A stretch of 64,000 nt of DNA from Chthoniobacteraceae bacterium (lineage in GTDB: Bacteria; Verrucomicrobiota; Verrucomicrobiia; Chthoniobacterales; Chthoniobacteraceae): positions 124,001 to 188,000 of the forward strand of contig JAQGOL010000042.1 in assembly GCA_028293625.1 (NCBI GenBank). The letters are read 5' to 3'. Position 1 is the first letter of the stretch. Every line of letters starts with the position of its first letter. The notes under the pieces are model-generated. The model did no database searches and was not told where the DNA came from. It worked only from the letters and a program-made list of their open reading frames with translations. This document shows, piece by piece, positions 1 through 64,000 of the stretch. A program made the translations under genes and the position numbers.

Positions 1-162
1 GTTTTCACCGGTCTCCGGATTGAACGAGGAAGGAAGCCCTTTTTCCTCGGAAACCATATTGCGCGTCCAGGCCGCGCCCCATTGCGGCTGATCAGCGGCC
101 GAGGAAAGCATACAAAGGGAGAGAATGGCGGCAAGCGCGTGCGCGGCGGATCGATAATTCAT
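1..162 (-). CDS. PQQ-binding-like beta-propeller protein, N-terminal part only
   Basis: Reading the minus strand from an ATG at 162 gives 54 codons open to the left edge. The product begins with a signal peptide (MNYRSAAHALAAILSLCMLS, then a likely cleavage after the SSAA residues) followed by a mature start with W-x-x-A-W-T-R-N-M-V and S-E-E-K-G-L-P. That mature start is typical of secreted PQQ-type propeller proteins of Planctomycetes and Verrucomicrobia, and resembles the type of gene at 24672. It is probably periplasmic. No Shine-Dalgarno is visible. The rest of the gene lies outside the window, so the blades and ligand cannot be judged. The family call is inference from a short N-terminus. 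Confidence 0.6.
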   Translation of the reverse strand, partial: MNYRSAAHALAAILSLCMLSSAADQPQWGAAWTRNMVSEEKGLPSSFNPETGEN

Positions 163-246
163 TCGGGAGGAAATTGGAATGCGATGGAAGAACGCAGGCG
201 GGTGCGGGCGCAATCTTAATCCTTCAGGAAGCCGGATCGCGGCGTT

Positions 247-2289
247 CTATACGCGGGTCGGAAGACCCGATGGCGGACGTGAAGGCAAGGCGAGCACCGA
301 GGCCAATGTCTTCAGCAACGCGTCCGCAGTATACGGTTTTGGCAATGTCGCGGAGATCTTCCCAAAATCGAAATCCGGCAGAGGAGCGGCATCAGCGTGG
401 TCGGTGAAAACGACAATCTTGAGCGATTCATCCTGGGCGAGCAACCCGCGCACGAGCTTAAGTCCGTCGGGAAAGGAAGCGCTGACATCGGTAAGTACGG
501 CGACGATCTCGGTGCGGTGGCTTTTATAAAGGGCAAGTCCATCGCCGGAATTGGAAGCGGTGATTGTGCGGTAACCGTGCAACTCGATCACCGTGCGTGC
601 CATCGTCTGAATACTGACATCGTCGTCGATAACCAGAACCAGCTCGCCACGGCCATAACGGGCGGTCAGCGCGGCGGCGGGTGCCGCGGGGGAACCGACT
701 GCCGGAGCCGCCGGCAGGTAGATTTTAAAGCAGCTGCCGGAATTGACCGTGCTCGAAACCGAAATAAACCCGTCGTGACTGCGAATAATCGCGGCCGTGG
801 TGGAAAGCCCAAGGCCCGTGCCACCGCTGGTCGCCGGAGCCTGCTGACTCTTTTCGGTCGCACCGGATCCACTCCCTTCAGTCCCGATCCCGTCGGTTCC
901 GGCATTGGCGCCCCCCGTCTTGGTGGTAAAGAAGGGTTCAAATATCTTGTCGAGAATATCGGCGGCAATCCCGGTGCCCGTATCGGAGACTTCAAGCAAT
1001 ACGTAATCCCCATGCCTGGCTTCGGTGCGAAACTTCCCGTCGAGAACTGCGGAGCCGGTTGCCGTGATTTTTAAAGTCCCGCCATGAGGCATGGCATCGC
1101 GGGCATTCACGCAAAGATTCAGGAGCACCTGATGAAGCTGGGTGGCGTCCGCGATGACGGTGGGGAGATGAGCGCCCAGGACCGTTTCGATGCGGATATC
1201 CTTGGGAAAGGTTTCCTTCGCCATTTTTACCATCTCCTCAATGACGGACGAAAGGTTGAGCGCCGCGCGCTTGCCCTGCACGCCGCGGCTGAACGTGAGG
1301 ATTTGCTTTACGATATCGGCCCCGCGTTGCGCGCTTGCTTCAATGGTGGCGATCATGCGCTGTTCACGCGCCCCGTGGAGTGCGTCCCGCAACATCGGCG
1401 CACACATCACAATCGGGGTAAGGATGTTGTTGAGATCATGCGCGATTCCGCCGGCCAACGCGCCGAGGGTTTCCATGCGTTGCGCGCGCAGGAACTGCGC
1501 TTCAAGCTTCTTCTTCTCGGTAATATCTTCCTTGGTGGCCAAATAATGGGTCGGCTCCCCGCGCGCGTCCCGGATCGGCGAGATGGTGGCGAATTCCCAG
1601 AACAGTTCGCCGTTCTTTTTCTTATCGCAAAATTCCCCGCGCCATTCCAACCCCGCCTCAAGCGCTTCCCACAGGCGCGCGTATTCGGCCTCCCCGATGC
1701 TTTCGATCTCAAAAATAGTCGGTCTCCTGCCGAGCACCTCCAATGCCGAGTAACCGGTGACCTCCTCAAACTTCGGATTCACGTATTCAATAAACCCGCT
1801 GAGATCGGTGATGATAATGGAGACCGGGCTCTGATCGACGGCGCGCGAAAGTTTGCGCACCTGCTCCTCCGCAAGCCGGCGAACGCCCCGCTCCTCGATT
1901 TCCCTCAACGCCCTCCAGATGGCGGCCACCAAACGTGAGCGCCGGTCTTTAAGCACGTAATCGACCGCCCCCATCTTAAGAAGCTCCACGGCAAGCTCCT
2001 CCCCGATGGTGCCCGAAACGAAGATGACAGGAACCTCCGGGGCGAGTTTTCCTGCCAGCTCAAGGGCAATGGCTCCATCAAAATCCGGCAGTCGATAATC
2101 GCTCAGGATAACATCGGGCTCAAAGGACATGAGAGCGCCGATAAAAGCGGGTTCGTTATCGACGCGATGGGAGAAGAATTCAACGCCGCCGGTGCGCAGC
2201 TCATATTCAATGAGAGCCGCATCAATCTCGGAATCCTCAAGCATCAAAATCCGCAGCACTCTCGTGCTATCCGTGGGACAACCCGTCAT
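247..2289 (-). CDS. Hybrid histidine kinase (REC-PAS-HisKA-HATPase-REC)
   Basis: A 680-residue cytoplasmic signalling protein with no membrane segment. An N-terminal receiver has its phospho-acceptor at D64 (ILSDYRLPD). A PAS/PAC region follows (about 145-260), then a HisKA box with H283 (GGIAHDLNN), an N box near 394 (NARDAMPHGG), G boxes, and a C-terminal receiver with D600 (VLTDVS) and a conserved K-P. The ATP lid between the F box (FEPFFTTK) and the GTGLGL box carries a glycine/threonine/alanine-rich insert at about 458-488. It is the third gene of an operon: its ATG at 2289 shares one base with the stop of the preceding response regulator (TAATG). Input is probably phosphoryl transfer to the first receiver, with PAS sensing; the signal is unknown. 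Confidence 0.9.
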   Translation of the reverse strand: MTGCPTDSTRVLRILMLEDSEIDAALIEYELRTGGVEFFSHRVDNEPAFIGALMSFEPDVILSDYRLPDFDGAIALELAGKLAPEVPVIFVSGTIGEELAVELLKMGAVDYVLKDRRSRLVAAIWRALREIEERGVRRLAEEQVRKLSRAVDQSPVSIIITDLSGFIEYVNPKFEEVTGYSALEVLGRRPTIFEIESIGEAEYARLWEALEAGLEWRGEFCDKKKNGELFWEFATISPIRDARGEPTHYLATKEDITEKKKLEAQFLRAQRMETLGALAGGIAHDLNNILTPIVMCAPMLRDALHGAREQRMIATIEASAQRGADIVKQILTFSRGVQGKRAALNLSSVIEEMVKMAKETFPKDIRIETVLGAHLPTVIADATQLHQVLLNLCVNARDAMPHGGTLKITATGSAVLDGKFRTEARHGDYVLLEVSDTGTGIAADILDKIFEPFFTTKTGGANAGTDGIGTEGSGSGATEKSQQAPATSGGTGLGLSTTAAIIRSHDGFISVSSTVNSGSCFKIYLPAAPAVGSPAAPAAALTARYGRGELVLVIDDDVSIQTMARTVIELHGYRTITASNSGDGLALYKSHRTEIVAVLTDVSASFPDGLKLVRGLLAQDESLKIVVFTDHADAAPLPDFDFGKISATLPKPYTADALLKTLASVLALPSRPPSGLPTRV

Positions 2290-2732
2290 TACAAGATGGG
2301 GGGCTGATTAAGAAGCAGCCAGTAGCATCCAACCGTGGAGACGGCTTCACAAAAATTCTCAAACTCCACCGGCTTAACGATGTAACTGTTCACTCCCAGA
2401 TTGTAGGCTTCCACAACATCGCGATCCTCTCGCGAGGAAGTCATTACCACCACCGGCAGCAGCCGCGTGGCCGGGTTCGCGCGGATTTGCCTCAGGACTT
2501 CAATCCCGTCAATTTTTGGCAGTTTAAGATCGAGAAGAACCAGCTTGGGCCAGGCGGTGACATCGCGCCCGGCATATGCGCCGGCGCCGAAGAGAAAATC
2601 GAGAGCTTCCTGCCCGTCGTCAACATGCACAACGTTATTGGCAAGATTGCGTTTCCGCAGGGCGCGCAGGGTTAACTCCGCATCGCGTGGGTTATCCTCC
2701 ACAAGAAGAATTTGAATCAGTGAACTGTTCAT
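2289..2732 (-). CDS. CheY-like single-domain response regulator (Rcp1 type)
   Basis: A 147-residue receiver with no output domain: acidic pocket at V-E-D-N (11-14), phospho-acceptor D68 ([10 protein letters not shown]), a T/S switch (VVVMTSS) and K in YIVKPVE. The spacing ([11 protein letters not shown] near the start) is that of Rcp1-like regulators which partner with bacteriophytochrome-type kinases. The chosen ATG at 2732 overlaps the stop of the upstream kinase as ATGA, which favours it over the longer reading frame that begins at 2795. It most likely shuttles phosphate from the membrane kinase at 2729-5935 and may pass it to the downstream hybrid kinase. Confidence 0.9.
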
Positions 2733-5700
2733 GGATTGAAAATCGGCAGTGCGAAATAAAACGTGGCACCTTCGTTTACTTTGCCTTCGGCCCAAACCCG
2801 GCCGCCGTGGCGATGAATGATCCGCTGGACCAGCGCAAGCCCCACGCCGGTCCCTTCAAACTGGGCCTCCCCATGGAGCCTCTGGAAAACGCCAAACAAC
2901 TTGCCCTCATACCGCATGTCAAACCCGGCGCCGTTGTCGCGGATATGGTAGATCTGCTCATCCTTTTCAAGGCGCCAGCCAGCCTCGATCCGCGCATCGG
3001 CCACTTGGTTGGTAAATTTGAGCGCATTGGAAAAAAGGTTGGTCCACACAAGCCGCAGCATGCCGGCCTCCCCGCAGGCGGGGGGGAGCTCCCCAAGCGT
3101 GAAGTGGACGCTTCGGGTGGGTTCGCGGCCGAGCAGTTCGGCAAACACGCTCCGTGCAAGTCCATGCATGTCAACCGTTGTTGATTGCATTTGTTGACGG
3201 CCGACTCGGGAGAAACTTAACAGATCGTCAATGAGCTGGCCCATTCGTTGCGTCTCACTGCGAATGACTCCCAGGAGCCGGGCTCCTTCGCTTTCAATGA
3301 TCGCGCCGTAATCTTCCATCACCATGCGCGAATAACCGTCAATCGCACGCAACGGCGCCCGCAGATCGTGCGAAACCGAGTAAGAAAAGGCTTCGAGTTC
3401 CTTGACAGCGCGTTCGAGCTGCGCGGTGCGTTCCGTCACGCGCAATTCCAGTGTTTCATTAAGCTCACGAATCTGCGCTTCGGCCCGCTTTTGATCTTCA
3501 ATGTCGGTGCTTGTCCCAAACCAGCGCACGATCGTTCCCTCCGCGTCGCGCACCGGCAGTGCCCGGCCCAGGTGCCAGCGGTAACTCCCGTCGGCGCCGC
3601 GTTTAAAACGATACTCGATTTCGTAAGGCGTCCCGGTCCGGCACGCGGTGGTCCACTTGTCAATGCAGTTCTGGAGATCGTCGGGATGCAGCACCATCTC
3701 CCAGCCCCAGCCAACGGTTTGTTCCAGGCTGAGCGCCGTGTACGCAAACCAGCGATTGTTGTAATAATCGAGGAATCCATCGGGCTTGGCAGCCCAGACA
3801 ATCTGCGGCATCGCATCGGCAAGCTCGCGGAAGTTCTTCTCGCTTGCGCGAAGCGCTTCCTCCGCCTTTTTGCGCTCGGTTGTATCGTGATAAAGGATCA
3901 CAACGCCACTCACCTCCTGCTCCTCAAACAGCGGCGTACTGATAAAATCGAGCACGACCGGAGTGCCATCCTTTTTCCAATAAAGCTCGTCGGCGCCGCG
4001 ATGCACCCGGGCGTCGGTCAGCGCGGCAAGCGCCGGGCATTCCTCGCGCGGATACGGAGTTCCATCGGTGTGGTGGGAATGCACTTTTTCATGGAACGCA
4101 CAGCCGACAATCTCATCCGGTTCCCAGCCGAACATCGTGACGGCAGCCGGATTTAAAAAGAGCAGATGGCCATCCGTGTCGAGCCTTACAATTCCATCGC
4201 CCGCGGAGGTGACGATCTGCTGCATCTCAGCGTTTAGAAGCCGGTTCTCACGTTCAGCCTGCTTGCGGCCAGTAATATCGCTGCAAGCGCCTACCCATTC
4301 GCTGAGCCTTCCCTCCGGGTTAAATACCGGCACCGCGCGCGTCGCGTAGTCGCGATAGGTTCCATCGGCTTCCCTGGCGCGATATTCTGCAAAATAGGGA
4401 GTCGCGGATTGCAATGCGTGCTTCCACGCCGCCTGCACAGCCCGGAGGTCCTCGGGATGAATCGCGGTTTTTTCCCCTGGGATATACCGTTCAACCTCCT
4501 GCCCTGCGCCGGGCGCCGCGGCATCCGGGAAAAGCGGCCGAGCGTCGTGACCCTCCGGCGGACTGATCCAGGCCACCTGCGAACTTGCCACCACCAGCGA
4601 GCGCAGGCGTTGTTCGCTGTTAAGAAGCGCTTCCGTTGATTGCTGGCGTCTTATTACCTCGCGGTTAAGCAAAAACAAACCGCTGCATAGGAAAGCCAAG
4701 CCCAGAAGTGTCCCGATTGGCAGGACGGCAAACGCCTTGCGCACCACCGCTGTAGAGCGCTCTTCGCGCTGGGCGAGAAGCGCATATTCCTCCTTCTCAA
4801 CCTCATCGAGCACCGTCCGGATTTGATCAACAAGCATCCTATCATTTTTCTCGGCCAAAGGATTGAAAGGCGTTCCCGTCATAACACCCGCGAGCGCTTC
4901 TACTCGCTGGCGATCGAGTTCCATCCATTCCACAACAAGAACTCCAGCCGCTTCGAGCCGCGCGTGTTGCGCCTGGTTATCCGCCGTAAGATCGCGGAGT
5001 TGATCAAAGTGAGTATGGATGGCAACGATGGCAGCCAGATTTGAACCTAAAAACTCCTGATCTCCCGTCATGAGGTAACTGCGAATCGCAGACTGGCTGT
5101 CTGCGATATCGGCCCAGAGCTGCTGCAAACCCGCCACGATCGCGTGGGTGTGCCTGACCCAGTTGGTTGCTTCAAGAATCTCCTGCGAGCTGCGATAGGA
5201 ATTGGTGGCAACCGCCGCAAAAAGCCCCAGTCCGCAGAGAAAACATGCCGCCAGCCGCCTGCCGATGATCCATCGCAAGCCGGCCTGCTCCCACGCCACG
5301 CTCAGGATGCCAAGCCCGATGAGCACAAAGATGAGAGAGGTGTGCAATGCCATTCCCGTCAGGCTCCACCAACGAATCCCGACAGCCAGATTGGCAACAT
5401 AACCGGTGAAAACCATCAACCCGAGCGCAAACACCAACGAACCAATCACCGCGAGCGCCAGAGAAGAGATCCGCGCCATTTTCGATGGCCGGCTCATGAA
5501 AAAAAGAGCGGCGGCGGTCAGCACAAACCCGGCCGCTGTATTCGGTGCCATCCGCCCGAGATCAATCAGTGCGGCCGGGAACCCGACAGCGGCGTCCGAG
5601 GGCAAATCCAGGCCGCGCTGCCATTGGAGAAAGAGGTTGAAAAGCGTGCCGCCGCCCAGGACGCCGACGAGCGCGGCGTTCAAGCGGACAACCAGGCGGG

Positions 5701-5935
5701 CTCCGCGGCTTGGCACGTGGAGCAGCCAAAACGCGATCCCGGCGCAAACAAAACCAAAAGCGGTATGCGGCCGCATTGGAGCCAATCCAGGAACCACGCT
5801 CTTCAGGGAATTGGAATCAATCAGCCAGCCACAAAGGACCAGGGCGCCAACGAGCGCCGCCAAGGCTCCTGTAAATCTCAGAAGCCCTTGATTCAACGCA
5901 CTCTGAGGAGGAGGGCCGCAGGTTTCCCGCTGCAT
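2729..5935 (-). CDS. Membrane sensor histidine kinase with CHASE3-like and three PAS domains
   Basis: 1068 residues. The N-terminal third has about six to seven hydrophobic helices, a CHASE3-like extracytoplasmic segment (conserved pattern around N-W-V-R-H-T and S-Y-L-M-T-G-D), then a further membrane helix. Three PAS/PAC units follow, each ending in a D-I-T/D-T-T/D-I-E PAC pattern. HisKA has its phospho-histidine at about H856 ([11 protein letters not shown]), and a HATPase domain ends the protein (N-A-L-K-F, D-N-G-A-G-F, G-T-G-V-G-L). The kinase core is of the phytochrome/Cph1 type. The frame is open from a TTG at 5971, but the ATG at 5935 is the first ATG. It is the first gene of a tightly coupled three-gene signalling operon. 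Confidence 0.88.
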
Positions 5936-6046
5936 TGCCCGGAGTAATAAGTTGGCGTGCTCCCCGCGCAAAGCCTTTTCAGCACCTGATCGCCCCCGGC
6001 CTCACTTGCTGCTTTTCAGAAGCCATTTTTCGCCGTCCACTCTCGC

Positions 6047-6898
6047 ATGCTCCCCCGCCTTCCTTCACCCGCACCGTGGCATTTCGCCATACTCACCGTT
6101 CTCGGTTTGATTTTCCCGGTAGCTGCGCTTTATGGCGAAGATGCGCGTCCCGTGGAAGATGCCGCCAGCATCCCGGTCCAAAAAATCGCCAATCCCGCCT
6201 TGCCGACCCTTTTTCTTGTTGGCGATTCAACGGTCAAAGTCGGCACCTCAGGGCAGCGCGGCTGGGGCGAAGAGATTGGCCTTTTTTTTGATCGTTCGAA
6301 AATCAACGTTGTTAACCGCGCCATCGGCGGGCGCAGCAGCCGCACCTTTCAAACCGAAGGCCGCTGGGAACAGCTGCTCGCTGAACTGAAAACCAACGAC
6401 TTTGTTCTCATTCAGTTTGGCCACAATGACGGCGGCGATATTTCCAAAGGAACCCGTCCGCGCGCTTCCCTGAAAGGAAGTGGAGACGAGAACGTGGTCG
6501 TCGCGATCGATGGAAAGGAGGAAACCGTCCACACGTTTGGATGGTATATCCGCAAATACATCACCGATACGCAGGCACGGGGCGCCACCCCCATCGTCTG
6601 CTCCTTGATTCCCAGAAAAATCTGGACCTCGGATGGGAAGATCGTGCGCGCGTCGGAAAACTACGGCAAATGGACCGCTGACGCCGCCCGCGCCACAGGG
6701 GCCGCGTTCGTTGACTTAAACGAAATCGTTGCCAGGGAATACGAGAAACTCGGGAAGGAGAAAGTGGAGACCTTCTTTGCCGACGAACACACCCACACCA
6801 ACGTGGCCGGAGCCCGGGTCAATGCGGCAAGCGTCATTGCGGGCCTGCAAGCCCTTAAGGAAAATCCTCTGGCCCCCTATCTCATCCCCCATCTGTAG
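6047..6898 (+). CDS. SGNH/GDSL esterase, rhamnogalacturonan acetylesterase-like
   Basis: 283 residues with an N-terminal signal peptide (hydrophobic stretch about 13-28). The SGNH blocks are all visible: block I V-G-D-S-T with nucleophile S61, block II glycine in R-A-I-G-G-R-S, block III N127 in F-G-H-N-D, and block V D246-E-H-T-H250. The order and spacing match rhamnogalacturonan acetylesterases (CE12-like), which remove acetyl groups from pectic or related polysaccharides outside the cytoplasm. The true substrate cannot be read from sequence. Its stop is separated by one base from the start of the S9 peptidase gene, so the two are almost certainly co-transcribed. Confidence 0.88.
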   Translation: MLPRLPSPAPWHFAILTVLGLIFPVAALYGEDARPVEDAASIPVQKIANPALPTLFLVGDSTVKVGTSGQRGWGEEIGLFFDRSKINVVNRAIGGRSSRTFQTEGRWEQLLAELKTNDFVLIQFGHNDGGDISKGTRPRASLKGSGDENVVVAIDGKEETVHTFGWYIRKYITDTQARGATPIVCSLIPRKIWTSDGKIVRASENYGKWTADAARATGAAFVDLNEIVAREYEKLGKEKVETFFADEHTHTNVAGARVNAASVIAGLQALKENPLAPYLIPHL

Positions 6899-6899
6899 T

Positions 6900-9395
6900 A
6901 TGTCCCCCTCCCTACTCCTCGCCGCATTCTCGGCGCTCTGCCTCGGAACATTCCCGATATTTGCCGAGGAAGGCGGCACTCGCGCCGACTACAATCGGGC
7001 GCGCGAGCTGGGGCGCCGATTTGAAGGAAAGATCGTTCGCGACCGGTTCCAGCCGCATTGGCTGCCGAACAATACCCGGTTCTGGTACGAAGTCCGCACC
7101 GGGGCGGGTTCTTCCGAGTTTATTTTGGTCGACGCGGAAAGCGGAATCCGCCGGCCCGCGTTTGATCAGCCCCGGTTGATGGAAAAAATGGCCGGGCTGG
7201 GAATCAACGAGCCTGGTCGTTTGGAGAATCTCCGGTTTGTCGGAGAGGCGATTGAATTTCGAGCCGGCGGGAAAAATTGGCACTGCGAGCTTTCGACCTA
7301 CGAATTGCAGGAACTGGCGTCCGTGCCCGTGATCGCACCCCTTGAGGACGATGTCCCACTCGCCAGCAAACGGACCGGCCCGGAGACATCGCTTCATTTC
7401 ATCAACCGTACGACCGCCACGGTGGAACTCTTTTGGATCGACAGCGATGGAGCGCGTCAGACCTACGGGAAACTAGCTCCCGGCCAGGAACGCGAGCAGC
7501 ACACCTTTGCCGGACATGTCTGGCTGGCTGCTAACGAAGCCGGAAAACCAATCGCGCGATTCGCCGCGCAGGAAGCCGCGGCAACGGCCGAGATCGTTCC
7601 GCCTTCCCCGAAGTCCGCCCCACCCAGGGAAACACGCCATCGCACCCCAGCCCGGCGAGAGATCTCGCCCGATGGCCAATGGCGTGCGTCTATCCGCGAT
7701 TACAACCTTATTCTAACCAATACGGAGACCGAAAGAGAGACCGCGCTTACGACCGATGGCAGCGCCCAGGCCGCCTATGACGAACATCTTGTCTGGTCGC
7801 CTGATTCCACAAAAGTGGTCGCACTCCGCACCGAGAGCGGCACCGATCGCAAAGTTTACGTCGTGGAGTCGTCTCCAAAAGATCAGCTCCAGCCCAGGCT
7901 CCACTCTTACGATTACCCGAAACCGGGTGATCCGGTACCGGTCTCCAAACCGCATCTCTTCGAGATGGCGCACTTAAAGGAAGTGCCGATTGATGACGCG
8001 CTGTTTCGCAATCCATGGAGCTTGGGCGATGTGCGTTGGGAGCATGACTCGAGCCGGTTTACTTTTCTCTACAACCAACGCGGCCACCAGGTTCTGCGCA
8101 TTGTGGCCGTGGATGCCGCCACTGGCGAAGCGCGCGCCATTGTCGACGAATCCAGCCAGACTTTTATTTGTTATTCGGGCAAAAGCTTTCACGAAACCAT
8201 CGAGGAGACCGGCGAAATCATTTGGATGTCTGAGCGCGATGGATGGAACCATCTCTATTTGTACGATGGGAAAAGCGGGCAGGTTAAAAACCAGATCACC
8301 AAGGGCGAATGGGTTGTCAGAGAAGTTGATCGCGTTGACCGGGAGGCTCGCCAGATCTGGTTTCGCGCCGGGGGTGTCTATCCGGACCAGGACCCGTATT
8401 ACCTGCACCTTTGCCGCGTGAATTTCGATGGGAGCGGGTTCACTCTCCTGACGGAAGGCGATGGCACGCACGCGGTCGAATTTTCGCCCGATCGCCGCTT
8501 TTTTATCGACCGCTACTCCCGTGTCGATCTCGCCCCGGTGACGGAGCTGAGATCCTCCGCCGATGGGCATCTTCTCTGCAAACTCGAGACCGCCAGCCTC
8601 GCCCCGCTGATCGAAGCCGGCTGGCGGGCGCCCGAGCGCTTTGTGGCAAAAGGCCGCGATGGCGTGACCGACATTTACGGCATCATCAACCGGCCCACCA
8701 CGTTTGATCCGAACAGGAAATATCCGGTGATTGAAAACATCTACGCCGGGCCGCAGGATTCTTTTGTCCCCAAAAGCTTCAGCACTCTCAACCGGATGCA
8801 GGAGCTCGCTGAACTCGGGTTTATTGTCGTCCAGATTGATGGGATGGGCACCAGCAATCGCTCTAAGAAGTTCCACGACGTCTGCTGGCAGAACCTCGCC
8901 GATGCGGGCTTTCCGGACCGGATTCTCTGGATGCAAGCCGCCGCGGCCCGCGAGCCTGCCATGGACCTCACCAGGGTCGGCATTTACGGAACCTCCGCTG
9001 GCGGCCAGAACGCGCTCGGGGGACTGCTTCTCCACGGCGATTTCTATAAGGCTGGAATCGCTGACTGCGGCTGCCACGACAATCGCATGGATAAAATCTG
9101 GTGGAACGAGCAATGGATGGGCTGGCCGATAGGGGCACATTACTCCCAGCAATCCAACGTCACCCTGGCGCCTAAACTTCAGGGCAAGCTCCTGCTGATG
9201 GTGGGCGAGCTTGATAAAAACGTTGATCCAGCCAGCACCATGCAGGTTGTCGATGCGCTGATCAAAGCTGACAAAGACTTCGAACTCCTCGTCGTGCCCG
9301 GAGCAGGACATGGCGTCTCGGGCGCCTCTTACGGCAGGCGCCGGCTACAGGACTTCTTTGTAAAAACGCTCCTTGCCGTGGAACCTCGCCGCTAA
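6900..9395 (+). CDS. S9 family (DPP-IV-like) serine peptidase with an inserted VHL-beta-like domain
   Basis: 831 residues. The ATG at 6900 is chosen because it opens a clear signal peptide (hydrophobic 5-18) directly after the GDSL stop. A propeller-type N-terminal domain resembles DPP-IV_N. The C-terminal alpha/beta hydrolase has S699 (IYGTSAGGQ), an acidic residue D772 or D776 (GELDKNVDP) and H804 (GAGHG), the expected triad order. Residues about 163-220 do not look like propeller: the pattern L-H-F-x-N-R-T, then F-W-I-D-S-D-G, then Y-G-K-L-A-P-G-Q, then H-T-F-A-G-H-V-W matches the von Hippel-Lindau beta domain. The peptidase is probably periplasmic or secreted and releases dipeptides or cleaves prolyl peptides. 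The role of the insert is unknown. Confidence 0.88.
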   Translation: MSPSLLLAAFSALCLGTFPIFAEEGGTRADYNRARELGRRFEGKIVRDRFQPHWLPNNTRFWYEVRTGAGSSEFILVDAESGIRRPAFDQPRLMEKMAGLGINEPGRLENLRFVGEAIEFRAGGKNWHCELSTYELQELASVPVIAPLEDDVPLASKRTGPETSLHFINRTTATVELFWIDSDGARQTYGKLAPGQEREQHTFAGHVWLAANEAGKPIARFAAQEAAATAEIVPPSPKSAPPRETRHRTPARREISPDGQWRASIRDYNLILTNTETERETALTTDGSAQAAYDEHLVWSPDSTKVVALRTESGTDRKVYVVESSPKDQLQPRLHSYDYPKPGDPVPVSKPHLFEMAHLKEVPIDDALFRNPWSLGDVRWEHDSSRFTFLYNQRGHQVLRIVAVDAATGEARAIVDESSQTFICYSGKSFHETIEETGEIIWMSERDGWNHLYLYDGKSGQVKNQITKGEWVVREVDRVDREARQIWFRAGGVYPDQDPYYLHLCRVNFDGSGFTLLTEGDGTHAVEFSPDRRFFIDRYSRVDLAPVTELRSSADGHLLCKLETASLAPLIEAGWRAPERFVAKGRDGVTDIYGIINRPTTFDPNRKYPVIENIYAGPQDSFVPKSFSTLNRMQELAELGFIVVQIDGMGTSNRSKKFHDVCWQNLADAGFPDRILWMQAAAAREPAMDLTRVGIYGTSAGGQNALGGLLLHGDFYKAGIADCGCHDNRMDKIWWNEQWMGWPIGAHYSQQSNVTLAPKLQGKLLLMVGELDKNVDPASTMQVVDALIKADKDFELLVVPGAGHGVSGASYGRRRLQDFFVKTLLAVEPRR

Positions 9396-9408
9396 AGCTC
9401 GCACGGAG

Positions 9409-9428
9409 CGGCAATTTTCGAATTGCCG
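9409..9428. terminator. UUCG-tetraloop hairpin between convergent genes
   Basis: A perfect 8-bp stem (cggcaatt / aattgccg) closed by ttcg, 14 bases after the stop of the S9 peptidase and 38 bases before the stop of the convergent gene at 9466. UUCG loops are unusually stable and common in terminators. No strong U tract follows on either strand, so intrinsic termination is inference; it could instead protect 3' ends. Confidence 0.5.
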
Positions 9429-9465
9429 TCGTAAGAACCCGATATGAAGCGCGAATAGGTAACGC

Positions 9466-10902
9466 TTACTGGTCAAAGATCGGCGTCCCAAGCGGGGACA
9501 AACGTTGCGTGGCGGCAGGCCGAAGCGCATCAAGGAGCTCGCGCATCTGCGGTTCCTTGCCGGCTTCAGCAAAGGCGTCGGGATGTTCCTTCTCCATTGA
9601 TATGAGACGATCGGTGGCCGCATTTTGCGCGCTGTATTTCCCGCTGGTTTTGACGGCGCGTTGGTAAGCCAGGATTGCCGGCACAAAACGGCCGGCTTTT
9701 TCGAGATTCCGCCCGGCCACAAATTGCTGGCACGATTCAAGGTCCGCGGAGATCCAGACGGGCGGCTGGCGAAAACCGAAAGCAGTGAGCCGGTAAGCGT
9801 CAAGGATGCGGGCAACACGCGGCCAGTCGTTCTGCGCAACGCTTTCCCCGGCAAGACGGAGCAGGAACTCGCTCGGATTTTCCCCGGCCTGAGGCTGCGG
9901 ATTATCCGGCAATTCAAGGAAACGCGGGAGCACCTCCAGCACGAGCAGCGTTTTGAGCCGCATGCTCTCCGGCGACCGCAACCCACCGGTTCCCTCCCCC
10001 TGGGCAGCTGTCAGGAGCGCCGACCCGTAGTTGCCCGCCTTAAAAGCCGCGTGGGCCCGGGCGATCTGGTTGATCTCATTGAGCAGTGCGCCGGATTCAG
10101 AAGCGCCAAAAGTCCGGTTCGTGCTTTCCCTGGACATGCGGGTAAGATCGGCAATCGCCTTGGAAAGTTCGTCCAGGGACTTCACGCCGCGCACCACGTC
10201 ATCAGCGGTGACGTCCTGCTCTTTCCCGAGACGCGCCACGATTTCCGTGCGGGAGAGGATCGGATAATACTGGCTGCTGCCGCTGGGATCCGCCAATTCG
10301 CGCAGGAGATTGCGAGCCGTGGCATCGTAACCGCGCGCGGTCTGCACAAGGTAATCCTGCCAACGATTCACAAACCGGGCGGCTCCCTCAAGCCGTGCGT
10401 TGAGACGCTGACGCGGCTCGCTGAATCCGCTGCCGCTATCGGAGCGCTGTTTTTTGAGCGCGCCAAGCTCGCCGAGGACGGGATCGAGATCACTTTCAGC
10501 CTTGGCGGTGAGGCAGGCTTTCCCCGCTTTTTCGATGGCTGCCCCTACCTGTGCCACGAAGGTCTTTTGCCGCTCCTCGGCCGCCTTTGGGATTTCGCGT
10601 TGAAGCAAGCTGACGCGTTCCTTCGCCTCGATGCTCAGGCGGGTCACGGCAAGTTGATTAAGCGATTGATCGACTTCGTCAAAATTCTCCCTGGCGACTC
10701 CATTCTCAATTCGTGATATCAATCGCTCGGCTTCGTAAGCGTTGCTGGAGGCGGCGCCGGGCTTGGCCGCCTTGGCTTCGGCAAGGGATTTTTCAATCTC
10801 GGCCCGCAGGCCGGCAACAAGTTCATCGATCGTCGCGGCATGCAGGGGCAAGGCGGCAAGTGCGAGGGCTGCCCCAAGAGATTTCAGTAGTCGGGGGTTC
10901 AT
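9466..10902 (-). CDS. Secreted helical protein of unknown function
   Basis: About 478 residues, not recognised as a named family. An N-terminal signal peptide (L-L-K-S-L-G-A-A-L-A-L-A-A-L-P-L-H-A) is followed by an almost wholly helical, alanine/glutamate/leucine-rich protein. Its repeats look like TPR or helical-bundle units, for example A-R-A-H-A-A-F-K-A-G-N-Y-G-S-A-L-L and A-I-L-A-Y-Q-R-A-V-K-T-S-G-K-Y. The second is a convincing TPR-like helix pair near the C-terminus. The start is taken at the ATG at 10902 beside the hydrophobic core; an in-frame ATG at 10917 is possible. It is single, convergent with the S9 peptidase. A periplasmic scaffold role is conceivable but not shown. Confidence 0.7.
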   Translation of the reverse strand: MNPRLLKSLGAALALAALPLHAATIDELVAGLRAEIEKSLAEAKAAKPGAASSNAYEAERLISRIENGVARENFDEVDQSLNQLAVTRLSIEAKERVSLLQREIPKAAEERQKTFVAQVGAAIEKAGKACLTAKAESDLDPVLGELGALKKQRSDSGSGFSEPRQRLNARLEGAARFVNRWQDYLVQTARGYDATARNLLRELADPSGSSQYYPILSRTEIVARLGKEQDVTADDVVRGVKSLDELSKAIADLTRMSRESTNRTFGASESGALLNEINQIARAHAAFKAGNYGSALLTAAQGEGTGGLRSPESMRLKTLLVLEVLPRFLELPDNPQPQAGENPSEFLLRLAGESVAQNDWPRVARILDAYRLTAFGFRQPPVWISADLESCQQFVAGRNLEKAGRFVPAILAYQRAVKTSGKYSAQNAATDRLISMEKEHPDAFAEAGKEPQMRELLDALRPAATQRLSPLGTPIFDQ

Positions 10903-11160
10903 GGAGTGAAATTGCATACGAAATAGACGTGGCCGGGAATGGTGATTCTATATTCGGCAACGCCAGGGTGGCTGTTCGGGGTGAGACAGAAAATCTTCGC
11001 GCCACGGAGCAATCCAGGCATCGGTTGCGACAAGCTATGGACGGAGCCGCGTGGTTGGCAAGCGAATCGCCCCGCCTTACGCCGGGCCGTGTTAGATCGG
11101 CAAATATGGCGACACTTCATCCGTGTTCCCGCGACGATTCCATTGAAGGGATGCCTAAGA

Positions 11161-11751
11161 ATGGCAAGTGGCCCGATCCGATCGATGACGATGAGCAGCG
11201 AGGGCAAACAAACAGGCGAATGGAAGCAGCGACTAACACGCGAATTGGTTGAATACTGGACCAACGCGGCATACCTGGCGTTCTTCTTCAGCGCGTTTAC
11301 AACTTATCGGAGATTGATATTGGCGGAATACGAAATCAACTATTCCCAGTATGGCGCGGGGCTGATTGAAGCGCTGATTCTGGCCAAAGTGATCCTCATA
11401 GGAAATGCGCTGCATCTCGGCCGGGAACAGGAGCATAAACCGCTGATTTTCTCCACTCTCTACAAGGCGTTCGTATTCACGGTCTTTGTCGGGATATTTG
11501 AAATCCTTGAGCATAGTCTCCTCGGCTGGTGGCATGGCAAAGGAGTCATGGGTGGAATCGCCGAACTTCGAACCAATGGGATCTATGTTTTTTGGGCGAA
11601 ATGTATTGTTACCTTTTCTGTGTTTATCCCGTTCTTTGCTTTTAGTGAGTTGGGCCGGGTGCTCGGAAGAGGCACACTCAGCGACCTCTTCTTTCGAGGG
11701 AAAACGGACACAAGTCCACCTGGCGATCGGTCCTCCAAAGGGACGGCCTGA
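11161..11751 (+). CDS. Conserved four-helix integral membrane protein of unknown function
   Basis: 196 residues from the ATG at 11161, which has a GAAGGG stretch a short distance upstream; further in-frame ATGs lie within the first 11 codons. A polar N-terminus precedes about four hydrophobic helices: N-A-A-Y-L-A-F-F-F-S-A-F, the L-I-E-A-L-I-L-A-K-V-I-L-I-G stretch, F-V-F-T-V-F-V-G-I-F-E-I-L, and W-A-K-C-I-V-T-F-S-V-F. The charged motif L-H-L-G-R-E-Q-E lies between helices 2 and 3. I recall similar uncharacterised proteins in Proteobacteria and Verrucomicrobia with a conserved A-L-x-L-A-K-V-I-L-I-G segment. No enzymatic motif is visible. The frame is open upstream to 10939, but that part lacks character. 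Confidence 0.65.
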   Translation: MASGPIRSMTMSSEGKQTGEWKQRLTRELVEYWTNAAYLAFFFSAFTTYRRLILAEYEINYSQYGAGLIEALILAKVILIGNALHLGREQEHKPLIFSTLYKAFVFTVFVGIFEILEHSLLGWWHGKGVMGGIAELRTNGIYVFWAKCIVTFSVFIPFFAFSELGRVLGRGTLSDLFFRGKTDTSPPGDRSSKGTA

Positions 11752-11829
11752 TTTGGATTAATCCGGGTGCGTTTTCTTTTGCTTGTTTTCCCGAGCCTGG
11801 ATCGAATCCTGGCACCTCTATTCCTCCCA

Positions 11830-12861
11830 ATGAAACCGATCCTCACGACGCTCCTACTGATCGCCACGCTTCCCTGCTTTGGCCAAACCGAGACGCCCAA
11901 CGCCGCTTCGAACCGCACACCGTCCGACGGCCCTTTTACGCCACAGCTCATCGCCCCCGGCGGCCTCATTCTTTCATTGTTCGCGCCCACTTCGCCGTTG
12001 CTCAAACGGGAACGCATTCACGAAGCCGAACAATACAACACCGCGAATGGCGGCAAGGGCACGATCACAAACGTTATCAACATTCATAACCCGTCCATTG
12101 AGGTTCACCTCGTCGGCAAGGACCAGCCAAACACAGGAAGCGCTGTCATCGTCGTGCCGGGTGGCGGACATAAGATTCTTTGGGTGGGACCCGAGGGCGC
12201 CGATTATGTGCCGTATTTCGAAAAACTGGGCGTCTCCACCATCATCCTTCGCAACCGCCTCCGTGTTGATGGCTACGAACCGGCCACCGACGCCGTCAAC
12301 GACGCGTTCCAGGCCATTCGCATCGTCCGCGCTCATGCCGTGGAATGGAATCTTGATCCCAACAAGATCGGCATGGTCGGATTTTCCGCCGGCGCTGAAC
12401 TTGCCGCGCCGGCTGCGCTCTTTTTCGAAGAGTTTGCGCAAAAGAACAACGATCCGGCCGATCCTTTGACGCCAATCTCCGCGCGGCCCGATTTTGTCGG
12501 CATTATCTACCCAGGCCCAACACCTTTTACAAAAGCGCCGGAGACAGCAATTCCCGCCAATGTTCCACCCAGTTTCCTCGCCTGCGCGGGCTCGGGTGAC
12601 CGCGTTCATGCGCTTTGGGCAACCGATTATTTCGTTCCGATGCTGAAAGCCGGCGTGCCGAATCTGGAGATGCACATCTACGGCCGTGGCAGCCATGGCG
12701 TCAGTGCCAAAGATCGTGATACCATCCCTTACGGCAGCTGGCGCGAACGCTTCGTCGAATGGTTCCGGGATCTCGGTTTTCTTAATGCGCCAAATGTCGA
12801 AACCAAGGCTGCCGCCGATGTCGCCGCTTATGCGAAAAAGAAAGCGGCCGTAAAACCGTGA
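11830..12861 (+). CDS. Alpha/beta-hydrolase esterase (acetyl-xylan-esterase-like)
   Basis: 343 residues. The ATG at 11830 opens a short signal peptide (L-T-T-L-L-L-I-A-T-L-P-C-F-G), so it is preferred over the longer frame from 11767. An oxyanion segment V-V-P-G-G-G-H is followed by the nucleophile elbow G-F-S-A-G. The acid is probably D in A-G-S-G-D-R and the base H in G-R-G-S-H-G. This is the BD-FAE/Axe-like esterase family found in polysaccharide-degrading bacteria, which removes acetyl or feruloyl side groups. The protein is exported; its substrate is unknown. It stands alone, with a 320-base gap to the next gene. Confidence 0.82.
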   Translation: MKPILTTLLLIATLPCFGQTETPNAASNRTPSDGPFTPQLIAPGGLILSLFAPTSPLLKRERIHEAEQYNTANGGKGTITNVINIHNPSIEVHLVGKDQPNTGSAVIVVPGGGHKILWVGPEGADYVPYFEKLGVSTIILRNRLRVDGYEPATDAVNDAFQAIRIVRAHAVEWNLDPNKIGMVGFSAGAELAAPAALFFEEFAQKNNDPADPLTPISARPDFVGIIYPGPTPFTKAPETAIPANVPPSFLACAGSGDRVHALWATDYFVPMLKAGVPNLEMHIYGRGSHGVSAKDRDTIPYGSWRERFVEWFRDLGFLNAPNVETKAAADVAAYAKKKAAVKP

Positions 12862-13181
12862 TTCCACGCCGGGCACAAAACGGGCCCGTTCATCTCTGCT
12901 TCCGAACGAAGACGCGTTTTTTTCAGCATGTAAAAAAACGGACAGGCACGGCTTCCGCAAACCGGGCTCTGGTTAAATCAGGAGACGCGGGATAGACAAA
13001 ATCGGGCTGATAAAGCGTCCGGCCCGCGGATAGCACGCAAAGGGTTCAGGCGGGCGTGGCGAAGGTAATTCGCGTTGAATGAATGCGATTAATCGAGCCG
13101 ATGAATACCATGAGCACGGTTTGCGGCTTCTTGCCCCCTCAACTGGCACGGACGCGGCTAAGGAGTCGCGTCACGCACCCG
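12862..13181. other. Intergenic stretch with an AT-rich inverted repeat
   Basis: No convincing gene is visible. It holds a perfect 9-bp inverted repeat at 12915-12940 (cgttttttt, 8-base loop, aaaaaaacg), 54 bases after the esterase stop. The CysJ-like frame is open leftwards to 13083, but residues before 13182 show no family character, so the rest is probably leader and promoter for that gene. Confidence 0.5.
12915..12940 (+). terminator. AT-rich inverted repeat, possible terminator of the esterase gene
   Basis: Stem cgttttttt / aaaaaaacg with loop cagcatgt. The stem is long but mostly A-T, and no U tract follows it, so termination is uncertain. It could also be an operator-like palindrome. 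Confidence 0.3.
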
Positions 13182-14936
13182 ATGAACCTTATCCCATTCA
13201 TTCCCGACAACGCGCCGTTCAGCTCTGAACAACGGCTTTGGCTTAATGGCTATCTCGCGGGCATTTTTTCCGACGCCAGCGCCCACGGCGGCGCAACAAG
13301 CATCCAGCCCGCTCTTCCGGCGGCTCCTGTGATCCCGCTGACAATCGTGTTCGGCAGTCAGACCGGCACGGCTGAAGCGCTTGCAAAAAAAACCGCGGCA
13401 GAAGCCAAAAAGCGTGGATTTGAGCCAAAAGTGGTCTGCATGGATAAAATCCAGGGCGAGGAACTGGCCGCGCTTAAGCATCTGCTCCTGATCACGAGCA
13501 CGTATGGCGACGGCGAGCCGCCCGACAATGCCCAGTCTTTCTGGGAACTTCTTAAAGCTGACTCGGCCCCTGCTCTCTCCGATCTTCAATTCTCGGTGCT
13601 CGCGCTCGGGGACACTAATTACTCGGGCTTTTGCGAGTTCGGAAAGCTCTGCGATGCACGGCTTGAAGCCCTGGGCGGCCGGCGCGTCCACGCCCGGGTC
13701 GATTGTGACGTCGATTATGAAGCGCCTGCAAAAACATGGACCGATGGCGTTTTTCTCACACTTTGCGGGGACGGCGCAACCGAACCGGAGAGCACGCCGG
13801 CCGAGTTGCCGGTCGGCTATTCCAAGAAAAATCCGTTCCCTGCCCGCCTGCTCACAAACCGGCTCCTCAATGCCCCCGGTTCCGAGAAGGAAGTTCGGCA
13901 TTTTGAAATTTCACTCGAAGGTTCCGGGCTCAGTTACGAGGCAGGCGATGCGCTGGGAGTGATGCCGGCCAATTGCCCTGACCTTGCCGCCGCCCTTCTT
14001 TCTGAGCTCGGGCTCGATGGAGAGGAAGCGGTCATGTTGCCCGATGGCACAGAGAGCTCAATGCGTCATGCGTTGCTTCATCATTTCGATATCAGCCGGC
14101 CTTCCACGGAATTTCTCGCTGCCGCGGCCGCCCGCACCCCGGATGGCGAACTTACCGCGTTGCTCGATCCGGCCCAACGCGACGCGCTGAAGAAATATCT
14201 GTGGGGACGCGAAATCATCGATCTGCTTCCGGGAATGACCATGAAGTTCACGGCGCCCGAGTTTGTTGCGCTGCTCAAAAAGCTTCAGCCTCGCCTCTAC
14301 TCGATCTCATCGAGTCCGAAGGCGCATCCCGGCCAGGTCCATTTGACAGTGGCCGCGGTCCGTTACACCGCGCATGGCCGCTCAAGGAAAGGGGTCTGCT
14401 CCACATTTCTGGCCGACCGGGCAAATGAATCAACCAGCGTGCCGGTGTTTATCCAGACTTCCCACGGATTTCGTCCCCCGGAAGATCTGACGCGGCCCGT
14501 TATCATGGTTGGACCCGGCACAGGCATCGCGCCATTTCGCGCTTTTCTCGAGGAACGCCGTGCCACCGGGGCCACGGGAAAGAATTGGCTCTTCTTTGGC
14601 GACCAAAAGGAAGCAACCGATTTTCTTTATAAAGAAGAACTCCAGGCGATGGTCGCCGACGGGCATCTGAGCAGGCTCGATCTCGCTTTCTCAAGGGATC
14701 AGGCCGAGAAAATCTATGTTCAAAGCCGGATGCTTGAAAACGCGGCGGAGCTCTGGTCGTGGCTGGAAGCCGGCGCCCATTTTTATGTCTGTGGCGATGC
14801 GAGCCGGATGGCAAAAGACGTTGATACCGCCCTTCATACAGTGGCGGAAACCGCGGGCGGCCTCAGCCAGGATTCCGCCGCCGATTACATTAAACGGCTG
14901 AAAAACGAGAAGCGTTACCAGCGGGACGTCTATTAA
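13182..14936 (+). CDS. cysJ: Sulfite reductase flavoprotein alpha-component-like diflavin reductase
   Basis: 584 residues from the ATG at 13182 (M-N-L-I-P-F-I-P-D-N). A flavodoxin domain binds FMN (G-S-Q-T-G-T-A-E near 60; S-T-Y-G-D-G-E-P-P). A connecting/FAD domain contains R-L-Y-S-I-S-S-S-P and G-V-C-S-T-F-L. An NADPH domain has G-P-G-T-G-I-A-P-F-R-A-F-L-E-E-R and Y-V-C-G-D-A-S-R-M. The C-terminus R-Y-Q-R-D-V-Y is diagnostic for CysJ-type enzymes. It moves electrons from NADPH through FAD and FMN to a hemoprotein partner, usually CysI for sulfite reduction. No hemoprotein gene lies nearby, so the partner is elsewhere or different. Frames upstream of 13182 are open but unlike the family. Confidence 0.88.
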   Translation: MNLIPFIPDNAPFSSEQRLWLNGYLAGIFSDASAHGGATSIQPALPAAPVIPLTIVFGSQTGTAEALAKKTAAEAKKRGFEPKVVCMDKIQGEELAALKHLLLITSTYGDGEPPDNAQSFWELLKADSAPALSDLQFSVLALGDTNYSGFCEFGKLCDARLEALGGRRVHARVDCDVDYEAPAKTWTDGVFLTLCGDGATEPESTPAELPVGYSKKNPFPARLLTNRLLNAPGSEKEVRHFEISLEGSGLSYEAGDALGVMPANCPDLAAALLSELGLDGEEAVMLPDGTESSMRHALLHHFDISRPSTEFLAAAAARTPDGELTALLDPAQRDALKKYLWGREIIDLLPGMTMKFTAPEFVALLKKLQPRLYSISSSPKAHPGQVHLTVAAVRYTAHGRSRKGVCSTFLADRANESTSVPVFIQTSHGFRPPEDLTRPVIMVGPGTGIAPFRAFLEERRATGATGKNWLFFGDQKEATDFLYKEELQAMVADGHLSRLDLAFSRDQAEKIYVQSRMLENAAELWSWLEAGAHFYVCGDASRMAKDVDTALHTVAETAGGLSQDSAADYIKRLKNEKRYQRDVY

Positions 14937-14958
14937 CGGGGCTCGATTTTTCCCCGTT
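14935..14958. terminator. Hairpin between convergent cysJ-like and methyltransferase genes
   Basis: A perfect 7-bp stem aacgggg / ccccgtt with a 10-base T-rich loop, overlapping the stop codon of the flavoprotein gene and 27 bases from the stop of the convergent gene. Its position suits a bidirectional terminator, but no downstream U tract is present. Confidence 0.45.
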
Positions 14959-14984
14959 CTCCTGCTCCCTTGTCCGGGATGCGG

Positions 14985-15929
14985 CTAGCAAACCCAAAGT
15001 GTTTGCGCCGCAAACACCGCGGGAAGATCGGGCAACGGCGGCTCGCAGTGGAAAGTGCCTGAGCGGCGCGTCGCCTTGACGCAAAATCTGGCGATCGTTT
15101 CCAATGTGCGCCGGTTCATGCGGGTGCAGTTGGTGGAAAGCAGCACCTTGGCTTTCGGGGTCGCCACTTCAAAAGCCAGCAGGAGCAGCTCTTCGAAATC
15201 GTTTTCCACCTGAAAACGCCGGCCTTTGTTCCCGCGTGAGAACGTTGGCGGATCGAGCACGATCGCGTCAAATTTTTCCCCCTTCCGTGCCAAGCGCGGC
15301 AGCAGTTCCAACACGTCGTCCGCGTAAAAACGATGCCCGGCCGATGGATCAATTCCGTTAAGCAAAAAATTGGCGCGCCCGCGGTCGACCGACTTTTTGG
15401 AAAGATCGATGCTCGTTGTCTCCGCTCCCGCCACGGCTGCCGCCACCGAAAAAGAACACGTATACGCAAAAGTATTCAAGACACGTCGGGCACCCGAGCG
15501 TCTCAAAAAAGCCCTGTTCGCGCGCTGATCAATAAAAAGCCCGGCTGAATACCCTGCGGCGAAATCGAGCCCGAACTTTATGCCGTTTTCCTCCACCACA
15601 GTTTCCAAAGGGAGGGCGGCATCCCCTTCAATTAGAGTGGGTGCGACACGTTCCTCGTTTTGAAGAGGAAGCAATTTGCCAAAAATCCGGCGGTGGGAAA
15701 GCTGATGGGCCTCCATCCATTCGGGCAACGCTTCAAGGAGTGAATCGCGAGCGGAATCGTATTTATAGGAGAGCAGCAGGTCTTCGCCGAAGCGTTCCAC
15801 CCACGCTTCCTCGCTTGAATAAAGCCGGTGCGCATTGGTGCCTGCGAGGGCAAACCCGTTGAGAATTGCGGATGAGATCCATTGACCAGGTGGTTTAGGA
15901 GAAGAGGAAGGAATGGAAAATCGGCTCAC
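14985..15929 (-). CDS. Class I SAM-dependent methyltransferase, RlmI-like (23S rRNA m5C family)
   Basis: About 314 residues. The N-terminal part has the R-L-Y/G-E-D-L-L-L pattern of the RlmI/PUA-linked family and an F-G-L-D-F-A-A-G-Y-S-A-G-L-F-I-D-Q-R segment. The SAM-binding domain follows: L-N-T-F-A-Y-T-C-S-F-S-V-A-A-A (motif I), E-T-T-S-I-D-L-S (motif II), F-D-A-I-V-L-D-P-P-T-F (motif IV, D-P-P-T-F). Family members methylate a cytosine or guanine of 23S rRNA. The usual PUA domain is not obvious, so it is shorter than E. coli RlmI. The start is uncertain: no ATG exists near the N-terminus, a GTG at 15929 is used here, and a TTG at 15971 is also in frame. It is divergent from the TPR gene. 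Confidence 0.82.
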   Translation of the reverse strand: MSRFSIPSSSPKPPGQWISSAILNGFALAGTNAHRLYSSEEAWVERFGEDLLLSYKYDSARDSLLEALPEWMEAHQLSHRRIFGKLLPLQNEERVAPTLIEGDAALPLETVVEENGIKFGLDFAAGYSAGLFIDQRANRAFLRRSGARRVLNTFAYTCSFSVAAAVAGAETTSIDLSKKSVDRGRANFLLNGIDPSAGHRFYADDVLELLPRLARKGEKFDAIVLDPPTFSRGNKGRRFQVENDFEELLLLAFEVATPKAKVLLSTNCTRMNRRTLETIARFCVKATRRSGTFHCEPPLPDLPAVFAAQTLWVC

Positions 15930-16001
15930 AAAGGGTGGTTGAGAACTGATTGCATAGGCCCTTTGGTTCAAGTAGTTTCACGCACTTTTTTAAAATCCCC
16001 T

Positions 16002-18410
16002 ATGCGGCAGCTCTTTCTTTTCCTTATCGCCTCCCTCGGCATTGCCCTGATGCCGGTCCACGCCGAGCCCTCTGATCCTGCTGATGAATTTCTTAGCGGC
16101 TACCTGGAATGCCAAAAGGGCGACAAGGCGGAAAAAGCCGGCAGTTTTTCGGCGGCACTTAAGTCTTACAAACAGGCGATCACCATTCTCGACCAGCTCG
16201 CGGCGCATTCTCCGGACTGGCAGCCAGTTGTCGTAAAACGCCGGCGCGAATTGGCCGCCGAAGGACTCGCGCGGGTCCGCCCGCAGGCTGGCAAAGCGGG
16301 CGACAAACCCATCGAAGAAGAGATTCCCAGCGATCTCCCGGCTAACGGACTTGATTCGCAAACGCTCATCCCTGATGAGCTCACCCAGCGCGGGCCCAAT
16401 CCGCGTGGCTCTCGCACGCAGCCTGGCAACACACGGCCGCCGGTTATTGATGGCGATCCGCTGGAGGCGATCCGCACACAGCTCCAAAGCCTGCAAAACG
16501 ACCTCGAAAATACACGCTCCCGGCTCCAGCAGATCACAGGGGAACGCGACGAGCTTTCCCAAAAACTCGACGCTTCAGTCAAGGAAACGCAAAAGTCGAT
16601 TGAGATGCAGGCCCGACTCCAGACCCGGGCCGATCGCGCCGAAGAGGCGCTGATGAAATCCGAAAGCGAGGGCGCCAGCTCATCGAGCGCCATCAAGGCA
16701 CTGCGCGCTGAATACGAAGGCGCGGCTAAACAGCTGCGTGAGGCCCGGATCGAGCGGGAGGCGGCCGAGGAACTCCGTGCCCAGCTTGCCGATCGTACAG
16801 CCAATTCCAAAAAGAAAATCGACGCCCTTACCCAGGAGCGCGATGCCGCCAAAAAGGCCGCGGCTGATGTTCCCGAAAAGATTGCCAACCTGCAAAAGGA
16901 TGTTGAGAAAGCCATCAAGGAAAAAACCGATGCCGGCGCCAAGCTTTCCAAAACAGAGGAAAACCTCAAGAAAGTCAGCAAAGAGCGCGACGACGCTCTG
17001 ACACAGATTGAAGGACTTAAGGATGCGGAGAAGCAAATCGCAAAGCTGATGAGCGACAACACGGCGGTGATGGCAAAACTTGCGGACGCCGAAAAAGCCA
17101 TAAGCCTCTCCAAAGGGGACGGCGCAAAAAAAGAGCAGCAGCTGATTGCCTTTCAAAAAGACATTGCCGCCGCCAAACAACAGCTCGTTGATGCCCAGAA
17201 GCAGGGCACCGGTTTTCAGCAGCAAATGGTCGAAGCGCAAACAAAGCTCGACGCCCAGAACCGCGAACTTGCCAAGACCAAAGCCGATGTTGCATCCGGC
17301 ACGGCCGAGAGCAAAAAACTCGGCGAGGAAGGCGATCTGCTCCGCGGCATTCTTGTGCGTGAGATGAAGGAGCAAACACGCCGTGAAGAGACTCGCAAAC
17401 AAGTCCTTAGCCAGCTTGCCAAGCTTGATGTGCAGTCAAAATCACTTCTCAAGCAGATCGAGTATCTCGGCCAGCCAGTTGTTAAGCTCACTGATAAGGA
17501 GCGCAAACTTTTCAAAAAACCGCTGGTCGAAATCAGTGGGAGCGAGGTTTCCATCGCTGCGCCCAAAGAAGGCGGCGAGGAAGCCGGCACAGAGAATCCG
17601 CCTGAAGAGTCGGCTCCAGAGGCCGGCGCTCCTCAAAAAGCAGCCACAGCCCCGGAAGGCGATTTGAAGCCCATTGGCACGCTCAAACCAGACGAGGGAG
17701 CGCAAAAACCGGCTGATAAAGGTCCAACGGCCGATTCAACCAAGGCGCCCCACGATGGCGAGCTTCCTTCCAAAGGCGCCGAAGAAAAAAGCGCTGTCGC
17801 CGCTCCCAACCCGGAGTTTCCCAACGTCCCGCCGGAACTCGCGAGCCTGGCACTTGAAGGCAAGAAACAATACGATTCAGGCAACTATGTCGAGGCGGAG
17901 AAAGTCTACGCCAAGCTCCTGCTCAAGGCACCGAAGAACCTCTACGCGCTTAGCAATTTGGGCGTGGTCCGGTTTCGCAGCGGCAAACTCAAACTGGCTG
18001 AAGAGGCCTTTAAGGAAGCCATTGCGATCGCGCCCGATGATGCATTCAGCCTTTGTACATTAGGCATTATTTATTACACCCAGGCTTCTCAGCCCGGACA
18101 GAATGGCCAGGCCAAGCTGGACCAAGCGGTTCAAGTCCTCACGAAGGCTGTCACCGTTCAACCTAAAAACGCTACAGCGCATAATTATCTGGGCATCACG
18201 GCGAGCCAGAAAGGGTGGCAGGAAAACGCGCAGAAAGAACTCGATACCGCCATTGAGCTCGACCCCAATTACGCGGACGCGCACTTCAATCTGGCGGTTG
18301 TTTACGCCTCCCAGGAGCCTCCCAATCGGGAGAACGCGCGCAAGCATTACGACAAAGCTGTGGCGCTCGGATCGGCTGCGGACAAGTCGCTTGAAAAGCT
18401 GCTGAAATAG
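16002..18410 (+). CDS. Secreted coiled-coil protein with C-terminal tetratricopeptide repeats
   Basis: 802 residues. The ATG at 16002 begins a signal peptide (Q-L-F-L-F-L-I-A-S-L-G-I-A-L-M-P-V-H-A). A short TPR-like N-terminus (about 25-85) is followed by a very long charged coiled coil (about 160-510) rich in E, K, A and Q. A proline/alanine/glutamate linker follows (about 525-610), then four or so TPR units to the end, such as G-N-Y-V-E-A-E-K-V-Y-A-K-L-L and H-N-Y-L-G-I-T-A-S-Q-K. This architecture suggests a periplasmic or envelope scaffold that spans distance. No enzyme motif is seen. The gene is monocistronic and ends near a hairpin at 18422. Confidence 0.8.
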   Translation: MRQLFLFLIASLGIALMPVHAEPSDPADEFLSGYLECQKGDKAEKAGSFSAALKSYKQAITILDQLAAHSPDWQPVVVKRRRELAAEGLARVRPQAGKAGDKPIEEEIPSDLPANGLDSQTLIPDELTQRGPNPRGSRTQPGNTRPPVIDGDPLEAIRTQLQSLQNDLENTRSRLQQITGERDELSQKLDASVKETQKSIEMQARLQTRADRAEEALMKSESEGASSSSAIKALRAEYEGAAKQLREARIEREAAEELRAQLADRTANSKKKIDALTQERDAAKKAAADVPEKIANLQKDVEKAIKEKTDAGAKLSKTEENLKKVSKERDDALTQIEGLKDAEKQIAKLMSDNTAVMAKLADAEKAISLSKGDGAKKEQQLIAFQKDIAAAKQQLVDAQKQGTGFQQQMVEAQTKLDAQNRELAKTKADVASGTAESKKLGEEGDLLRGILVREMKEQTRREETRKQVLSQLAKLDVQSKSLLKQIEYLGQPVVKLTDKERKLFKKPLVEISGSEVSIAAPKEGGEEAGTENPPEESAPEAGAPQKAATAPEGDLKPIGTLKPDEGAQKPADKGPTADSTKAPHDGELPSKGAEEKSAVAAPNPEFPNVPPELASLALEGKKQYDSGNYVEAEKVYAKLLLKAPKNLYALSNLGVVRFRSGKLKLAEEAFKEAIAIAPDDAFSLCTLGIIYYTQASQPGQNGQAKLDQAVQVLTKAVTVQPKNATAHNYLGITASQKGWQENAQKELDTAIELDPNYADAHFNLAVVYASQEPPNRENARKHYDKAVALGSAADKSLEKLLK

Positions 18411-18421
18411 GCTCTGCCAGC

Positions 18422-18441
18422 CGCCTTTATTTAAAAAGGCG
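18422..18441 (+). terminator. Hairpin after the coiled-coil/TPR gene
   Basis: A 7-bp perfect stem cgccttt / aaaggcg with the 6-base loop atttaa, 12 bases after the stop codon. No U run follows on the plus strand, so intrinsic termination is only likely from position. Confidence 0.4.
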
Positions 18442-18466
18442 ATAACAAAAGCGTCTCGCTTAAAAT

Positions 18467-19440
18467 GTGGAATTTAGTAGGTTAACCTGTTCCTCCCCGG
18501 TTAAACCCGCCACGCGAATCCTGTTCCGGTCTCGATGGCTGCTCATTGTTATCATCCCTTGCTTTATTCGAAGCGCGAGCACGGTAGAGGGAAATCCAAC
18601 ATCGCTCCGCACACCGGCCACTGCTGTCCGACGGGACGAACCGCCTGCGTGGCTGCATGGCTGGAGCATTGTAAAACTCCGGATTCCAAACGAGGAAGAC
18701 ATTCAGGAAGCTTACGCGGATTTGCAATCCCCGGCGGGACGCGCTGTGACTCTAACCGCCGGAGAAATGAGCATCGAAGGAGTATCCCTGGAGCGGCTGC
18801 AATGGTCGGGTTCTCCGGTGGAGGCAAAAGTGGTGCTGCGGCATGGAAACGAGAGCGCCGCACTTTTTAGTCCGACCACACGGATTGCCAAAGTGAATGA
18901 GCTTGAGGGAAAAAAAGCGCCCATCGGCATCGACGCGCAGTTGATTGAGCTTCCCGACGCCATTGCAAAAACGATGACGATTCCTGGCCACGGTTTGTTG
19001 AGCCCGGCTCCGTTGCAGGCATCGATCGTGTCTGCACCGTTAAGCCGCGTCTTAACCAAGGAACATGTCCGGGAATTACTGGACGGTTTGGCTCTGCACT
19101 CGGACGTTCACGTCCTTAAAATGCCCCGGGTGATGGTAAAATCGTATCAGGGCGAATTCATTGAACTTGTTCATTCGAGCGCACTTCCAGTCTTCTCTCC
19201 CACACCCGCTGAGCTTGAGAATCACTCAACATATCAGAGCGGTGTGCTCCTTGAAGTAGAGGCCGCCGTTCGCGGGGATGGTATGCTGCTCATTCCACAA
19301 ATTGCCGAATTCAAAATAACGCCCGGTTTGGAAACCCCAGCCGGCTAATCTGAGCGGAAGCAGATTTTCTCCACGCGGGCCGTTGGCATCAGCATGCCCA
19401 CTTTTTCGGATCAAAGCGTTTTGTTATGCTTGCGCGTTCT
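18467..19440 (+). pseudogene. Secretin-like C-terminal domain, copy 1, interrupted by a premature stop
   Basis: The frame opens at a GTG (18467) with a hydrophobic stretch (W-L-L-I-V-I-I-P-C-F) and runs to TAA at 19346-19348. Its sequence is clearly paralogous to the 20090-21072 region: P-A-W-L-H-G-W-S-I-V against P-S-W-V-R-G-W-S-A-V; E-G-V-S-L-E-R-L-Q-W-S against E-G-V-S-I-D-T-I-Q-W-S; I-D-A-Q-L-I-E-L-P-D-A against F-E-S-K-F-I-E-L-S-D-A. After the TAA the same frame continues with S-E-R-K-Q-I-F-S-T-R-A-V and S-D-Q-S-V-L-L-C-L-R, which matches F-S-V-R-K-V and S-G-Q-S-V-L-F-I-G-L-R of copy 2. So the stop interrupts the domain. Homology ends abruptly near 19440 where an M56 fragment begins in another frame. 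The function of the intact family is unknown; it resembles secretin/TonB-like beta domains fused to BlaR1-type peptidases in Verrucomicrobia. Confidence 0.65.
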
Positions 19441-21072
19441 GCCTGGCGGATGCATTGCAGCCTCCGAACTGCCGTGGAAATCGAGGGGCTCACCGCGCTT
19501 GCTCACAGTTGCGCTTTGCAAATGGGGCTCAAATCGGCGCCTCGCATTTTGGAAACGGCCGCTGTTTCCGGACCCGCGGTGACGGGACTATGGAAGCCGC
19601 GATTGTTGCTCCCGATCGGTTTAAAAGAGCGCCTTTTATACGAGGAGCTGCGGTTCGTGCTTCTCCATGAATGCGCCCACCGGAGCCGTGCCGATCTGCC
19701 GGCACTCTGGCTGCTGACGGCTGCGCGCATTTTGCATTGGTTTAATCCATTGGTTTGGGTGGCGGTGCGCCTGGCACGAACCGACGTCGAGCTCGCCTGT
19801 GATGAAACGGTCATGCGTAACACCAGCGATCCTTTCACTTACGGCCAAACCTGCGCAATCCATGACGGGGAGCGGCCTTACCCTCCCAAGCATCGGTATT
19901 GCTCAAAGCAAACATTCAATCCGCATCAGGCTGACACGAATCGGTCTCTATTCCCCGACTTCCTTGCTAGGTGCGTGGCTGCCTGCCTCCCTCATTCTTG
20001 CGGCGACAGGTTTCGGCTTCGGCTTTGATGAGAAAAAACCAGCTCCCGCCGCCGCTTTGGAGAGCATAAAACCCTCTTCCATCGGCGAAAAACCGAGCTG
20101 GGTCCGCGGCTGGTCGGCCGTTCGCGTCGAAATTCCCGACCAGGCGAAACTGATGGATGCCCACGTCACTTTTAAGACTCCTGCAGAACGCCTGGTGAGG
20201 TTGGCTCGCGGGATTACCAGCAACGAAGGCGTCTCTATCGACACGATCCAATGGTCAAATGAACCTTTGGAAGCCCAAGTGATTGCGCGTAAGGAGAGCG
20301 AGGTGGCAAAATTCGATGTGGAGGCGGCTCTGGTTTCAAGCAGCGACACGTTAAAACCCAAATCCAGTCAGATCGAGTTCGAGAGCAAATTTATCGAACT
20401 CTCGGACGCGGACGCCAGAGCGCTTCGGATCCCAAGTCCGGCGCCCAATACAGTGCGGGTGGATCTCGGCACTCTCGCGCCGGAATCGGCCAACGTGCTG
20501 TATGAAGGCGCCGCGGAAAAACTTTTTGACGGAGTGGCGTTCACCGCCCCGGTTTCAACAATGTCCGCGCCACGAGTTACCACCAGATCCAGGCAGAGAG
20601 CCGTCATCGAAATTATTAGAGAGCTGCGGTATGCCTCCGAATATAAGCCGAATCCGGATACGACTGGCCCCAGTGGATCCCATCGCAGTTTGAGGTCCGC
20701 AATATCGGCATAACATTGGAAGCGGAGCCGGTCCTGGACGAAAACGACGTTATCCAGATTAAAATCGTTCCGCAAGTGGTTGAATTTCAAGGCTACGTTG
20801 ACATTAACACCCGCATTCCCGCCGGCGGGCCGCAACCGGATTCCTCAAAATCTTTATCTGAGCGGATGGTCACGCCTTTTACATTCGATGCAAAGGCACG
20901 GGTCTTGCCCGTCTTCTCGGTGCGTAAGGTAAACGCTTCGGTGTCGCTGCGTTCCGGCCAAAGCGTGCTTTTTATTGGCCTCCGCGAAACCGAAAAGCTT
21001 GCTCCTTTCAAACCGAGTTACGGCGGGAGAACGCTGATCGTCGTAATGACTGCGCGCATCGTCCAACCGTAG
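19441..21072 (+). pseudogene. M56 (BlaR1/MecR1-like) peptidase fused to secretin-like domain, truncated and frameshifted
   Basis: Frame 1 from about 19441 encodes the cytoplasmic part of an M56 peptidase: L-E-T-A-A-V-S-G-P-A-V, R-L-L-L-P, zinc motif L-L-H-E-C-A-H-R-S-R-A-D, then I-L-H-W-F-N-P-L-V-W and E-L-A-C-D-E. The first membrane helices are absent. After Y-G-Q-T (19840-19851) the coding signal moves to frame 2, beginning near 19877 (S-I-G-I-A-Q-S-K-H-S-I-R). That frame holds a membrane helix (W-L-P-A-S-L-I-L-A-A-T-G-F) and the secretin-like domain until about 20659. It then moves to frame 1 at 20662 (D-W-P-Q-W-I-P-S-Q-F-E-V-R-N-I-G), ending at 21072. These disruptions make an active product unlikely unless they are sequencing errors. 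No BlaI-type repressor gene is adjacent. Confidence 0.72.
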
Positions 21073-21132
21073 GGCTCTTTTCGGATCCGGTTTATTCGAG
21101 AACCAGAAACCTCATTTTGAAACAAATTTGCG

Positions 21133-21393
21133 TCAATCCGCGGAGTTTGCAGATAACCCCTCGTCCTCTGCAGATCCCGGGGAGTCTTTCCAGATTTCGC
21201 GGACTTCCTCGTGGGTGAGCAACGTGGCGTCTTTGACGAGGCGGCAAAACTCCTTTTTGCTCACGTGATGATGGGTTCCCTCCCCGGTCAGCAGATTGGT
21301 GACTGCCTTATACTGCACCTCCAAGCGCTCCAATTGCACGAGACGGATATACTGATCCCCCAATTTCCAGACCTGATTTTGTAACAGCTTCAT
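21133..21393 (-). CDS. Small conserved-looking protein of unknown function
   Basis: 86 residues, basic to neutral N-terminus with a charged C-terminal tail. Recognisable pieces are V-W-K-L-G-D-Q-Y-I-R-L-V-Q-L-E-R-L-E-V and E-G-T-H-H-H-V-S-K-K-E-F-C-R-L. The mixture of aromatic, charged and histidine positions looks like a folded small domain rather than a shadow frame, and I have the impression that similar short proteins occur in Verrucomicrobia. No signal peptide or known motif. It lies alone between the pseudogene block and the DUF72 gene. Confidence 0.6.
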   Translation of the reverse strand: MKLLQNQVWKLGDQYIRLVQLERLEVQYKAVTNLLTGEGTHHHVSKKEFCRLVKDATLLTHEEVREIWKDSPGSAEDEGLSANSAD

Positions 21394-21562
21394 TTTTTAA
21401 GTTCTATCCCGTTAGTTAGGAGGCACTTGGAGTTCAAAAGCAAGGGCATCAAGCACAACGCTCCAACAGTTCCGGGAGCCTGGCAGAGCGCCATGCTGCT
21501 GAGCCGCTCGTTTTGCGTCCAACAATTATTTGATTCAGCAACGGAATGCGGTGTAATTGCGC

Positions 21563-22507
21563 ATGGCAGCAAAGATCCTGATCGGCACTGCAAGCTGGAG
21601 TGATCCGGAGTTTATCCGGGATTGGTACCCGCATGGCCTTCCAGCGGGCGAACGGCTTGCTTTCTACGCAATGCGATTCGGGATGGTTGAATTAAATTCC
21701 TCCTTTTATTCGATTCCTTCGCTTCGGATGGTTGAACAGTGGAAAGATGCCACTCCGCACGGCTTCATTTTCAACGTAAAACTGCACAAGCTTCTCTCCC
21801 GGCATGCATGCGAACTCAAGATGTTGCCGACTGATTTGCGGCCTCTTGCGAAGACGACTGAAAAAGGACGTGTGATCCTCACGCCTCACCTTGAGGAAGC
21901 GATTGCCGGCCGCATGATCGACTCCCTGCAGCCTATTGAAACTGCCGGGAAGCTCGGCCTGTTACTCTTACAGCTTTCACCGGCATTTTCTCCGCATGCC
22001 CATCGCCTTGAAGAACTCGATTCGCTCCTCTCCCAGCTTTCTCCGAGAGCTGTCGCGGTTGAACTTCGCAATCGGAACTGGGTGGAATCGCAGCTTCTGG
22101 ATCAAACCATTGCATACTTTAAAAAGCATCAGGTTACATTGGTTTCAGTGGACGCCCCTCAAAGCAGTCACTTCAACGTGATGCCTTCCCTTGATCTGGA
22201 GGCGGCGTCAGCCATCGCCTATCTCCGCCTGCATGGACGAAACGAACACGCGTATCTCACCGGCAAAACCGTCGCCGCGCGTTTTGATTATGATTACTCT
22301 GCTCAGGAACTCGAGGAAGTCCGGGCGCGGGTAAAACGACTCGCTAAGAAGGCGCAAACCGTGCATGTGGTTTTTAATAACAATCGATCCGATTACGCGC
22401 CGGACGCGGCACTACGGTTCCGTCAGCTCCTTGGGCAATCAGCGGCAATCGCTATGGAAAAACCAGGGTCGGGCGCCGGATCAACACAGAAGACCTTTGA
22501 GTTTTAG
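21563..22507 (+). CDS. DUF72 family protein (YecE-like)
   Basis: 314 residues from the ATG at 21563 (a TTG two codons upstream is less likely). The TIM-barrel DUF72 hallmarks are present: I-G-T-A-S-W-S near the start, W-Y-P-H-G-L, V-E-L-N-S-S-F-Y, then L-L-L-Q-L-S-P-A-F, V-A-V-E-L-R-N-R-N-W and, near the end, V-F-N-N-N-R-S-D-Y-A. The family is widespread and structurally characterised, but its reaction is not established. The protein is cytoplasmic, with no signal peptide. No close operon partner; the cyclase gene follows after 128 bases. Confidence 0.88.
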   Translation: MAAKILIGTASWSDPEFIRDWYPHGLPAGERLAFYAMRFGMVELNSSFYSIPSLRMVEQWKDATPHGFIFNVKLHKLLSRHACELKMLPTDLRPLAKTTEKGRVILTPHLEEAIAGRMIDSLQPIETAGKLGLLLLQLSPAFSPHAHRLEELDSLLSQLSPRAVAVELRNRNWVESQLLDQTIAYFKKHQVTLVSVDAPQSSHFNVMPSLDLEAASAIAYLRLHGRNEHAYLTGKTVAARFDYDYSAQELEEVRARVKRLAKKAQTVHVVFNNNRSDYAPDAALRFRQLLGQSAAIAMEKPGSGAGSTQKTFEF

Positions 22508-22635
22508 AAGGGAAAATGGCGGCGACTGTGTAATGAGCAAAAGTCGGCGCGAAGCAGACATATAATAACCGCTGCCAATGACACAAACTCATCGGACTTG
22601 GCGATCGGTGTCAAAACGGCTACTCGTAAAGACGC

Positions 22636-23304
22636 ATGGAAGCCTCATCCACCCCTCTCATGGCCCTCATGGACTGCCGGTTATCCGACGGTGATCCACC
22701 GGAAACGCTCAATGAACTGCTCGATATCCTCATTGCGCACCCAGATCGGGAGAAAGAAATCACAGCGCGCATCCATGAGCGATTTGAGCGCGAGAAAGCT
22801 ATTCTGATCCTCGATATTAGCGGATTTACGCGGATCACTGCCGAAAAAGGAATTGTCGTGTTCCTCTCAATGATCCGGCGAATGTGGAGGGCCTGCCTTC
22901 CCTGCATCCGAAAAGAAAACGGTGAGCTGGTAAAGATCGAAGGCGACAACCTTTTTTGCCTTTTCGATAGTGTCGACGAGGCGGTCAATGCGGCGGGCGC
23001 AATCCTTGAAAGTTTGCATGAAATCAACGCCGGCATTGAGTCGAGAAATCATCTTCTTGCCGCGATCGGAATCGGCTTTGGCAAAATTCTCTATATTGGC
23101 AATGAGGACCTGTTTGGATGCGAAGTGAATCTTTGTTCGAAACTCGGAGAAGACCTCGCGAATCCATGCGAAATTTTACTTACCGAATCTGCCCAGCGAC
23201 AAATGAGCAGTGCGAAAATACCGTTGCAGATCCGCACCGTCATTATTTCCGGAGTTAATCTCACTTACTACGAATATTGCTTTGCACGACAGCATGCGCC
23301 TTGA
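22636..23304 (+). CDS. Class III adenylate/guanylate cyclase domain protein
   Basis: 222 residues, cytoplasmic. After a short helical N-terminus the cyclase fold is visible: metal-binding D60 (I-L-D-I-S-G-F-T-R), K100 and second metal ligand D104 (V-K-I-E-G-D-N), G-I-G-F-G-K and V-N-L-C-S-K-L with N165. The position usually held by the transition-state arginine is K169. It may therefore be weak, use another nucleotide, or act as a binding domain. No sensory domain is fused. It converges on the oxidoreductase gene at 23318 with 13 bases between stops. Confidence 0.75.
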   Translation: MEASSTPLMALMDCRLSDGDPPETLNELLDILIAHPDREKEITARIHERFEREKAILILDISGFTRITAEKGIVVFLSMIRRMWRACLPCIRKENGELVKIEGDNLFCLFDSVDEAVNAAGAILESLHEINAGIESRNHLLAAIGIGFGKILYIGNEDLFGCEVNLCSKLGEDLANPCEILLTESAQRQMSSAKIPLQIRTVIISGVNLTYYEYCFARQHAP

Positions 23305-23317
23305 AGTGAAATGCCAT

Positions 23318-24406
23318 TCAGCGAACCGTCGCGGGCGATGCAGGGCACGGCTCCGCGGCGCTGCGCATGGCGGCAAAGACAATCTCGAGCGAGCGCAGGT
23401 TATTAGCTGCGGAATGGGAGGGTTCGCGTCCTTCTTCAATCGCGCAGAGCAACTCGCCTAAAGCGCCGGTAAAGCCATCTGGAAACCAAGCTCCATTGAG
23501 TCCGATTTCAGCCTCGCCTTGGGAAGTAAAGAGCGCGAGGGAGCGAATCCCGCAAAGCGGCCCGGCTCCGCGCAAGGTTCCCCGGCTACCGACAGCCACA
23601 AACTGTTCACGCTGCCCGAGTTTTGAGTAACCATTAAACGCGAGTGTCGAAAGGCCGCCTTCGAACTCAACAAAAGCACTGGCGGCAAGCGGCGCCGAGA
23701 TGGTTTCTCCAGGCAGTCGCATCGTATTGCAACATATACGCCCCACAGCGCGGTCCGCGAAAACGGTGGCCGCAATGTCGAACCAATGGATGGCAAAGTC
23801 CTGAAGGAGCAGATGGGGCATCTGTTCAAACGCAGTGCCTTGAATCCAAGTATGATCCCAGTTCATGGTTAACTCCAGGGTTTGCATTTCACCCAGGAGC
23901 CCGCTCGAGGCTGCCTGCAGAAGATAGCTGAAATACGGCGCCCAGCGTCCATTCTGATTAACCGCCAGGCAGAGACCAAGATCGCGGGCAAGTAACACAA
24001 GACGCCGGCCTTCAGCTAAATCCAACGTGAATGGCTTCTGGCTCAAGACATGTTTGCCTGCCCGCAACGCCGCTTCAATCAAAGGGCCGCGCACATCGGC
24101 GTGCGTCGCAATATCGACAACTTCCACACCAGGATACATTAGAAGCTCCTCCACGCTTGCACAGACATGGCCTTGTGGGAAATAGCTGTCCCGGCGATTG
24201 CGCGCTTTTTCAATGCTCGGATTATAGAAAGCAGCAACCTCGACTTCCTGTGCCTTGGCCGCCTGCAGGTGATAATCCGCAATTCCGCCGCAGCCTATCA
24301 AACCGATGCGGGGTCTGTAAAATTTGGGCCTTGGTGGACGGTACGGAAGATCAGGCGCGACGATTCGAGGAAGCGGTGCAGCGGTCAGTTCATAATTCTC
24401 CGGCAT
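23318..24406 (-). CDS. Gfo/Idh/MocA family NAD(P)-dependent oxidoreductase (cytoplasmic)
   Basis: 362 residues from an ATG. The dinucleotide fold is at I-G-L-I-G-C-G-G-I-A (about 35-44), followed by D-I-A-T-H-A, and the family hallmark appears as S-Q-K-P-F-T (usual E-K-P). The C-terminal domain carries the catalytic-site region L-L-Q-D-F-A-I-H-W-F-D, with the histidine typical of sugar or inositol dehydrogenases. It likely oxidises or epimerises a sugar or cyclitol; the substrate is not predictable. No signal peptide. The replacement of E by Q in the E-K-P motif is a small deviation also seen in other members. Confidence 0.86.
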   Translation of the reverse strand: MPENYELTAAPLPRIVAPDLPYRPPRPKFYRPRIGLIGCGGIADYHLQAAKAQEVEVAAFYNPSIEKARNRRDSYFPQGHVCASVEELLMYPGVEVVDIATHADVRGPLIEAALRAGKHVLSQKPFTLDLAEGRRLVLLARDLGLCLAVNQNGRWAPYFSYLLQAASSGLLGEMQTLELTMNWDHTWIQGTAFEQMPHLLLQDFAIHWFDIAATVFADRAVGRICCNTMRLPGETISAPLAASAFVEFEGGLSTLAFNGYSKLGQREQFVAVGSRGTLRGAGPLCGIRSLALFTSQGEAEIGLNGAWFPDGFTGALGELLCAIEEGREPSHSAANNLRSLEIVFAAMRSAAEPCPASPATVR

Positions 24407-24671
24407 GTGTCACAGTTTAGCTGCCGTGCTCGAATCGGGGGCAAAGAAAATCGTTTCGATAGGCGCAAAGAGAGCGATTCGATGCGATAAATTATCGGCG
24501 ACTCCACGCTCTCGAAGTTCATCGGGAAAGTCAGTGGGTAGCGCGCGCATCCGTTCCCAACGTCCGGAATCTGCGTTCCGGGAAGAATGGGCGCAAGTCG
24601 AAGGTGGAATTCCTTAAAGGCATTGGTTACAAATCTCTTCCCGACCCCTTCCTTTTAACCAAACTATCCCC
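24407..24671. other. Intergenic region between divergent oxidoreductase and PQQ-propeller genes
   Basis: 265 bases with no convincing gene. A 6-bp perfect hairpin (ccggaa, loop tctgcg, ttccgg) lies at 24564-24581. Promoters for both flanking genes should be here but no confident -35/-10 pair stands out. Confidence 0.4.
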
Positions 24672-25907
24672 ATGAACCTACGCCCACTGGCCATTACGGC
24701 CGCTTCTTTGATGTTCACTTTTTCCGTGTCCGCGCTCGATTGGCCGCAGTTCCGTGGTCCTGATCGAAGCGATGTTTCCAAGGAGACCGGGTTACTTAGG
24801 CAATGGCCTGAAGGTGGGCCAAAACAGGTCTGGCTCTTTAAAAACGCTGGCAATGGATATGCGGGCTTCTCGATCGTGGACGGCAAGCTTTTCACAATGG
24901 GCACCCGTGACGGCAACGAAGTGCTCATCGCCCTGGATGCTGCAACCGGCACAGAACTTTGGGCGGCTAAAATCGGCTCCGTATTAAACAATGGCTGGGG
25001 CGACGGCCCGCGTGGGACTCCGACCGTGGACGGCGGCATGGTTTACACGATGGGCGGCCAGGGTTCCTTGATCTGCGCCCAAGTGGCTGATGGCAAAGTG
25101 ATATGGACCCGTACGATGAAAGAGCTCGGGGGCCAGACTCCGGGCTGGGGCTATACAGAATCCGTCGTGGTTGATGGGAACCAGGTTATCTGCACGCCCG
25201 GAGGCAAAGAAGGAGCTGTTGCCGCACTCGATAAAACGACAGGGGCGACTCTGTGGCAGAGCAAGGAAATCACCGACGGCGCGCAATATTCGTCAGTGGT
25301 TCCGGCGACCATCAACGGTGAAAAACAATATGTGCAGCTTACCGCACAGAACTACTTTGGCATCGCACCCAAGGACGGCAGCCTGAAGTGGAAGATGCCG
25401 TTTCCCGGGAAAACAGCGGTCATTCCAACGCCTGTAGTTAAAGACAACTTTGTATTTGTCACAGCCGGCTATGGCGTAGGCTCGCAGATGTCGGAGATAG
25501 GAAAGGACAATCAGCCGACCTTGAAATACGAGAATAAGACGATGAAAAATCATCACGGCGGGGTTGTCCGTGTTGGAGAAAATCTATTTGGCTATAGCGA
25601 TGGAATCGGCTGGCTCTGCCAAGACTTTGCATCCGGCGAACAAGTCTGGGCCGAGCGCTCCAAGCTTGGCAAAGGTGCCGTAACATCAGCGGACGGCATG
25701 CTTTACTGCCTGGATGAAGGAAGCGGAACCGTGGTGCTTGCGGAGGCTTCCTCAAAAGGCTGGGCTGAACATGGCCGCTTTAAACTCGACCCTCAATCCA
25801 GCATCCGTAATCCCCAGGGCCGGATCTGGACACATCCAGTCATTGCAAATGGCAAACTCTATCTTCGCGATCAGGACCTCATTTTCTGTTTTGATATTAA
25901 AGGCTGA
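24672..25907 (+). CDS. Secreted PQQ-binding-like beta-propeller protein
   Basis: 411 residues. A signal peptide (L-A-I-T-A-A-S-L-M-F-T-F-S-V-S-A) is followed by L-D-W-P-Q-F-R-G-P-D-R-S, the standard mature start of PVC PQQ-like proteins. Repeated blade motifs follow, such as A-L-D-A-A-T-G-T-E-L-W, A-L-D-K-T-T-G-A-T-L-W and Y-C-L-D-E-G-S-G-T-V-V. The fold resembles BamB and quinoprotein dehydrogenase propellers, but dehydrogenase active-site residues are not evident, so it may be a binding protein rather than an enzyme. It is first in a plus-strand run with the CxxCH protein and the Gfo/Idh/MocA gene. Confidence 0.86.
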   Translation: MNLRPLAITAASLMFTFSVSALDWPQFRGPDRSDVSKETGLLRQWPEGGPKQVWLFKNAGNGYAGFSIVDGKLFTMGTRDGNEVLIALDAATGTELWAAKIGSVLNNGWGDGPRGTPTVDGGMVYTMGGQGSLICAQVADGKVIWTRTMKELGGQTPGWGYTESVVVDGNQVICTPGGKEGAVAALDKTTGATLWQSKEITDGAQYSSVVPATINGEKQYVQLTAQNYFGIAPKDGSLKWKMPFPGKTAVIPTPVVKDNFVFVTAGYGVGSQMSEIGKDNQPTLKYENKTMKNHHGGVVRVGENLFGYSDGIGWLCQDFASGEQVWAERSKLGKGAVTSADGMLYCLDEGSGTVVLAEASSKGWAEHGRFKLDPQSSIRNPQGRIWTHPVIANGKLYLRDQDLIFCFDIKG

Positions 25908-25986
25908 ATTCAGGGTATAACCACCCAAGCCTGAATCTCCAATCCCGGCGGGCTTTATTGCGCGCACCGGAACGCTGAAGAGGAAT

Positions 25987-25991
25987 AGGAG
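25987..25991 (+). promoter_or_regulatory. Shine-Dalgarno AGGAG supporting a TTG start
   Basis: AGGAG ends 7 bases before the TTG at 25999, and no in-frame ATG precedes the signal peptide, so TTG is the likely initiator of the CxxCH gene. Confidence 0.6.
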
Positions 25992-25998
25992 CGGAATC

Positions 25999-28536
25999 TT
26001 GGTTCCCTTAATAAATAAACGTGCCGGCTGCGTCTTTCTCATCGTAGCCGCCGCGTTGAAGTCGCTGGCGCAGATAGGCGACAAGGCGGGTGAACCGCAG
26101 GCTGTCCTCGTGCCCTCGGAGCTTATCCCTCTCTCGCCCGTGCTGACGGCGGCAGAAGAGCTGAAAACGTTTCAGGTCGCCCCGGGTTTCCATGTTGAAC
26201 TCGTCGCGGCTGAACCGCTCGTGGGCGATCCCGTCGCAATGGCGTTCAGCCCCGACGGCCGCCTCTGGGTGGTCGAAATGCGCGGCTACATGCCAGACCT
26301 TGAAGGGCACGGCGAAGACGCCCCGGTAGGTCGCGTGGTTGTGCTTAGCGATAAAAACGGAGACGGGCAAATGGAGACAAGCGAGGTCTTTTTGGATGGC
26401 CTCATCATGCCGCGAGCCATCACCCTGGCCTATGGCGGCGTGCTCATAGGCGCTCCTCCCATGCTCTGGTTTTGTCGCGATAATGATCATGATGGAAAAG
26501 CAGACGAAAAAATCGCCGTTGCCTCGGATTACGGCGTGCAAGTTGATCCCAACCGGCCGGAGATGGCCAATCCGGAACGCGCGCCCAACAGCCTGCTCTG
26601 GGCGCTTGATAACTGGATTTACAGCGGCGCTTACACAGCCCGCTTTAGGATGCGCGAGGGTAGATGGGAACGCGATACAACGACGTTCCGAGGGCAGTGG
26701 GGATTGAGCCAGGACGATTGGGGTCACTTCTTCTACAACTCCAATAGCGATCAGCTTCGGGCCGACGTCGTGCCGGCGCGATACCTTGGAAGAAATCCAA
26801 ACGCAGCCCGCCTCGAAGGCTGCAATGTCAATGTCGCCGCAAACCAGTTTGTCTGGCCTGCTCGAGTAAATCCCGGCATCAACCGCGGCTATCGCCCGGA
26901 AATGTTGCGCGAATTCAAACTGAAAGAATTTACTGCGGCGTGCGCACCATGGATCTATCGCGGCGACTTATTTCCCAAGGAGTTTTACGGCAACGCTTTC
27001 GTGTGCGATCCAGCCGGCAACCTGATCAAGCGGAATATTGTCGGCTCGGTGCGAGGTAGCCTGAACGCGCGCGAAGCTTACGATCATAGCGAGTTTATTG
27101 CGTCCACCGATGAGCGCTTTCGGCCGGTAAACCTGACAACCGGCCCCGATGGTGCGCTCTACATCGTCGACCTATACCGAGGTGTTATTCAGCATCGCAT
27201 TTCGCTCACCACCTATCTGCGAAACCAGATCGAGGCACGCGGCCTCGATAAACCGATTGGCCTTGGACGAATTTGGCGCGTCATGCCCAACGATCCCGGT
27301 TTAAAAACGACGACGCCGCAACCAGCTACAGCAGCCGAATGGGCCGCCCTTCTCTCGCATCCAAACAGCTGGTGGCGTGAAACCGCGCAGCGTCTCCTGA
27401 TTGAGAAAGGCCGCCCCATCATCGCAATCGAAGAGGTGGCAATCCACGGCAAACAACCGCTTGGGCGCATGCACGCGCTCTGGACACTGGATGGAATGCG
27501 GGCACTTCGCTGGCCCGTGCTTGTCAACAGCCTTGATGACCCTGATCCGCGCGTCCGGGTGGCGGCATTGCGCACCGGCGAGATCTTCCTTGAGTCCGAA
27601 TACCGTCCTGACTTGCTCGACCGGTGGATCAGTATGGCAGGCACCGAGTCTGTGCCGGAGGTGCAGTTGCAACTGGCGCTTTGCCTCGGTGAAGCACGCG
27701 ATTTCGCAGCCGACCTGGCAATGGCCAAGCTTGCCTTACACGCCGATGCAGAGTCGTTTTTTGTGGGCGCGGTTCTCTCGGGAATGGCTGGGCGCGAACT
27801 TGAACTCCTTGAAAAACTCCTTGCCGCACAGGGTCCATCCCAACCCGCGCTTTGCTTGGGACTGGCGCGCTCTGTTTTTTCAGAACGCAAGCCGGCACGA
27901 GTGGAGCGTCTCCTGGAGTTGCTTGCGGAATTGCCTCCTGAAAAAAATGCAGCGCGCATCACATTGCTTGGCGCACTAAAGGGCTCGACTAAGAAACCAG
28001 TAAAATTTTCCGCCGCGCCCGAACCTCTTGCCAAGCTAATAAAAACCATGCCCGCGGATTCACCATTAATCAGCCAGCTTATCGACATGCTAACGTGGCC
28101 CGGCCGATCCGACACGCCATTGGAAGTTCCCGTCGATCCGTTGTCCCCGGAGGAGAAAGCCCGTTTTGAAAACGGGAAATTGCTCTTTACAGGAATGTGC
28201 GCGGCCTGCCATCAACCCCACGGGCGCGGCGTGGAGGGACTCGCGCCGCCGCTGGTCGATTCCGAATGGGTCCAGGGGTCGGTTGAACGTTTGTGCAGGA
28301 TCGTACTAAACGGCGTACGCGGCCCAATCGAAGTCAATGGCGCAAGCTACTCGCTCGATATGCCCGCGATGAATTTTTTTAACAACGAACAAATCGCCGC
28401 TATTCTGACCTATGTCCGCCGGGAATGGGATCACCGGGCAGATCCGGTGAGCGCGGAAAGCGTTGCTCGGATCCGTACCGCCATTTCAACGCGCCAGGAT
28501 GCATGGACTGAAGCGGAACTACTTAAAATTCCATAA
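25999..28536 (+). CDS. PVC-type heme-binding CxxCH protein (propeller dehydrogenase plus cytochrome c)
   Basis: 845 residues from a TTG with a good ribosome site. After a signal peptide (C-V-F-L-I-V-A-A-A-L-K-S-L-A) comes the large NHL/propeller domain characteristic of Planctomycete/Verrucomicrobium membrane-bound dehydrogenases: F-Q-V-A-P-G-F-H-V-E-L-V-A-A-E-P, A-F-S-P-D-G-R-L-W-V-V-E-M-R-G-Y, and D-K-N-G-D-G-Q, which resembles a calcium loop. A HEAT-like helical middle follows. The C-terminal cytochrome c domain has C-A-A-C-H and an axial methionine candidate in D-M-P-A-M-N. It probably passes electrons from sugar oxidation at the envelope. It lies between a PQQ propeller and a Gfo/Idh/MocA protein, a frequent PVC grouping. 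Confidence 0.88.
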   Translation: MVPLINKRAGCVFLIVAAALKSLAQIGDKAGEPQAVLVPSELIPLSPVLTAAEELKTFQVAPGFHVELVAAEPLVGDPVAMAFSPDGRLWVVEMRGYMPDLEGHGEDAPVGRVVVLSDKNGDGQMETSEVFLDGLIMPRAITLAYGGVLIGAPPMLWFCRDNDHDGKADEKIAVASDYGVQVDPNRPEMANPERAPNSLLWALDNWIYSGAYTARFRMREGRWERDTTTFRGQWGLSQDDWGHFFYNSNSDQLRADVVPARYLGRNPNAARLEGCNVNVAANQFVWPARVNPGINRGYRPEMLREFKLKEFTAACAPWIYRGDLFPKEFYGNAFVCDPAGNLIKRNIVGSVRGSLNAREAYDHSEFIASTDERFRPVNLTTGPDGALYIVDLYRGVIQHRISLTTYLRNQIEARGLDKPIGLGRIWRVMPNDPGLKTTTPQPATAAEWAALLSHPNSWWRETAQRLLIEKGRPIIAIEEVAIHGKQPLGRMHALWTLDGMRALRWPVLVNSLDDPDPRVRVAALRTGEIFLESEYRPDLLDRWISMAGTESVPEVQLQLALCLGEARDFAADLAMAKLALHADAESFFVGAVLSGMAGRELELLEKLLAAQGPSQPALCLGLARSVFSERKPARVERLLELLAELPPEKNAARITLLGALKGSTKKPVKFSAAPEPLAKLIKTMPADSPLISQLIDMLTWPGRSDTPLEVPVDPLSPEEKARFENGKLLFTGMCAACHQPHGRGVEGLAPPLVDSEWVQGSVERLCRIVLNGVRGPIEVNGASYSLDMPAMNFFNNEQIAAILTYVRREWDHRADPVSAESVARIRTAISTRQDAWTEAELLKIP

Positions 28537-28571
28537 AAAATCCCAAGCTGACCTTCCTTTTTTACCGACTT

Positions 28572-29561
28572 ATGAACCTCCCCGCCGGAACCTGCAAAAT
28601 CGCCGCGCTTGCCGTTGCACTCACCTCGATGACCGCTTTTGGAGAAGATCTGAAGATTGGCATTATAGGGCTCGATACTTCGCACGTCACCGCTTTCACC
28701 AAGATACTGAACGACGCAAATGCTCCAAACCATGTGCCGGGAGCCAAAGTGGTGGCGGCATTTAAAAGCGCGAGCGCCGACATTCCATCGAGCGCCAGCC
28801 GAGTGGAAGAGTACACGGCGACATTGGAAAAAGATTTCGGAGTTAAAATAGTCGGCTCAATCGAGGAACTCTGCACGCAAGTCGATTGCATCCTGCTGGA
28901 AAGCGTTGATGGACGACCGCATCTTGAGCAAGCGCGTCCGGTGATTGCAGCTAAGAAACGGCTTTTCATCGACAAGCCATTTGCCGGCACATTGCACGAC
29001 GCTCTCGAAATCCAGCGTCTTGCCAGAGAGGCCGATCTACCCATTTTTAGTTCCTCGGCTTACCGCTATTACCCGGGTTTGGTTGAACTAAAACAGACCA
29101 ATGTCGGAGAAATCCGCGGCGCGCTCTCTTATGGCCCCGCCCACTTGGAAGAACATCACCCCGACCTCTTCTGGTATGGAATTCATCCGACCGAAGCGCT
29201 CTTTACCGTACTGGGCATGGGCTGCGAGTCGGCCGTCCGCACTCATACCGCCGACACAGATATGGTCACAGGCATCTGGAGTGGCGGGCGAACCGGTGTT
29301 CTTTATGGATTGAGGACAAAACCTTTGCCCCACAAAGTCACCGTTTTCGGCACAAACGCCTCCGCTGAACAAAAACCCGGTGGAGACGATTATGCACCGC
29401 TCGTCCGGGAGATTGTCGAGTTTTTCAAAACCGGCATTGCACCCGTATCGATTGAGGAAACCATTGAAATCTACGCGTTTATGGAGGCTGCCGATGAAAG
29501 CAAACGCCGCAATGGCCAGCCGGTAAAACTGAGCGAGGTTCTTGAAAAAGCGCGTAAATAA
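28572..29561 (+). CDS. Exported Gfo/Idh/MocA family oxidoreductase
   Basis: 329 residues with an N-terminal signal peptide (I-A-A-L-A-V-A-L-T-S-M-T-A-F-G) before the Rossmann motif I-G-I-I-G-L-D-T-S-H. The hallmark E-K-P is present as D-K-P-F. The G-I-H-P-T-E-A motif carries the histidine typical of the C-terminal domain. Exported members of this family are common in PVC bacteria and often carry tightly bound NAD(P), which lets them act outside the cytoplasm. It follows the CxxCH gene after 35 bases, so it is probably in the same transcript. The substrate is unknown. Confidence 0.85.
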   Translation: MNLPAGTCKIAALAVALTSMTAFGEDLKIGIIGLDTSHVTAFTKILNDANAPNHVPGAKVVAAFKSASADIPSSASRVEEYTATLEKDFGVKIVGSIEELCTQVDCILLESVDGRPHLEQARPVIAAKKRLFIDKPFAGTLHDALEIQRLAREADLPIFSSSAYRYYPGLVELKQTNVGEIRGALSYGPAHLEEHHPDLFWYGIHPTEALFTVLGMGCESAVRTHTADTDMVTGIWSGGRTGVLYGLRTKPLPHKVTVFGTNASAEQKPGGDDYAPLVREIVEFFKTGIAPVSIEETIEIYAFMEAADESKRRNGQPVKLSEVLEKARK

Positions 29562-29843
29562 GTAGGCAACACGCCAGCTTGGTCCCCTCGATAGACGGCG
29601 GACTTCGCTGGCGCTTTTGGCAATCAGGCGCGACTGGGCTCCGATCGCGGATGAATGTAGTCCGAACCCGCGGATCATCTCAGGCGATGGCGCTGGAGGC
29701 AATCGAGCTTATTCAAGCACTGCTAAGCCGGCCAGCGCACTTGTCACGATTTGGTATTAGAGAAAGTCTCGCCCGCGCCGTGCTTCAACAGGGCAATCGG
29801 CGTTGGAATCACAGAACGCGACACGAAAGCCAGCCAACCAACT

Positions 29844-30602
29844 ATGAAACAATTTCAGGCAGATCATTTGAGCGTCCATATTCATCCAAACCGCGAGGAG
29901 GCGGGAAAATGCGCGGCGGACGAAGCCGCTCGCGCTATTCGTGCCGCGATTGTCCGAAATGGAGCCGCCAGAATCATCCTTGCCTCCGCCCCATCACAAA
30001 ACGAATTTCTGGCCGCCCTTCGCATCCCGGAGATTATTGACTGGTCGCGCGTAACCATTTTTCACATGGACGAGTATCTCGGACTTGATGCCAATAATCA
30101 GGCCAGTTTCCGCTATTACCTTAACGAGCATCTGATTGCGCATATTACTCCCGCCCAATTCCACGCGATTCAGGGGGAAGCGGAGGAAAGCCAGGCGGAG
30201 TGCCGCCGCTATTCTGAACTACTTGCGCAAGCCCCGATCGACGTCGTTTGTCTTGGTATCGGCGAGAATGGCCATATTGCTTTCAATGACCCGCCCGTCG
30301 CCGATTTTGCGGATCCACTAGCGGTTAAAATCGTTGAATTAGATGAAGCGTGCCGACATCAGCAGGTCAACGACGGCTGTTTCCCGAATTTCCAGGCGGT
30401 CCCAAGGCACGCAATCACCCTGACGGTGCCAGCACTGATGGGCGGACGAGAAATGATTTGTGTGGTGCCCGGCATGCGAAAAGCCGCGGCCGTGCGAGCC
30501 ACGATAGAAGATCCGATCTCCACGCTCTGCCCGGCTACGGTCATCCGCCAACATACCCGGGCCCAGCTTTATCTTGATCCGGATTCCGCCAGCTATCTTT
30601 AG
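29844..30602 (+). CDS. nagB: Glucosamine-6-phosphate deaminase/isomerase (NagB-like)
   Basis: 252 residues from the ATG at 29844, which gives a normal NagB length; the frame is open to 29751. Catalytic patterns are F-H-M-D-E-Y-L-G-L (the general-base aspartate region), L-G-I-G-E-N-G-H-I-A-F-N-D-P-P and the D-P segment, with an N-terminal S-A-P-S-Q-N-E-F phosphate loop (usually T-G-x-T-P). It would convert glucosamine-6-phosphate to fructose-6-phosphate and ammonia. It stands just upstream of the isomerase gene at 30625 and the NagA-like gene at 31497, which supports amino-sugar catabolism. The altered phosphate loop means another phosphorylated amino sugar is possible. Confidence 0.82.
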   Translation: MKQFQADHLSVHIHPNREEAGKCAADEAARAIRAAIVRNGAARIILASAPSQNEFLAALRIPEIIDWSRVTIFHMDEYLGLDANNQASFRYYLNEHLIAHITPAQFHAIQGEAEESQAECRRYSELLAQAPIDVVCLGIGENGHIAFNDPPVADFADPLAVKIVELDEACRHQQVNDGCFPNFQAVPRHAITLTVPALMGGREMICVVPGMRKAAAVRATIEDPISTLCPATVIRQHTRAQLYLDPDSASYL

Positions 30603-30624
30603 CCCCATTTCCAAACCCCCACCC

Positions 30625-31500
30625 ATGCCCTTTTCTCTCGCGATTCTCACCGATGAAGTCTCCCAGGAACTTTCTGATGTTATCCGGTTTGCCAAGGAAT
30701 TTGACCTCGATGGCATTGAAGTGCGCAGCCTCTTCGGACGCGCTTTTATCGATCTAACCGCCGCCGACCTAAAAATAATTTCCGACCAAACGAGAGATGC
30801 CGGAATCCGCGTTGCCGCATGCGCCTCGCCGGTCTTTAAATGCAACCTCGACGAGCCCGCTGAAATCGCGGCTCATAAAGAACTCTTCAAGCGAAGTATC
30901 GAAGCTGCGCATATTCTTGATACCGGCTTGGTGCGGGTCTTTACATTCTTGCGCCGCTCGCATCCCGCCACGCCCGGGGATCTGGAGCACGCTGCATCCC
31001 ACTTCCATCATCTTCTCGAATTAATCCACGGGACCGGAATTCGAATTGGAGTTGAAAACGAAGCAAGCTGCATCGTCGGCTCAGGCCGTGAGATGCAGAA
31101 GTTTCTCTCACACCTTCCAGCTGATCCCCGCCTTGGTGTGGTTTGGGATCCGTGCAATGTGCTTTATCTCGATGGCAGCACCGACCCGGTATTCGATGAT
31201 TTCCCGCTCATCGCCAGCCGCGTCATTGATGTCCATGTTAAAGACGCACAGCGCGATGGCATCCGTGCCGCACAAACGTGCGTCGAACTCGGTACTGGCC
31301 AAGTCAATTTCCCCGCACAATTAACCTCACTTAGAGCGCTAAACTACTCCGGCTGGATCACGCTTGAAACCCATTGGCGCGATGTATCGCTCGACCCGGC
31401 GCTGCAGCACTTGCCAGCCGGATATGCTTTCTCCGCCAATGCCGAACCTGCCAGCCGGATCTGCATGACACATCTCCAGCGCTTTATTAATCAAAAGTGA
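30625..31500 (+). CDS. TIM-barrel sugar phosphate isomerase/epimerase family protein
   Basis: 291 residues from the ATG at 30625, 22 bases after the NagB-like stop. It has AP-endonuclease-2/xylose-isomerase-like TIM barrel features: the S-L-A-I-L-T-D-E-V start, D-G-I-E-V-R near strand 2, V-E-N-E-A-S with a metal-binding glutamate, V-W-D-P-C-N with an aspartate ligand, D-V-H-V-K-D-A with a histidine ligand, and a final glutamate in I-T-L-E-T-H-W. Metal-dependent isomerisation or epimerisation of a sugar is likely. Lying between NagB-like and NagA-like genes, it may process an uncommon amino sugar or its deaminated product. Its stop overlaps the next start as GTGA. Confidence 0.82.
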   Translation: MPFSLAILTDEVSQELSDVIRFAKEFDLDGIEVRSLFGRAFIDLTAADLKIISDQTRDAGIRVAACASPVFKCNLDEPAEIAAHKELFKRSIEAAHILDTGLVRVFTFLRRSHPATPGDLEHAASHFHHLLELIHGTGIRIGVENEASCIVGSGREMQKFLSHLPADPRLGVVWDPCNVLYLDGSTDPVFDDFPLIASRVIDVHVKDAQRDGIRAAQTCVELGTGQVNFPAQLTSLRALNYSGWITLETHWRDVSLDPALQHLPAGYAFSANAEPASRICMTHLQRFINQK

Positions 31501-32648
31501 GCGGCCCCACGCCCCCTTGCTTTCAAAGACGCATAGTTCGAGCCGCCCACTACCGAAACGGAGGAACGTGGGAGTTTGTTCTTGAGGCTGGTCGATTGGT
31601 TTCGCGCAAACGCATTCTTGCAAAGAGTGATTTGATCTTTGGGCCCGGTTTTTTTGACCTCCAATGTAACGGCTACGCCGGAATTGATTTCGCACATCCC
31701 GACACCACCCCGAATCAGATTGTCACGGCGATCAAGGCGATGCGAAAGCGCGGCTGCACCCACGTACTTCCGACACTGATTACCGCGGCACCCGAGCGAT
31801 TGGAACTTCTTTTTCGTCATCTGAACCAGGCACTTCACTCGAATGAAGACGTGCGTGGTAGCGTTCTGGGATACCATCTTGAAGGCCCCTTCATCAGTCC
31901 TATCGATGGCGCCCGCGGTGCACATCCTAAAGAACATGTGGTCCCACCCAGCCGCGTGCTTTGGCGAAGATTGCAAAATGCAGCCCAGGGAAATATCCGG
32001 CTTGTTACACTGGCGCCCGAGATTGAAGGCGCACTGCCGTTCATCCGCCAGCTGAGAAGTGAAGGTATAGTCGTTGCACTGGGGCATACTCTCGCTGGAT
32101 GCGAACAGATCGCAGCCGCCGTGAAAGCCGGGGCCGTGCTTTCAACCCATCTCGGCAATGGATGTCCGCAACAGATCCATCGCCACCAAAACCCGATTTT
32201 CGCGCAACTAGGGCAGCAGAACCTAAGTGCCAGCTTAATTGCTGATCGCATCCATCTCCCGGCGGAAGTCCTTAGCTCATTCTGGCGCGCCAAGGGGCCC
32301 GGACAGACCATTCTTGTTACCGATGCCATGGCTGCCGCTGACGCGCCACCAGGACGTTACACCCTCGGCGATCTAATTGCCGAAGTAGGCTCCGATAAAG
32401 TAGTCCGGCAATCCGGCACTGAAAATCTAGCCGGTTCAGCACTTACTATGGAAGCCGCCGTTTCCAACCTGATGAGCGCAGCGGGCGCCACCTTGTGCCA
32501 GGCCTGGGACGCGGCATCGCTCCAGCCGCGAAAACTGATGGGCAACATCAAAATACCGGGCCATTCATTTACGATAGTACGCCCCACCCGCCGCGGGTTG
32601 AGGATAATGGCCACCGTCCTCGCAAATCGAGTTGTCTTTTGCCGTTAA
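31497..32648 (+). CDS. nagA: N-acetylglucosamine-6-phosphate deacetylase (NagA-like)
   Basis: 383 residues from a GTG that overlaps the previous stop (GTGA), implying translational coupling. Amidohydrolase features are F-D-L-Q-C-N-G-Y (strand 1), metal-binding E in H-L-E-G-P-F-I-S, histidines in A-L-G-H-T and S-T-H-L-G-N-G, and the catalytic aspartate in V-T-D-A-M. The G-A-R-G-A-H segment after the glutamate loop is also typical. It removes the acetyl group from GlcNAc-6-P, feeding NagB. No kinase or PTS gene is in the block, so phosphorylated substrate must come from elsewhere, perhaps from peptidoglycan or chitin recycling. Confidence 0.85.
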   Translation: MSGPTPPCFQRRIVRAAHYRNGGTWEFVLEAGRLVSRKRILAKSDLIFGPGFFDLQCNGYAGIDFAHPDTTPNQIVTAIKAMRKRGCTHVLPTLITAAPERLELLFRHLNQALHSNEDVRGSVLGYHLEGPFISPIDGARGAHPKEHVVPPSRVLWRRLQNAAQGNIRLVTLAPEIEGALPFIRQLRSEGIVVALGHTLAGCEQIAAAVKAGAVLSTHLGNGCPQQIHRHQNPIFAQLGQQNLSASLIADRIHLPAEVLSSFWRAKGPGQTILVTDAMAAADAPPGRYTLGDLIAEVGSDKVVRQSGTENLAGSALTMEAAVSNLMSAAGATLCQAWDAASLQPRKLMGNIKIPGHSFTIVRPTRRGLRIMATVLANRVVFCR

Positions 32649-32999
32649 AGAATCGGTTTCAAGTTTTGCGCGCAGGAACGCTGCCGCACATTTAACCCTC
32701 GCCTCGACCAACGCAGGCATTGGCACTAGTTGGCGTTCAATTCAGGCGAATTGTTTACCTAAAAGAGTGCCCTTGCCGATTGGATGTATTTCGAGATCGA
32801 GAGTAACGCTCCACCGTTGCATTGCATGCCCGGACCCGGCGACAACGAAGCCCAGGCATTACGCTAAAGAGCGTAGGGTAACACCCACATGCTGCAACAT
32901 TGAGCTAAGGTCTTCATTCCCCTAAACCCAGGACGCGTCAGCGCCCGGATAAGGCGTAGTGATCCAACATCGAAGCCGATAGGCCGAACAGCGATCTAT
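32649..32999. other. 351-base gap before the Verru_Chthon cassette
   Basis: No gene is convincing. The only structure I see is a short hairpin (tacgct, loop aaag, agcgta) at 32860-32875. The gap probably holds the cassette promoter and the end of the nag transcript. Confidence 0.45.
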
Positions 33000-33851
33000 A
33001 TGAATAAACCTGAACAACGACTTGAAGGCATCGGGTTCAGTTTTAAGAGAGGTTGCGAGTTGGAACGACAAGCCTATGGATTCACAATCCTCGAACTGGT
33101 GACTGTCATTGTCATCATGCTTCTCCTGGCAGCGCTCGCAATTCCCACATTCAATTCGGTACAGGAAGCGTTTCATTTAACAAACTCCACCTCGCAAATT
33201 GCTAGTCTGCTCGAGCAGGCCCGGGCATACGCGATGGCAAACAACACGTTTGTGTGGGTCGCGTTCAAGGAAACCGATGCGGCGCAGTCTCCGACGGAAA
33301 CACCTCAACTCGACGGAATTGGCCGCATTGCAATTCTGGTGGTTGCCTCTCGCGACGGCACGCGAGGATACGACGTTCTTAATCCCGCAAAATCCTGGTC
33401 TGCCTCCTACGAAAAAACCAACGGCTCGAATTTGATAATCATCAACAAGCTCACGCGATTCGACAACCTGCATATGGCAGCGTCGCTTGGCATTACTCCG
33501 GAGAAAGGACCAATGGGATTGGAGGCCGGAAGAGAAGATGTCGGCCGCTTCTACCGGCTCGGCCATCCAGCGTGCCGATCACTTACGCCGATCAACTATC
33601 CGCTCGGTAGCAACGACAGAAATTCAGATACCCAATATCAGTTTTCAAAAGTCCTTTACTTTGATCCGCGCGGGATAGCTCGAATTCAATACGCCAGCAA
33701 TGGCGACGAGATCAAGGAATGGATGGAAATCGGGCTTGAGGCCACCCATGAAAACCTTTTGCCAAAGGAGACTCTTGATCCAAGCAGGGGGAGAAAATCG
33801 GCTGTCCAAATCGATTGCATGACCGGTTCGATTAGAATCTACACGCCGTGA
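33000..33851 (+). CDS. Verru_Chthon cassette protein D (type II pseudopilin-like)
   Basis: 283 residues from an ATG with no visible ribosome site. The prepilin motif is G27|F-T-I-L-E32, followed by a hydrophobic helix (L-V-T-V-I-V-I-M-L-L-L-A-A-L-A-I-P). An in-frame TTG at 33060 has AGAGAGG seven bases upstream and would give a 7-residue leader, more usual for prepilins, so the true start may be 33060. The rest is a pseudopilin head domain. It is first in a four-gene set (D, B, C, A) I recognise as the Verru_Chthon cassette, which recurs many times in Verrucomicrobium and Chthoniobacter genomes. The pilin or secretion role is inferred; the substrate is unknown. Confidence 0.85.
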   Translation: MNKPEQRLEGIGFSFKRGCELERQAYGFTILELVTVIVIMLLLAALAIPTFNSVQEAFHLTNSTSQIASLLEQARAYAMANNTFVWVAFKETDAAQSPTETPQLDGIGRIAILVVASRDGTRGYDVLNPAKSWSASYEKTNGSNLIIINKLTRFDNLHMAASLGITPEKGPMGLEAGREDVGRFYRLGHPACRSLTPINYPLGSNDRNSDTQYQFSKVLYFDPRGIARIQYASNGDEIKEWMEIGLEATHENLLPKETLDPSRGRKSAVQIDCMTGSIRIYTP

Positions 33852-34345
33852 ATGCGCATGCCTCAAAAGGATTCTCACTTGTGGAAGTGGCAATCGCCAC
33901 CGGTATCACAACGTTTTGTCTTCTTACATTATTTGGACTTTTACCGATTGCACTAAATCAATCGCACTACGCATCGGCCCAGACCGAGGCGGCAAACTTT
34001 GCGGCCGCGTTGAATGACGATATCCGGGCGACCCCGTTAAAACGAGCGCCCGTTTCCCCTCTCTACGGCTTCACCATTCCAGTAGCCGGCAGTCCCGATG
34101 TTACCTCGCAATCCATCTACTGGAGCAATGCGGGTGCTTTTACAAAGGTCAACGATCGCCCTGTTGGCGATGAAGTTTTCCGCGCCACCCTATGGTTCTT
34201 GGTTCCTGAACAAACCGGCATGCGAAATGCAACCATGGTTCGGATCCTAATTACGTGGCCGGCTGAAGCAGACGGCAATCCAAACGAAATCCCCTCTCAT
34301 TTCAGCGGCTCTTTCGAAGTATTGACCGCACTGGATCGAAATTAG
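33848..34345 (+). CDS. Verru_Chthon cassette protein B (pseudopilin-like)
   Basis: 165 residues, starting at a GTG that overlaps the cassette D stop (GTGA). Prepilin peptidase motif G8|F-S-L-V-E13 with a very short 8-residue leader, then a hydrophobic helix (A-I-A-T-G-I-T-T-F-C-L-L-T-L-F-G-L-L). The head domain is small. It would be processed by a PilD-type peptidase and inserted in the inner membrane as a minor pseudopilin. The peptidase and assembly ATPase are not in this window. Confidence 0.85.
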   Translation: MNAHASKGFSLVEVAIATGITTFCLLTLFGLLPIALNQSHYASAQTEAANFAAALNDDIRATPLKRAPVSPLYGFTIPVAGSPDVTSQSIYWSNAGAFTKVNDRPVGDEVFRATLWFLVPEQTGMRNATMVRILITWPAEADGNPNEIPSHFSGSFEVLTALDRN

Positions 34346-34357
34346 CGAAGCTATTGT

Positions 34358-35281
34358 ATGAACTCGAAATCCAAGTTACGTGGCTTCACCTTATTCGAGT
34401 TGCTCTTGTCGATGGCAATATTAGCGGTGCTCGTGCTCCTCATTGGGAACCTGGCAAATAACGCAACTGCCACGACGACGACCGTTCGCATGCGCTTGGA
34501 ATCTGACAATCAAGCGCGGACCGTCTTTGATCGCATGGCGCAGGATTTCTCCGGGATGCTAAAACGCAAAGACATCGATGTCGTATTTTCCAAACAGAAC
34601 GGAAACGATAAAATGTTCTTTTACAGCGAGGCACCTGCATATTACTCCAACGATCCAGTCAGCTCCAAACGTAGTCCAGTCGCACTCGTTGGTTACCGGA
34701 TTAGTGATAAATCCCAACTGCAACGTCTTGGCAAGGGACTAATCTGGAGCGATGAATCTTCCGCCGCTTCGCTCAATTTTCTTACATACCCAAGTGCCGA
34801 CATCGGCAGCCGCCCGCTGGAAGAGAGCACCATTCCAGGCCGTTGGAAGCAGTCTATTGGATCGGCACCGAACTTCGATGGAGTAGATCGCGATTACCAC
34901 ACGCTCGGCAACCAGGTCTGCCGGTTGGAGCTTTGCTTTCAGCTCAAGCCATCGGACAAAACCGTCAACACCTATTCCATAGACCCCTACTATCCCGATC
35001 ACCCGAACATCAACGGAGTCCAGGATATCGCGGCAATTATCGTTACGATCGCCGTTTTGGAAAATTCCGCTTCGTCAAGTGACTCGGAGAAATCGCGCCT
35101 CATAGCAGCGCTGCCAGACCCCCGCAACGCAGATCTCCACGGCCCCCCGCCCAAGCTGACAGCGACCCTGTGGAAACAGCTAATCACCTCTTCATTGGTC
35201 ACGCCGGAAAAAGGTCTGTCACAACGGAGTAAGTCGCGGCTGCGGATCTACGAGAGGAGCTTCAACCTTAACAATCAATGA
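34358..35281 (+). CDS. Verru_Chthon cassette protein C (pseudopilin-like)
   Basis: 307 residues, 12 bases after gene B. Prepilin motif G9|F-T-L-F-E14 followed by a hydrophobic helix (L-L-L-S-M-A-I-L-A-V-L-V-L-L-I-G). The N-terminal helix continues into a region resembling PulJ/GspJ minor pseudopilins (N-A-T-A-T-T-T-T-V-R-M-R). The head is unusually long. It most likely sits at the tip or base of a pseudopilus-like structure with proteins B and D. Its stop overlaps the start of gene A as ATGA. Confidence 0.84.
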   Translation: MNSKSKLRGFTLFELLLSMAILAVLVLLIGNLANNATATTTTVRMRLESDNQARTVFDRMAQDFSGMLKRKDIDVVFSKQNGNDKMFFYSEAPAYYSNDPVSSKRSPVALVGYRISDKSQLQRLGKGLIWSDESSAASLNFLTYPSADIGSRPLEESTIPGRWKQSIGSAPNFDGVDRDYHTLGNQVCRLELCFQLKPSDKTVNTYSIDPYYPDHPNINGVQDIAAIIVTIAVLENSASSSDSEKSRLIAALPDPRNADLHGPPPKLTATLWKQLITSSLVTPEKGLSQRSKSRLRIYERSFNLNNQ

Positions 35282-38200
35282 GGCAAATACTACGACCCTG
35301 CATATCAGCGCGGCAAGAATCCCGAAAAGCGGTTGCTCTTGTGATTGTGCTTGCCTTTATCGTCTTGTTAACCGGCGTGGTAGTTGCATTCTTTTCATTG
35401 ACTCTCGGACAGCGACAGATTTCCGATAGGAGCGCCAGTCAAACGAAAGTAGAAATCCTTTCACATGGTGCGTTGGACATTATTCTGGGCGATCTCAAAC
35501 AGGAGGTAATCGCAGGCTCGTCTGCTCCCTCACCCGGATTGGAAATCTATCCACCCGCGGCTTCGGCTTCCGTGAAGCCAGATCGCATTGGCACAAACGA
35601 TTTGCTTCCTAATCTTCTGAAGCAGAGTGCCTACGGAGAAGCCTTCTACTCTGGGAGCGCATACGATTTAAAGAATCATCCCCCAAGCAACCGCGCATCG
35701 AGTGTGAAATCGGATGCGCCATCAGTAAATGGCCGGCTCGTTTCGCGGGAACGGTGGAACAAACCTCTTATGCTGCCCAAAAAGAGCGAGTTTCTCAATG
35801 ATGACTCGAATGTTACTCCAATTGACGATTTTCGCGCTCCTGATTGGGTCCCGATTTCACGCAACGGCAGCGATTCCAAAGGCTCAATGTCCGACGTTTT
35901 GGGCCGATACGCTTATTGCATCTACGATGAAGGCGGCGTGCTAAATGCCAACGTGGCCGGCCATCCGCTCAATCGAGCTTCGAATGCGACGAGGCCAAAC
36001 GGGATGACAGTTGCACAGACGATTGAGATTTCACGCAAAGGATCCGTTGCGTTTGCAGACCTTACCCAGATTGGATTAACGCGGACCCAGGTGGACCAGC
36101 TAATTGGATGGCGTAACTATGCGTCGACCCGGCCGGGCGGATCGCTGCCGAGGTTCCAATTTGATGTCGATTCCACCCGCACCCCAATGGATCGCTACAA
36201 TCGAATGGCACTCTCCAATATCACAGGATTCATGACCATCGCGGCGGGCGGACTCTATCACAACCAGTCGGATCGGATTTTCACAAGTCGGCAGGAGTTG
36301 ATGCGGTTTCTCTTGCAAGGAATCACGTCAACTTCACTGCAGCGTGCGAAGATGCAGTCTGCACTTCAGTATATGAGTGTATTTAGCCGTGATCTTAACC
36401 AACCGTCCTTTAGCCCGGACCTTCTCCGACCCAAAATATCAGGAACCAAACCTGCCACGGCTGATATGCAGACCTACACCGGCAACAATGACAGCCAGGG
36501 GCTGGACGACCATATCAATCCGGCGTTTTTAACGGTGCGCGCCGATCGCACGTTCAGGCGACTGGACGGCACTGTTGCCATCCTTGGCGAACCGCTTGTG
36601 AAAAAACGGTTTCCTCTCAGCCGCCTGGCATTAATTACTCCAAATGCCACCGCTCCAGCCGATGATGCCAGTCCAATCTACCGACAGTTTGGTCTAAGCC
36701 GTTCCCGGCCGGATCAGCCATGGCTGTATAATCATCAAATATCTGGTCGGATTATCGCCAGACTGGAAGATTTGAAAGGAGGATCCCGTGAACCCGACTG
36801 CGTCGAACTGCTCAAAGCTGCAATTTGCGCGGGCTCACTTGGCAAGTCCGCCGCCACTGATGGTGCCGCAGGCGCTTATGCTCACGAACACGATATTTCG
36901 CTCGATTATCAGATTCTGCAGATTTTCGCTAATATCATCGATCAGTTCGACGCGGACGGCTTTCCAACGAGAATCGCGCTTTCAGATGGCACCGAATTTC
37001 GAGGAATTGAGAATGTTCCTTATTTTTACCGATACCGCGTTGGAACGGTGCAATCGAAATTGCCAAAACCGATAGGGACGGGAACATGGAAACCGGTTGC
37101 AAACTCCCCTGTGCTGACTGAATCAGGCTCGGGCATTTTTTTGCTTTTGCCCGAAATCTGGAACCCGCATGACCAGAACAGCACGATGGGAAGCCCACGT
37201 CCGACAGACTTCAGGCTGATTGTTGACGCGACAGAAGCCTTTAAAAAGGTCGAATCGGGCGGACAAATTGCGACTGAAGTTGTTTTTACCGGTGCACCGG
37301 CAAACGCCGCCCAACTGGAACCCGCTCATTCGGTTGACTCGGCCAGCACTGAGCTTTTGTTTCAAGTGACAAATGCCGAGTTGTATCGCGAGCCCACTTT
37401 TCTTGGCCGCGCCGGGCTTCCAACAGGATCCAACCTTCGCGCCGGGCTGAATCACGCCCTGCGAAGTATCCCGGAAAGCGGAACTCATGGCGAGATTATG
37501 GAAGTAATGAACACGCTGGCGGACGCTGATTCACCGGGGTTTCTTGGCGTGTATCTTGGTTCATTCCCGCTGCGACGAGTTTGGAATACGTCCGGGGCGG
37601 CCAACCAATCAAAAATCTACTCCGCGGGAACAGTTATCGCGAAGTTGTCGATACCTACTCTGTGCGTCCGGATGCAATACAAAGATTCATTTGGACATTG
37701 GCTTACATACGATCAGAAAGCCATCAACGCAGTCATCTTGCGATCCGATCTAAACGGAGGCCACCCAGGAGTCCGTCCATATAACAATGGAGTGCTGCCC
37801 GGCTTAAACAACAGCTGGGGTCAGTGTTCAGATCCGCGCACAAGTCGGTTTGGATTTGCCTCCGACATCGATGCTCCGCGTCAGCTGTTGGATGCTGGTT
37901 CGGATGCACTGAAAACCAGCCGTCCTGATCGCGGCGCGGGAGCAGCCGCCACGGCAAGCGGTGCTCCGGTCATGGGCATTACTCCAAGCCGGGCGAACGG
38001 TTCAATCGGATGGGCGCCCGAAAATGTCTCATTCGGACTAAGTTCACGGTTTCGCCCTGGTCTGCTTAGCCAAAACAGCAGCGATGTCCTGGACGATCAG
38101 AGGATAGATGGCAAACCAATTACTTCCGCTGCGGCTTTACCTCTCTTCTACTGTGATCCCGACGGAATTCCGAGGCGAGGAATGTCTGCTTATGTTCCTT

Positions 38201-39018
38201 CCGGAAGAGGCTGGTCAGCAGTGACTGAAACCGGTTTACCCCTTGTTCCAGCGACAACCTACCCAGCCTCCACCCCTACATCGCACAGCCAAAGCCGTCC
38301 CATTCTGCTAAACCGTCCATTTCAATCGGTAGCTGAATTAGGATATGTGTTTAGAGATCTTCCCTGGAAAGAACTCGATTTTTTCACCCCGGAAAGCGGG
38401 GACGCGGCTTTGCTGGACGTGTTCTGCATCAACGAAGATGCCACCCCGGATGGAATGAATGCTGGGAAAGTAGACCTCAATACTCGTCAGGCTCCTGTCA
38501 TTCGAGCAATCCTCGCGGGAGCCTATAAAGATGAAATTGCTGCACTCCCTGCATCCGGCTGGGCGCGCAGCACATTACCCGCGCTGACTTCCAATGAAAT
38601 CGACTCGATTGCCAACGCTCTTGTTGACCGCACGCGCGACCGCGCTTTAAACCGCGGGCCGATGCGCAATGTCGCTGAGCTCGTGGGAAAACATGTCTAC
38701 CATTATCAGAGTTCCTATGGACAACCTTTCGATGGCTTTAGCGGGGATCTCAATATCTACAGCGGTGGCGTGACGGGGCCTGCAAACATTATCAAGCGGT
38801 TTCGAGAAACGGCCATCCGCGCCTTGAGCGATGTAGGCACGACCAGGGTATGGAATCTAATGATCGATTTGATTGCTCAATCGGGACGCTACCCGACTGC
38901 AACTAGAAACTTGTCCGATTTTTTGGTTGAAGGCGAGAAACGCGTCTGGTTTCACGTGGCAATTGACCGATGGACCGGAGAGATCCTGGATAGACAACTT
39001 GAGGTAGTATCTGAGTAG
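35278..39018 (+). CDS. Verru_Chthon cassette protein A (large PilX/GspK-like protein)
   Basis: 1246 residues, beginning in an ATGA overlap with gene C. A single N-terminal membrane helix (A-L-V-I-V-L-A-F-I-V-L-L-T-G-V-V-V-A-F-F) follows a short basic leader without a prepilin cleavage motif, as in the PilX and GspK-like family A of the cassette. The very long extracytoplasmic part has G-K-V-D-L-N-T-R near the C-terminus, a GspK-type helix-hairpin-helix hint, and few cysteines. It probably caps or anchors the pseudopilus. It is followed by a 40-base gap to the convergent AraC gene. Confidence 0.85.
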   Translation: MRQILRPCISARQESRKAVALVIVLAFIVLLTGVVVAFFSLTLGQRQISDRSASQTKVEILSHGALDIILGDLKQEVIAGSSAPSPGLEIYPPAASASVKPDRIGTNDLLPNLLKQSAYGEAFYSGSAYDLKNHPPSNRASSVKSDAPSVNGRLVSRERWNKPLMLPKKSEFLNDDSNVTPIDDFRAPDWVPISRNGSDSKGSMSDVLGRYAYCIYDEGGVLNANVAGHPLNRASNATRPNGMTVAQTIEISRKGSVAFADLTQIGLTRTQVDQLIGWRNYASTRPGGSLPRFQFDVDSTRTPMDRYNRMALSNITGFMTIAAGGLYHNQSDRIFTSRQELMRFLLQGITSTSLQRAKMQSALQYMSVFSRDLNQPSFSPDLLRPKISGTKPATADMQTYTGNNDSQGLDDHINPAFLTVRADRTFRRLDGTVAILGEPLVKKRFPLSRLALITPNATAPADDASPIYRQFGLSRSRPDQPWLYNHQISGRIIARLEDLKGGSREPDCVELLKAAICAGSLGKSAATDGAAGAYAHEHDISLDYQILQIFANIIDQFDADGFPTRIALSDGTEFRGIENVPYFYRYRVGTVQSKLPKPIGTGTWKPVANSPVLTESGSGIFLLLPEIWNPHDQNSTMGSPRPTDFRLIVDATEAFKKVESGGQIATEVVFTGAPANAAQLEPAHSVDSASTELLFQVTNAELYREPTFLGRAGLPTGSNLRAGLNHALRSIPESGTHGEIMEVMNTLADADSPGFLGVYLGSFPLRRVWNTSGAANQSKIYSAGTVIAKLSIPTLCVRMQYKDSFGHWLTYDQKAINAVILRSDLNGGHPGVRPYNNGVLPGLNNSWGQCSDPRTSRFGFASDIDAPRQLLDAGSDALKTSRPDRGAGAAATASGAPVMGITPSRANGSIGWAPENVSFGLSSRFRPGLLSQNSSDVLDDQRIDGKPITSAAALPLFYCDPDGIPRRGMSAYVPSGRGWSAVTETGLPLVPATTYPASTPTSHSQSRPILLNRPFQSVAELGYVFRDLPWKELDFFTPESGDAALLDVFCINEDATPDGMNAGKVDLNTRQAPVIRAILAGAYKDEIAALPASGWARSTLPALTSNEIDSIANALVDRTRDRALNRGPMRNVAELVGKHVYHYQSSYGQPFDGFSGDLNIYSGGVTGPANIIKRFRETAIRALSDVGTTRVWNLMIDLIAQSGRYPTATRNLSDFLVEGEKRVWFHVAIDRWTGEILDRQLEVVSE

Positions 39019-39058
39019 TAATAAACCCGGGAATCACCCATTGAAGTAGCTCGCACTC

Positions 39059-39946
39059 TCAGCCACGGCTGCTTTTAAGGAAGCGTTCGGGTGGAATGCC
39101 GTAGATTCTCTTAAAAGCGCGGGAAAAATGGAATGCATCCGCAAAGTCAAGTTCGGAGGCAACTTCTTTAACCATCAAGCCGCCGTCCAGAAGTAATTCA
39201 GCGGCCCGATTCATCTTAAGCCTCATCAAGAATCGGTAGGGCGTTGTGTGTCCAAATCGCTGGAAAAGCCTGGATAGATAGGCGGGCTCCACGCCGCACG
39301 CGCCGGCGACCTGCCCGATGCTATTTATCGTTTTGTAATGCGACTCGATCCATTGCTTGACGCGCTGATAAGTAGCAAGCGAGCGCAACTCTCCGGTTCC
39401 ACATGGCACAGCTCGTTCCGTAATTTTCAGAATCACCACGGGAACCAGAAGTGCGCAAATTAGCGCGCCGTAGCTACTTTCGCTGCCCCCTTCCCGTTGA
39501 ATCATTTCAAGCAGTTCAATCACCTCCTTCGGCGACGACACCTGGACAGCCTCCCACGCACCGAGCGGGCTTTGCTCAAGAATCGCTTTTGCATCGGTTC
39601 CGGTGAAATCGACATAGTATTTGAGCATCGGGCGGCCCGTCCCATCGCTTCGAATGATATGCGGGATTCCCGGGCCATAAGCGAAAGCCATCCCGGGTTT
39701 TAACCGATATTGCCGGCCGGCAAGTTCCAATATCCCCTCGCCTTCCGCCACGAACTCAATCGCAAAAAACGGAAACGTTTGCCGCTCCACCCTGTAGTCG
39801 GGACGGATCCGCTCGCATCCGCCACAGACGACGCTGAGCTTCCGGCCCGGCGGAGGAGCAAGGTCGAGATAATAGCGGCGCGCTTCGCTGACTTGAACGG
39901 AGACAAACGTGGGACGCTGAGCGCCCGCGAAGGAAGTAGGTTGCAT
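39059..39946 (-). CDS. AraC family transcriptional regulator
   Basis: 295 residues from the ATG at 39946; a TTG at 39982 is also in frame, but it would begin inside the inverted repeat at 39963, so the ATG is preferred. A cupin-like N-terminal ligand domain (F-V-A-E-G-E-G-I-L-E-L, Y-G-P-G-I-P-H) is followed by two helix-turn-helix units (I-G-Q-V-A-G-A-C-G-V-E-P-A-Y-L-S-R-L-F and V-K-E-V-A-S-E-L-D-F-A-D-A-F-H-F-S-R-A-F-K). It is divergent from the UxaE-like sugar-acid operon and very likely controls it. The inducer could be L-galactose, L-fucose or a derived acid; this is inference from neighbours. Confidence 0.88.
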   Translation of the reverse strand: MQPTSFAGAQRPTFVSVQVSEARRYYLDLAPPPGRKLSVVCGGCERIRPDYRVERQTFPFFAIEFVAEGEGILELAGRQYRLKPGMAFAYGPGIPHIIRSDGTGRPMLKYYVDFTGTDAKAILEQSPLGAWEAVQVSSPKEVIELLEMIQREGGSESSYGALICALLVPVVILKITERAVPCGTGELRSLATYQRVKQWIESHYKTINSIGQVAGACGVEPAYLSRLFQRFGHTTPYRFLMRLKMNRAAELLLDGGLMVKEVASELDFADAFHFSRAFKRIYGIPPERFLKSSRG

Positions 39947-39962
39947 ACCAGGAAAGGTCAGG

Positions 39963-39984
39963 AATTGACATGCTCTAGTCAATT
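39963..39984 (+). promoter_or_regulatory. Inverted repeat overlapping a TTGACA box, candidate AraC operator
   Basis: A perfect 7-bp inverted repeat aattgac, 8-base spacer, gtcaatt. The TTGACA at 39965-39970 is a consensus -35 for the plus-strand operon that starts at 40065, with only a poor -10 candidate near 39990. The site lies in the AraC/epimerase divergent interval, so a regulator bound here could affect both directions. Confidence 0.45.
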
Positions 39985-40064
39985 CACGCTATTTCAATTT
40001 CGAAACCCGGCTCTTACGGTGCTCAGCGCCGGACCGCTTTCCCCCCGGCCCTTTTTGCCCACGT

Positions 40065-41315
40065 ATGCTTACCCTAGAAAAATTCTCCCTTGGTGTCGGC
40101 GATCGCTTTGCGCATCAAGCGAAAGCACAGCTTCGCGCCTGCCAACTCATTTCCAAGGACGGTGCCGAAGTGGTTCCGGTCTGGAATAAATCCAATCGTG
40201 AGCACCTGTTCATCGGCTCGGAACCCGCCTCGGTTCTCGCTTCCGCACAAGCCGCCGTCAATGCCCTTGGATGGGATAAGGGCTGGCATGTCGATGCGGA
40301 TCACATCCGGCTGGAGACAGTGGATCGGTTCATTGCAAGCTCCGATTTTTTTACGTTGGACGTTGCCGATTCGATCGGCCAAGCAGCGTCAGAGGAAAGT
40401 ATCTCGGCGTTTTTGGAGCGGCATCCCGAACTGATCGGCACACTTGTAATTTCGCACATCTCCACCCCGTTCCGCACCACGCGTGAAGAGGTGCGGCGCA
40501 TTGTTGAAAAGTTCCTTCTCGCTGTGCAGGAAGCGGGAAAAATCTATCGTCATCTGGCGAACGAAAAAGGAGCGGGGAACTTCATCACCGAGGTTTCCAT
40601 GGATGAGACCGATTCGCCGCAGACGCCGCCTGAATTACTCGTGATCCTGGCAGCGCTGGCCGATGAAGGAATTCCGGCACAAACGATTGCTCCGAAATTC
40701 ACCGGGCGCTTCAATAAAGGGGTTGATTACGTAGGCGATCCGGCGCAGTTCGAGAAAGAGTTCCACGATGACCTGGCTGTTATTGCATTTGCCATAGCGC
40801 GTTACGGCTTGCCGGCAAACCTTAAGCTGAGCGTTCATTCGGGCAGCGATAAATTTTCCCTCTACCCTATTATCCGCCGGATACTTCCTAAGTTCGGCGC
40901 AGGACTCCATATTAAGACAGCGGGGACGACCTGGCTGGAGGAGTTGATTGGACTGGCGGAAGCGGGAGGGGAAGGGCTGGAGTTCGCGAAAGAAATTTAC
41001 GGTGAAGCGCTTGCGCACGTTGAGGAGCTCACCGGCCCGTACGCAACGGTTATCGACATTGATCGATCCAGGCTCCCCACCGAAATGGAAGTCAATGCGT
41101 GGGGCAGCTTGGAGTATACAGGAGCACTTCGGCACGATCAAAAAAACAGTGCTTTCAATTCCAGCTTTCGGCAACTACTGCATGTCTCCTTCAAGCTCGC
41201 TGCCAAAAAAGGAAAACGTTACCTTGATTTGTTGGATACTTATGAAGAAATCGTAGGCCGCAACGTGACCGAGAACCTATATAGGCGCCATCTCCATCCA
41301 CTTTTCATTGGCTAG
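40065..41315 (+). CDS. Tagaturonate epimerase family protein (UxaE-like)
   Basis: 416 residues, no signal peptide. The sequence fits the UxaE-type TIM-barrel family: V-D-A-D-H-I-R-L-E-T-V-D-R-F and F-F-T-L-D-V-A-D in the first half, L-S-V-H-S-G-S-D-K-F-S-L-Y and I-K-T-A-G-T-T-W-L-E in the second, then Y-R-R-H-L near the end. UxaE converts D-tagaturonate to D-fructuronate by C4 epimerisation. As first gene of an operon with an LgoD-like dehydrogenase, which can make D-tagaturonate from L-galactonate, the substrate is consistent. My family identification is from pattern memory and is not certain; a related keto-acid epimerase is the alternative. Confidence 0.7.
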   Translation: MLTLEKFSLGVGDRFAHQAKAQLRACQLISKDGAEVVPVWNKSNREHLFIGSEPASVLASAQAAVNALGWDKGWHVDADHIRLETVDRFIASSDFFTLDVADSIGQAASEESISAFLERHPELIGTLVISHISTPFRTTREEVRRIVEKFLLAVQEAGKIYRHLANEKGAGNFITEVSMDETDSPQTPPELLVILAALADEGIPAQTIAPKFTGRFNKGVDYVGDPAQFEKEFHDDLAVIAFAIARYGLPANLKLSVHSGSDKFSLYPIIRRILPKFGAGLHIKTAGTTWLEELIGLAEAGGEGLEFAKEIYGEALAHVEELTGPYATVIDIDRSRLPTEMEVNAWGSLEYTGALRHDQKNSAFNSSFRQLLHVSFKLAAKKGKRYLDLLDTYEEIVGRNVTENLYRRHLHPLFIG

Positions 41316-41321
41316 ACCATT

Positions 41322-42140
41322 ATGCGCACTGCCATTACTATTTCGCTTGTTTCCCAGGCAAAAGGCGGCCCTTTTGTTTTTTGGGACGATTTGAATTACG
41401 CCTGCGAAACTGCCTCCGCTCTCGGATTCGACGCAATCGAGGTCTTTCCGACCGCCGCCGCAGCCATAGACCGACCTGCGCTAAAGGCTATGCTCTCCCG
41501 ATATAACCTGAAAATCGCAGCAATAGGAACCGGAGGCGGATGGGTTGTCAACAAATGGCACTTGCTCCACGCCGACAGCGCAATCCGGGATTGTTCAATG
41601 CAATTCATCCGCGAAATAGTAGACCTCGCCGGAGAGTTCAGTGCGCCCGCTATCGTCGGTTCGATGCAAGGCCGGGTGGAAGATGGAATCGGCAGGGAAC
41701 AAAGCCTGCAAATATTGCGGGAAGCTTTTAATGACCTCGGTCAACATGCGGCGCGCCATGGTGTCCCCCTGCTCTATGAGCCGCTTAACCGGTATGAAAC
41801 AAACTTGTTCAATCGTGTAGGCGATGCCGCTGATTTCCTCGATTCGCTCAATACACACAACGTCAAGATCCTCGCTGATCTCTTTCACATGAATATCGAG
41901 GAGGCATCCATCGCGGATGCAATTCGGGAAGCTGCCCGGCATATTGGGCATGTTCACTTTGCCGACAGCAACCGCCGCGCGGTTGGCATGGGCCATACCG
42001 ATATGAAGCCAATCATCGCCGCGCTCAAGGAGATCGGATACGACGGCTATCTTTCGGGCGAAATACTGCCACTGCCTGACTCACATGCGGCTGCGGCCCA
42101 GACTGCGCGAGCTTTACAACTTCTACTTGGCAGCCATTGA
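41322..42140 (+). CDS. TIM-barrel sugar epimerase/isomerase (D-psicose 3-epimerase-like)
   Basis: 272 residues, ATG six bases after the epimerase stop. A TIM barrel with the metal site of tagatose/psicose 3-epimerases and hydroxypyruvate isomerases: E in L-L-Y-E-P-L-N-R-Y-E, D in L-A-D-L-F-H-M-N, H in I-G-H-V-H-F-A-D-S-N, and E in L-S-G-E-I-L. It epimerises or isomerises a ketose or keto acid with a divalent metal. In this operon it may act on a side product or on a keto acid downstream of the dehydrogenase. Confidence 0.82.
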   Translation: MRTAITISLVSQAKGGPFVFWDDLNYACETASALGFDAIEVFPTAAAAIDRPALKAMLSRYNLKIAAIGTGGGWVVNKWHLLHADSAIRDCSMQFIREIVDLAGEFSAPAIVGSMQGRVEDGIGREQSLQILREAFNDLGQHAARHGVPLLYEPLNRYETNLFNRVGDAADFLDSLNTHNVKILADLFHMNIEEASIADAIREAARHIGHVHFADSNRRAVGMGHTDMKPIIAALKEIGYDGYLSGEILPLPDSHAAAAQTARALQLLLGSH

Positions 42141-42143
42141 TCA

Positions 42144-42590
42144 ATGCTTAAGCACCAGTTAATCCACCCCAGAATCAATGAGATACTTGGCCGTGCCGGA
42201 CATCATGCGGCCATCCTGATTGCGGACGGAAACTATCCCGCTTCAACCAAGCGAGGACCCAACGCGGAGGTTGTCTGCCTTAATCTTGCACCGGGAGTAG
42301 TAAATGTAGCTCAGGTGCTTCGCGCCATATTGACCGCTGTGCCGATTGATCGGATCAATACAATGGGCATTCCGGATGATGATCCTTATGCACAAGCGGG
42401 CGAACCGCCTGTCTGGAGTGAATATCGTCAGGTAGTAAAGGAGTCCGGGCTCGAATTGAAACTTGAACCTGTGCAGAAGTGGGATTTTTACAAAATAGTA
42501 GACTCGCCTGACCACGTCCTGACCGTTCAAACCGGCGATCAAGCGCTTTGGGCAAACGTGCTTCTGACGATGGGTTGCCGGACTCTCTGA
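42144..42590 (+). CDS. fucU: RbsD/FucU family sugar mutarotase
   Basis: 148 residues, typical FucU length. N-terminal pattern M-L-K-H then G-H-H-A-A-I-L-I-A-D-G-N-Y-P matches G-H-G-D-x-I-x-x-A-D-A-N-F-P of FucU, with the second conserved Gly-Asp changed to His-Ala. The C-terminus has W-D-F-Y-K-I-V. FucU interconverts anomers of L-fucose, so it supplies the anomer used by the dehydrogenase. L-galactose differs from L-fucose only by a 6-hydroxyl and is a plausible alternative substrate. Start follows the previous stop by three bases. Confidence 0.85.
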   Translation: MLKHQLIHPRINEILGRAGHHAAILIADGNYPASTKRGPNAEVVCLNLAPGVVNVAQVLRAILTAVPIDRINTMGIPDDDPYAQAGEPPVWSEYRQVVKESGLELKLEPVQKWDFYKIVDSPDHVLTVQTGDQALWANVLLTMGCRTL

Positions 42591-42600
42591 ATGTTTTCTT

Positions 42601-43533
42601 ATGGACCACCGCATCCTTGGCAAAACCGGTCTTAGCTTACCGATCCTTTCGTTCGGGGCCTCCTCGCTTGGCCAGGAATTTCGAAAAATCGATCTTAACG
42701 AGGCGCTTAAGAGCGTGCATACCGCGCTTGAATGCGGACTTAATTTTATAGATACCTCGCCGTTCTACGGGCGCGGCATGAGCGAGGTATTACTAGGCCA
42801 GGCTTTGAAGGGAATTCCCCGCGATAGTTACACGCTTTGCACGAAGCTCGGTCGCTACGACCTTTCACATTTTGATTTCTCAGCCAAACGCGTTGCTGAA
42901 AGTGTCGACGTCAGCCTGCATCGCCTCGGCACCGATCACCTTGATATTGTGCTCTGCCACGACATCGAGTTTGTCCCGATGCAACAGATTGTCGATGAGA
43001 CGATTCCTGCTTTGCGTAAGATTCAAAAATCGGGGAAAGTCCGCTTTGTCGGGATCTCCGGTTATCCGATGAAAGCGTTCCGTTACGTGCTCGATCAGAC
43101 TGACCTCGACTGCGTGCTTAGCTACAATCAATACACGCTTCAAAATACGCGTTTTGCCGACGATCTTCTCCCTGATCTTAAGAAACGCGGGATCGGCGCG
43201 ATGAACGCCGGGCCGTTTTCTGCCCGGCTTCTTACCAATGCCACGTTGCCCGAGTGGCTCAAGGAACCCGAAGAAGTAAAGGCTGCCGCGAGGCAAGCCG
43301 CCCAATATTGCGCAAGTCAAGGAGTGGATATCGCCAAACTCGCCATTCAGTTCTCAATAGCGAACCCGGAGATCACGACAACCATCGCAGGAAGCGCCAA
43401 CCCGGCAAATATTCGAAAATGGGCTGAGTGGGCAGCCGAGCCGATCGATTTGGAACTACTCGCCGAAGTTGTTTCAATTTTCGCACCGGTAAAAAACCTG
43501 GGGCATCTCGAAGGATTGCCTGAGAATAACTGA
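42601..43533 (+). CDS. Aldo/keto reductase, candidate L-galactose/L-fucose 1-dehydrogenase
   Basis: 310 residues. The aldo/keto reductase tetrad is visible: D in F-I-D-T-S-P, Y in P-F-Y-G-R-G, K in C-T-K-L-G-R and H in L-C-H-D-I-E-F. It has the L-galactose dehydrogenase-type organisation (S-F-G-A-S-S-L-G near the start, E-V-L-L-G-Q-A-L). This family oxidises L-galactose in plants and in Bacteroides, and L-fucose or other aldoses in other bacteria, yielding 1,5-lactones. It is fourth in the operon between FucU and a zinc dehydrogenase, so a C1 oxidation of an aldose is the best inference. Confidence 0.84.
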   Translation: MDHRILGKTGLSLPILSFGASSLGQEFRKIDLNEALKSVHTALECGLNFIDTSPFYGRGMSEVLLGQALKGIPRDSYTLCTKLGRYDLSHFDFSAKRVAESVDVSLHRLGTDHLDIVLCHDIEFVPMQQIVDETIPALRKIQKSGKVRFVGISGYPMKAFRYVLDQTDLDCVLSYNQYTLQNTRFADDLLPDLKKRGIGAMNAGPFSARLLTNATLPEWLKEPEEVKAAARQAAQYCASQGVDIAKLAIQFSIANPEITTTIAGSANPANIRKWAEWAAEPIDLELLAEVVSIFAPVKNLGHLEGLPENN

Positions 43534-43592
43534 TCCTATCCGTGCCAGGCGCAGCGCCTGCACTCCGTGTTTCCTATGCCCGCTTCCTGTCA

Positions 43593-44621
43593 ATGAAAGC
43601 CATCCAACTCGAAAAACCTCACGCTTTCCGCACGATTGATATCGTGGAACCTTCCGAACCGGGCCCCGGCGAAGCACTCGTCCGCGTTCACCGAATTGGG
43701 ATCTGCGGGACTGACTACGGCGGATTTCTGGGTAAGATGCCCTTCTTCTCGTATCCAAGGATCCCGGGCCATGAACTTGGTGTTGAAGTGCTCGCGGTAG
43801 GTGAAGGTGTAGAGAATGTACAGCCTGGAGATCGCTGCTCGGTGGAGCCCTACATCAACTGTCAGCGCTGCTATTCATGCCAGCGCGGCCATACCAACTG
43901 CTGCGAAAACCACCAGACCCTTGGCGTCCATTGTGACGGAGGCATGCGGCCGCGATTTGTAGTTCCCGCGCGCAAGCTGCACATTTCCCGTCACCTTAGC
44001 TTTGATCAACTCGCGCTGGTGGAGACCCTTGCGATAGGGTGCCACGCTATCGATCGCGGGAACTCGAAACGCGGCGAACACGTGTTGGTGATCGGATCGG
44101 GGCCGATTGGATTATCTGCTCTGGAGTTTGCCAGGGTGAGTGGCGCCACAACCATCGTGATGGACATTAATGAAGCACGTCTTGAGTTTTGCAAAAAAAC
44201 GATGGGCGTCGACCATACAATCGTTGCGCGCGGCGACGGGTCGGAACTTGCGGCGCTCAATGAGATCACAAACGGGCAATTAGCCGATGTAGTGATCGAC
44301 GCGACTGGCAGCAATAAATCAATGAGTCATGCGCTTGAATATTGCGCATTTGCCGGCCGCCTTGTTTACGTGGGAATTACCCAATTGGAGCTTTCTTTCC
44401 TGCACGCACCAATCATGCACCGCCGGGAGCTCACGCTGCTTGCCAGTCGCAACGCGCTGTCCGGCGATTTCGCAAGAATCATCCGCCTGATTGAAGAGGG
44501 TGCCATCAACACGCAGCCATGGATTACTCATCACGCTGGATTTGGCGATATGATTGCGCAATTCCCAACCTGGCTCAAACCCGAGAGCGGTGTTATCAAG
44601 GCGATTGTCGACCTTGATTGA
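43593..44621 (+). CDS. Zinc-dependent dehydrogenase, LgoD/YjjN-like (L-galactonate 5-dehydrogenase type)
   Basis: 342 residues from the ATG at 43593. Catalytic zinc ligands are in G-I-C-G-T-D and G-H-E; the structural zinc lobe has C-Q-R-C-Y-S-C-Q-R-G-H-T-N-C-C. The Rossmann motif is I-G-S-G-P-I-G-L. Segments P-F-F-S-Y-P-R, C-x-x-C-x-x-G-x-T-N-C-C and G-V-H-x-D-G-G are also in E. coli LgoD (YjjN), which oxidises L-galactonate at C5 to D-tagaturonate. This gives the intermediate that an UxaE-type epimerase would use. If the pathway runs on L-fuconate instead, the product would be a 6-deoxy analogue. Confidence 0.84.
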   Translation: MKAIQLEKPHAFRTIDIVEPSEPGPGEALVRVHRIGICGTDYGGFLGKMPFFSYPRIPGHELGVEVLAVGEGVENVQPGDRCSVEPYINCQRCYSCQRGHTNCCENHQTLGVHCDGGMRPRFVVPARKLHISRHLSFDQLALVETLAIGCHAIDRGNSKRGEHVLVIGSGPIGLSALEFARVSGATTIVMDINEARLEFCKKTMGVDHTIVARGDGSELAALNEITNGQLADVVIDATGSNKSMSHALEYCAFAGRLVYVGITQLELSFLHAPIMHRRELTLLASRNALSGDFARIIRLIEEGAINTQPWITHHAGFGDMIAQFPTWLKPESGVIKAIVDLD

Positions 44622-44651
44622 CGCTCCACCTTCAACACGCATTAATTCATC

Positions 44652-45479
44652 ATGCGTCTCGACTCACATCAACATTTTTGGACCTATAACGAGGCCGAGT
44701 ATCCGTGGATTCCGAAAGGATCGAAGCTCCAACGGAACTGGCTTCCAGCGGATCTGAAGAAAGTGCAGGAACCGCTTGGGTTCGACGGCTCGATCGCTGT
44801 TCAAGCGAGGCAAACCGTTGAGGAGTCTGCCTGGCTTCTCTCGTTGGCCGACAACTCGCCTGAGGTGAAGGGGGTGGTTGGCTGGGTTGATCTGCTGAGC
44901 GACGATGTAGGAGAACAACTTGCCCGGTTCGCGTTACATCCCAAATTTGTTGGCGTGCGTCATGTTATCCAGGATGAGCAGGATCCCCAGTTTATGGCGC
45001 GGCCGGATTTCTTACGCGGCATTTCCAAGCTTAAGCAGTTCAATCTCGCTTACGATCTCCTCATTTTTCCCCATCAACTCGCTTCGGCCATCGAACTGGT
45101 GACCCGGTTCCCTGAACAGCGCTTTGTCATCGATCATCTGGCCAAACCCCAAATTAAAGACCAGCTCTTCTTCGAATGGAATCTGGATATTTGTGACCTT
45201 GCCAAAGCACCGAATGTTTTCTGCAAAGTCTCGGGTCTGGTTACTGAAGCCGATCACGCTTCCTGGGATCCGGACGATTTCATTCCTTACCTTGATAGAG
45301 TATTCGAGTATTTCGGTCCTGATCGTCTGATGTTCGGATCGGATTGGCCCGTGTGCCTTCTTGCGGCCACCTACGAGCAAACCATCAATCTTGTTGAGCA
45401 ATACTCAGGGCATTACTCCGTGTCTGATCGGGAAAAGTTGTTTGGCACCAACGCCGAGGCGTTTTACCTCCGAAAATGA
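44652..45479 (+). CDS. COG3618 amidohydrolase, candidate L-galactono/L-fucono-1,5-lactonase
   Basis: 275 residues from the ATG at 44652. The amidohydrolase metal motif is H-Q-H in M-R-L-D-S-H-Q-H-F-W, then Y-P-W-I-P-K; later H-V-I-Q-D-E-Q-D, V-I-D-H-L-A-K-P and the final aspartate in F-G-S-D-W-P-V. This lactonase family opens L-fucono-, L-rhamnono- and L-galactono-lactones to aldonates. It is the last gene of the operon, converging on the CvfB-like gene with 50 bases between. Confidence 0.87.
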   Translation: MRLDSHQHFWTYNEAEYPWIPKGSKLQRNWLPADLKKVQEPLGFDGSIAVQARQTVEESAWLLSLADNSPEVKGVVGWVDLLSDDVGEQLARFALHPKFVGVRHVIQDEQDPQFMARPDFLRGISKLKQFNLAYDLLIFPHQLASAIELVTRFPEQRFVIDHLAKPQIKDQLFFEWNLDICDLAKAPNVFCKVSGLVTEADHASWDPDDFIPYLDRVFEYFGPDRLMFGSDWPVCLLAATYEQTINLVEQYSGHYSVSDREKLFGTNAEAFYLRK

Positions 45480-45529
45480 CGGCTGGAAATGGATACATGG
45501 AAGCTGCCGCGCATTGACGTCCAAGAAGG

Positions 45530-46366
45530 CTATTCCTCCAGTTCGATTCCTCCGTTTGCGAACCGGATCCGGCGTTCACGGTAGAGCGCACCCAAGGCTT
45601 GCTTGAACGCTTTTTTGCTTATTTGAAACGCGTCGTGAATGGCGTCGGGCGCACTTTTGTCATCGAACTCAAGCCGGCCGCCATTGGCCTTTAATGCATC
45701 CATAATCTTCTCTGTAAGCGGGGCGACCCGCCGATAGCCTGACTCATTGAGGGTAAGATCAATTTTACCGTCCTCGCGGATGATTCGCACAAAAGCATCA
45801 AGCTGACGGCCTATCTGGAGGGAGGTAGGGAGTTCGTTTTGATAGAGCAACCCCCAGTGGGCATTTTCTACAATGGCCTTGTAGCCAAGCGGCGTCTCTT
45901 CGGCAATGAGGATGGCTACCTTCTGACCTTCGACATACGCTGGCGTCTCCAGGTCAAGATGCCGGTTGAGTCGTGTGGTTGCCACAATCCGGCCCGTCTT
46001 GGAATCAAGCAGGACGCAAGCTACGACCCAGTCTCCAACCCTGACGCGTCGAGCTTGTTCCACAATCGGGAGCAGCAAGTCCTTGCTAAGTCCCCAGTCA
46101 AGGAATGCCCCGATTTGCGCGTTCACGCTGACTACTTTTAAAAACGCGAATTGCCCAACAACCGCATGCGGCGTCTCGGTCGTCGCCACCAACCGGTCTT
46201 CTGAATCCCGATAGATAAAGACATCCAGGTCATCGCCCGGCACTGCCCCTTTTGGAATATAGCGGCCTGGAAGCAGGATCTCACCGAGCTCGCCTCCCTG
46301 AAGATAGAGGCCCGGGGAAGACTCGCGGATAACACGAAGAGTATTGGGTTTGCCGATGGCTGCCAT
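45530..46366 (-). CDS. S1-domain RNA-binding protein, CvfB-like
   Basis: 278 residues. N-terminal beta-rich domain (G-E-I-L-L-P-G-R-Y-I-P, D-L-D-V-F-I-Y-R-D-S-E-D-R-L-V-A-T-T), two S1-type OB folds (G-A-F-L-D-W-G-L-S-K-D-L-L-L-P, G-Y-K-A-I-V-E-N-A-H-W-G-L-L-Y), and a C-terminal winged-helix-like segment ending F-A-N-G-G-I-E-L-E-E. This matches CvfB of Firmicutes, an RNA-binding virulence regulator, and related YitL-type proteins. The bacterial target here is unknown. Start is an ATG with the family's usual N-terminus. Confidence 0.86.
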   Translation of the reverse strand: MAAIGKPNTLRVIRESSPGLYLQGGELGEILLPGRYIPKGAVPGDDLDVFIYRDSEDRLVATTETPHAVVGQFAFLKVVSVNAQIGAFLDWGLSKDLLLPIVEQARRVRVGDWVVACVLLDSKTGRIVATTRLNRHLDLETPAYVEGQKVAILIAEETPLGYKAIVENAHWGLLYQNELPTSLQIGRQLDAFVRIIREDGKIDLTLNESGYRRVAPLTEKIMDALKANGGRLEFDDKSAPDAIHDAFQISKKAFKQALGALYRERRIRFANGGIELEE

Positions 46367-46418
46367 GATTCAGCACATTAGATGCGCATTGGTTGTGAGA
46401 AAAGGAATTCATCGGCGC

Positions 46419-47810
46419 TCAGGAGAGCTCGTGTGCTGAAGCCGCTTCCACGGTTACTCGCGATCCTTCCATATAAACGATCCGGACCGGCGTTCCTTGT
46501 TCGATAAATTCGCCGCGCGAGATGACGTCGGTCAGGCGGTCGCCAAAATTCGCCTTTCCGCTTGGACGCAAAGTGGTGTGGGCGATCCCGGTCATGCCGC
46601 GCTCAAGAAAAGCGAGTTCGCGGCCGGCATCGGCACTGATTAAGGCAGGTCCGGCCGGGACGGAATCGGCCAGCACCAGATGCTGGTAAAAGGAGGTGGC
46701 GGGCAGATATTTGGCCAGGAGATAAGCGCCTATGGTGGCAGTGAGGAGTGCGAAACTGAACTTGATCAATGGCACCATCAGCATTTCCTGCGTGGGCCAC
46801 AATGGCTGGCCGGGCCAGCGATCGACCATCGCGTAAACAAGCGAGCCGAAGATCATCAATACGCCGATGATACCGGGCGCGATGGTGCCTGGATGCACAA
46901 GCAACTCGCCAAGCACCAGCGCCAGCCCAAGTGAAAAACAAACCACTGCCTCCCAGCCGGCCAACCCCGCAATGTAATGGCCTGCGAAAAAGAGCGAAAA
47001 GCAGCCGATGGAAACAAATCCCGGCAGACCAAAGCCCGGAATTTTAAATTCCACAAAAGCGCCGATAATGCCGCCAAGCAATAGCAGCGGCGCCAGTGCC
47101 GTTACCCATAAGGCGAGTCTTTCAAAGCCGCTTGGCTCCACGCGTTTTATCGGGAGGCCCGCAAGGCCGGCTTTCTGAAGCATTTCGTCGAGCGAATCGG
47201 CCAAACCTTCCGCAAGGAGCGGTTTGCCGTTATAAACGCGGGCGGCTTCCTCTGCACTAAGGGTCAGGAGCGAATCGCTGCGGTCAATCACCACATCACC
47301 TATTTTCACTTCCCTCTCTTTATCGATAAACGCGGCGGCGATATCGGGATTATGTCCGTTTTTTTGAGCGGCGGCGCGCGCGACAGCGGAGAAGGTGGAA
47401 ACCGCTTTGTCGCTCATCGTTTTCGACAGATCCTCACCGCCTGAAGCAACGGGCGCGGCGGCTCCGATGACAGCCGTGGAAGACATATAAATCTTCTGCG
47501 TCGCCATGGCTATCAAGGCGCCCGCGGAAATAGCGCGGCTATTAACATAAGTAAACGTAGGCACACTGCTTTTAAGAAGCGCCTGCATGTTATCAACGGC
47601 TGCCATCGCGTCTCCTCCGTAGGTCTCCATCTCGATGACAAATCCACTCGCTTTTTCGCGCTCCGCCGTTTTGAGTGCGCGCCTTAGAAAGAAAAATTGA
47701 GCCTCCGAGACCTCGCTTTTCAACGGCACGACAAAGACCGGGCCACGTTCGCTGGCAACGGCAGTGATCGAGAAAACAATGATCAAAAGCAGCAGAAGAG
47801 AGCGTTTCAT
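46419..47810 (-). CDS. NfeD-like membrane protease with ClpP-type domain
   Basis: 463 residues from the ATG at 47810 (a TTG at 47819 is also in frame). Signal/membrane segment (L-L-L-L-L-I-I-V-F-S-I-T), then a ClpP-like serine protease fold: I-E-M-E-T-Y-G-G-D-A-M, nucleophile serine in A-I-S-A-G-A-L-I-A-M, and acid/lysine region around D-K-E-R-E-V. About five membrane helices follow, then the C-terminal NfeD OB domain (A-F-L-E-R-G-M-T-G-I-A-H-T-T-L-R-P-S-G-K-A). Such proteins process or regulate stomatin-like membrane scaffolds; no stomatin gene is adjacent. The promoter should lie in the 188-base gap to the divergent kinase. Confidence 0.87.
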   Translation of the reverse strand: MKRSLLLLLIIVFSITAVASERGPVFVVPLKSEVSEAQFFFLRRALKTAEREKASGFVIEMETYGGDAMAAVDNMQALLKSSVPTFTYVNSRAISAGALIAMATQKIYMSSTAVIGAAAPVASGGEDLSKTMSDKAVSTFSAVARAAAQKNGHNPDIAAAFIDKEREVKIGDVVIDRSDSLLTLSAEEAARVYNGKPLLAEGLADSLDEMLQKAGLAGLPIKRVEPSGFERLALWVTALAPLLLLGGIIGAFVEFKIPGFGLPGFVSIGCFSLFFAGHYIAGLAGWEAVVCFSLGLALVLGELLVHPGTIAPGIIGVLMIFGSLVYAMVDRWPGQPLWPTQEMLMVPLIKFSFALLTATIGAYLLAKYLPATSFYQHLVLADSVPAGPALISADAGRELAFLERGMTGIAHTTLRPSGKANFGDRLTDVISRGEFIEQGTPVRIVYMEGSRVTVEAASAHELS

Positions 47811-48007
47811 TTGAAACAATGTTCTGCCTGCTTGCAGAGAGGCTCAAGACCCAAGTGATTTAGGGAGTGCGCTCAGAGCGTGCCGGGAGAGCGCATTGCA
47901 GTACAATTCAAACCGCGCTTCTCGAAAATAGCCCTGATGCGGCATATCGGGTGCTGTAAGTCATTGCCGGTTTCGGCACAAAGGTCCCCCCATCCTTTTA
48001 CGGAGTC

Positions 48008-49627
48008 TTGATTTTGACCATCCCACTGCTTGACCGGATTCCCATTCGCAGGAAAGTGCGCTTATTAATCCTGACCACGTGCATGGCAGTTCTCTGTGCG
48101 ATGGGGGGAGCACTTTATAGCCTCCATTTTCTCGCTTTTAAACGCGAATACGAAAAGACGTTAAAGGGCGATGCAGAAGTGGCGGCTTCGCTCTGCGCAA
48201 AGGCAATCGCCACCGCTCACATTCAGCCGGTCGAAGAGATCCTCTCCGCGTTTAAATTAAACCCCCGGATCTCCGCGGCGTTGGTTCGACTGCGCGACGC
48301 GGAAAATCGCGAGGCCGGTTTTGGAACCATTGATCCACTGATCAGAACCAGATTGCATTCCGACGGCCTGCACCAGACAAACGCTGGTTTGATCTATGTA
48401 CAGGCCTTGATCCACGATGGCAAAAGGCTCGGCACGCTCATCCTCGTCTCACGATTTGAAGAGGACGCCGTAAAAGCCCACAAATCGAGCGTGCCATTTT
48501 TTGTCATGGTGCTCGGTGCCACCATCCTCGCCGCATTTCTGATTGCCTGCCGGCTCGGACGCGTCATTTCCGATCCGATTGACAGTCTGGCCGAAACCGC
48601 TCGCCGCATTGGGGCGCGCAATGATTATTCGCTGCGCGCCCAGAAATGGGCCGACGACGAGTTTGGCGAGTGCACCGAATGTTTTAATCTGATGCTCGAC
48701 CGGATCCAAAACCGGGATTCGGCATTGCGTTACGAAATTTCCGAACGTGCGCGAGCCGAGGATGAACTTCAGCGGGCGCACCAGCAATTTATCGAAGCGT
48801 CGCGCCAGGAAGGAATGGCAGACGTGGCGACATGCGTTCTGCACAATGTTGGAAATGTTTTAAACAGCGTTAATGTATCCGCGACGCTCATCACTGAGAA
48901 TTTGAGTCTCACGCGGACTGAAAATCTTGTCAGGGCCACATCACTCCTGCAGATGGCCGACGGAGGGATCAGCCGGTTTCTTGTCGATGACCCCAAAGGG
49001 CAGTTATTGCCAGGCTACCTCTGCGATTTGAGCGAGCAGCTTGCCCAGGAACGGACCACAGCGCAAAACGAGCTTGTTCTGCTGCTAAAAAACATCGAGC
49101 ACATCAAGGAGATCGTCTCAATGCAGCAACGCTATGCGCGCGGTTTTGGCGTTGTACAGACGTTGGCGGTTGCTGATCTTATTGAAGACGCACTGCGGAT
49201 GAACTCCAACGCCCTTGATCGGCATGGGGTTACTGTGATTCGCGATTTCCAGGCCGTGCCGCTCCTGCGCGTCGACAAGCACAAGCTCCTGCAGATCATC
49301 GTCAATCTGATCGCCAACGCCCGGCGCGCCCTTGATGACGCCGCCCCGCTCAAAAAGCGGCTCTGTGTGGTCGTGCGGGCGGTGGAGCTTGGCGCATCTG
49401 TCCAGATCTGCGTGGATGACAATGGGATCGGCATCAGCGAAAAAAATCTTGCCCGGCTTTTCTCCCACGGCTTTACCACTCGTGCTGACGGCCACGGTTT
49501 TGGCCTGCACAACGGAGCGGTCTCCGCTAAGCAGATGGGCGGCACCCTTACCGCCCATAGCGAAGGCCATTTGCGCGGGGCTACCTTTACTTTGACCCTC
49601 CCAGTCCACGCGCCGAATCCGACCTGA
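48008..49627 (+). CDS. Membrane sensor histidine kinase with atypical H-N-x-G-N box
   Basis: About 537-539 residues. The frame begins at TTG 48008; a second in-frame TTG at 48014 stands 8 bases after a GGAG, a better spacing. Membrane helix about 20-42, extracytoplasmic sensor, second helix about 165-187, HAMP, then a kinase core with [11 protein letters not shown] instead of the usual H-D/E box. The HATPase ends with D-D-N-G-I-G-I and G-H-G-F-G-L-H. This H-N-V-G-N-x-L group commonly sits with receiver-PAS kinases. It is one base upstream of the hybrid kinase at 49629, so both probably act in one pathway. Confidence 0.85.
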
Positions 49628-49628
49628 A

Positions 49629-51728
49629 ATGAGCTTCTCCCCCAATCACCGCATCCTCCTTGTCGACGACAATGCGGCCATCCATGAGGACATCCGCAAG
49701 ATTCTCACGGGATCCAAGTGCAATCCCGCCTTGGCCGCAGCCGAAGCCATCCTTTTTAACGCCCCAAAAACAAGCGCCCCTTTGCGCGTGAAATTTGAAA
49801 TCGACTCCGCCTTCCAAGGCAGGCAAGGGTTTGAAAAAGTCGTCCAGGCCGTCGCTCAAGGCCGCCCTTATGCCATGGCTTTTGTCGATGTGCGAATGCC
49901 CCCGGGCTGGGATGGCATTGAAACCATCGAACATCTTTGGCGTAGCGATCCCGCGCTCCAAATCGTCCTTTGCACCGCGCACTCGGACTACTCATGGGAA
50001 AAAATGACGGCTCGTCTCGGGATCAACGAGAATCTTGTCATCCTTAAAAAACCGTTTGATAACATCGAAGTCCTTCAGATCGCCCACGCGCTGACCAAAA
50101 AATGGGAGATGACACAGCAGGCCAGCCTCCGGCTCGATCTGTTGGATCAGATGGTCAATGAGCGCACGGCGGAGCTGAGCCGTTCCGAGGAACGATTCTC
50201 CAAGGCATTTCGTTCCAGCCCGTTTCCATTTGTTATTCAAACTTTACGAGACGATTGCTTTGTCGATGTTAACGATGCCTTTGAAAGGATGACCGGCTTC
50301 TCGCGATCGGAACTCGCCGGCCGCACCCCGCCTGAACTTAGCCTCTCAATCGATTATGCGACGCCGCGTGACCGCGATGGCGGGCAATCAGTCAGTAATC
50401 TGGACGCGACGATCACGACCAAATCGGGGGAACTGCGCCAGCTTCTTGTCGCCTGGGAACCAATCGCGCTTTCGGGCGAATCGCATGTGCTCGTGATGAT
50501 GCAGGACATCACCGAGAAATTGCGGATTGAAACCGAGCTTCGGCAGGCGCAGAAGATGGAAGCCGTCGGACAGCTCGCCGCGGGTGTGGCACACGATTTT
50601 AATAACCTGCTAACCATTATCGAAGGGCACGCCAGTCTGCAGCTCTCGACGACCGGCCACAGCAAAAGTGTCGCCGAGTCGTTTAACCAGATTAGCAAAG
50701 CGGCCGAGCGCGCCGCGGAATTGACGCGCAAGCTGCTGACATTCAGCCGGCGCCAGATCCTCTGTCCGCACGTGATTAATTTAAACGCGCTGGTCAGCGA
50801 GCTCTCCACAATGCTCGATAGGTTGATTGGTGAAAGCGTCACGCTCCGCTGCCAGCTCGATGATTTGCTTCCCCCCATTTTCGCCGATCAAACCAGCATC
50901 GAACAGATCGTCATGAATCTGGTGCTGAATGCCCGTGACGCCATGCCAAAAGGGGGCGTCATCACGATCAGCACCGAAGAAGTGCGGCGGCTGGAAGGCG
51001 AGGGAAATCCCGAGGCGCGGCCGGGCCATTTTGTCTGCCTGAAGGTAAGCGATACCGGCATAGGAATGGACGAATCGACGTGCAGGCGGATCTTTGAGCC
51101 CTTTTTCACGACGAAAGATGTCGATAAAGGGACCGGCATGGGGCTCGCGACGGTGTACGGCGTGGTGAGGCAACATCAGGGCTGGATCGACGTGGTGACA
51201 GCTCCTGGCGATGGCGCGGCATTCAGCGTTTTTCTCCCGCTTTCAGATGAACGCCTGGAGTTGTTAAGTCAGGCGGCTCCAACCCGCGTCCCCCGCGATC
51301 CGTCCAAAACCCATACACTGCTCATCGTCGAGGATGACGAGGCGGTTCGCTCTGTTGTGCGCGAAATCCTCAGCATCGATGGCTACACGGTTTTGGAGGC
51401 GGATAATGCCGACAACGCTCTGGAAATCTGGGAGTCGTTGAGTGGCGAGATCGAATTGATTCTCACCGACATGATGATGCCGGGGGCCGTGAATGGGATT
51501 GAACTGGCGGGCCGATTGCGCGCCCGAAAACCTGAACTGAAAGTTGTTTATACGAGCGGCTATAGCGTCGATCTTTTCACCAGCGATTTTAACCTTCAGG
51601 AAGGGGTCAATTATCTCCCCAAACCTTATCTTTCCTCCAAACTGCTCGATATCCTCCGCAACGCCTTTGAATCGGATCAACTCTTTCCGGCAACGCGTGC
51701 CCCCGATCTGGACAGCACCTACGCGTGA
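49629..51728 (+). CDS. Hybrid histidine kinase (REC-PAS-HisKA-HATPase-REC)
   Basis: 699 residues, soluble. N-terminal receiver: D-D in I-L-L-V-D-D-N and phospho-acceptor in A-F-V-D-V-R-M-P-P with an enlarged insert before it. Coiled-coil linker, then PAS (V-N-D-A-F-E-R-M-T-G), HisKA H in G-V-A-H-D-F-N-N, HATPase with N-A-R-D-A-M-P-K-G-G and G-T-G-M-G-L-A, and a C-terminal receiver with L-T-D-M-M-M-P-G-A. It would receive phosphate from the preceding kinase. Its 3' end overlaps the convergent depupylase gene by 10 bases. Confidence 0.9.
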   Translation: MSFSPNHRILLVDDNAAIHEDIRKILTGSKCNPALAAAEAILFNAPKTSAPLRVKFEIDSAFQGRQGFEKVVQAVAQGRPYAMAFVDVRMPPGWDGIETIEHLWRSDPALQIVLCTAHSDYSWEKMTARLGINENLVILKKPFDNIEVLQIAHALTKKWEMTQQASLRLDLLDQMVNERTAELSRSEERFSKAFRSSPFPFVIQTLRDDCFVDVNDAFERMTGFSRSELAGRTPPELSLSIDYATPRDRDGGQSVSNLDATITTKSGELRQLLVAWEPIALSGESHVLVMMQDITEKLRIETELRQAQKMEAVGQLAAGVAHDFNNLLTIIEGHASLQLSTTGHSKSVAESFNQISKAAERAAELTRKLLTFSRRQILCPHVINLNALVSELSTMLDRLIGESVTLRCQLDDLLPPIFADQTSIEQIVMNLVLNARDAMPKGGVITISTEEVRRLEGEGNPEARPGHFVCLKVSDTGIGMDESTCRRIFEPFFTTKDVDKGTGMGLATVYGVVRQHQGWIDVVTAPGDGAAFSVFLPLSDERLELLSQAAPTRVPRDPSKTHTLLIVEDDEAVRSVVREILSIDGYTVLEADNADNALEIWESLSGEIELILTDMMMPGAVNGIELAGRLRARKPELKVVYTSGYSVDLFTSDFNLQEGVNYLPKPYLSSKLLDILRNAFESDQLFPATRAPDLDSTYA

Positions 51729-53239
51729 AGATGCATTAGCTCGAGCAATTCCTGAAAAGTTCGCGCATCCCGCACAGCGGCATTAATGCGATCAAGGCCG
51801 GAATCGTGCGAGGGGCGAGAGAGGATGACGTTATGAAATTCGCCCTTGTGCTGGAAGGTGAGTTCATCCCACTGAATCGCCGTGATCTCCTGGTTGAACT
51901 TCGCCACTGCGCGGCCCCGAAAAAATGCACGCGTGGTGGCAGGTGGCTGGAAGATGGCGTTTTTGATCGCTTCCTCGGAAACAATCCGGCGCATCTGGCC
52001 CTCGCGTAGAAGTTCGAAGTAGAGTCCTTTTTCAAGGGAGACATTGTGGTATTCGAGGTCGATAGCCTGGAGCCACGGATCGCTCCAATCGAGATGTTCC
52101 GCTTCCTGAAAAGTATTGAGCAGGTAACGCTTGGCCACCCAATCGAGACGATCGCGGCATGTCATCGGATCATGGGAAAGCTCATCGAGCACCTGCTCCC
52201 ACTCACGCAGCACCCAGCTCACATCGTGATCCTCATGATCGCAATGCGCCTTGGCGGCTTCCAGATAGAGGCGTTGCACGTCGATGGCGGAAATTTTCCG
52301 GCCATCGCGCAGCTCAATGATCCATTGGTAAGTCTGATCGCGGCTGATTGATTTGGTGGCGTGGATCGGATTGGCCAGGTCAAGCGCCGGCGCATGTCCG
52401 GTTTCAATCAGTTCGAGCACGAGCGCCGTCGTGCCGATTTTAAGTGCCGTGGCAAACTGGCTCATGTTCGCGTCGCCGATGATGACATGGAAACGCCGAT
52501 ATAACTGCACATCGGCATGCGGTTCATCCCGCGTATTGACCAGCGGCCTGCGGTTCATTGTATCAATTGAACAGAGCACGCTGAAGAAGTCGGAACGCTG
52601 CGCGATTTGGTAGATCCCCTGCTGGCCCGCGGCATCTTCGCCTTCAACGCCCATTTTTCCCGCGCCCGCAAAAATCTGGCGGGTCACAAGGAACGGAATG
52701 ACATCGCTCACGATCCGATCCCATGGCACGTCGCGGCGCATCAGATAGTTATCGTGGCAACCGTAACTGTGCCCCACAAAATCGGTGTTGTTCTTATAAA
52801 GGCGCGCTTCGCAACCCGGGGGCATCTTCGTGTTCCTGCGCCGGGCGCATTCATGCAGAATGCGTTCACCCGCCTGATCCTGGGCGACAATTTCCGCCAG
52901 GGTGGAACATTCCGGGGTGGAGTATTCGGGGTGGGCATGATCGTTGTAAAAACGCGCGCCATTGGAGAGCACCAAATCACTTTTGATCTCTTCAAAAGAG
53001 AGCGGTCGCCTGCGGTCCAATTCGTAATAAGCCGCTTCGTCCATATCCTGCAGCAATTCAGTCGCCCGGAAACCGCGCGCGTCGTTGTGGGGATCTTCCA
53101 GATTGTAATCCCACTTCATCGACGCGCCGTGCTCGGTGTAGCTGCGCACCATCTCAATCGACTCCCGCACCACATCCAAATCCTCCTCTCCATCAACCGT
53201 GATTCCGTATTCTGTCTCGATGCCGAACACACGTCTCAT
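51719..53239 (-). CDS. dop: Pup deamidase/depupylase Dop
   Basis: 506 residues, normal length for Dop. The start G-I-E-T-E-Y-G-I has the nucleotide/metal glutamates; after it, D-Y-N-L-E-D-P-H-N-D-A-R-G-F marks the Dop loop, which PafA ligases lack. D100 in N-D-H-A-H-P-E-Y-S is the equivalent of the catalytic aspartate. Further matches: K-N-N-T-D-F-V-G-H-S-Y-G-C-H-D-N-Y-L-M, T-R-D-E-P-H-A-D, H-V-I-I-G-D-A-N-M-S. Dop deamidates Pup C-terminal glutamine and removes Pup from tagged proteins. It lies 47 bases after the ARC/Mpa gene with AGAAGGA upstream of its ATG, so the two form an operon. No pup, pafA or 20S gene follows. Confidence 0.9.
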   Translation of the reverse strand: MRRVFGIETEYGITVDGEEDLDVVRESIEMVRSYTEHGASMKWDYNLEDPHNDARGFRATELLQDMDEAAYYELDRRRPLSFEEIKSDLVLSNGARFYNDHAHPEYSTPECSTLAEIVAQDQAGERILHECARRRNTKMPPGCEARLYKNNTDFVGHSYGCHDNYLMRRDVPWDRIVSDVIPFLVTRQIFAGAGKMGVEGEDAAGQQGIYQIAQRSDFFSVLCSIDTMNRRPLVNTRDEPHADVQLYRRFHVIIGDANMSQFATALKIGTTALVLELIETGHAPALDLANPIHATKSISRDQTYQWIIELRDGRKISAIDVQRLYLEAAKAHCDHEDHDVSWVLREWEQVLDELSHDPMTCRDRLDWVAKRYLLNTFQEAEHLDWSDPWLQAIDLEYHNVSLEKGLYFELLREGQMRRIVSEEAIKNAIFQPPATTRAFFRGRAVAKFNQEITAIQWDELTFQHKGEFHNVILSRPSHDSGLDRINAAVRDARTFQELLELMHLHA

Positions 53240-53286
53240 GGGGATTTTCCTTCTAAATAAGTTAGTCGACTCGATGATAGATTTGG

Positions 53287-54954
53287 TTAGATGACATGGC
53301 TTACCATGCGCTTTTCAGTGCCCGCCCGAATCGGGGAGATTTTGACGACATTTTCCGAGTCGTAATCAATCAGCTGAAGCCAGTCTTCCGTGATGTCGGT
53401 CGGCGGAAAGATATCGTTTTCCGAATACTCCGCTTCAAATGAAAGCCGCAAATCCGATTCGCTGATTCCTTCGTCCTCGTTTCCCGCTATCGCGCGTTTG
53501 ATCGCCAGCCCTTTTGCACGCTCGACAATGGAAGAGATAATGGCGCCGCTGATCAGATCGCTGCGGTAGAGGATTTCCCGTTTGCCGCTTCTTAAAGTAA
53601 TGCTGAGAAACCGGTTCTCCGGCCGATGCGAGAAGCTTAGGTCGATCATCTTTTCCACCAATGCATCGGCGGCCTCGGCCGCGGTTCCCTTCTCCCGAAC
53701 CAAGGCCGGATCATACGGCAGATTGGGGGTTAGATAGATCCTGAATATTTCACGGGCGCCTTCCCGATTGGGACGGTTGACCTTGATTTTCCGGTCGATC
53801 CGGCCCGGCCGAAGCACAGCGGGGTCAATCAGGTCGGCGCGATTCGAGGCGAGAATGATGACCACCTGGTTAAGCGACTCGATTCCGTCCATCTCGGTGC
53901 AAAACATCGGCACGAGCGTCGAGAGAATACTGGAATGCCGCGTGGCGCGTCGCGTCCCAAGGATGCTCTCGGCTTCATCAATGAAAAGAAATGGCAGATA
54001 ACCTTCCTTCCGCTTCTCGCGGGCAGTGGAAAAGATCTCGCGCACCATCCGTTCACTTTCGCCCACCCACATATTGAGGATCTCAGGTCCTTTGATATGC
54101 ATGAAATACTCGCGCATCTCCTGACCGGTCTGCTTTTGAAGCTGGTGGGTAAGGTTATAGGCGGTCGCTTTGCCGATCAGCGTTTTGCCGCATCCGGGAG
54201 GGCCATGAAGAAGGAAACCTTTGGGGGTTTGATGGTCAAACCGGCGAAAAAGATCCGGGCGCAGCAAAGGGAGTTCAATCGCATCGCGGATCGCATGCAA
54301 AGCCTCCTGCTGGCCGCCGACTTTCTCCCAAGGCAATTCAGGCACGCTATCTAAAAAGTATTCATCTGAATGCGGCTGTGCGAGGACCTCCACGGCAACC
54401 TTGAAATTGGAATCCACGCGCACCTCGTCGCCGGCTTTGAGCTTGGCATCCATGAGCGCGTCGCTGCGATGAAGCACCAGGGATTGCACACCGTGTTCTG
54501 TTCCAACACGCAACCGATCGGGCCCCAGCAACTCGCTGACCTTGGTCACCGGTCCCGTCCTGTCATACCCAAGGTCACCAACAATAACGTACGCCTCGTT
54601 CACCAGCACCCGGGTGCCGCGCCGCAACGAGCGCATTTCAACCCGCGGATCGCAATTGCAAAAATAGTCGGAACCGGCCACGACAATCTGCGCCGTCTCC
54701 AAATTTGCCGCGCTTAAAAACGTTCCAATCCGATTGGCCGGTGAACTGAGCTTTTTAATAATCTGATCCATCTTCTCGATAGCCTGCCGCGCCTCGATGA
54801 TCATTTCCTCCTGCTCGGCCACTTCCATGCGCAAGTCGAGCAACTCACGCCGCAGCATTTCTCCAGGCGGCAGGGAGGCGATGAGCTGGTCGAGCTGTCC
54901 AACCACTCCCAAGTGAAATTCTGAAGAGTCGGTATTCATAGATGGTTCGTCCAT
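53287..54954 (-). CDS. arc: Proteasomal AAA ATPase, ARC/Mpa-type
   Basis: 555 residues from the ATG at 54954; a TTG at 54996 would add 14 residues, and another ATG is five codons later. A coiled coil (about 28-72) for Pup binding precedes two OB-like domains (about 75-195). The AAA core has Walker A at 251-258 (G-P-P-G-C-G-K-T), Walker B near 322-329 (F-L-F-I-D-E-A-E), a pore loop region (W-V-G-E-S near 296) and arginine fingers in L-R-P-G-R-I-D-R. It would unfold pupylated proteins. Unlike Mpa of mycobacteria, the C-terminus is S-H-V-I and lacks the penultimate tyrosine needed to open the 20S gate. Confidence 0.88.
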   Translation of the reverse strand: MDEPSMNTDSSEFHLGVVGQLDQLIASLPPGEMLRRELLDLRMEVAEQEEMIIEARQAIEKMDQIIKKLSSPANRIGTFLSAANLETAQIVVAGSDYFCNCDPRVEMRSLRRGTRVLVNEAYVIVGDLGYDRTGPVTKVSELLGPDRLRVGTEHGVQSLVLHRSDALMDAKLKAGDEVRVDSNFKVAVEVLAQPHSDEYFLDSVPELPWEKVGGQQEALHAIRDAIELPLLRPDLFRRFDHQTPKGFLLHGPPGCGKTLIGKATAYNLTHQLQKQTGQEMREYFMHIKGPEILNMWVGESERMVREIFSTAREKRKEGYLPFLFIDEAESILGTRRATRHSSILSTLVPMFCTEMDGIESLNQVVIILASNRADLIDPAVLRPGRIDRKIKVNRPNREGAREIFRIYLTPNLPYDPALVREKGTAAEAADALVEKMIDLSFSHRPENRFLSITLRSGKREILYRSDLISGAIISSIVERAKGLAIKRAIAGNEDEGISESDLRLSFEAEYSENDIFPPTDITEDWLQLIDYDSENVVKISPIRAGTEKRMVSHVI

Positions 54955-55112
54955 GCGATTGTCCCCAAAGATTACGCTCACTCGCGGTTCTGGCAAATTG
55001 CGGGAGTCGGAGGAGGGATAACGCGCGCGTCTACCAACTTGTCGACGGCGAGCGCCTCAGGGGACGTAAAAAATTCGGATTCTGAAGCAATCCGGTGCTT
55101 CCGCCGTACGGC

Positions 55113-58025
55113 TTAGTCGGCCGATGCCGGAAACGCCTGGACGCGCTGGCCGTCCGCCGCCATCCAGACCCGCAGCACTCCGTCCTGCCCGCCTGCCATC
55201 ACCAGCTTGCCGTCGGCTGTCGCGGCGACACCCTGGATAAAATCGACCGCGTCGGGAAATGAGCGGATTTCTTTGCCGTCCGTTGCCACGAGCCGCACTT
55301 TGGGATCGCCGGAGCCGGTCAAAACCTGGTCGCCAACACCGACAAACCTCACCGAGGTGATCTCTTTGTCGTAGCCTTCGATATTCTTTTTTCGCTCCCC
55401 GGTGGGAACATCCCAAACCTTCACCACATTATCGGCACCGCCGGTGACAAGGGTGCGTCCATCCAGACTCCAGCTTACCGAGAGAACATGATGGCTGTGC
55501 CCTTCAAAAGCACGCGTAACCTTGCCGCTCTCCAGATCAACCACGCGTGCGATTTTATCCGCCGCACCTGAGGCAATCGATGCGCCATCGGGCGAAAACT
55601 CAAGCGCCAGAACCGTGTCAGTATGGACATTGGGCAGATCCTTGATCATCTCGCCCGTGGCAGTGTTCCATATCTTGATCTCGCCGCCACGCGATGGCTC
55701 TCCTCCCCCCGTTGCCAGCAGTTTTCCATCGGGACTGAAAGCAAGGGCGCAGACCCGGTCGGCAAACGGCGACTCCACCGAACCAATAACGGACCCGGCT
55801 TTCCATTGGGCACGAACATTCCACGATTTAACCGACTGATCGCGGAGTCCGGAAATCAGCACGCCGCCTGGCGTGAATGCCAGCGTTGCGACCGCCGCAT
55901 TTGATCCGTCCAGCACATCGAATGGCGTCCCGGTTTCCGCGCTCCAGGTATGAATCAACCGGTCCTCGCCCGCCGTGGCGATCATTTGGTTATCGGGCGA
56001 AAACGTGACGGCGAGAACCGGCAACGCGGCTTCCGCAACCGTCTTGCGCGCTGTCTGAAGCGCATCATCCGCTTTAACTCGGGCGATTTCCGCGGTATCG
56101 ACCGCGGCCTTCGCTTGAGCCAGTGCCGCGGAAAATTTCTGCTCCTCCGCCCGGCCCAGCACCAGCTCGTTTGCGGCAACCTCGGCCACCTGTTGAGATT
56201 TTCCGACAGCATCCCCGGCAGCGGCGTATTTTTTTGCGGCGGGTTCAATTTTGTCGGCCGCCTGTTTCCGCTGCGCGGTGCGTTGATCCCGCTCCGCCTT
56301 GGCCTTGGCTGCTTCCTGCAGGCGTGCGCCGGATTCAGCCAACGCTTTATCGATGGCAGGCTGATCCGGAGGAGTTGCGCCCTTGAGAGTCTCCGCGTCA
56401 TTCTTTGCCTGCTGCGCGGTTTTCTCGGCCAATTCAAACGCGTCGGCCGCCTTTTTTAATTCTACGTCCGCGTCGGCCAACGATTGTTCAGCCGCGATTT
56501 TCGCGTCACCGGCTTCCTTTAACTCCTTTTGTTTTGCCTCCACCTCTTTCTGGCGGGGCGGGACCGCCTCTTCAGCCTTTTTGACGCGGTCCCTGGAGGT
56601 TTGAAGCAGCTTTTCTGAGTTCTGCACGACTTCTTTGCGGTAGGCCGCATCGCGCACGGCGATCTGGAGGCGCCGGTCACGCGCCTCGGCGAGCTCTTTT
56701 GCGTAGCGGTTTCCCTGCATCTCGCCAACCTGCTTGCCGCTTCGATCCCACAATTTGATCACGCCATTGCCTGCTGTGGCGACGCGCTTGCCATCGGGGC
56801 GAACGGCCATTGATGTCACCGGCGCGCCATGGGTTATTTGCAAAAGACTTTGCGCCTTTTCAACGTCCCAGATTCGCGCGCTCCCATCGCTGCTCGCCGA
56901 AACCAACTGACCCGCACCGCCACCAATCCGGCTTAAAGTGGTAATCGGCGCCGTGTGCCCGGCAAGCTCTTTAAGAGGCGCAAGCGTTTCATTCCAGACC
57001 CGGATCACGTTATCAGCACCGCCGGATGCGATCTGTTGATTTGAATCACCAAGCCAAGCAAGCGCTGTCACCGCGGCGGGTGTCTCTGCTTTGGCCACTG
57101 CCGCTCCATCCGCGACATTCCAAATCAAGAGGCTTTTATCCTGGGAACCGCATGCCAGCTTCGTTTCATCCTGCGAAAACTCCATGGCGCTGATTGGCCC
57201 GGCCGCGGCTTTAAACGAACGCACCACTGTTCCGTTGGCCGCCTCAAGAATCTTTACATTGCCATCCGAACCCGAGGCAGCCATCCATTTCCCACCGGGG
57301 CTCACCGTTACAGTATCTCCCACTTCGGGAAACGCGCACTCAGGCGAGCTTTTGATCAAGTTAAAGAGCTTTACCTCGCGATAACCTGCCGCCGCCAGGA
57401 GTGTCCCCTCGGGATTGAATGCCAAAGCGTTAATCTGGTCGCGATTGGCGGTTTCATTCGCAATCAGGCGGCCCGATGGCAGGTGATAAATGGAAACCCG
57501 GTTTCCGCGGGCGCACGCGCCAAATTGCCCATCGGCGCTCATTGCCACGGCAAAGATCGCGCGAAGCCCTTCGGGCAATGGCTGCCATTGGAGAACCCGC
57601 TCAATTTTCTTGGAAGGCTTCGCCCCCTGATCGATCCACAATTTAAAAAGGCCAAGCTGTTCGGAAGTCAGATCGCGGGCCCGCGCTTTGTTGTCGCGCG
57701 GCGGCATCAGGAGATCGGAATCGAGATGAGCTGCCGCCTGCAGGGCGAGACTGTCATCCGCGTGTCCCGGCACAATGGCAGGTCCCGAATCGCCGCCTTT
57801 CAGAAGAAGTTCAGGCGTTTCCATATTGAGCCCTGCCTTCGCGCTGGTCTTGCTATGGCACGCCAGACAGTTCTCGTTTAAAAAAGGAATCAGATCGCGA
57901 GCAAAATCAACCGGCTCGGCGCGCGTGACCGCAGCGATCGCAATCGGCGTTTTGTCCGCCGCAATGGCGGTAATGGGTCCAAAAAGAAACGGGGCCAGCC
58001 CAAGGAAAAAACCGCGTGGATTCAT
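55113..58025 (-). CDS. Cytochrome-like WD40 protein with an internal coiled coil
   Basis: 970 residues with a signal peptide. Near the start is a c-type heme motif C-L-A-C-H in the PSD-type cytochrome domain (D-L-I-P-F-L-N-E-N-C, then L-M-P-P). WD40 blades follow (about 155-440), such as V-W-N-E-T-L and I-W-D-V-E. A long helical, alanine/lysine-rich coiled coil then occupies about 460-670, and a second set of WD40 blades runs to the end. Heme-bearing WD40 proteins are common in PVC operons with DUF1549/1553. Its ATG abuts the stop of the PPC gene. The molecular job is unknown; electron transfer or surface scaffolding is likely. Confidence 0.82.
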   Translation of the reverse strand: MNPRGFFLGLAPFLFGPITAIAADKTPIAIAAVTRAEPVDFARDLIPFLNENCLACHSKTSAKAGLNMETPELLLKGGDSGPAIVPGHADDSLALQAAAHLDSDLLMPPRDNKARARDLTSEQLGLFKLWIDQGAKPSKKIERVLQWQPLPEGLRAIFAVAMSADGQFGACARGNRVSIYHLPSGRLIANETANRDQINALAFNPEGTLLAAAGYREVKLFNLIKSSPECAFPEVGDTVTVSPGGKWMAASGSDGNVKILEAANGTVVRSFKAAAGPISAMEFSQDETKLACGSQDKSLLIWNVADGAAVAKAETPAAVTALAWLGDSNQQIASGGADNVIRVWNETLAPLKELAGHTAPITTLSRIGGGAGQLVSASSDGSARIWDVEKAQSLLQITHGAPVTSMAVRPDGKRVATAGNGVIKLWDRSGKQVGEMQGNRYAKELAEARDRRLQIAVRDAAYRKEVVQNSEKLLQTSRDRVKKAEEAVPPRQKEVEAKQKELKEAGDAKIAAEQSLADADVELKKAADAFELAEKTAQQAKNDAETLKGATPPDQPAIDKALAESGARLQEAAKAKAERDQRTAQRKQAADKIEPAAKKYAAAGDAVGKSQQVAEVAANELVLGRAEEQKFSAALAQAKAAVDTAEIARVKADDALQTARKTVAEAALPVLAVTFSPDNQMIATAGEDRLIHTWSAETGTPFDVLDGSNAAVATLAFTPGGVLISGLRDQSVKSWNVRAQWKAGSVIGSVESPFADRVCALAFSPDGKLLATGGGEPSRGGEIKIWNTATGEMIKDLPNVHTDTVLALEFSPDGASIASGAADKIARVVDLESGKVTRAFEGHSHHVLSVSWSLDGRTLVTGGADNVVKVWDVPTGERKKNIEGYDKEITSVRFVGVGDQVLTGSGDPKVRLVATDGKEIRSFPDAVDFIQGVAATADGKLVMAGGQDGVLRVWMAADGQRVQAFPASAD

Positions 58026-60164
58026 TTATTTGGTCTCCGCCTTCACCACGATTTCAATGGGCGCTGAATAGACGGTGAGCGTCACATCCTTCCCTTTGAA
58101 TTTCCCTTTTGTCAGGGCGCTGAAATAAATGGTGTGAGTGCCAGGCGGAATCTTGACGGCAGCCAGATCAATCGTGGCGGTGGCGGCGGCATCCGCATCG
58201 AATTCCTTGAACGCCTCGATTCCCGGCGCTCCGTAAGCCTTCAACTTGAGAACCTCCTTGAACTCGTCCCGGCGTGTGATTTTTAAGGGAATCTCCAACT
58301 TCCCGCCCACCGCAATTTCCCACTGTTTAACCTCAAGCGGGTCCACGCTGACCGGCGCCGTTTCCGCTGCATTAACGGCAAGCGGGAAATCGCGGGTCAA
58401 ACGCACCGGCACCGGGTCATTATTGTAATCGGCGATATTCCAGGTGACCGTCCCGCCTCGGGCGTCGTGTGCCAGGTCAATGCTGCCAGCCTTTGCTTTG
58501 CCAATAATCCGCATGGCGCCAATTGATCTTTGGACGGATTCCGCGGCAGTCAAAAGCAGAAGTGCCTCCGTCTTACCAGCGGGAATCTTTGACGGAAGCG
58601 AAGTGACGCCCGGTGGCAAACCTTCCACGTTAAGATCAATCTCGCCGCCGAAGTTATCCTGCCGGAAAGCGATCACGCGGACAGCGCTCGTGCCGCCTCC
58701 TCGAAGTATCAGCGCGCGGGGTGCCGCGCCGCGGTCATCCGGTTTTGAAGGAGGAAACTCCACGAGCGCCGCGAGTTGAAAATCGGGTTTTTCCTTCCGG
58801 ATCACAAGCCGGTATCCGTTTCGGGGATCGTTGCGCGCGTTGCCAAAAAGATCCCGCACCGTCACCCTGTAAAGCCCATCCTCTTTGGATTCAAAGCGGA
58901 GAACCGGGTCGCCGTTCACCGTATTAAAGCGCGGACCGCCCAAATTCGCATCCGATCCATACGCTTCCTGGATATCGGCCTTCTCGCGTTGAATGAGAAG
59001 GAACGGGCTGGTTGGCAGGCCGAGCCGGGCTGAAAAAATCTCGACCCAATAAACGTCTCCCTTTTTGGCTTCAAACGAAAAGCAATCCGAGTCCGCCGCC
59101 GGATAAAACTGGCCGGCCACCTCGCAGGGGAGATCGAGTTTTTGAGCCTGCTCGGGGCGATTGTTTGGCTCCTGTTCAAGGGCAACCGGCCCCTCGGCAA
59201 AGCCGATGAACTGTGGGTTCGCCACGCCGTTTGCACCTTTGAACCGGAACGAAAATCCCTCCGCCATGACAGAACCCGCGCCGCACAATCCATCAACACG
59301 CGTTTCGCCCGCCGATGGCACATCGATTTCGACTTCCAATTTTTCCAGCGCTCTTCCGCCTGCCGCGCTGATATTCGCCTGACTGCTTCCCGGAAGATGT
59401 GTTCCAAAAAGAGTGAACCTGCTTTTGGTGCCGCGCACTCCCGCCGATGGAAAAACAAATTCGACACGCGGCCCGCTCCTTATCGCGAGCCGGTATCCGT
59501 ATTCGGGACCGCCGGCAAACGTGAGATCGTTGAGCCGCAGCCCATAAATGCCATCAGCCGGAGCAATAAAATCGAGGAGTCCATTAAGGCGGCTTGCGTC
59601 AAGCTCGCGGCCGGCCGGATCGAGAATTGCCAGCACCGGGCTGAGGCGCGAATCAATGCCGGCAGCCATGCATTCGACGCTCAGACGCTCCCCTTTTTTG
59701 GCGTTGAACTTGAAAAAATCAAACGCCGCGGCGGCTACAACGCCGTTAAAAAGAGAGTCGCCTGAGAGCTCGGCCGCCGTTTCGGGTTTATCGTTCGGCT
59801 TCGATTCCACGCTTTCCGGCAGGTCGCCAACCACAAACACACGTGGATTGGAAACGCCGAACTTACTCGCCACACGCACATCGTAAGTGCCAACGGGCAC
59901 TTCGCCGCCAATCGTCACCGTAAACGCGTTTGGCTCGGGTTTCTTTTTCGCCGTAATCCCCGGATGCGAAAAATAGAGCTGATCAATCTCTTCGATCGAA
60001 CCGCCCGTGACGGCGAGTTCGACCTCGGTGCCGCTCCTGCCGCCTGCCGGGAAAACCGTGGCCAGGGTGAGAGAAGGCAGTTGAGCAGAAACGAGATTTG
60101 CCGCGATAAAAAAGAGCGCGCACGGGATCGCCACCCGGCGACTGGGGAGGAACGGGCTTAACAC
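58026..60164 (-). CDS. Secreted protein with PPC (pre-peptidase C-terminal) domains
   Basis: 712 residues from a GTG, three bases after the DUF1553 stop. Signal peptide (A-I-P-C-A-L-F-F-I-A-A-N-L-V-S-A). It has beta-rich repeats: an IPT/TIG-like start (V-F-P-A-G-G-R-S-G-T-E-V), PPC domains with E-S-K-P-N-D-K-P-E-T-A and E-Q-E-P-N-N-R-P-E-Q-A, and a C-terminal beta-sandwich. No catalytic site is seen. Such proteins accompany DUF1501, DUF1549/1553 and WD40 genes in PVC bacteria and are assumed to be surface or extracellular. Function unknown. Confidence 0.82.
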   Translation of the reverse strand: MLSPFLPSRRVAIPCALFFIAANLVSAQLPSLTLATVFPAGGRSGTEVELAVTGGSIEEIDQLYFSHPGITAKKKPEPNAFTVTIGGEVPVGTYDVRVASKFGVSNPRVFVVGDLPESVESKPNDKPETAAELSGDSLFNGVVAAAAFDFFKFNAKKGERLSVECMAAGIDSRLSPVLAILDPAGRELDASRLNGLLDFIAPADGIYGLRLNDLTFAGGPEYGYRLAIRSGPRVEFVFPSAGVRGTKSRFTLFGTHLPGSSQANISAAGGRALEKLEVEIDVPSAGETRVDGLCGAGSVMAEGFSFRFKGANGVANPQFIGFAEGPVALEQEPNNRPEQAQKLDLPCEVAGQFYPAADSDCFSFEAKKGDVYWVEIFSARLGLPTSPFLLIQREKADIQEAYGSDANLGGPRFNTVNGDPVLRFESKEDGLYRVTVRDLFGNARNDPRNGYRLVIRKEKPDFQLAALVEFPPSKPDDRGAAPRALILRGGGTSAVRVIAFRQDNFGGEIDLNVEGLPPGVTSLPSKIPAGKTEALLLLTAAESVQRSIGAMRIIGKAKAGSIDLAHDARGGTVTWNIADYNNDPVPVRLTRDFPLAVNAAETAPVSVDPLEVKQWEIAVGGKLEIPLKITRRDEFKEVLKLKAYGAPGIEAFKEFDADAAATATIDLAAVKIPPGTHTIYFSALTKGKFKGKDVTLTVYSAPIEIVVKAETK

Positions 60165-60167
60165 GGT

Positions 60168-62636
60168 TTAATGATTAAAGAGGAATTCCTTCGTGTTGAT
60201 GATGGCCCACAAAATGTCTTCGTAGCCCTGGCGTTTGCTCTGGAGTTCCGGAAGCGGCTTGCCGTCGGGCCCGTTGCGAGGCTTTTCGACATGGCTTTTT
60301 GCAATAGCGAGTTCACGCGCCTCAGGCTCCCTTGAATACGCCAGCAGATGCAGGTCGCGCAGCTTCTCCTCGTCGGGCCGGACATCGGCAGCCAGGAGCG
60401 CCGCGCGGCCGGTATCCGCGGAAAGCGCTTGTTGGATTTCCTTTGAGTTTAATAAATGAAGGCTTTGGGCAAGACTCGCTTCCTGGGTGCGCTCGCACTC
60501 GCAGGCACTCGAAGAATCAGGCCGTCCAAAGACGGTTAGAAAATAGGAACTCGCGTTAAAACTATTGTCCGGGAGCGCAATGGCATGCGTGCCCGGCGGT
60601 AAACCGGCAAAGCTGCTGCGGCCATTGATCACCTGATTAACGCCATCGAGGAGCACCTCCGCGGGAAGCCGCTTTGGGTAATAACGCGAGAAATTCTGCC
60701 GGTCCGATTTATTGAATTCGTTTGGAAGCGCGCTCAGCCGGTAAGTGCGGGACTGGGCGATCGAACGAATCAGCGCCTTCAAATCAAAGCCGCTTTCGCT
60801 GAAATGCCGAGCCAATGCATCAAGCAGCTCCGGATTGGACGGCGGATTGGTTTCCCGCATGTCATCCTCAGGCTCAACGATCCCGCGATTGAAGAAATGC
60901 TTCCAATACCGATTGGCCAGCGAACGGGCAAAGAACGGATTTTCTTTTCCACCAATCCAATCGGCGAGCGCCAGACGCGGATCGTCATCGGGCGCGATCT
61001 CAACCGGGGCGGCTCCAAGGGCGACCGGTTTGACAGGCTGCTTGGTTTTTTTATTCTGTGCGACGGCCATCCCGCGCCGATGGAAAATGGTCTCCTCCCC
61101 TTTCCTGCCTACCTGGGAGAAAAACGCCGCGAAACTGTAGTAATCGTTCTGACTCCATTTCTCAAAAGGATGATGATGACATTGCGCGCATTGGAGCCGC
61201 ATCCCGAGGAAAAGCTGGGCGGTATCTTCCAGCTGCTGCTGCGGTTCCTTGACCTGCCGATACCATGCGACCGGCGGATTTTCGGCGATCGCGCCGGAAG
61301 CCGCCACAATTTCGCGCATGAACTGGTCATACGGTTTATTGTTGCGGAGCGAATCGCGAATCCATTCGCGGAACGCGAAGTTGCCTCGGGCATCGGCCGG
61401 TTTCGTGCGTTTGTTACGGAGAAGCGAGCTCCATTTTGTGGCAAAAAAGTCCGCGTAATCGCCGCTCTCGAGCAAAGAGTCAATCAGCTTGTCGCTCTTG
61501 TCGGGGGCGGTATCGGCGGCAAACCGGCGTGTTTCCTCCAGGCTCGGCAGCCGGCCGGCGATATCGAGGCTGACGCGCCGAATAAAGGTCGCGTCATCGC
61601 AAGCGGCCGACGGCGGCATTCCCATCGCCGTGAGTTTCGCGAAGACCAGCTCGTCGATATAATTGCGCGGTGCCGGCAGATTTTCCACCGGCGCGCCGAG
61701 CGGCACCGTGGCGTGGAAGGTGCCCACCTCGGTTTGATAACGCACCATGACGGCGACATCGCCCGGTTGATCAAAGAGCGTTACCCGGCCTACTTCATCG
61801 GTCTTGGCCATGCTTTTTTCATTCGGCTCGTAAAGCGCGCTCCGCGTCACGTCCTGCACGGAGCCGTCGGTATAACGGGCCAGCACGATAAGTTGCTGGT
61901 CACTCCCCAGTGTCATCGTCCTCTGCTTTGGAATCACCTCGATGCGCTCGAGCTTTGGATCGGTTGGCTTGCCGTAAGAAAGTCCCTGTCCGATCCAGCG
62001 CACCAACAAGCGGTAATCGTCCGAGTCCGGCTCAAGCCGTTTTCCGCCACCATGGGGTGCCGTTGCGACTCCCTTTAATAAGAGAAGGCTGTTTTCGGGC
62101 GCCGCGGGGAAAACGCGGCGTCCGCGCGCTTCCTTTACGAGATGCTCGTAATCTTCGGCGGGCTCAAAACCGAGCAACGAAAGCTTAAAGCCATTTTGGC
62201 CGCTGAGTTTCCCGTGGCAGCCGCCTGCGTTGCAACCGGCTTTCGTAAAAATCGGGACGATCTGATTGGCAAAATTGATCGGCGGAAAACTCCCGCTTCC
62301 CTCCACCTTGATCGGCAATGTTGACGCCACCCCGTCCGCCGTCACGGTAAGCATCGCCGCTCCATCACTGATTGCGGAAACCACGCCGTCGCCATCAACG
62401 CTTACCACGTCATTCGGCGCCGCTTCATAGTGCGCCTTATGCGTAAAATCCCGCTCCGCCCCGGACTCCAGTTTTCCTGTCACAATGATCTGCTGGCGCG
62501 CGCCTTTGCCTTTGAGGGCAAGTTCCGTGGTCCCCGTCGCATCGATCCGTAAACCGGTCAGTTTGCCATCGGCGCCGGACGCGGCCGAAACCAGCGAGGC
62601 TGCGAGCGTGAAGAAAGTTACAATCCGCTTTTTCAT
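60168..62636 (-). CDS. DUF1549/DUF1553 domain surface protein (PSD1-type)
   Basis: 822 residues from the ATG at 62636, which shares one base with the DUF1501 stop (TAATG). After a signal peptide (I-V-T-F-F-T-L-A-A-S-L-V-S-A) and an Ig-like segment, a PSD-type region has C-N-A-G-G-C-H-G-K-L-S-G-Q-N-G-F. The DUF1549 part has a C-A-Q-C-H-H-H-P heme-like motif, and the DUF1553 part fills the C-terminal third (N-R-Y-W-K-H-F-F-N-R-G, P-R-N-G near the end). Members are abundant in Planctomycetes and Verrucomicrobia, exported, and of unproven function. Confidence 0.87.
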   Translation of the reverse strand: MKKRIVTFFTLAASLVSAASGADGKLTGLRIDATGTTELALKGKGARQQIIVTGKLESGAERDFTHKAHYEAAPNDVVSVDGDGVVSAISDGAAMLTVTADGVASTLPIKVEGSGSFPPINFANQIVPIFTKAGCNAGGCHGKLSGQNGFKLSLLGFEPAEDYEHLVKEARGRRVFPAAPENSLLLLKGVATAPHGGGKRLEPDSDDYRLLVRWIGQGLSYGKPTDPKLERIEVIPKQRTMTLGSDQQLIVLARYTDGSVQDVTRSALYEPNEKSMAKTDEVGRVTLFDQPGDVAVMVRYQTEVGTFHATVPLGAPVENLPAPRNYIDELVFAKLTAMGMPPSAACDDATFIRRVSLDIAGRLPSLEETRRFAADTAPDKSDKLIDSLLESGDYADFFATKWSSLLRNKRTKPADARGNFAFREWIRDSLRNNKPYDQFMREIVAASGAIAENPPVAWYRQVKEPQQQLEDTAQLFLGMRLQCAQCHHHPFEKWSQNDYYSFAAFFSQVGRKGEETIFHRRGMAVAQNKKTKQPVKPVALGAAPVEIAPDDDPRLALADWIGGKENPFFARSLANRYWKHFFNRGIVEPEDDMRETNPPSNPELLDALARHFSESGFDLKALIRSIAQSRTYRLSALPNEFNKSDRQNFSRYYPKRLPAEVLLDGVNQVINGRSSFAGLPPGTHAIALPDNSFNASSYFLTVFGRPDSSSACECERTQEASLAQSLHLLNSKEIQQALSADTGRAALLAADVRPDEEKLRDLHLLAYSREPEARELAIAKSHVEKPRNGPDGKPLPELQSKRQGYEDILWAIINTKEFLFNH

Positions 62637-63982
62637 TAAATGAGTTCCTTCATCGGCTGCCATCCATCGACGAGGTATTGAGGACGCCCCGAGAGATCGG
62701 GCAGCGTGACCGTGTTCAGATCAATACCGAGCCAGTGATAAAGCGTGGCGAAAACTTCCCCGAAATGGACCGGTCGTTCCGTCGGCTCGCCTCCAAGGCG
62801 GTCAGTGGCGCCGATCACCTGGCCCGTTTTAAATCCTCCTCCCGCCACCACTCCGCAGCCGACGCGCGGCCAATGATCGCGTCCCGCCTCTTTGTTGATC
62901 TGCGGTGTCCGTCCAAATTCCCCCCACGCCACGACCGCCACATCTTTGTCGAGGCCAAGCCGATGCAGATCTTCAATAAGCGCGCTGTAACCCTGATCAA
63001 AGAGCGGCAGATGCGTGAGCAAATCGGAATGATTGTTGGAATGAAAATCCCAGCGTCCGAAATTAATCGTGACGCAACGGGCGCCCGCTTGAACCAGACG
63101 CCGGGCAACAAGAAAATGCTCGAGATTCCTCGGTGCGCCGTCGCCGAAATTCTTCGGATCGCCCTTGCCGTAGCGTTCACGAACCTTGGGATCTTCCTTG
63201 CTGAGATCAAGCGCCTCGACCAGACGGCTTGAAGTGAGGACCCCAAATGCCTGCCGATTAAATGTATCGAGACCGTCCATAAGACCGCTGCTGTCGACTT
63301 CGCGGCGAAATTTGTCGAAGCTGGCCAGCAATGTCCTGCGATCATCGAGCCGGTCGCTGGTAATGCCATTCAGGGTAAGATCGCCCATGGCCGCTCCATT
63401 CGGACGAAATGCCGAGTGCGAGGGCCCGAGAAATCCGGGATGCCCAGGCGATCCATAGGGCGGGTGCCCGGCATTTGGAGCGAGTCCAATGAATGGAGGC
63501 ACTTCTTTCGAACCGGGCGGCAGCAGTTTTGAGATCGTGGAGCCAATGGAAGGCCACCCTCCGGGCGGCTGGATGGCACCCTGTGCGGGCCGGCCGGTAT
63601 AACAGATATGCGAATCGTGATCCCCGGTGAGCGAGCCGACCATCGAACGGATCGGCACCAGTTTATCCATGATCTTCGCGCAACGCGGCATATGCTCGGA
63701 AATCTCGATGCCGGCCACATTCGTTGGAATCGGTTTAAATGGGCCGCGATACTCAAGCGGAGCATCCATTTTCAAATCAAAGAGATCCTGATGGGGCGGA
63801 GCGCCGGCCATGTAGATCATGATCACCGCTTTTGGCGAGCGTCCGACACCCGAGAGCGCTTCGGCTTGCAGAAGCTGCGGCAAACCGAGCCCGCCCATCG
63901 CCAGACCGCCAATTTTGATAAAGTCGCGCCGGGAGAGACCGTCGCAAAAGCGGCCGCTCGGGTTGCCCTTAATGGTGAGCAT
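62636..63982 (-). CDS. DUF1501 family protein (sulfatase-like, Tat-type signal)
   Basis: 448 residues. N-terminal S-R-R-D-F-I-K-I-G-G matches a twin-arginine export signal. DUF1501 features include M-A-G-A-P-P-H-Q-D-L-F-D, T-G-D-H-D-S-H, W-G-E-F-G-R-T-P and R-D-H-W-P. The family is distantly related to alkaline-phosphatase-fold sulfatases but its activity is not established. It is translationally coupled to the DUF1549/1553 gene by a TAATG overlap. The start is an ATG three bases after a short upstream stop. Confidence 0.87.
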   Translation of the reverse strand: MLTIKGNPSGRFCDGLSRRDFIKIGGLAMGGLGLPQLLQAEALSGVGRSPKAVIMIYMAGAPPHQDLFDLKMDAPLEYRGPFKPIPTNVAGIEISEHMPRCAKIMDKLVPIRSMVGSLTGDHDSHICYTGRPAQGAIQPPGGWPSIGSTISKLLPPGSKEVPPFIGLAPNAGHPPYGSPGHPGFLGPSHSAFRPNGAAMGDLTLNGITSDRLDDRRTLLASFDKFRREVDSSGLMDGLDTFNRQAFGVLTSSRLVEALDLSKEDPKVRERYGKGDPKNFGDGAPRNLEHFLVARRLVQAGARCVTINFGRWDFHSNNHSDLLTHLPLFDQGYSALIEDLHRLGLDKDVAVVAWGEFGRTPQINKEAGRDHWPRVGCGVVAGGGFKTGQVIGATDRLGGEPTERPVHFGEVFATLYHWLGIDLNTVTLPDLSGRPQYLVDGWQPMKELI

Positions 63983-63985
63983 CGA

Positions 63986-64000
63986 TTAAACGAGTTCCTT
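63986..64000 (-). CDS. C-terminal end of an upstream gene, probably a second DUF1501-type protein
   Basis: On the minus strand the last 15 bases read K-E-L-V-stop. The DUF1501 gene just downstream ends K-E-L-I-stop with nearly identical bases (AAGGAACTC then GTTTAA or ATTTAA). The upstream gene therefore seems to end in the same way and could be a paralogue. Only four residues are visible, so this rests on weak evidence. Confidence 0.3.
   Translation of the reverse strand, partial: KELV

Follow-up and report, generated by a model that had tools for sequence, protein, structure and literature searches.

A six-gene operon and its divergent regulator gene

The window, by which we mean the whole stretch of 64,000 nucleotides that was analysed, contains six consecutive open reading frames on the plus strand (40065-45479) together with a divergent AraC gene, all of them at the positions given in a preliminary description of this DNA, whose family assignments for the operon proteins are borne out by Pfam profile matches. 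With 43587 taken as the start of the zinc dehydrogenase, the intergenic gaps in the operon measure 6, 3, 10, 53, and 30 bp, and the clustering is not fortuitous since the same genes are grouped in many other genomes. The AraC-family protein (39059..39982, minus strand), which matches PF12833 with 75 bits and PF02311 with 41 bits, is a probable activator of the operon, and relatives such as L104, L037, L046, and L114 likewise have a divergent AraC gene next to their clusters. Judging from its location between divergent genes, the intergenic region (39983..40064) probably holds the regulator site and the promoter. A scan with the sigma-70 consensus found no site there, and over 38900-45700 neither the promoter-like sites (2 vs. 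4.3 expected) nor the terminator-like sites (11 vs. 9.0 expected) go beyond chance.

The first gene (40065..41315) encodes a short form of UxaE. This 416-aa protein scores 183 bits against PF16257, whose curated cut-off is 27.1, with a match that spans positions 79-463 of 475 and thus leaves out ~78 N-terminal positions of the profile. Its frame of 448 codons could supply at most 32 extra residues and has no earlier start, and the open frames of the relatives G007, G008, G010, and G017 (418-420 aa) likewise have no space for the N-terminal part. A profile search, which the preliminary description had itself named as the check on its reading, favours UxaE, and structure searches agree. The protein matches PDB 6il9 (E 3e-30), and its AlphaFold model (pLDDT 90.9) retrieves with Foldseek, as the ten best matches, UxaE proteins or tagatose 4-epimerases of the UxaE family (TMq 0.65-0.81), identity to the Thermotogota and Cohnella structures being 23-25%. 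As a putative D-tagaturonate/D-fructuronate epimerase, it would invert C3 of the hexonate.

The second gene (41322..42140), described earlier as coding for a TIM-barrel protein, is nearest to IolO and encodes a putative 5-keto-L-gluconate/D-tagaturonate epimerase of the IolO/LguG type, which would invert C4. Its product matches AP_endonuc_2 with 150 bits, its best NCBIfam model is the 5-keto-L-gluconate epimerase IolO NF041099 (242 bits against a cut-off of 300), and its nearest structure is PDB TM_0416 (E 1e-45). The motif stretches with Glu, Asp, His, and Glu, residues whose roles we presume, are conserved. It is followed by an RbsD/FucU-type sugar mutarotase gene (42144..42590; PF05025 RbsD_FucU, 102 bits), the product of which has weak scores to the D-ribose pyranase and L-fucose mutarotase models, both far below the cut-offs.

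The last three genes would account for the oxidation of an aldose. The aldo/keto reductase (AKR; 42601..43533; Aldo_ket_red, 170 bits) is a putative L-galactose (L-glucose) 1-dehydrogenase, its five best PDB matches all being L-galactose dehydrogenases (E 3e-89 to 9e-76), and D51, Y56, K82, and H120, which we take to be the AKR tetrad, are invariant in 10 aligned sequences. The zinc alcohol dehydrogenase (43587..44621; the listed reading frame begins at a GTG at 43542), a putative L-galactonate (L-gluconate) 5-dehydrogenase, consists of ADH_N (83 bits) and ADH_zinc_N (88 bits) domains and is 36% identical to Escherichia coli LgoD over 317 residues, with which it indeed shares the stretches P-F-F-S-Y-P-R, T-N-C-C, and G-V-H-x-D-G-G. 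Its best PDB match is RspB, and it scores 180 bits against the Zn-dependent oxidoreductase model NF007489 (cut-off 376). The COG3618 amidohydrolase (44652..45479; PF04909 Amidohydro_2, 163 bits), a putative L-galactono-lactonase, reaches 279 bits with the L-fucono-1,5-lactonase model NF052480, below the cut-off of 400, and matches PDB 4dlf (E 8e-57). The entry route from L-galactose to D-tagaturonate that had been proposed for this operon is supported.

Candidate partner genes on a second contig and in related genomes

Elsewhere in the same genome, on contig C31 and not in the window, the gene for an SDR D-mannonate oxidoreductase (314 bits with NF006132, above the cut-off of 281) is followed 48 bp further by that for a LarA-like protein and then by one for an FGGY kinase. 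The LarA-type nickel epimerase has as best PDB match 4nar (E 2e-68, vs. 1e-7 for malate racemase), which is Thermotoga maritima GntE2 and converts D-mannonate to D-gluconate (PMC7583248). The GntE2 residues R41, K164, H180, E155, and G286 named in that paper are conserved in our protein, as are D38, H154, and K287, whose numbering is deduced from its text; N348 corresponds to a Gly. It scores 190 bits against NF052594, whose cut-off of 500 is exceeded by a protein in only 2 of the 97 genomes. The kinase matches xylulokinase (196 bits, cut-off 380) and gluconokinase gntK_FGGY (182 bits, cut-off 649) models, and it adjoins the nickel epimerase in three of four genomes of the genus, ours included. 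LarC, for the nickel cofactor, also has a match in the genome, with one in-frame stop within.

Genes of relatives were identified by homology-weighted gene picking, with counts made by tblastn. A relative from the same order (L204) has both sets on one strand, in the order GH29, AKR (L-galactose-dehydrogenase-like), RbsD, cyclase, UxaE, zinc dehydrogenase, SDR mannonate oxidoreductase, nickel epimerase, and gluconokinase. The genes for UxaE, AKR, zinc dehydrogenase, IolO, FucU, lactonase, and SDR are consecutive in L128, and L140 and L158 have nickel epimerase, aldehyde dehydrogenase, UxaE, and AKR together. In the DNA around 80 AKR loci, tblastn found UxaE (33 loci), zinc dehydrogenase (37), IolO (33), FucU (29), and lactonase (17), counts that include weak or distant matches such as IolO at 27-33% in L105 and L146 and UxaE 9 kb away in L139; the other 47 loci have no UxaE in the surrounding DNA examined, in some because the contig ends.

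Among the 47 genomes with UxaE (counted at E ~1e-100 or better, out of 58 with any match), 43 have the nickel epimerase (counted in 57 of 59 genomes, excluding two weak matches), 40 have the SDR (counted over its cut-off only, 57 of 60 genomes), and 4 have UxuA, which leaves 4 genomes without the nickel epimerase and 7 without an SDR over the cut-off. Of the 52 genomes with both an SDR and a nickel epimerase gene, 22 have the two side by side, in a list that excludes G029 and hence covers 46 UxaE genomes. UxaC has no match in 23 of the 47, so UxaE there is not supplied by galacturonate via UxaC. The 97 genomes are related and 62-100% complete. Fisher values for these co-occurrences are therefore not independent of one another, the figures stand as counts affected by shared ancestry, and a missing gene may reflect an incomplete assembly.

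A candidate route from L-galactose to 6-phosphogluconate

Genes, families, clustering, and missing matches to downstream families are what was observed, and from these we infer the substrate, the reactions, and their order. The cluster probably converts the rare mirror-image sugar L-galactose, and perhaps L-glucose too, stepwise towards D-gluconate. In our main reading, to which we give a probability of about two in three, the operon and the C31 genes would together lead from L-galactose via D-tagaturonate, D-fructuronate, D-mannonate, and D-gluconate to 6-phosphogluconate. The RbsD/FucU protein would accelerate anomer exchange, the AKR would oxidize L-galactose to L-galactono-lactone, the COG3618 protein would open the lactone ring, and the zinc dehydrogenase would oxidize C5 of L-galactonate, yielding D-tagaturonate. 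UxaE would then invert C3 to give D-fructuronate, the SDR would reduce C5 to the opposite configuration, giving D-mannonate, the nickel-pincer epimerase would invert C2 to D-gluconate, and the FGGY kinase would produce 6-phosphogluconate. The IolO-like epimerase would let 5-keto-L-gluconate, as from L-glucose, enter at D-tagaturonate. L-Glucose could in this way be turned into D-gluconate, the acid of its mirror image, by successive inversion of all four stereocentres, with the zinc dehydrogenase and SDR acting at C5, the IolO-like enzyme at C4, UxaE at C3, and the nickel-pincer epimerase at C2, a version that we regard as rather unlikely; L-galactose would require three of the four inversions (C5, C3, and C2).

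Alternatives concern the substrate, the exit route, or the order of steps, which we judged separately, so their odds are not exclusive. The preliminary description had the operon feeding the usual hexuronate route, in which D-fructuronate from UxaE is processed by UxuB and UxuA to 2-keto-3-deoxygluconate and then by KdgK and KDPG aldolase. The SDR mannonate oxidoreductase and two KDPG/KHG aldolase family proteins in the genome fit this, as does a KDG-kinase-like PfkB gene in the L128 run; its similarity to the kinase portion of a KDPG-aldolase fusion suggests that a KDG route may operate in the L128 lineage. However, in a search that covered the UxuA family PF03786, UxuA had no match in 90 of 97 genomes, ours included, while matching in 5 of 14 control genomes, and the usual route is therefore not supported. 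The GntE-like epimerase and sugar kinase directly after the SDR also speak against it, and the evidence favours epimerisation of D-mannonate to D-gluconate, making an exit through UxuA unlikely.

It is also conceivable, though quite improbable, that phosphorylation of mannonate precedes the epimerisation, which would then act on the phosphate ester, an order demonstrated in Lactobacillus suebicus extracts (PMC6978723). The kinase in our genome is no clear gluconokinase, which would suit this order, but the L204 enzyme is a GntK/IdnK-type gluconokinase above cut-off (TIGR01313, 178 bits vs. 114), and GntE2, the closest match of the epimerase, uses free D-mannonate (PMC7583248).

As for the substrate, L-fucose (6-deoxy-L-galactose) had been considered an equal alternative that would undergo the same first steps. 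The names of neighbouring families (FucU-type mutarotase, L-fucono-1,5-lactonase model) evoke it, as do the GH29 alpha-L-fucosidase family and FucP-like permease of relatives. Gluconokinase, however, uses the hydroxyl group at C6, and derivatives of L-fuconate have none at that position; among the cluster genes in the window there is no fuconate dehydratase or L-KDF enzyme. Since, moreover, the best five AKR structures are L-galactose dehydrogenases and LguA of Luteolibacter LG18 has no activity on L-fucose (PMC12632266), this substrate is disfavoured, and we hold it highly improbable.

Slightly less probable still is a Thermotoga-like inositol route, with IolG, IolM, and IolN leading to 5-keto-L-gluconate for IolO and UxaE, and with side functions for the AKR and lactonase. 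The operon does have an IolO-like gene, its zinc dehydrogenase matches IolM with 157 bits, and contig C8 carries an IolG-like gene together with that for another zinc dehydrogenase, which scores 160 bits with IolM. Yet the zinc dehydrogenase in the window scores better with NF007489 and resembles LgoD, the IolN model matches none of the cluster proteins, AKR and lactonase suit aldose oxidation, and UxaE occurs with AKR but no IolO match in many relatives. Reduction of D-tagaturonate by UxaB to altronate is disfavoured since the genome has no match to PF01232 (the UxaB family, to which we take LguC to belong) or to altronate dehydratase PF04295 (presumably the LguB family), which match in 7 and 5 of 14 control genomes, respectively. 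The earlier idea that UxaE replaces this reduction is supported.

Relation to known systems

The closest proven counterpart is the L-glucose/L-galactose pathway of Luteolibacter LG18 (lguABCDEF, lguG, and lguH), reported in 2025, for which LguA, LguD, and LguG perform the entry reactions in vitro and disruptants show growth defects on L-glucose and, lguG excepted, on L-galactose (PMC12632266). It shares with our operon the phylum, an AKR, and D-tagaturonate as the proposed meeting point, its 5-dehydrogenase and IolO-type epimerase have candidate counterparts here, and there too rbsD adjoins lguG and the regulator is divergent (PMC12632266). The likeness of our AKR to LguA is one of family only, its nearest structures being L-galactose dehydrogenases, and the published N terminus of LguA or LguD had no match in the 16 regions examined. 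Unlike in LG18, the IolO-like gene lies inside the operon. The exits differ as well: in LG18, LguC reduces D-tagaturonate, LguB dehydrates D-altronate, and LguH phosphorylates KDG (PMC12632266), whereas in our genome the LguC and LguB families are unmatched and UxaE, the SDR, and the nickel epimerase are present instead. The statement that the combination is little described in Verrucomicrobiota consequently does not hold for the entry half, known from LG18 (PMC12632266), but stands for the remainder.

Other systems share single modules. For the L-galactose pathway of Bacteroides (Phocaeicola) vulgatus (Hobbs 2014), the main text of PMC12632266 mentions no UxaE or mannonate-gluconate epimerase. 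The proposed exit half resembles the T. maritima pectin locus, gnd-uxaRED-gntEK (PMC3750489), where UxaE, the SDR UxaD (a mannonate oxidoreductase; PMC5673643), GntE, and GntK take tagaturonate to 6-phosphogluconate; the input there is D-galacturonate, in contrast to the L-galactose proposed here, and the sequences are distant. LgoD of E. coli is, as proposed for ours, a zinc dehydrogenase producing D-tagaturonate. Unlike our candidate route, the E. coli L-galactonate pathway starts at L-galactonate and continues via UxaB and UxaA (PMC12632266).

Each module is thus already known, and it is the joining of two half-pathways that seems new, as we found no paper on the combination. If correct, the route would be a further, dehydratase-free bacterial way to use L-galactose or L-glucose that yields 6-phosphogluconate, and would give GntE/LarA-type hexonate epimerases a physiological setting. 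It would also provide an example, open to experiment, in which single-centre inversions in succession convert an L-sugar acid to its D mirror image, and account for UxaE in genomes without a UxaC match. Our own genome has UxaC, and its UxaE may hence also serve galacturonate.

Candidate entry genes of the window operon

The six-gene run occupies 40065-45479 of the + strand by its ORF positions, with the AraC gene (ORF at 39059-39982) divergent from it. Profile searches returned the families that the preliminary description had named for the operon genes and sharpened one of them: the TIM-barrel protein starting at 41322 (+ strand) is closest to IolO, the 5-keto-L-gluconate epimerase (242 bits; cut-off 300), and its nearest structure is TM_0416 (E 1e-45), with EPLNRYET, ILAD.FHMNIEE, H.ADSNR and a late Glu conserved between the two. 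Five L-galactose dehydrogenase structures are closest to the aldo/keto reductase (AKR) in a PDB comparison; the nearest, 9w6y, starts MEYRKLGNTGLDVSV, one residue off the N terminus of Luteolibacter LG18 LguA in PMC12632266. The zinc dehydrogenase, whose top PDB match is RspB, has 36% identity to E. coli LgoD, and an alignment shows the motifs noticed earlier in both proteins.

The UxaE-like protein scores 183 bits against PF16257 in a profile search (cut-off 27.1) and is the sole match to this family in its genome at E 0.001. It is a short form, without some 78 N-terminal profile positions; the upstream frame allows at most 32 further residues, in which no start codon was found. Identity to 16 homologues, trimmed at match ends, is 56-79%, and 44 of 90 aligned residues in a central block equal those of Cohnella UxaE. 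The top PDB matches of its AlphaFold model (mean pLDDT 90.9) are UxaE-family proteins, namely Cohnella UxaE and tagatose 4-epimerases, with TMq values of about 0.8.

Candidate exit genes elsewhere in the genome

The genome holding the window (6.83 Mb, 96.4% complete) does not bear out the earlier proposal that D-fructuronate enters the usual route. UxuA is unmatched in it by a search positive in 5 of 14 control genomes, as are the PF01232 reductases (positive in 7/14) and altronate dehydratase (5/14). Present instead, on contig C31, are a D-mannonate oxidoreductase (SDR; 314 bits, above the curated cut-off of 281) and, on the same strand after a 48-bp gap, a LarA-like putative nickel epimerase, followed by an FGGY sugar kinase. 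In two genomes of the same genus, G001 and G003, the kinase also adjoins the nickel epimerase; in a third, G002, the stretch examined gave no match to it. The genome also contains UxaC, and its UxaE may therefore serve galacturonate too.

The nickel epimerase scores 190 bits against its NCBIfam model, under the cut-off of 500. The closest PDB entry is 4nar, with identity at 145 of 397 aligned positions. This is T. maritima GntE2 according to PMC7583248, in which conversion of D-mannonate to D-gluconate is shown, and R41, K164 and H180 are given as cofactor residues and E155 as the loop Glu. Alignment reveals that all four, together with G286, are conserved in the C31 protein, as are D38, H154 and K287, which we infer to be catalytic in GntE2; N348 is replaced by Gly. 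The loop reads E-V, and EV/S is the loop feature of hexonate epimerase groups 18-20 in that paper.

LarC, needed for the nickel cofactor, is matched at G000:C38:272229-273683 (contig C38 of this genome) with one in-frame stop. LarC (PF01969) matches in many relatives likewise often carry one in-frame stop or fall into two split ORFs, as we would expect if LarC is produced by programmed frameshift.

On another contig (L082, G000:C8:40000-59999), an IolG-like dehydrogenase gene (267 bits, cut-off 355) lies with a second zinc dehydrogenase and an FGGY kinase, and a KDPG aldolase is slightly further on the same strand; this is a putative further sugar or inositol oxidation locus.

A candidate route from L-galactose to D-gluconate

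Families and neighborhoods taken together most likely point to a pathway in which C1 of L-galactose would be oxidized and the resulting lactone opened, oxidation at C5 would give D-tagaturonate, UxaE would invert C3 to yield D-fructuronate, reduction at C5 would produce D-mannonate, inversion of C2 would lead to D-gluconate, and C6 would finally be phosphorylated. In Fischer left/right notation for C2-C5, inversion at C5, C3 and C2 turns L-galactonate (LRRL) into D-gluconate (RLRR). L-Gluconate (LRLL) requires C4 inversion besides, which is the IolO/LguG reaction. L-Fucose, also considered as a substrate, is disfavored because the kinase would act on C6 and L-fucose derivatives are without a C6 hydroxyl.

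The preliminary finding is real and right in its entry half; for the downstream half, a route through a mannonate-gluconate epimerase is the better account. In Luteolibacter LG18 the entry half is proven, and the IolO-type epimerase is required for L-glucose only (PMC12632266, 2025); the exit there is via D-altronate, in contrast to the epimerase exit proposed here. In L. suebicus, according to PMC6978723, mannonate is phosphorylated first and then reaches 6-phosphogluconate. Operon and exit genes seem to join two known modules in a new way; no paper combining L-galactose entry, UxaE and a mannonate-gluconate epimerase was found in a search mostly outside the subscription literature, which is weak evidence of absence.

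Occurrence in relatives and other window genes

The combination is present, partly or wholly, in many Verrucomicrobiota and Planctomycetota genomes. Among 97 genomes searched whole (this one included; completeness 62-100%), 47 have UxaE at about 1e-100 or better, and of these 43 have the nickel epimerase, 40 an SDR above cut-off and four UxuA; UxaC was matched in 24 and none was seen in 23 (genomes 62-100% complete). Both SDR and nickel epimerase occur in 52 genomes, and in 22 of these the two share a strand and are no more than 400 bp apart. UxaE is found no more than 10 kb from the SDR in seven genomes, and no more than 10 kb from the nickel epimerase in five. The AKR is matched at E 1e-40 in 61 of 236 genomes of the class.

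Some loci join both halves. One (L128) reads UxaE, AKR, zinc dehydrogenase, IolO, FucU, lactonase, SDR mannonate oxidoreductase and PfkB kinase. Another (L204), from the order relative G281, carries on one strand a GH29 alpha-L-fucosidase family gene, AKR, RbsD, a PF04199 cyclase-type hydrolase that may replace the lactonase, UxaE, zinc dehydrogenase, SDR (308 bits, above cut-off), nickel epimerase (173 bits, under cut-off) and a GntK/IdnK-type gluconokinase (178 bits, cut-off 114). In genome G090 (L059), UxaE, SDR, nickel epimerase, gluconokinase (185 bits) and UxaC are consecutive on one strand, an arrangement in which galacturonate would feed this exit module.

An AKR-family scan of named genome contigs gave at least 542 relatives; 80 loci were retained, Verrucomicrobiota and Planctomycetota according to most titles. 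A few of the MAG titles, Klebsiella pneumoniae among them, must be wrong. UxaE is matched in 33, zinc dehydrogenase in 37, IolO in 33, FucU in 29 and lactonase in 17. These counts come from DNA often cut short by a contig end (mean 15.7 kb, minimum 3.3 kb), and they include matches that are weak or lie several kb away. In G002 the window operon is in two pieces, one with AraC, AKR, zinc dehydrogenase and lactonase (L205) and the other with UxaE, IolO and a FucU match (L035). GH29 alpha-L-fucosidase family genes adjoin the AKR cluster at L064 4859-6472, L204 1-1569 and in L196, and FucP-like permeases lie near it in L053 and L194-L196; these are possible alpha-L-galactosidases and a possible L-galactose uptake system. 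In L147 and L151, from MAGs titled Opitutae/Opitutaceae, UxaC adjoins IolO-FucU-AKR-zinc dehydrogenase, with an ExuT-like transporter also in L147; the locus DNA examined gave no UxaE match, and these two may take another exit from D-tagaturonate.

Elsewhere in the window, 29751-32648 holds in one run a member of the glucosamine-6-phosphate isomerase family, a second protein resembling TIM-barrel epimerases and a NagA-like protein, the last named by eye and unmatched in a Pfam search. At 51719-54996 (- strand), a protein of the Pup ligase family (PF03136, 554 bits) adjoins a proteasomal-type AAA ATPase (PF00004, PF17758, PF16450), a predicted pupylation-type gene pair. Finally, 55113-63982 (- strand) is a cluster encoding a protein with WD40-like repeats (by eye), one of the PSCyt2/PSD1 (DUF1549/DUF1553) type and one with DUF1501, of a kind common in Planctomycetota and Verrucomicrobiota.
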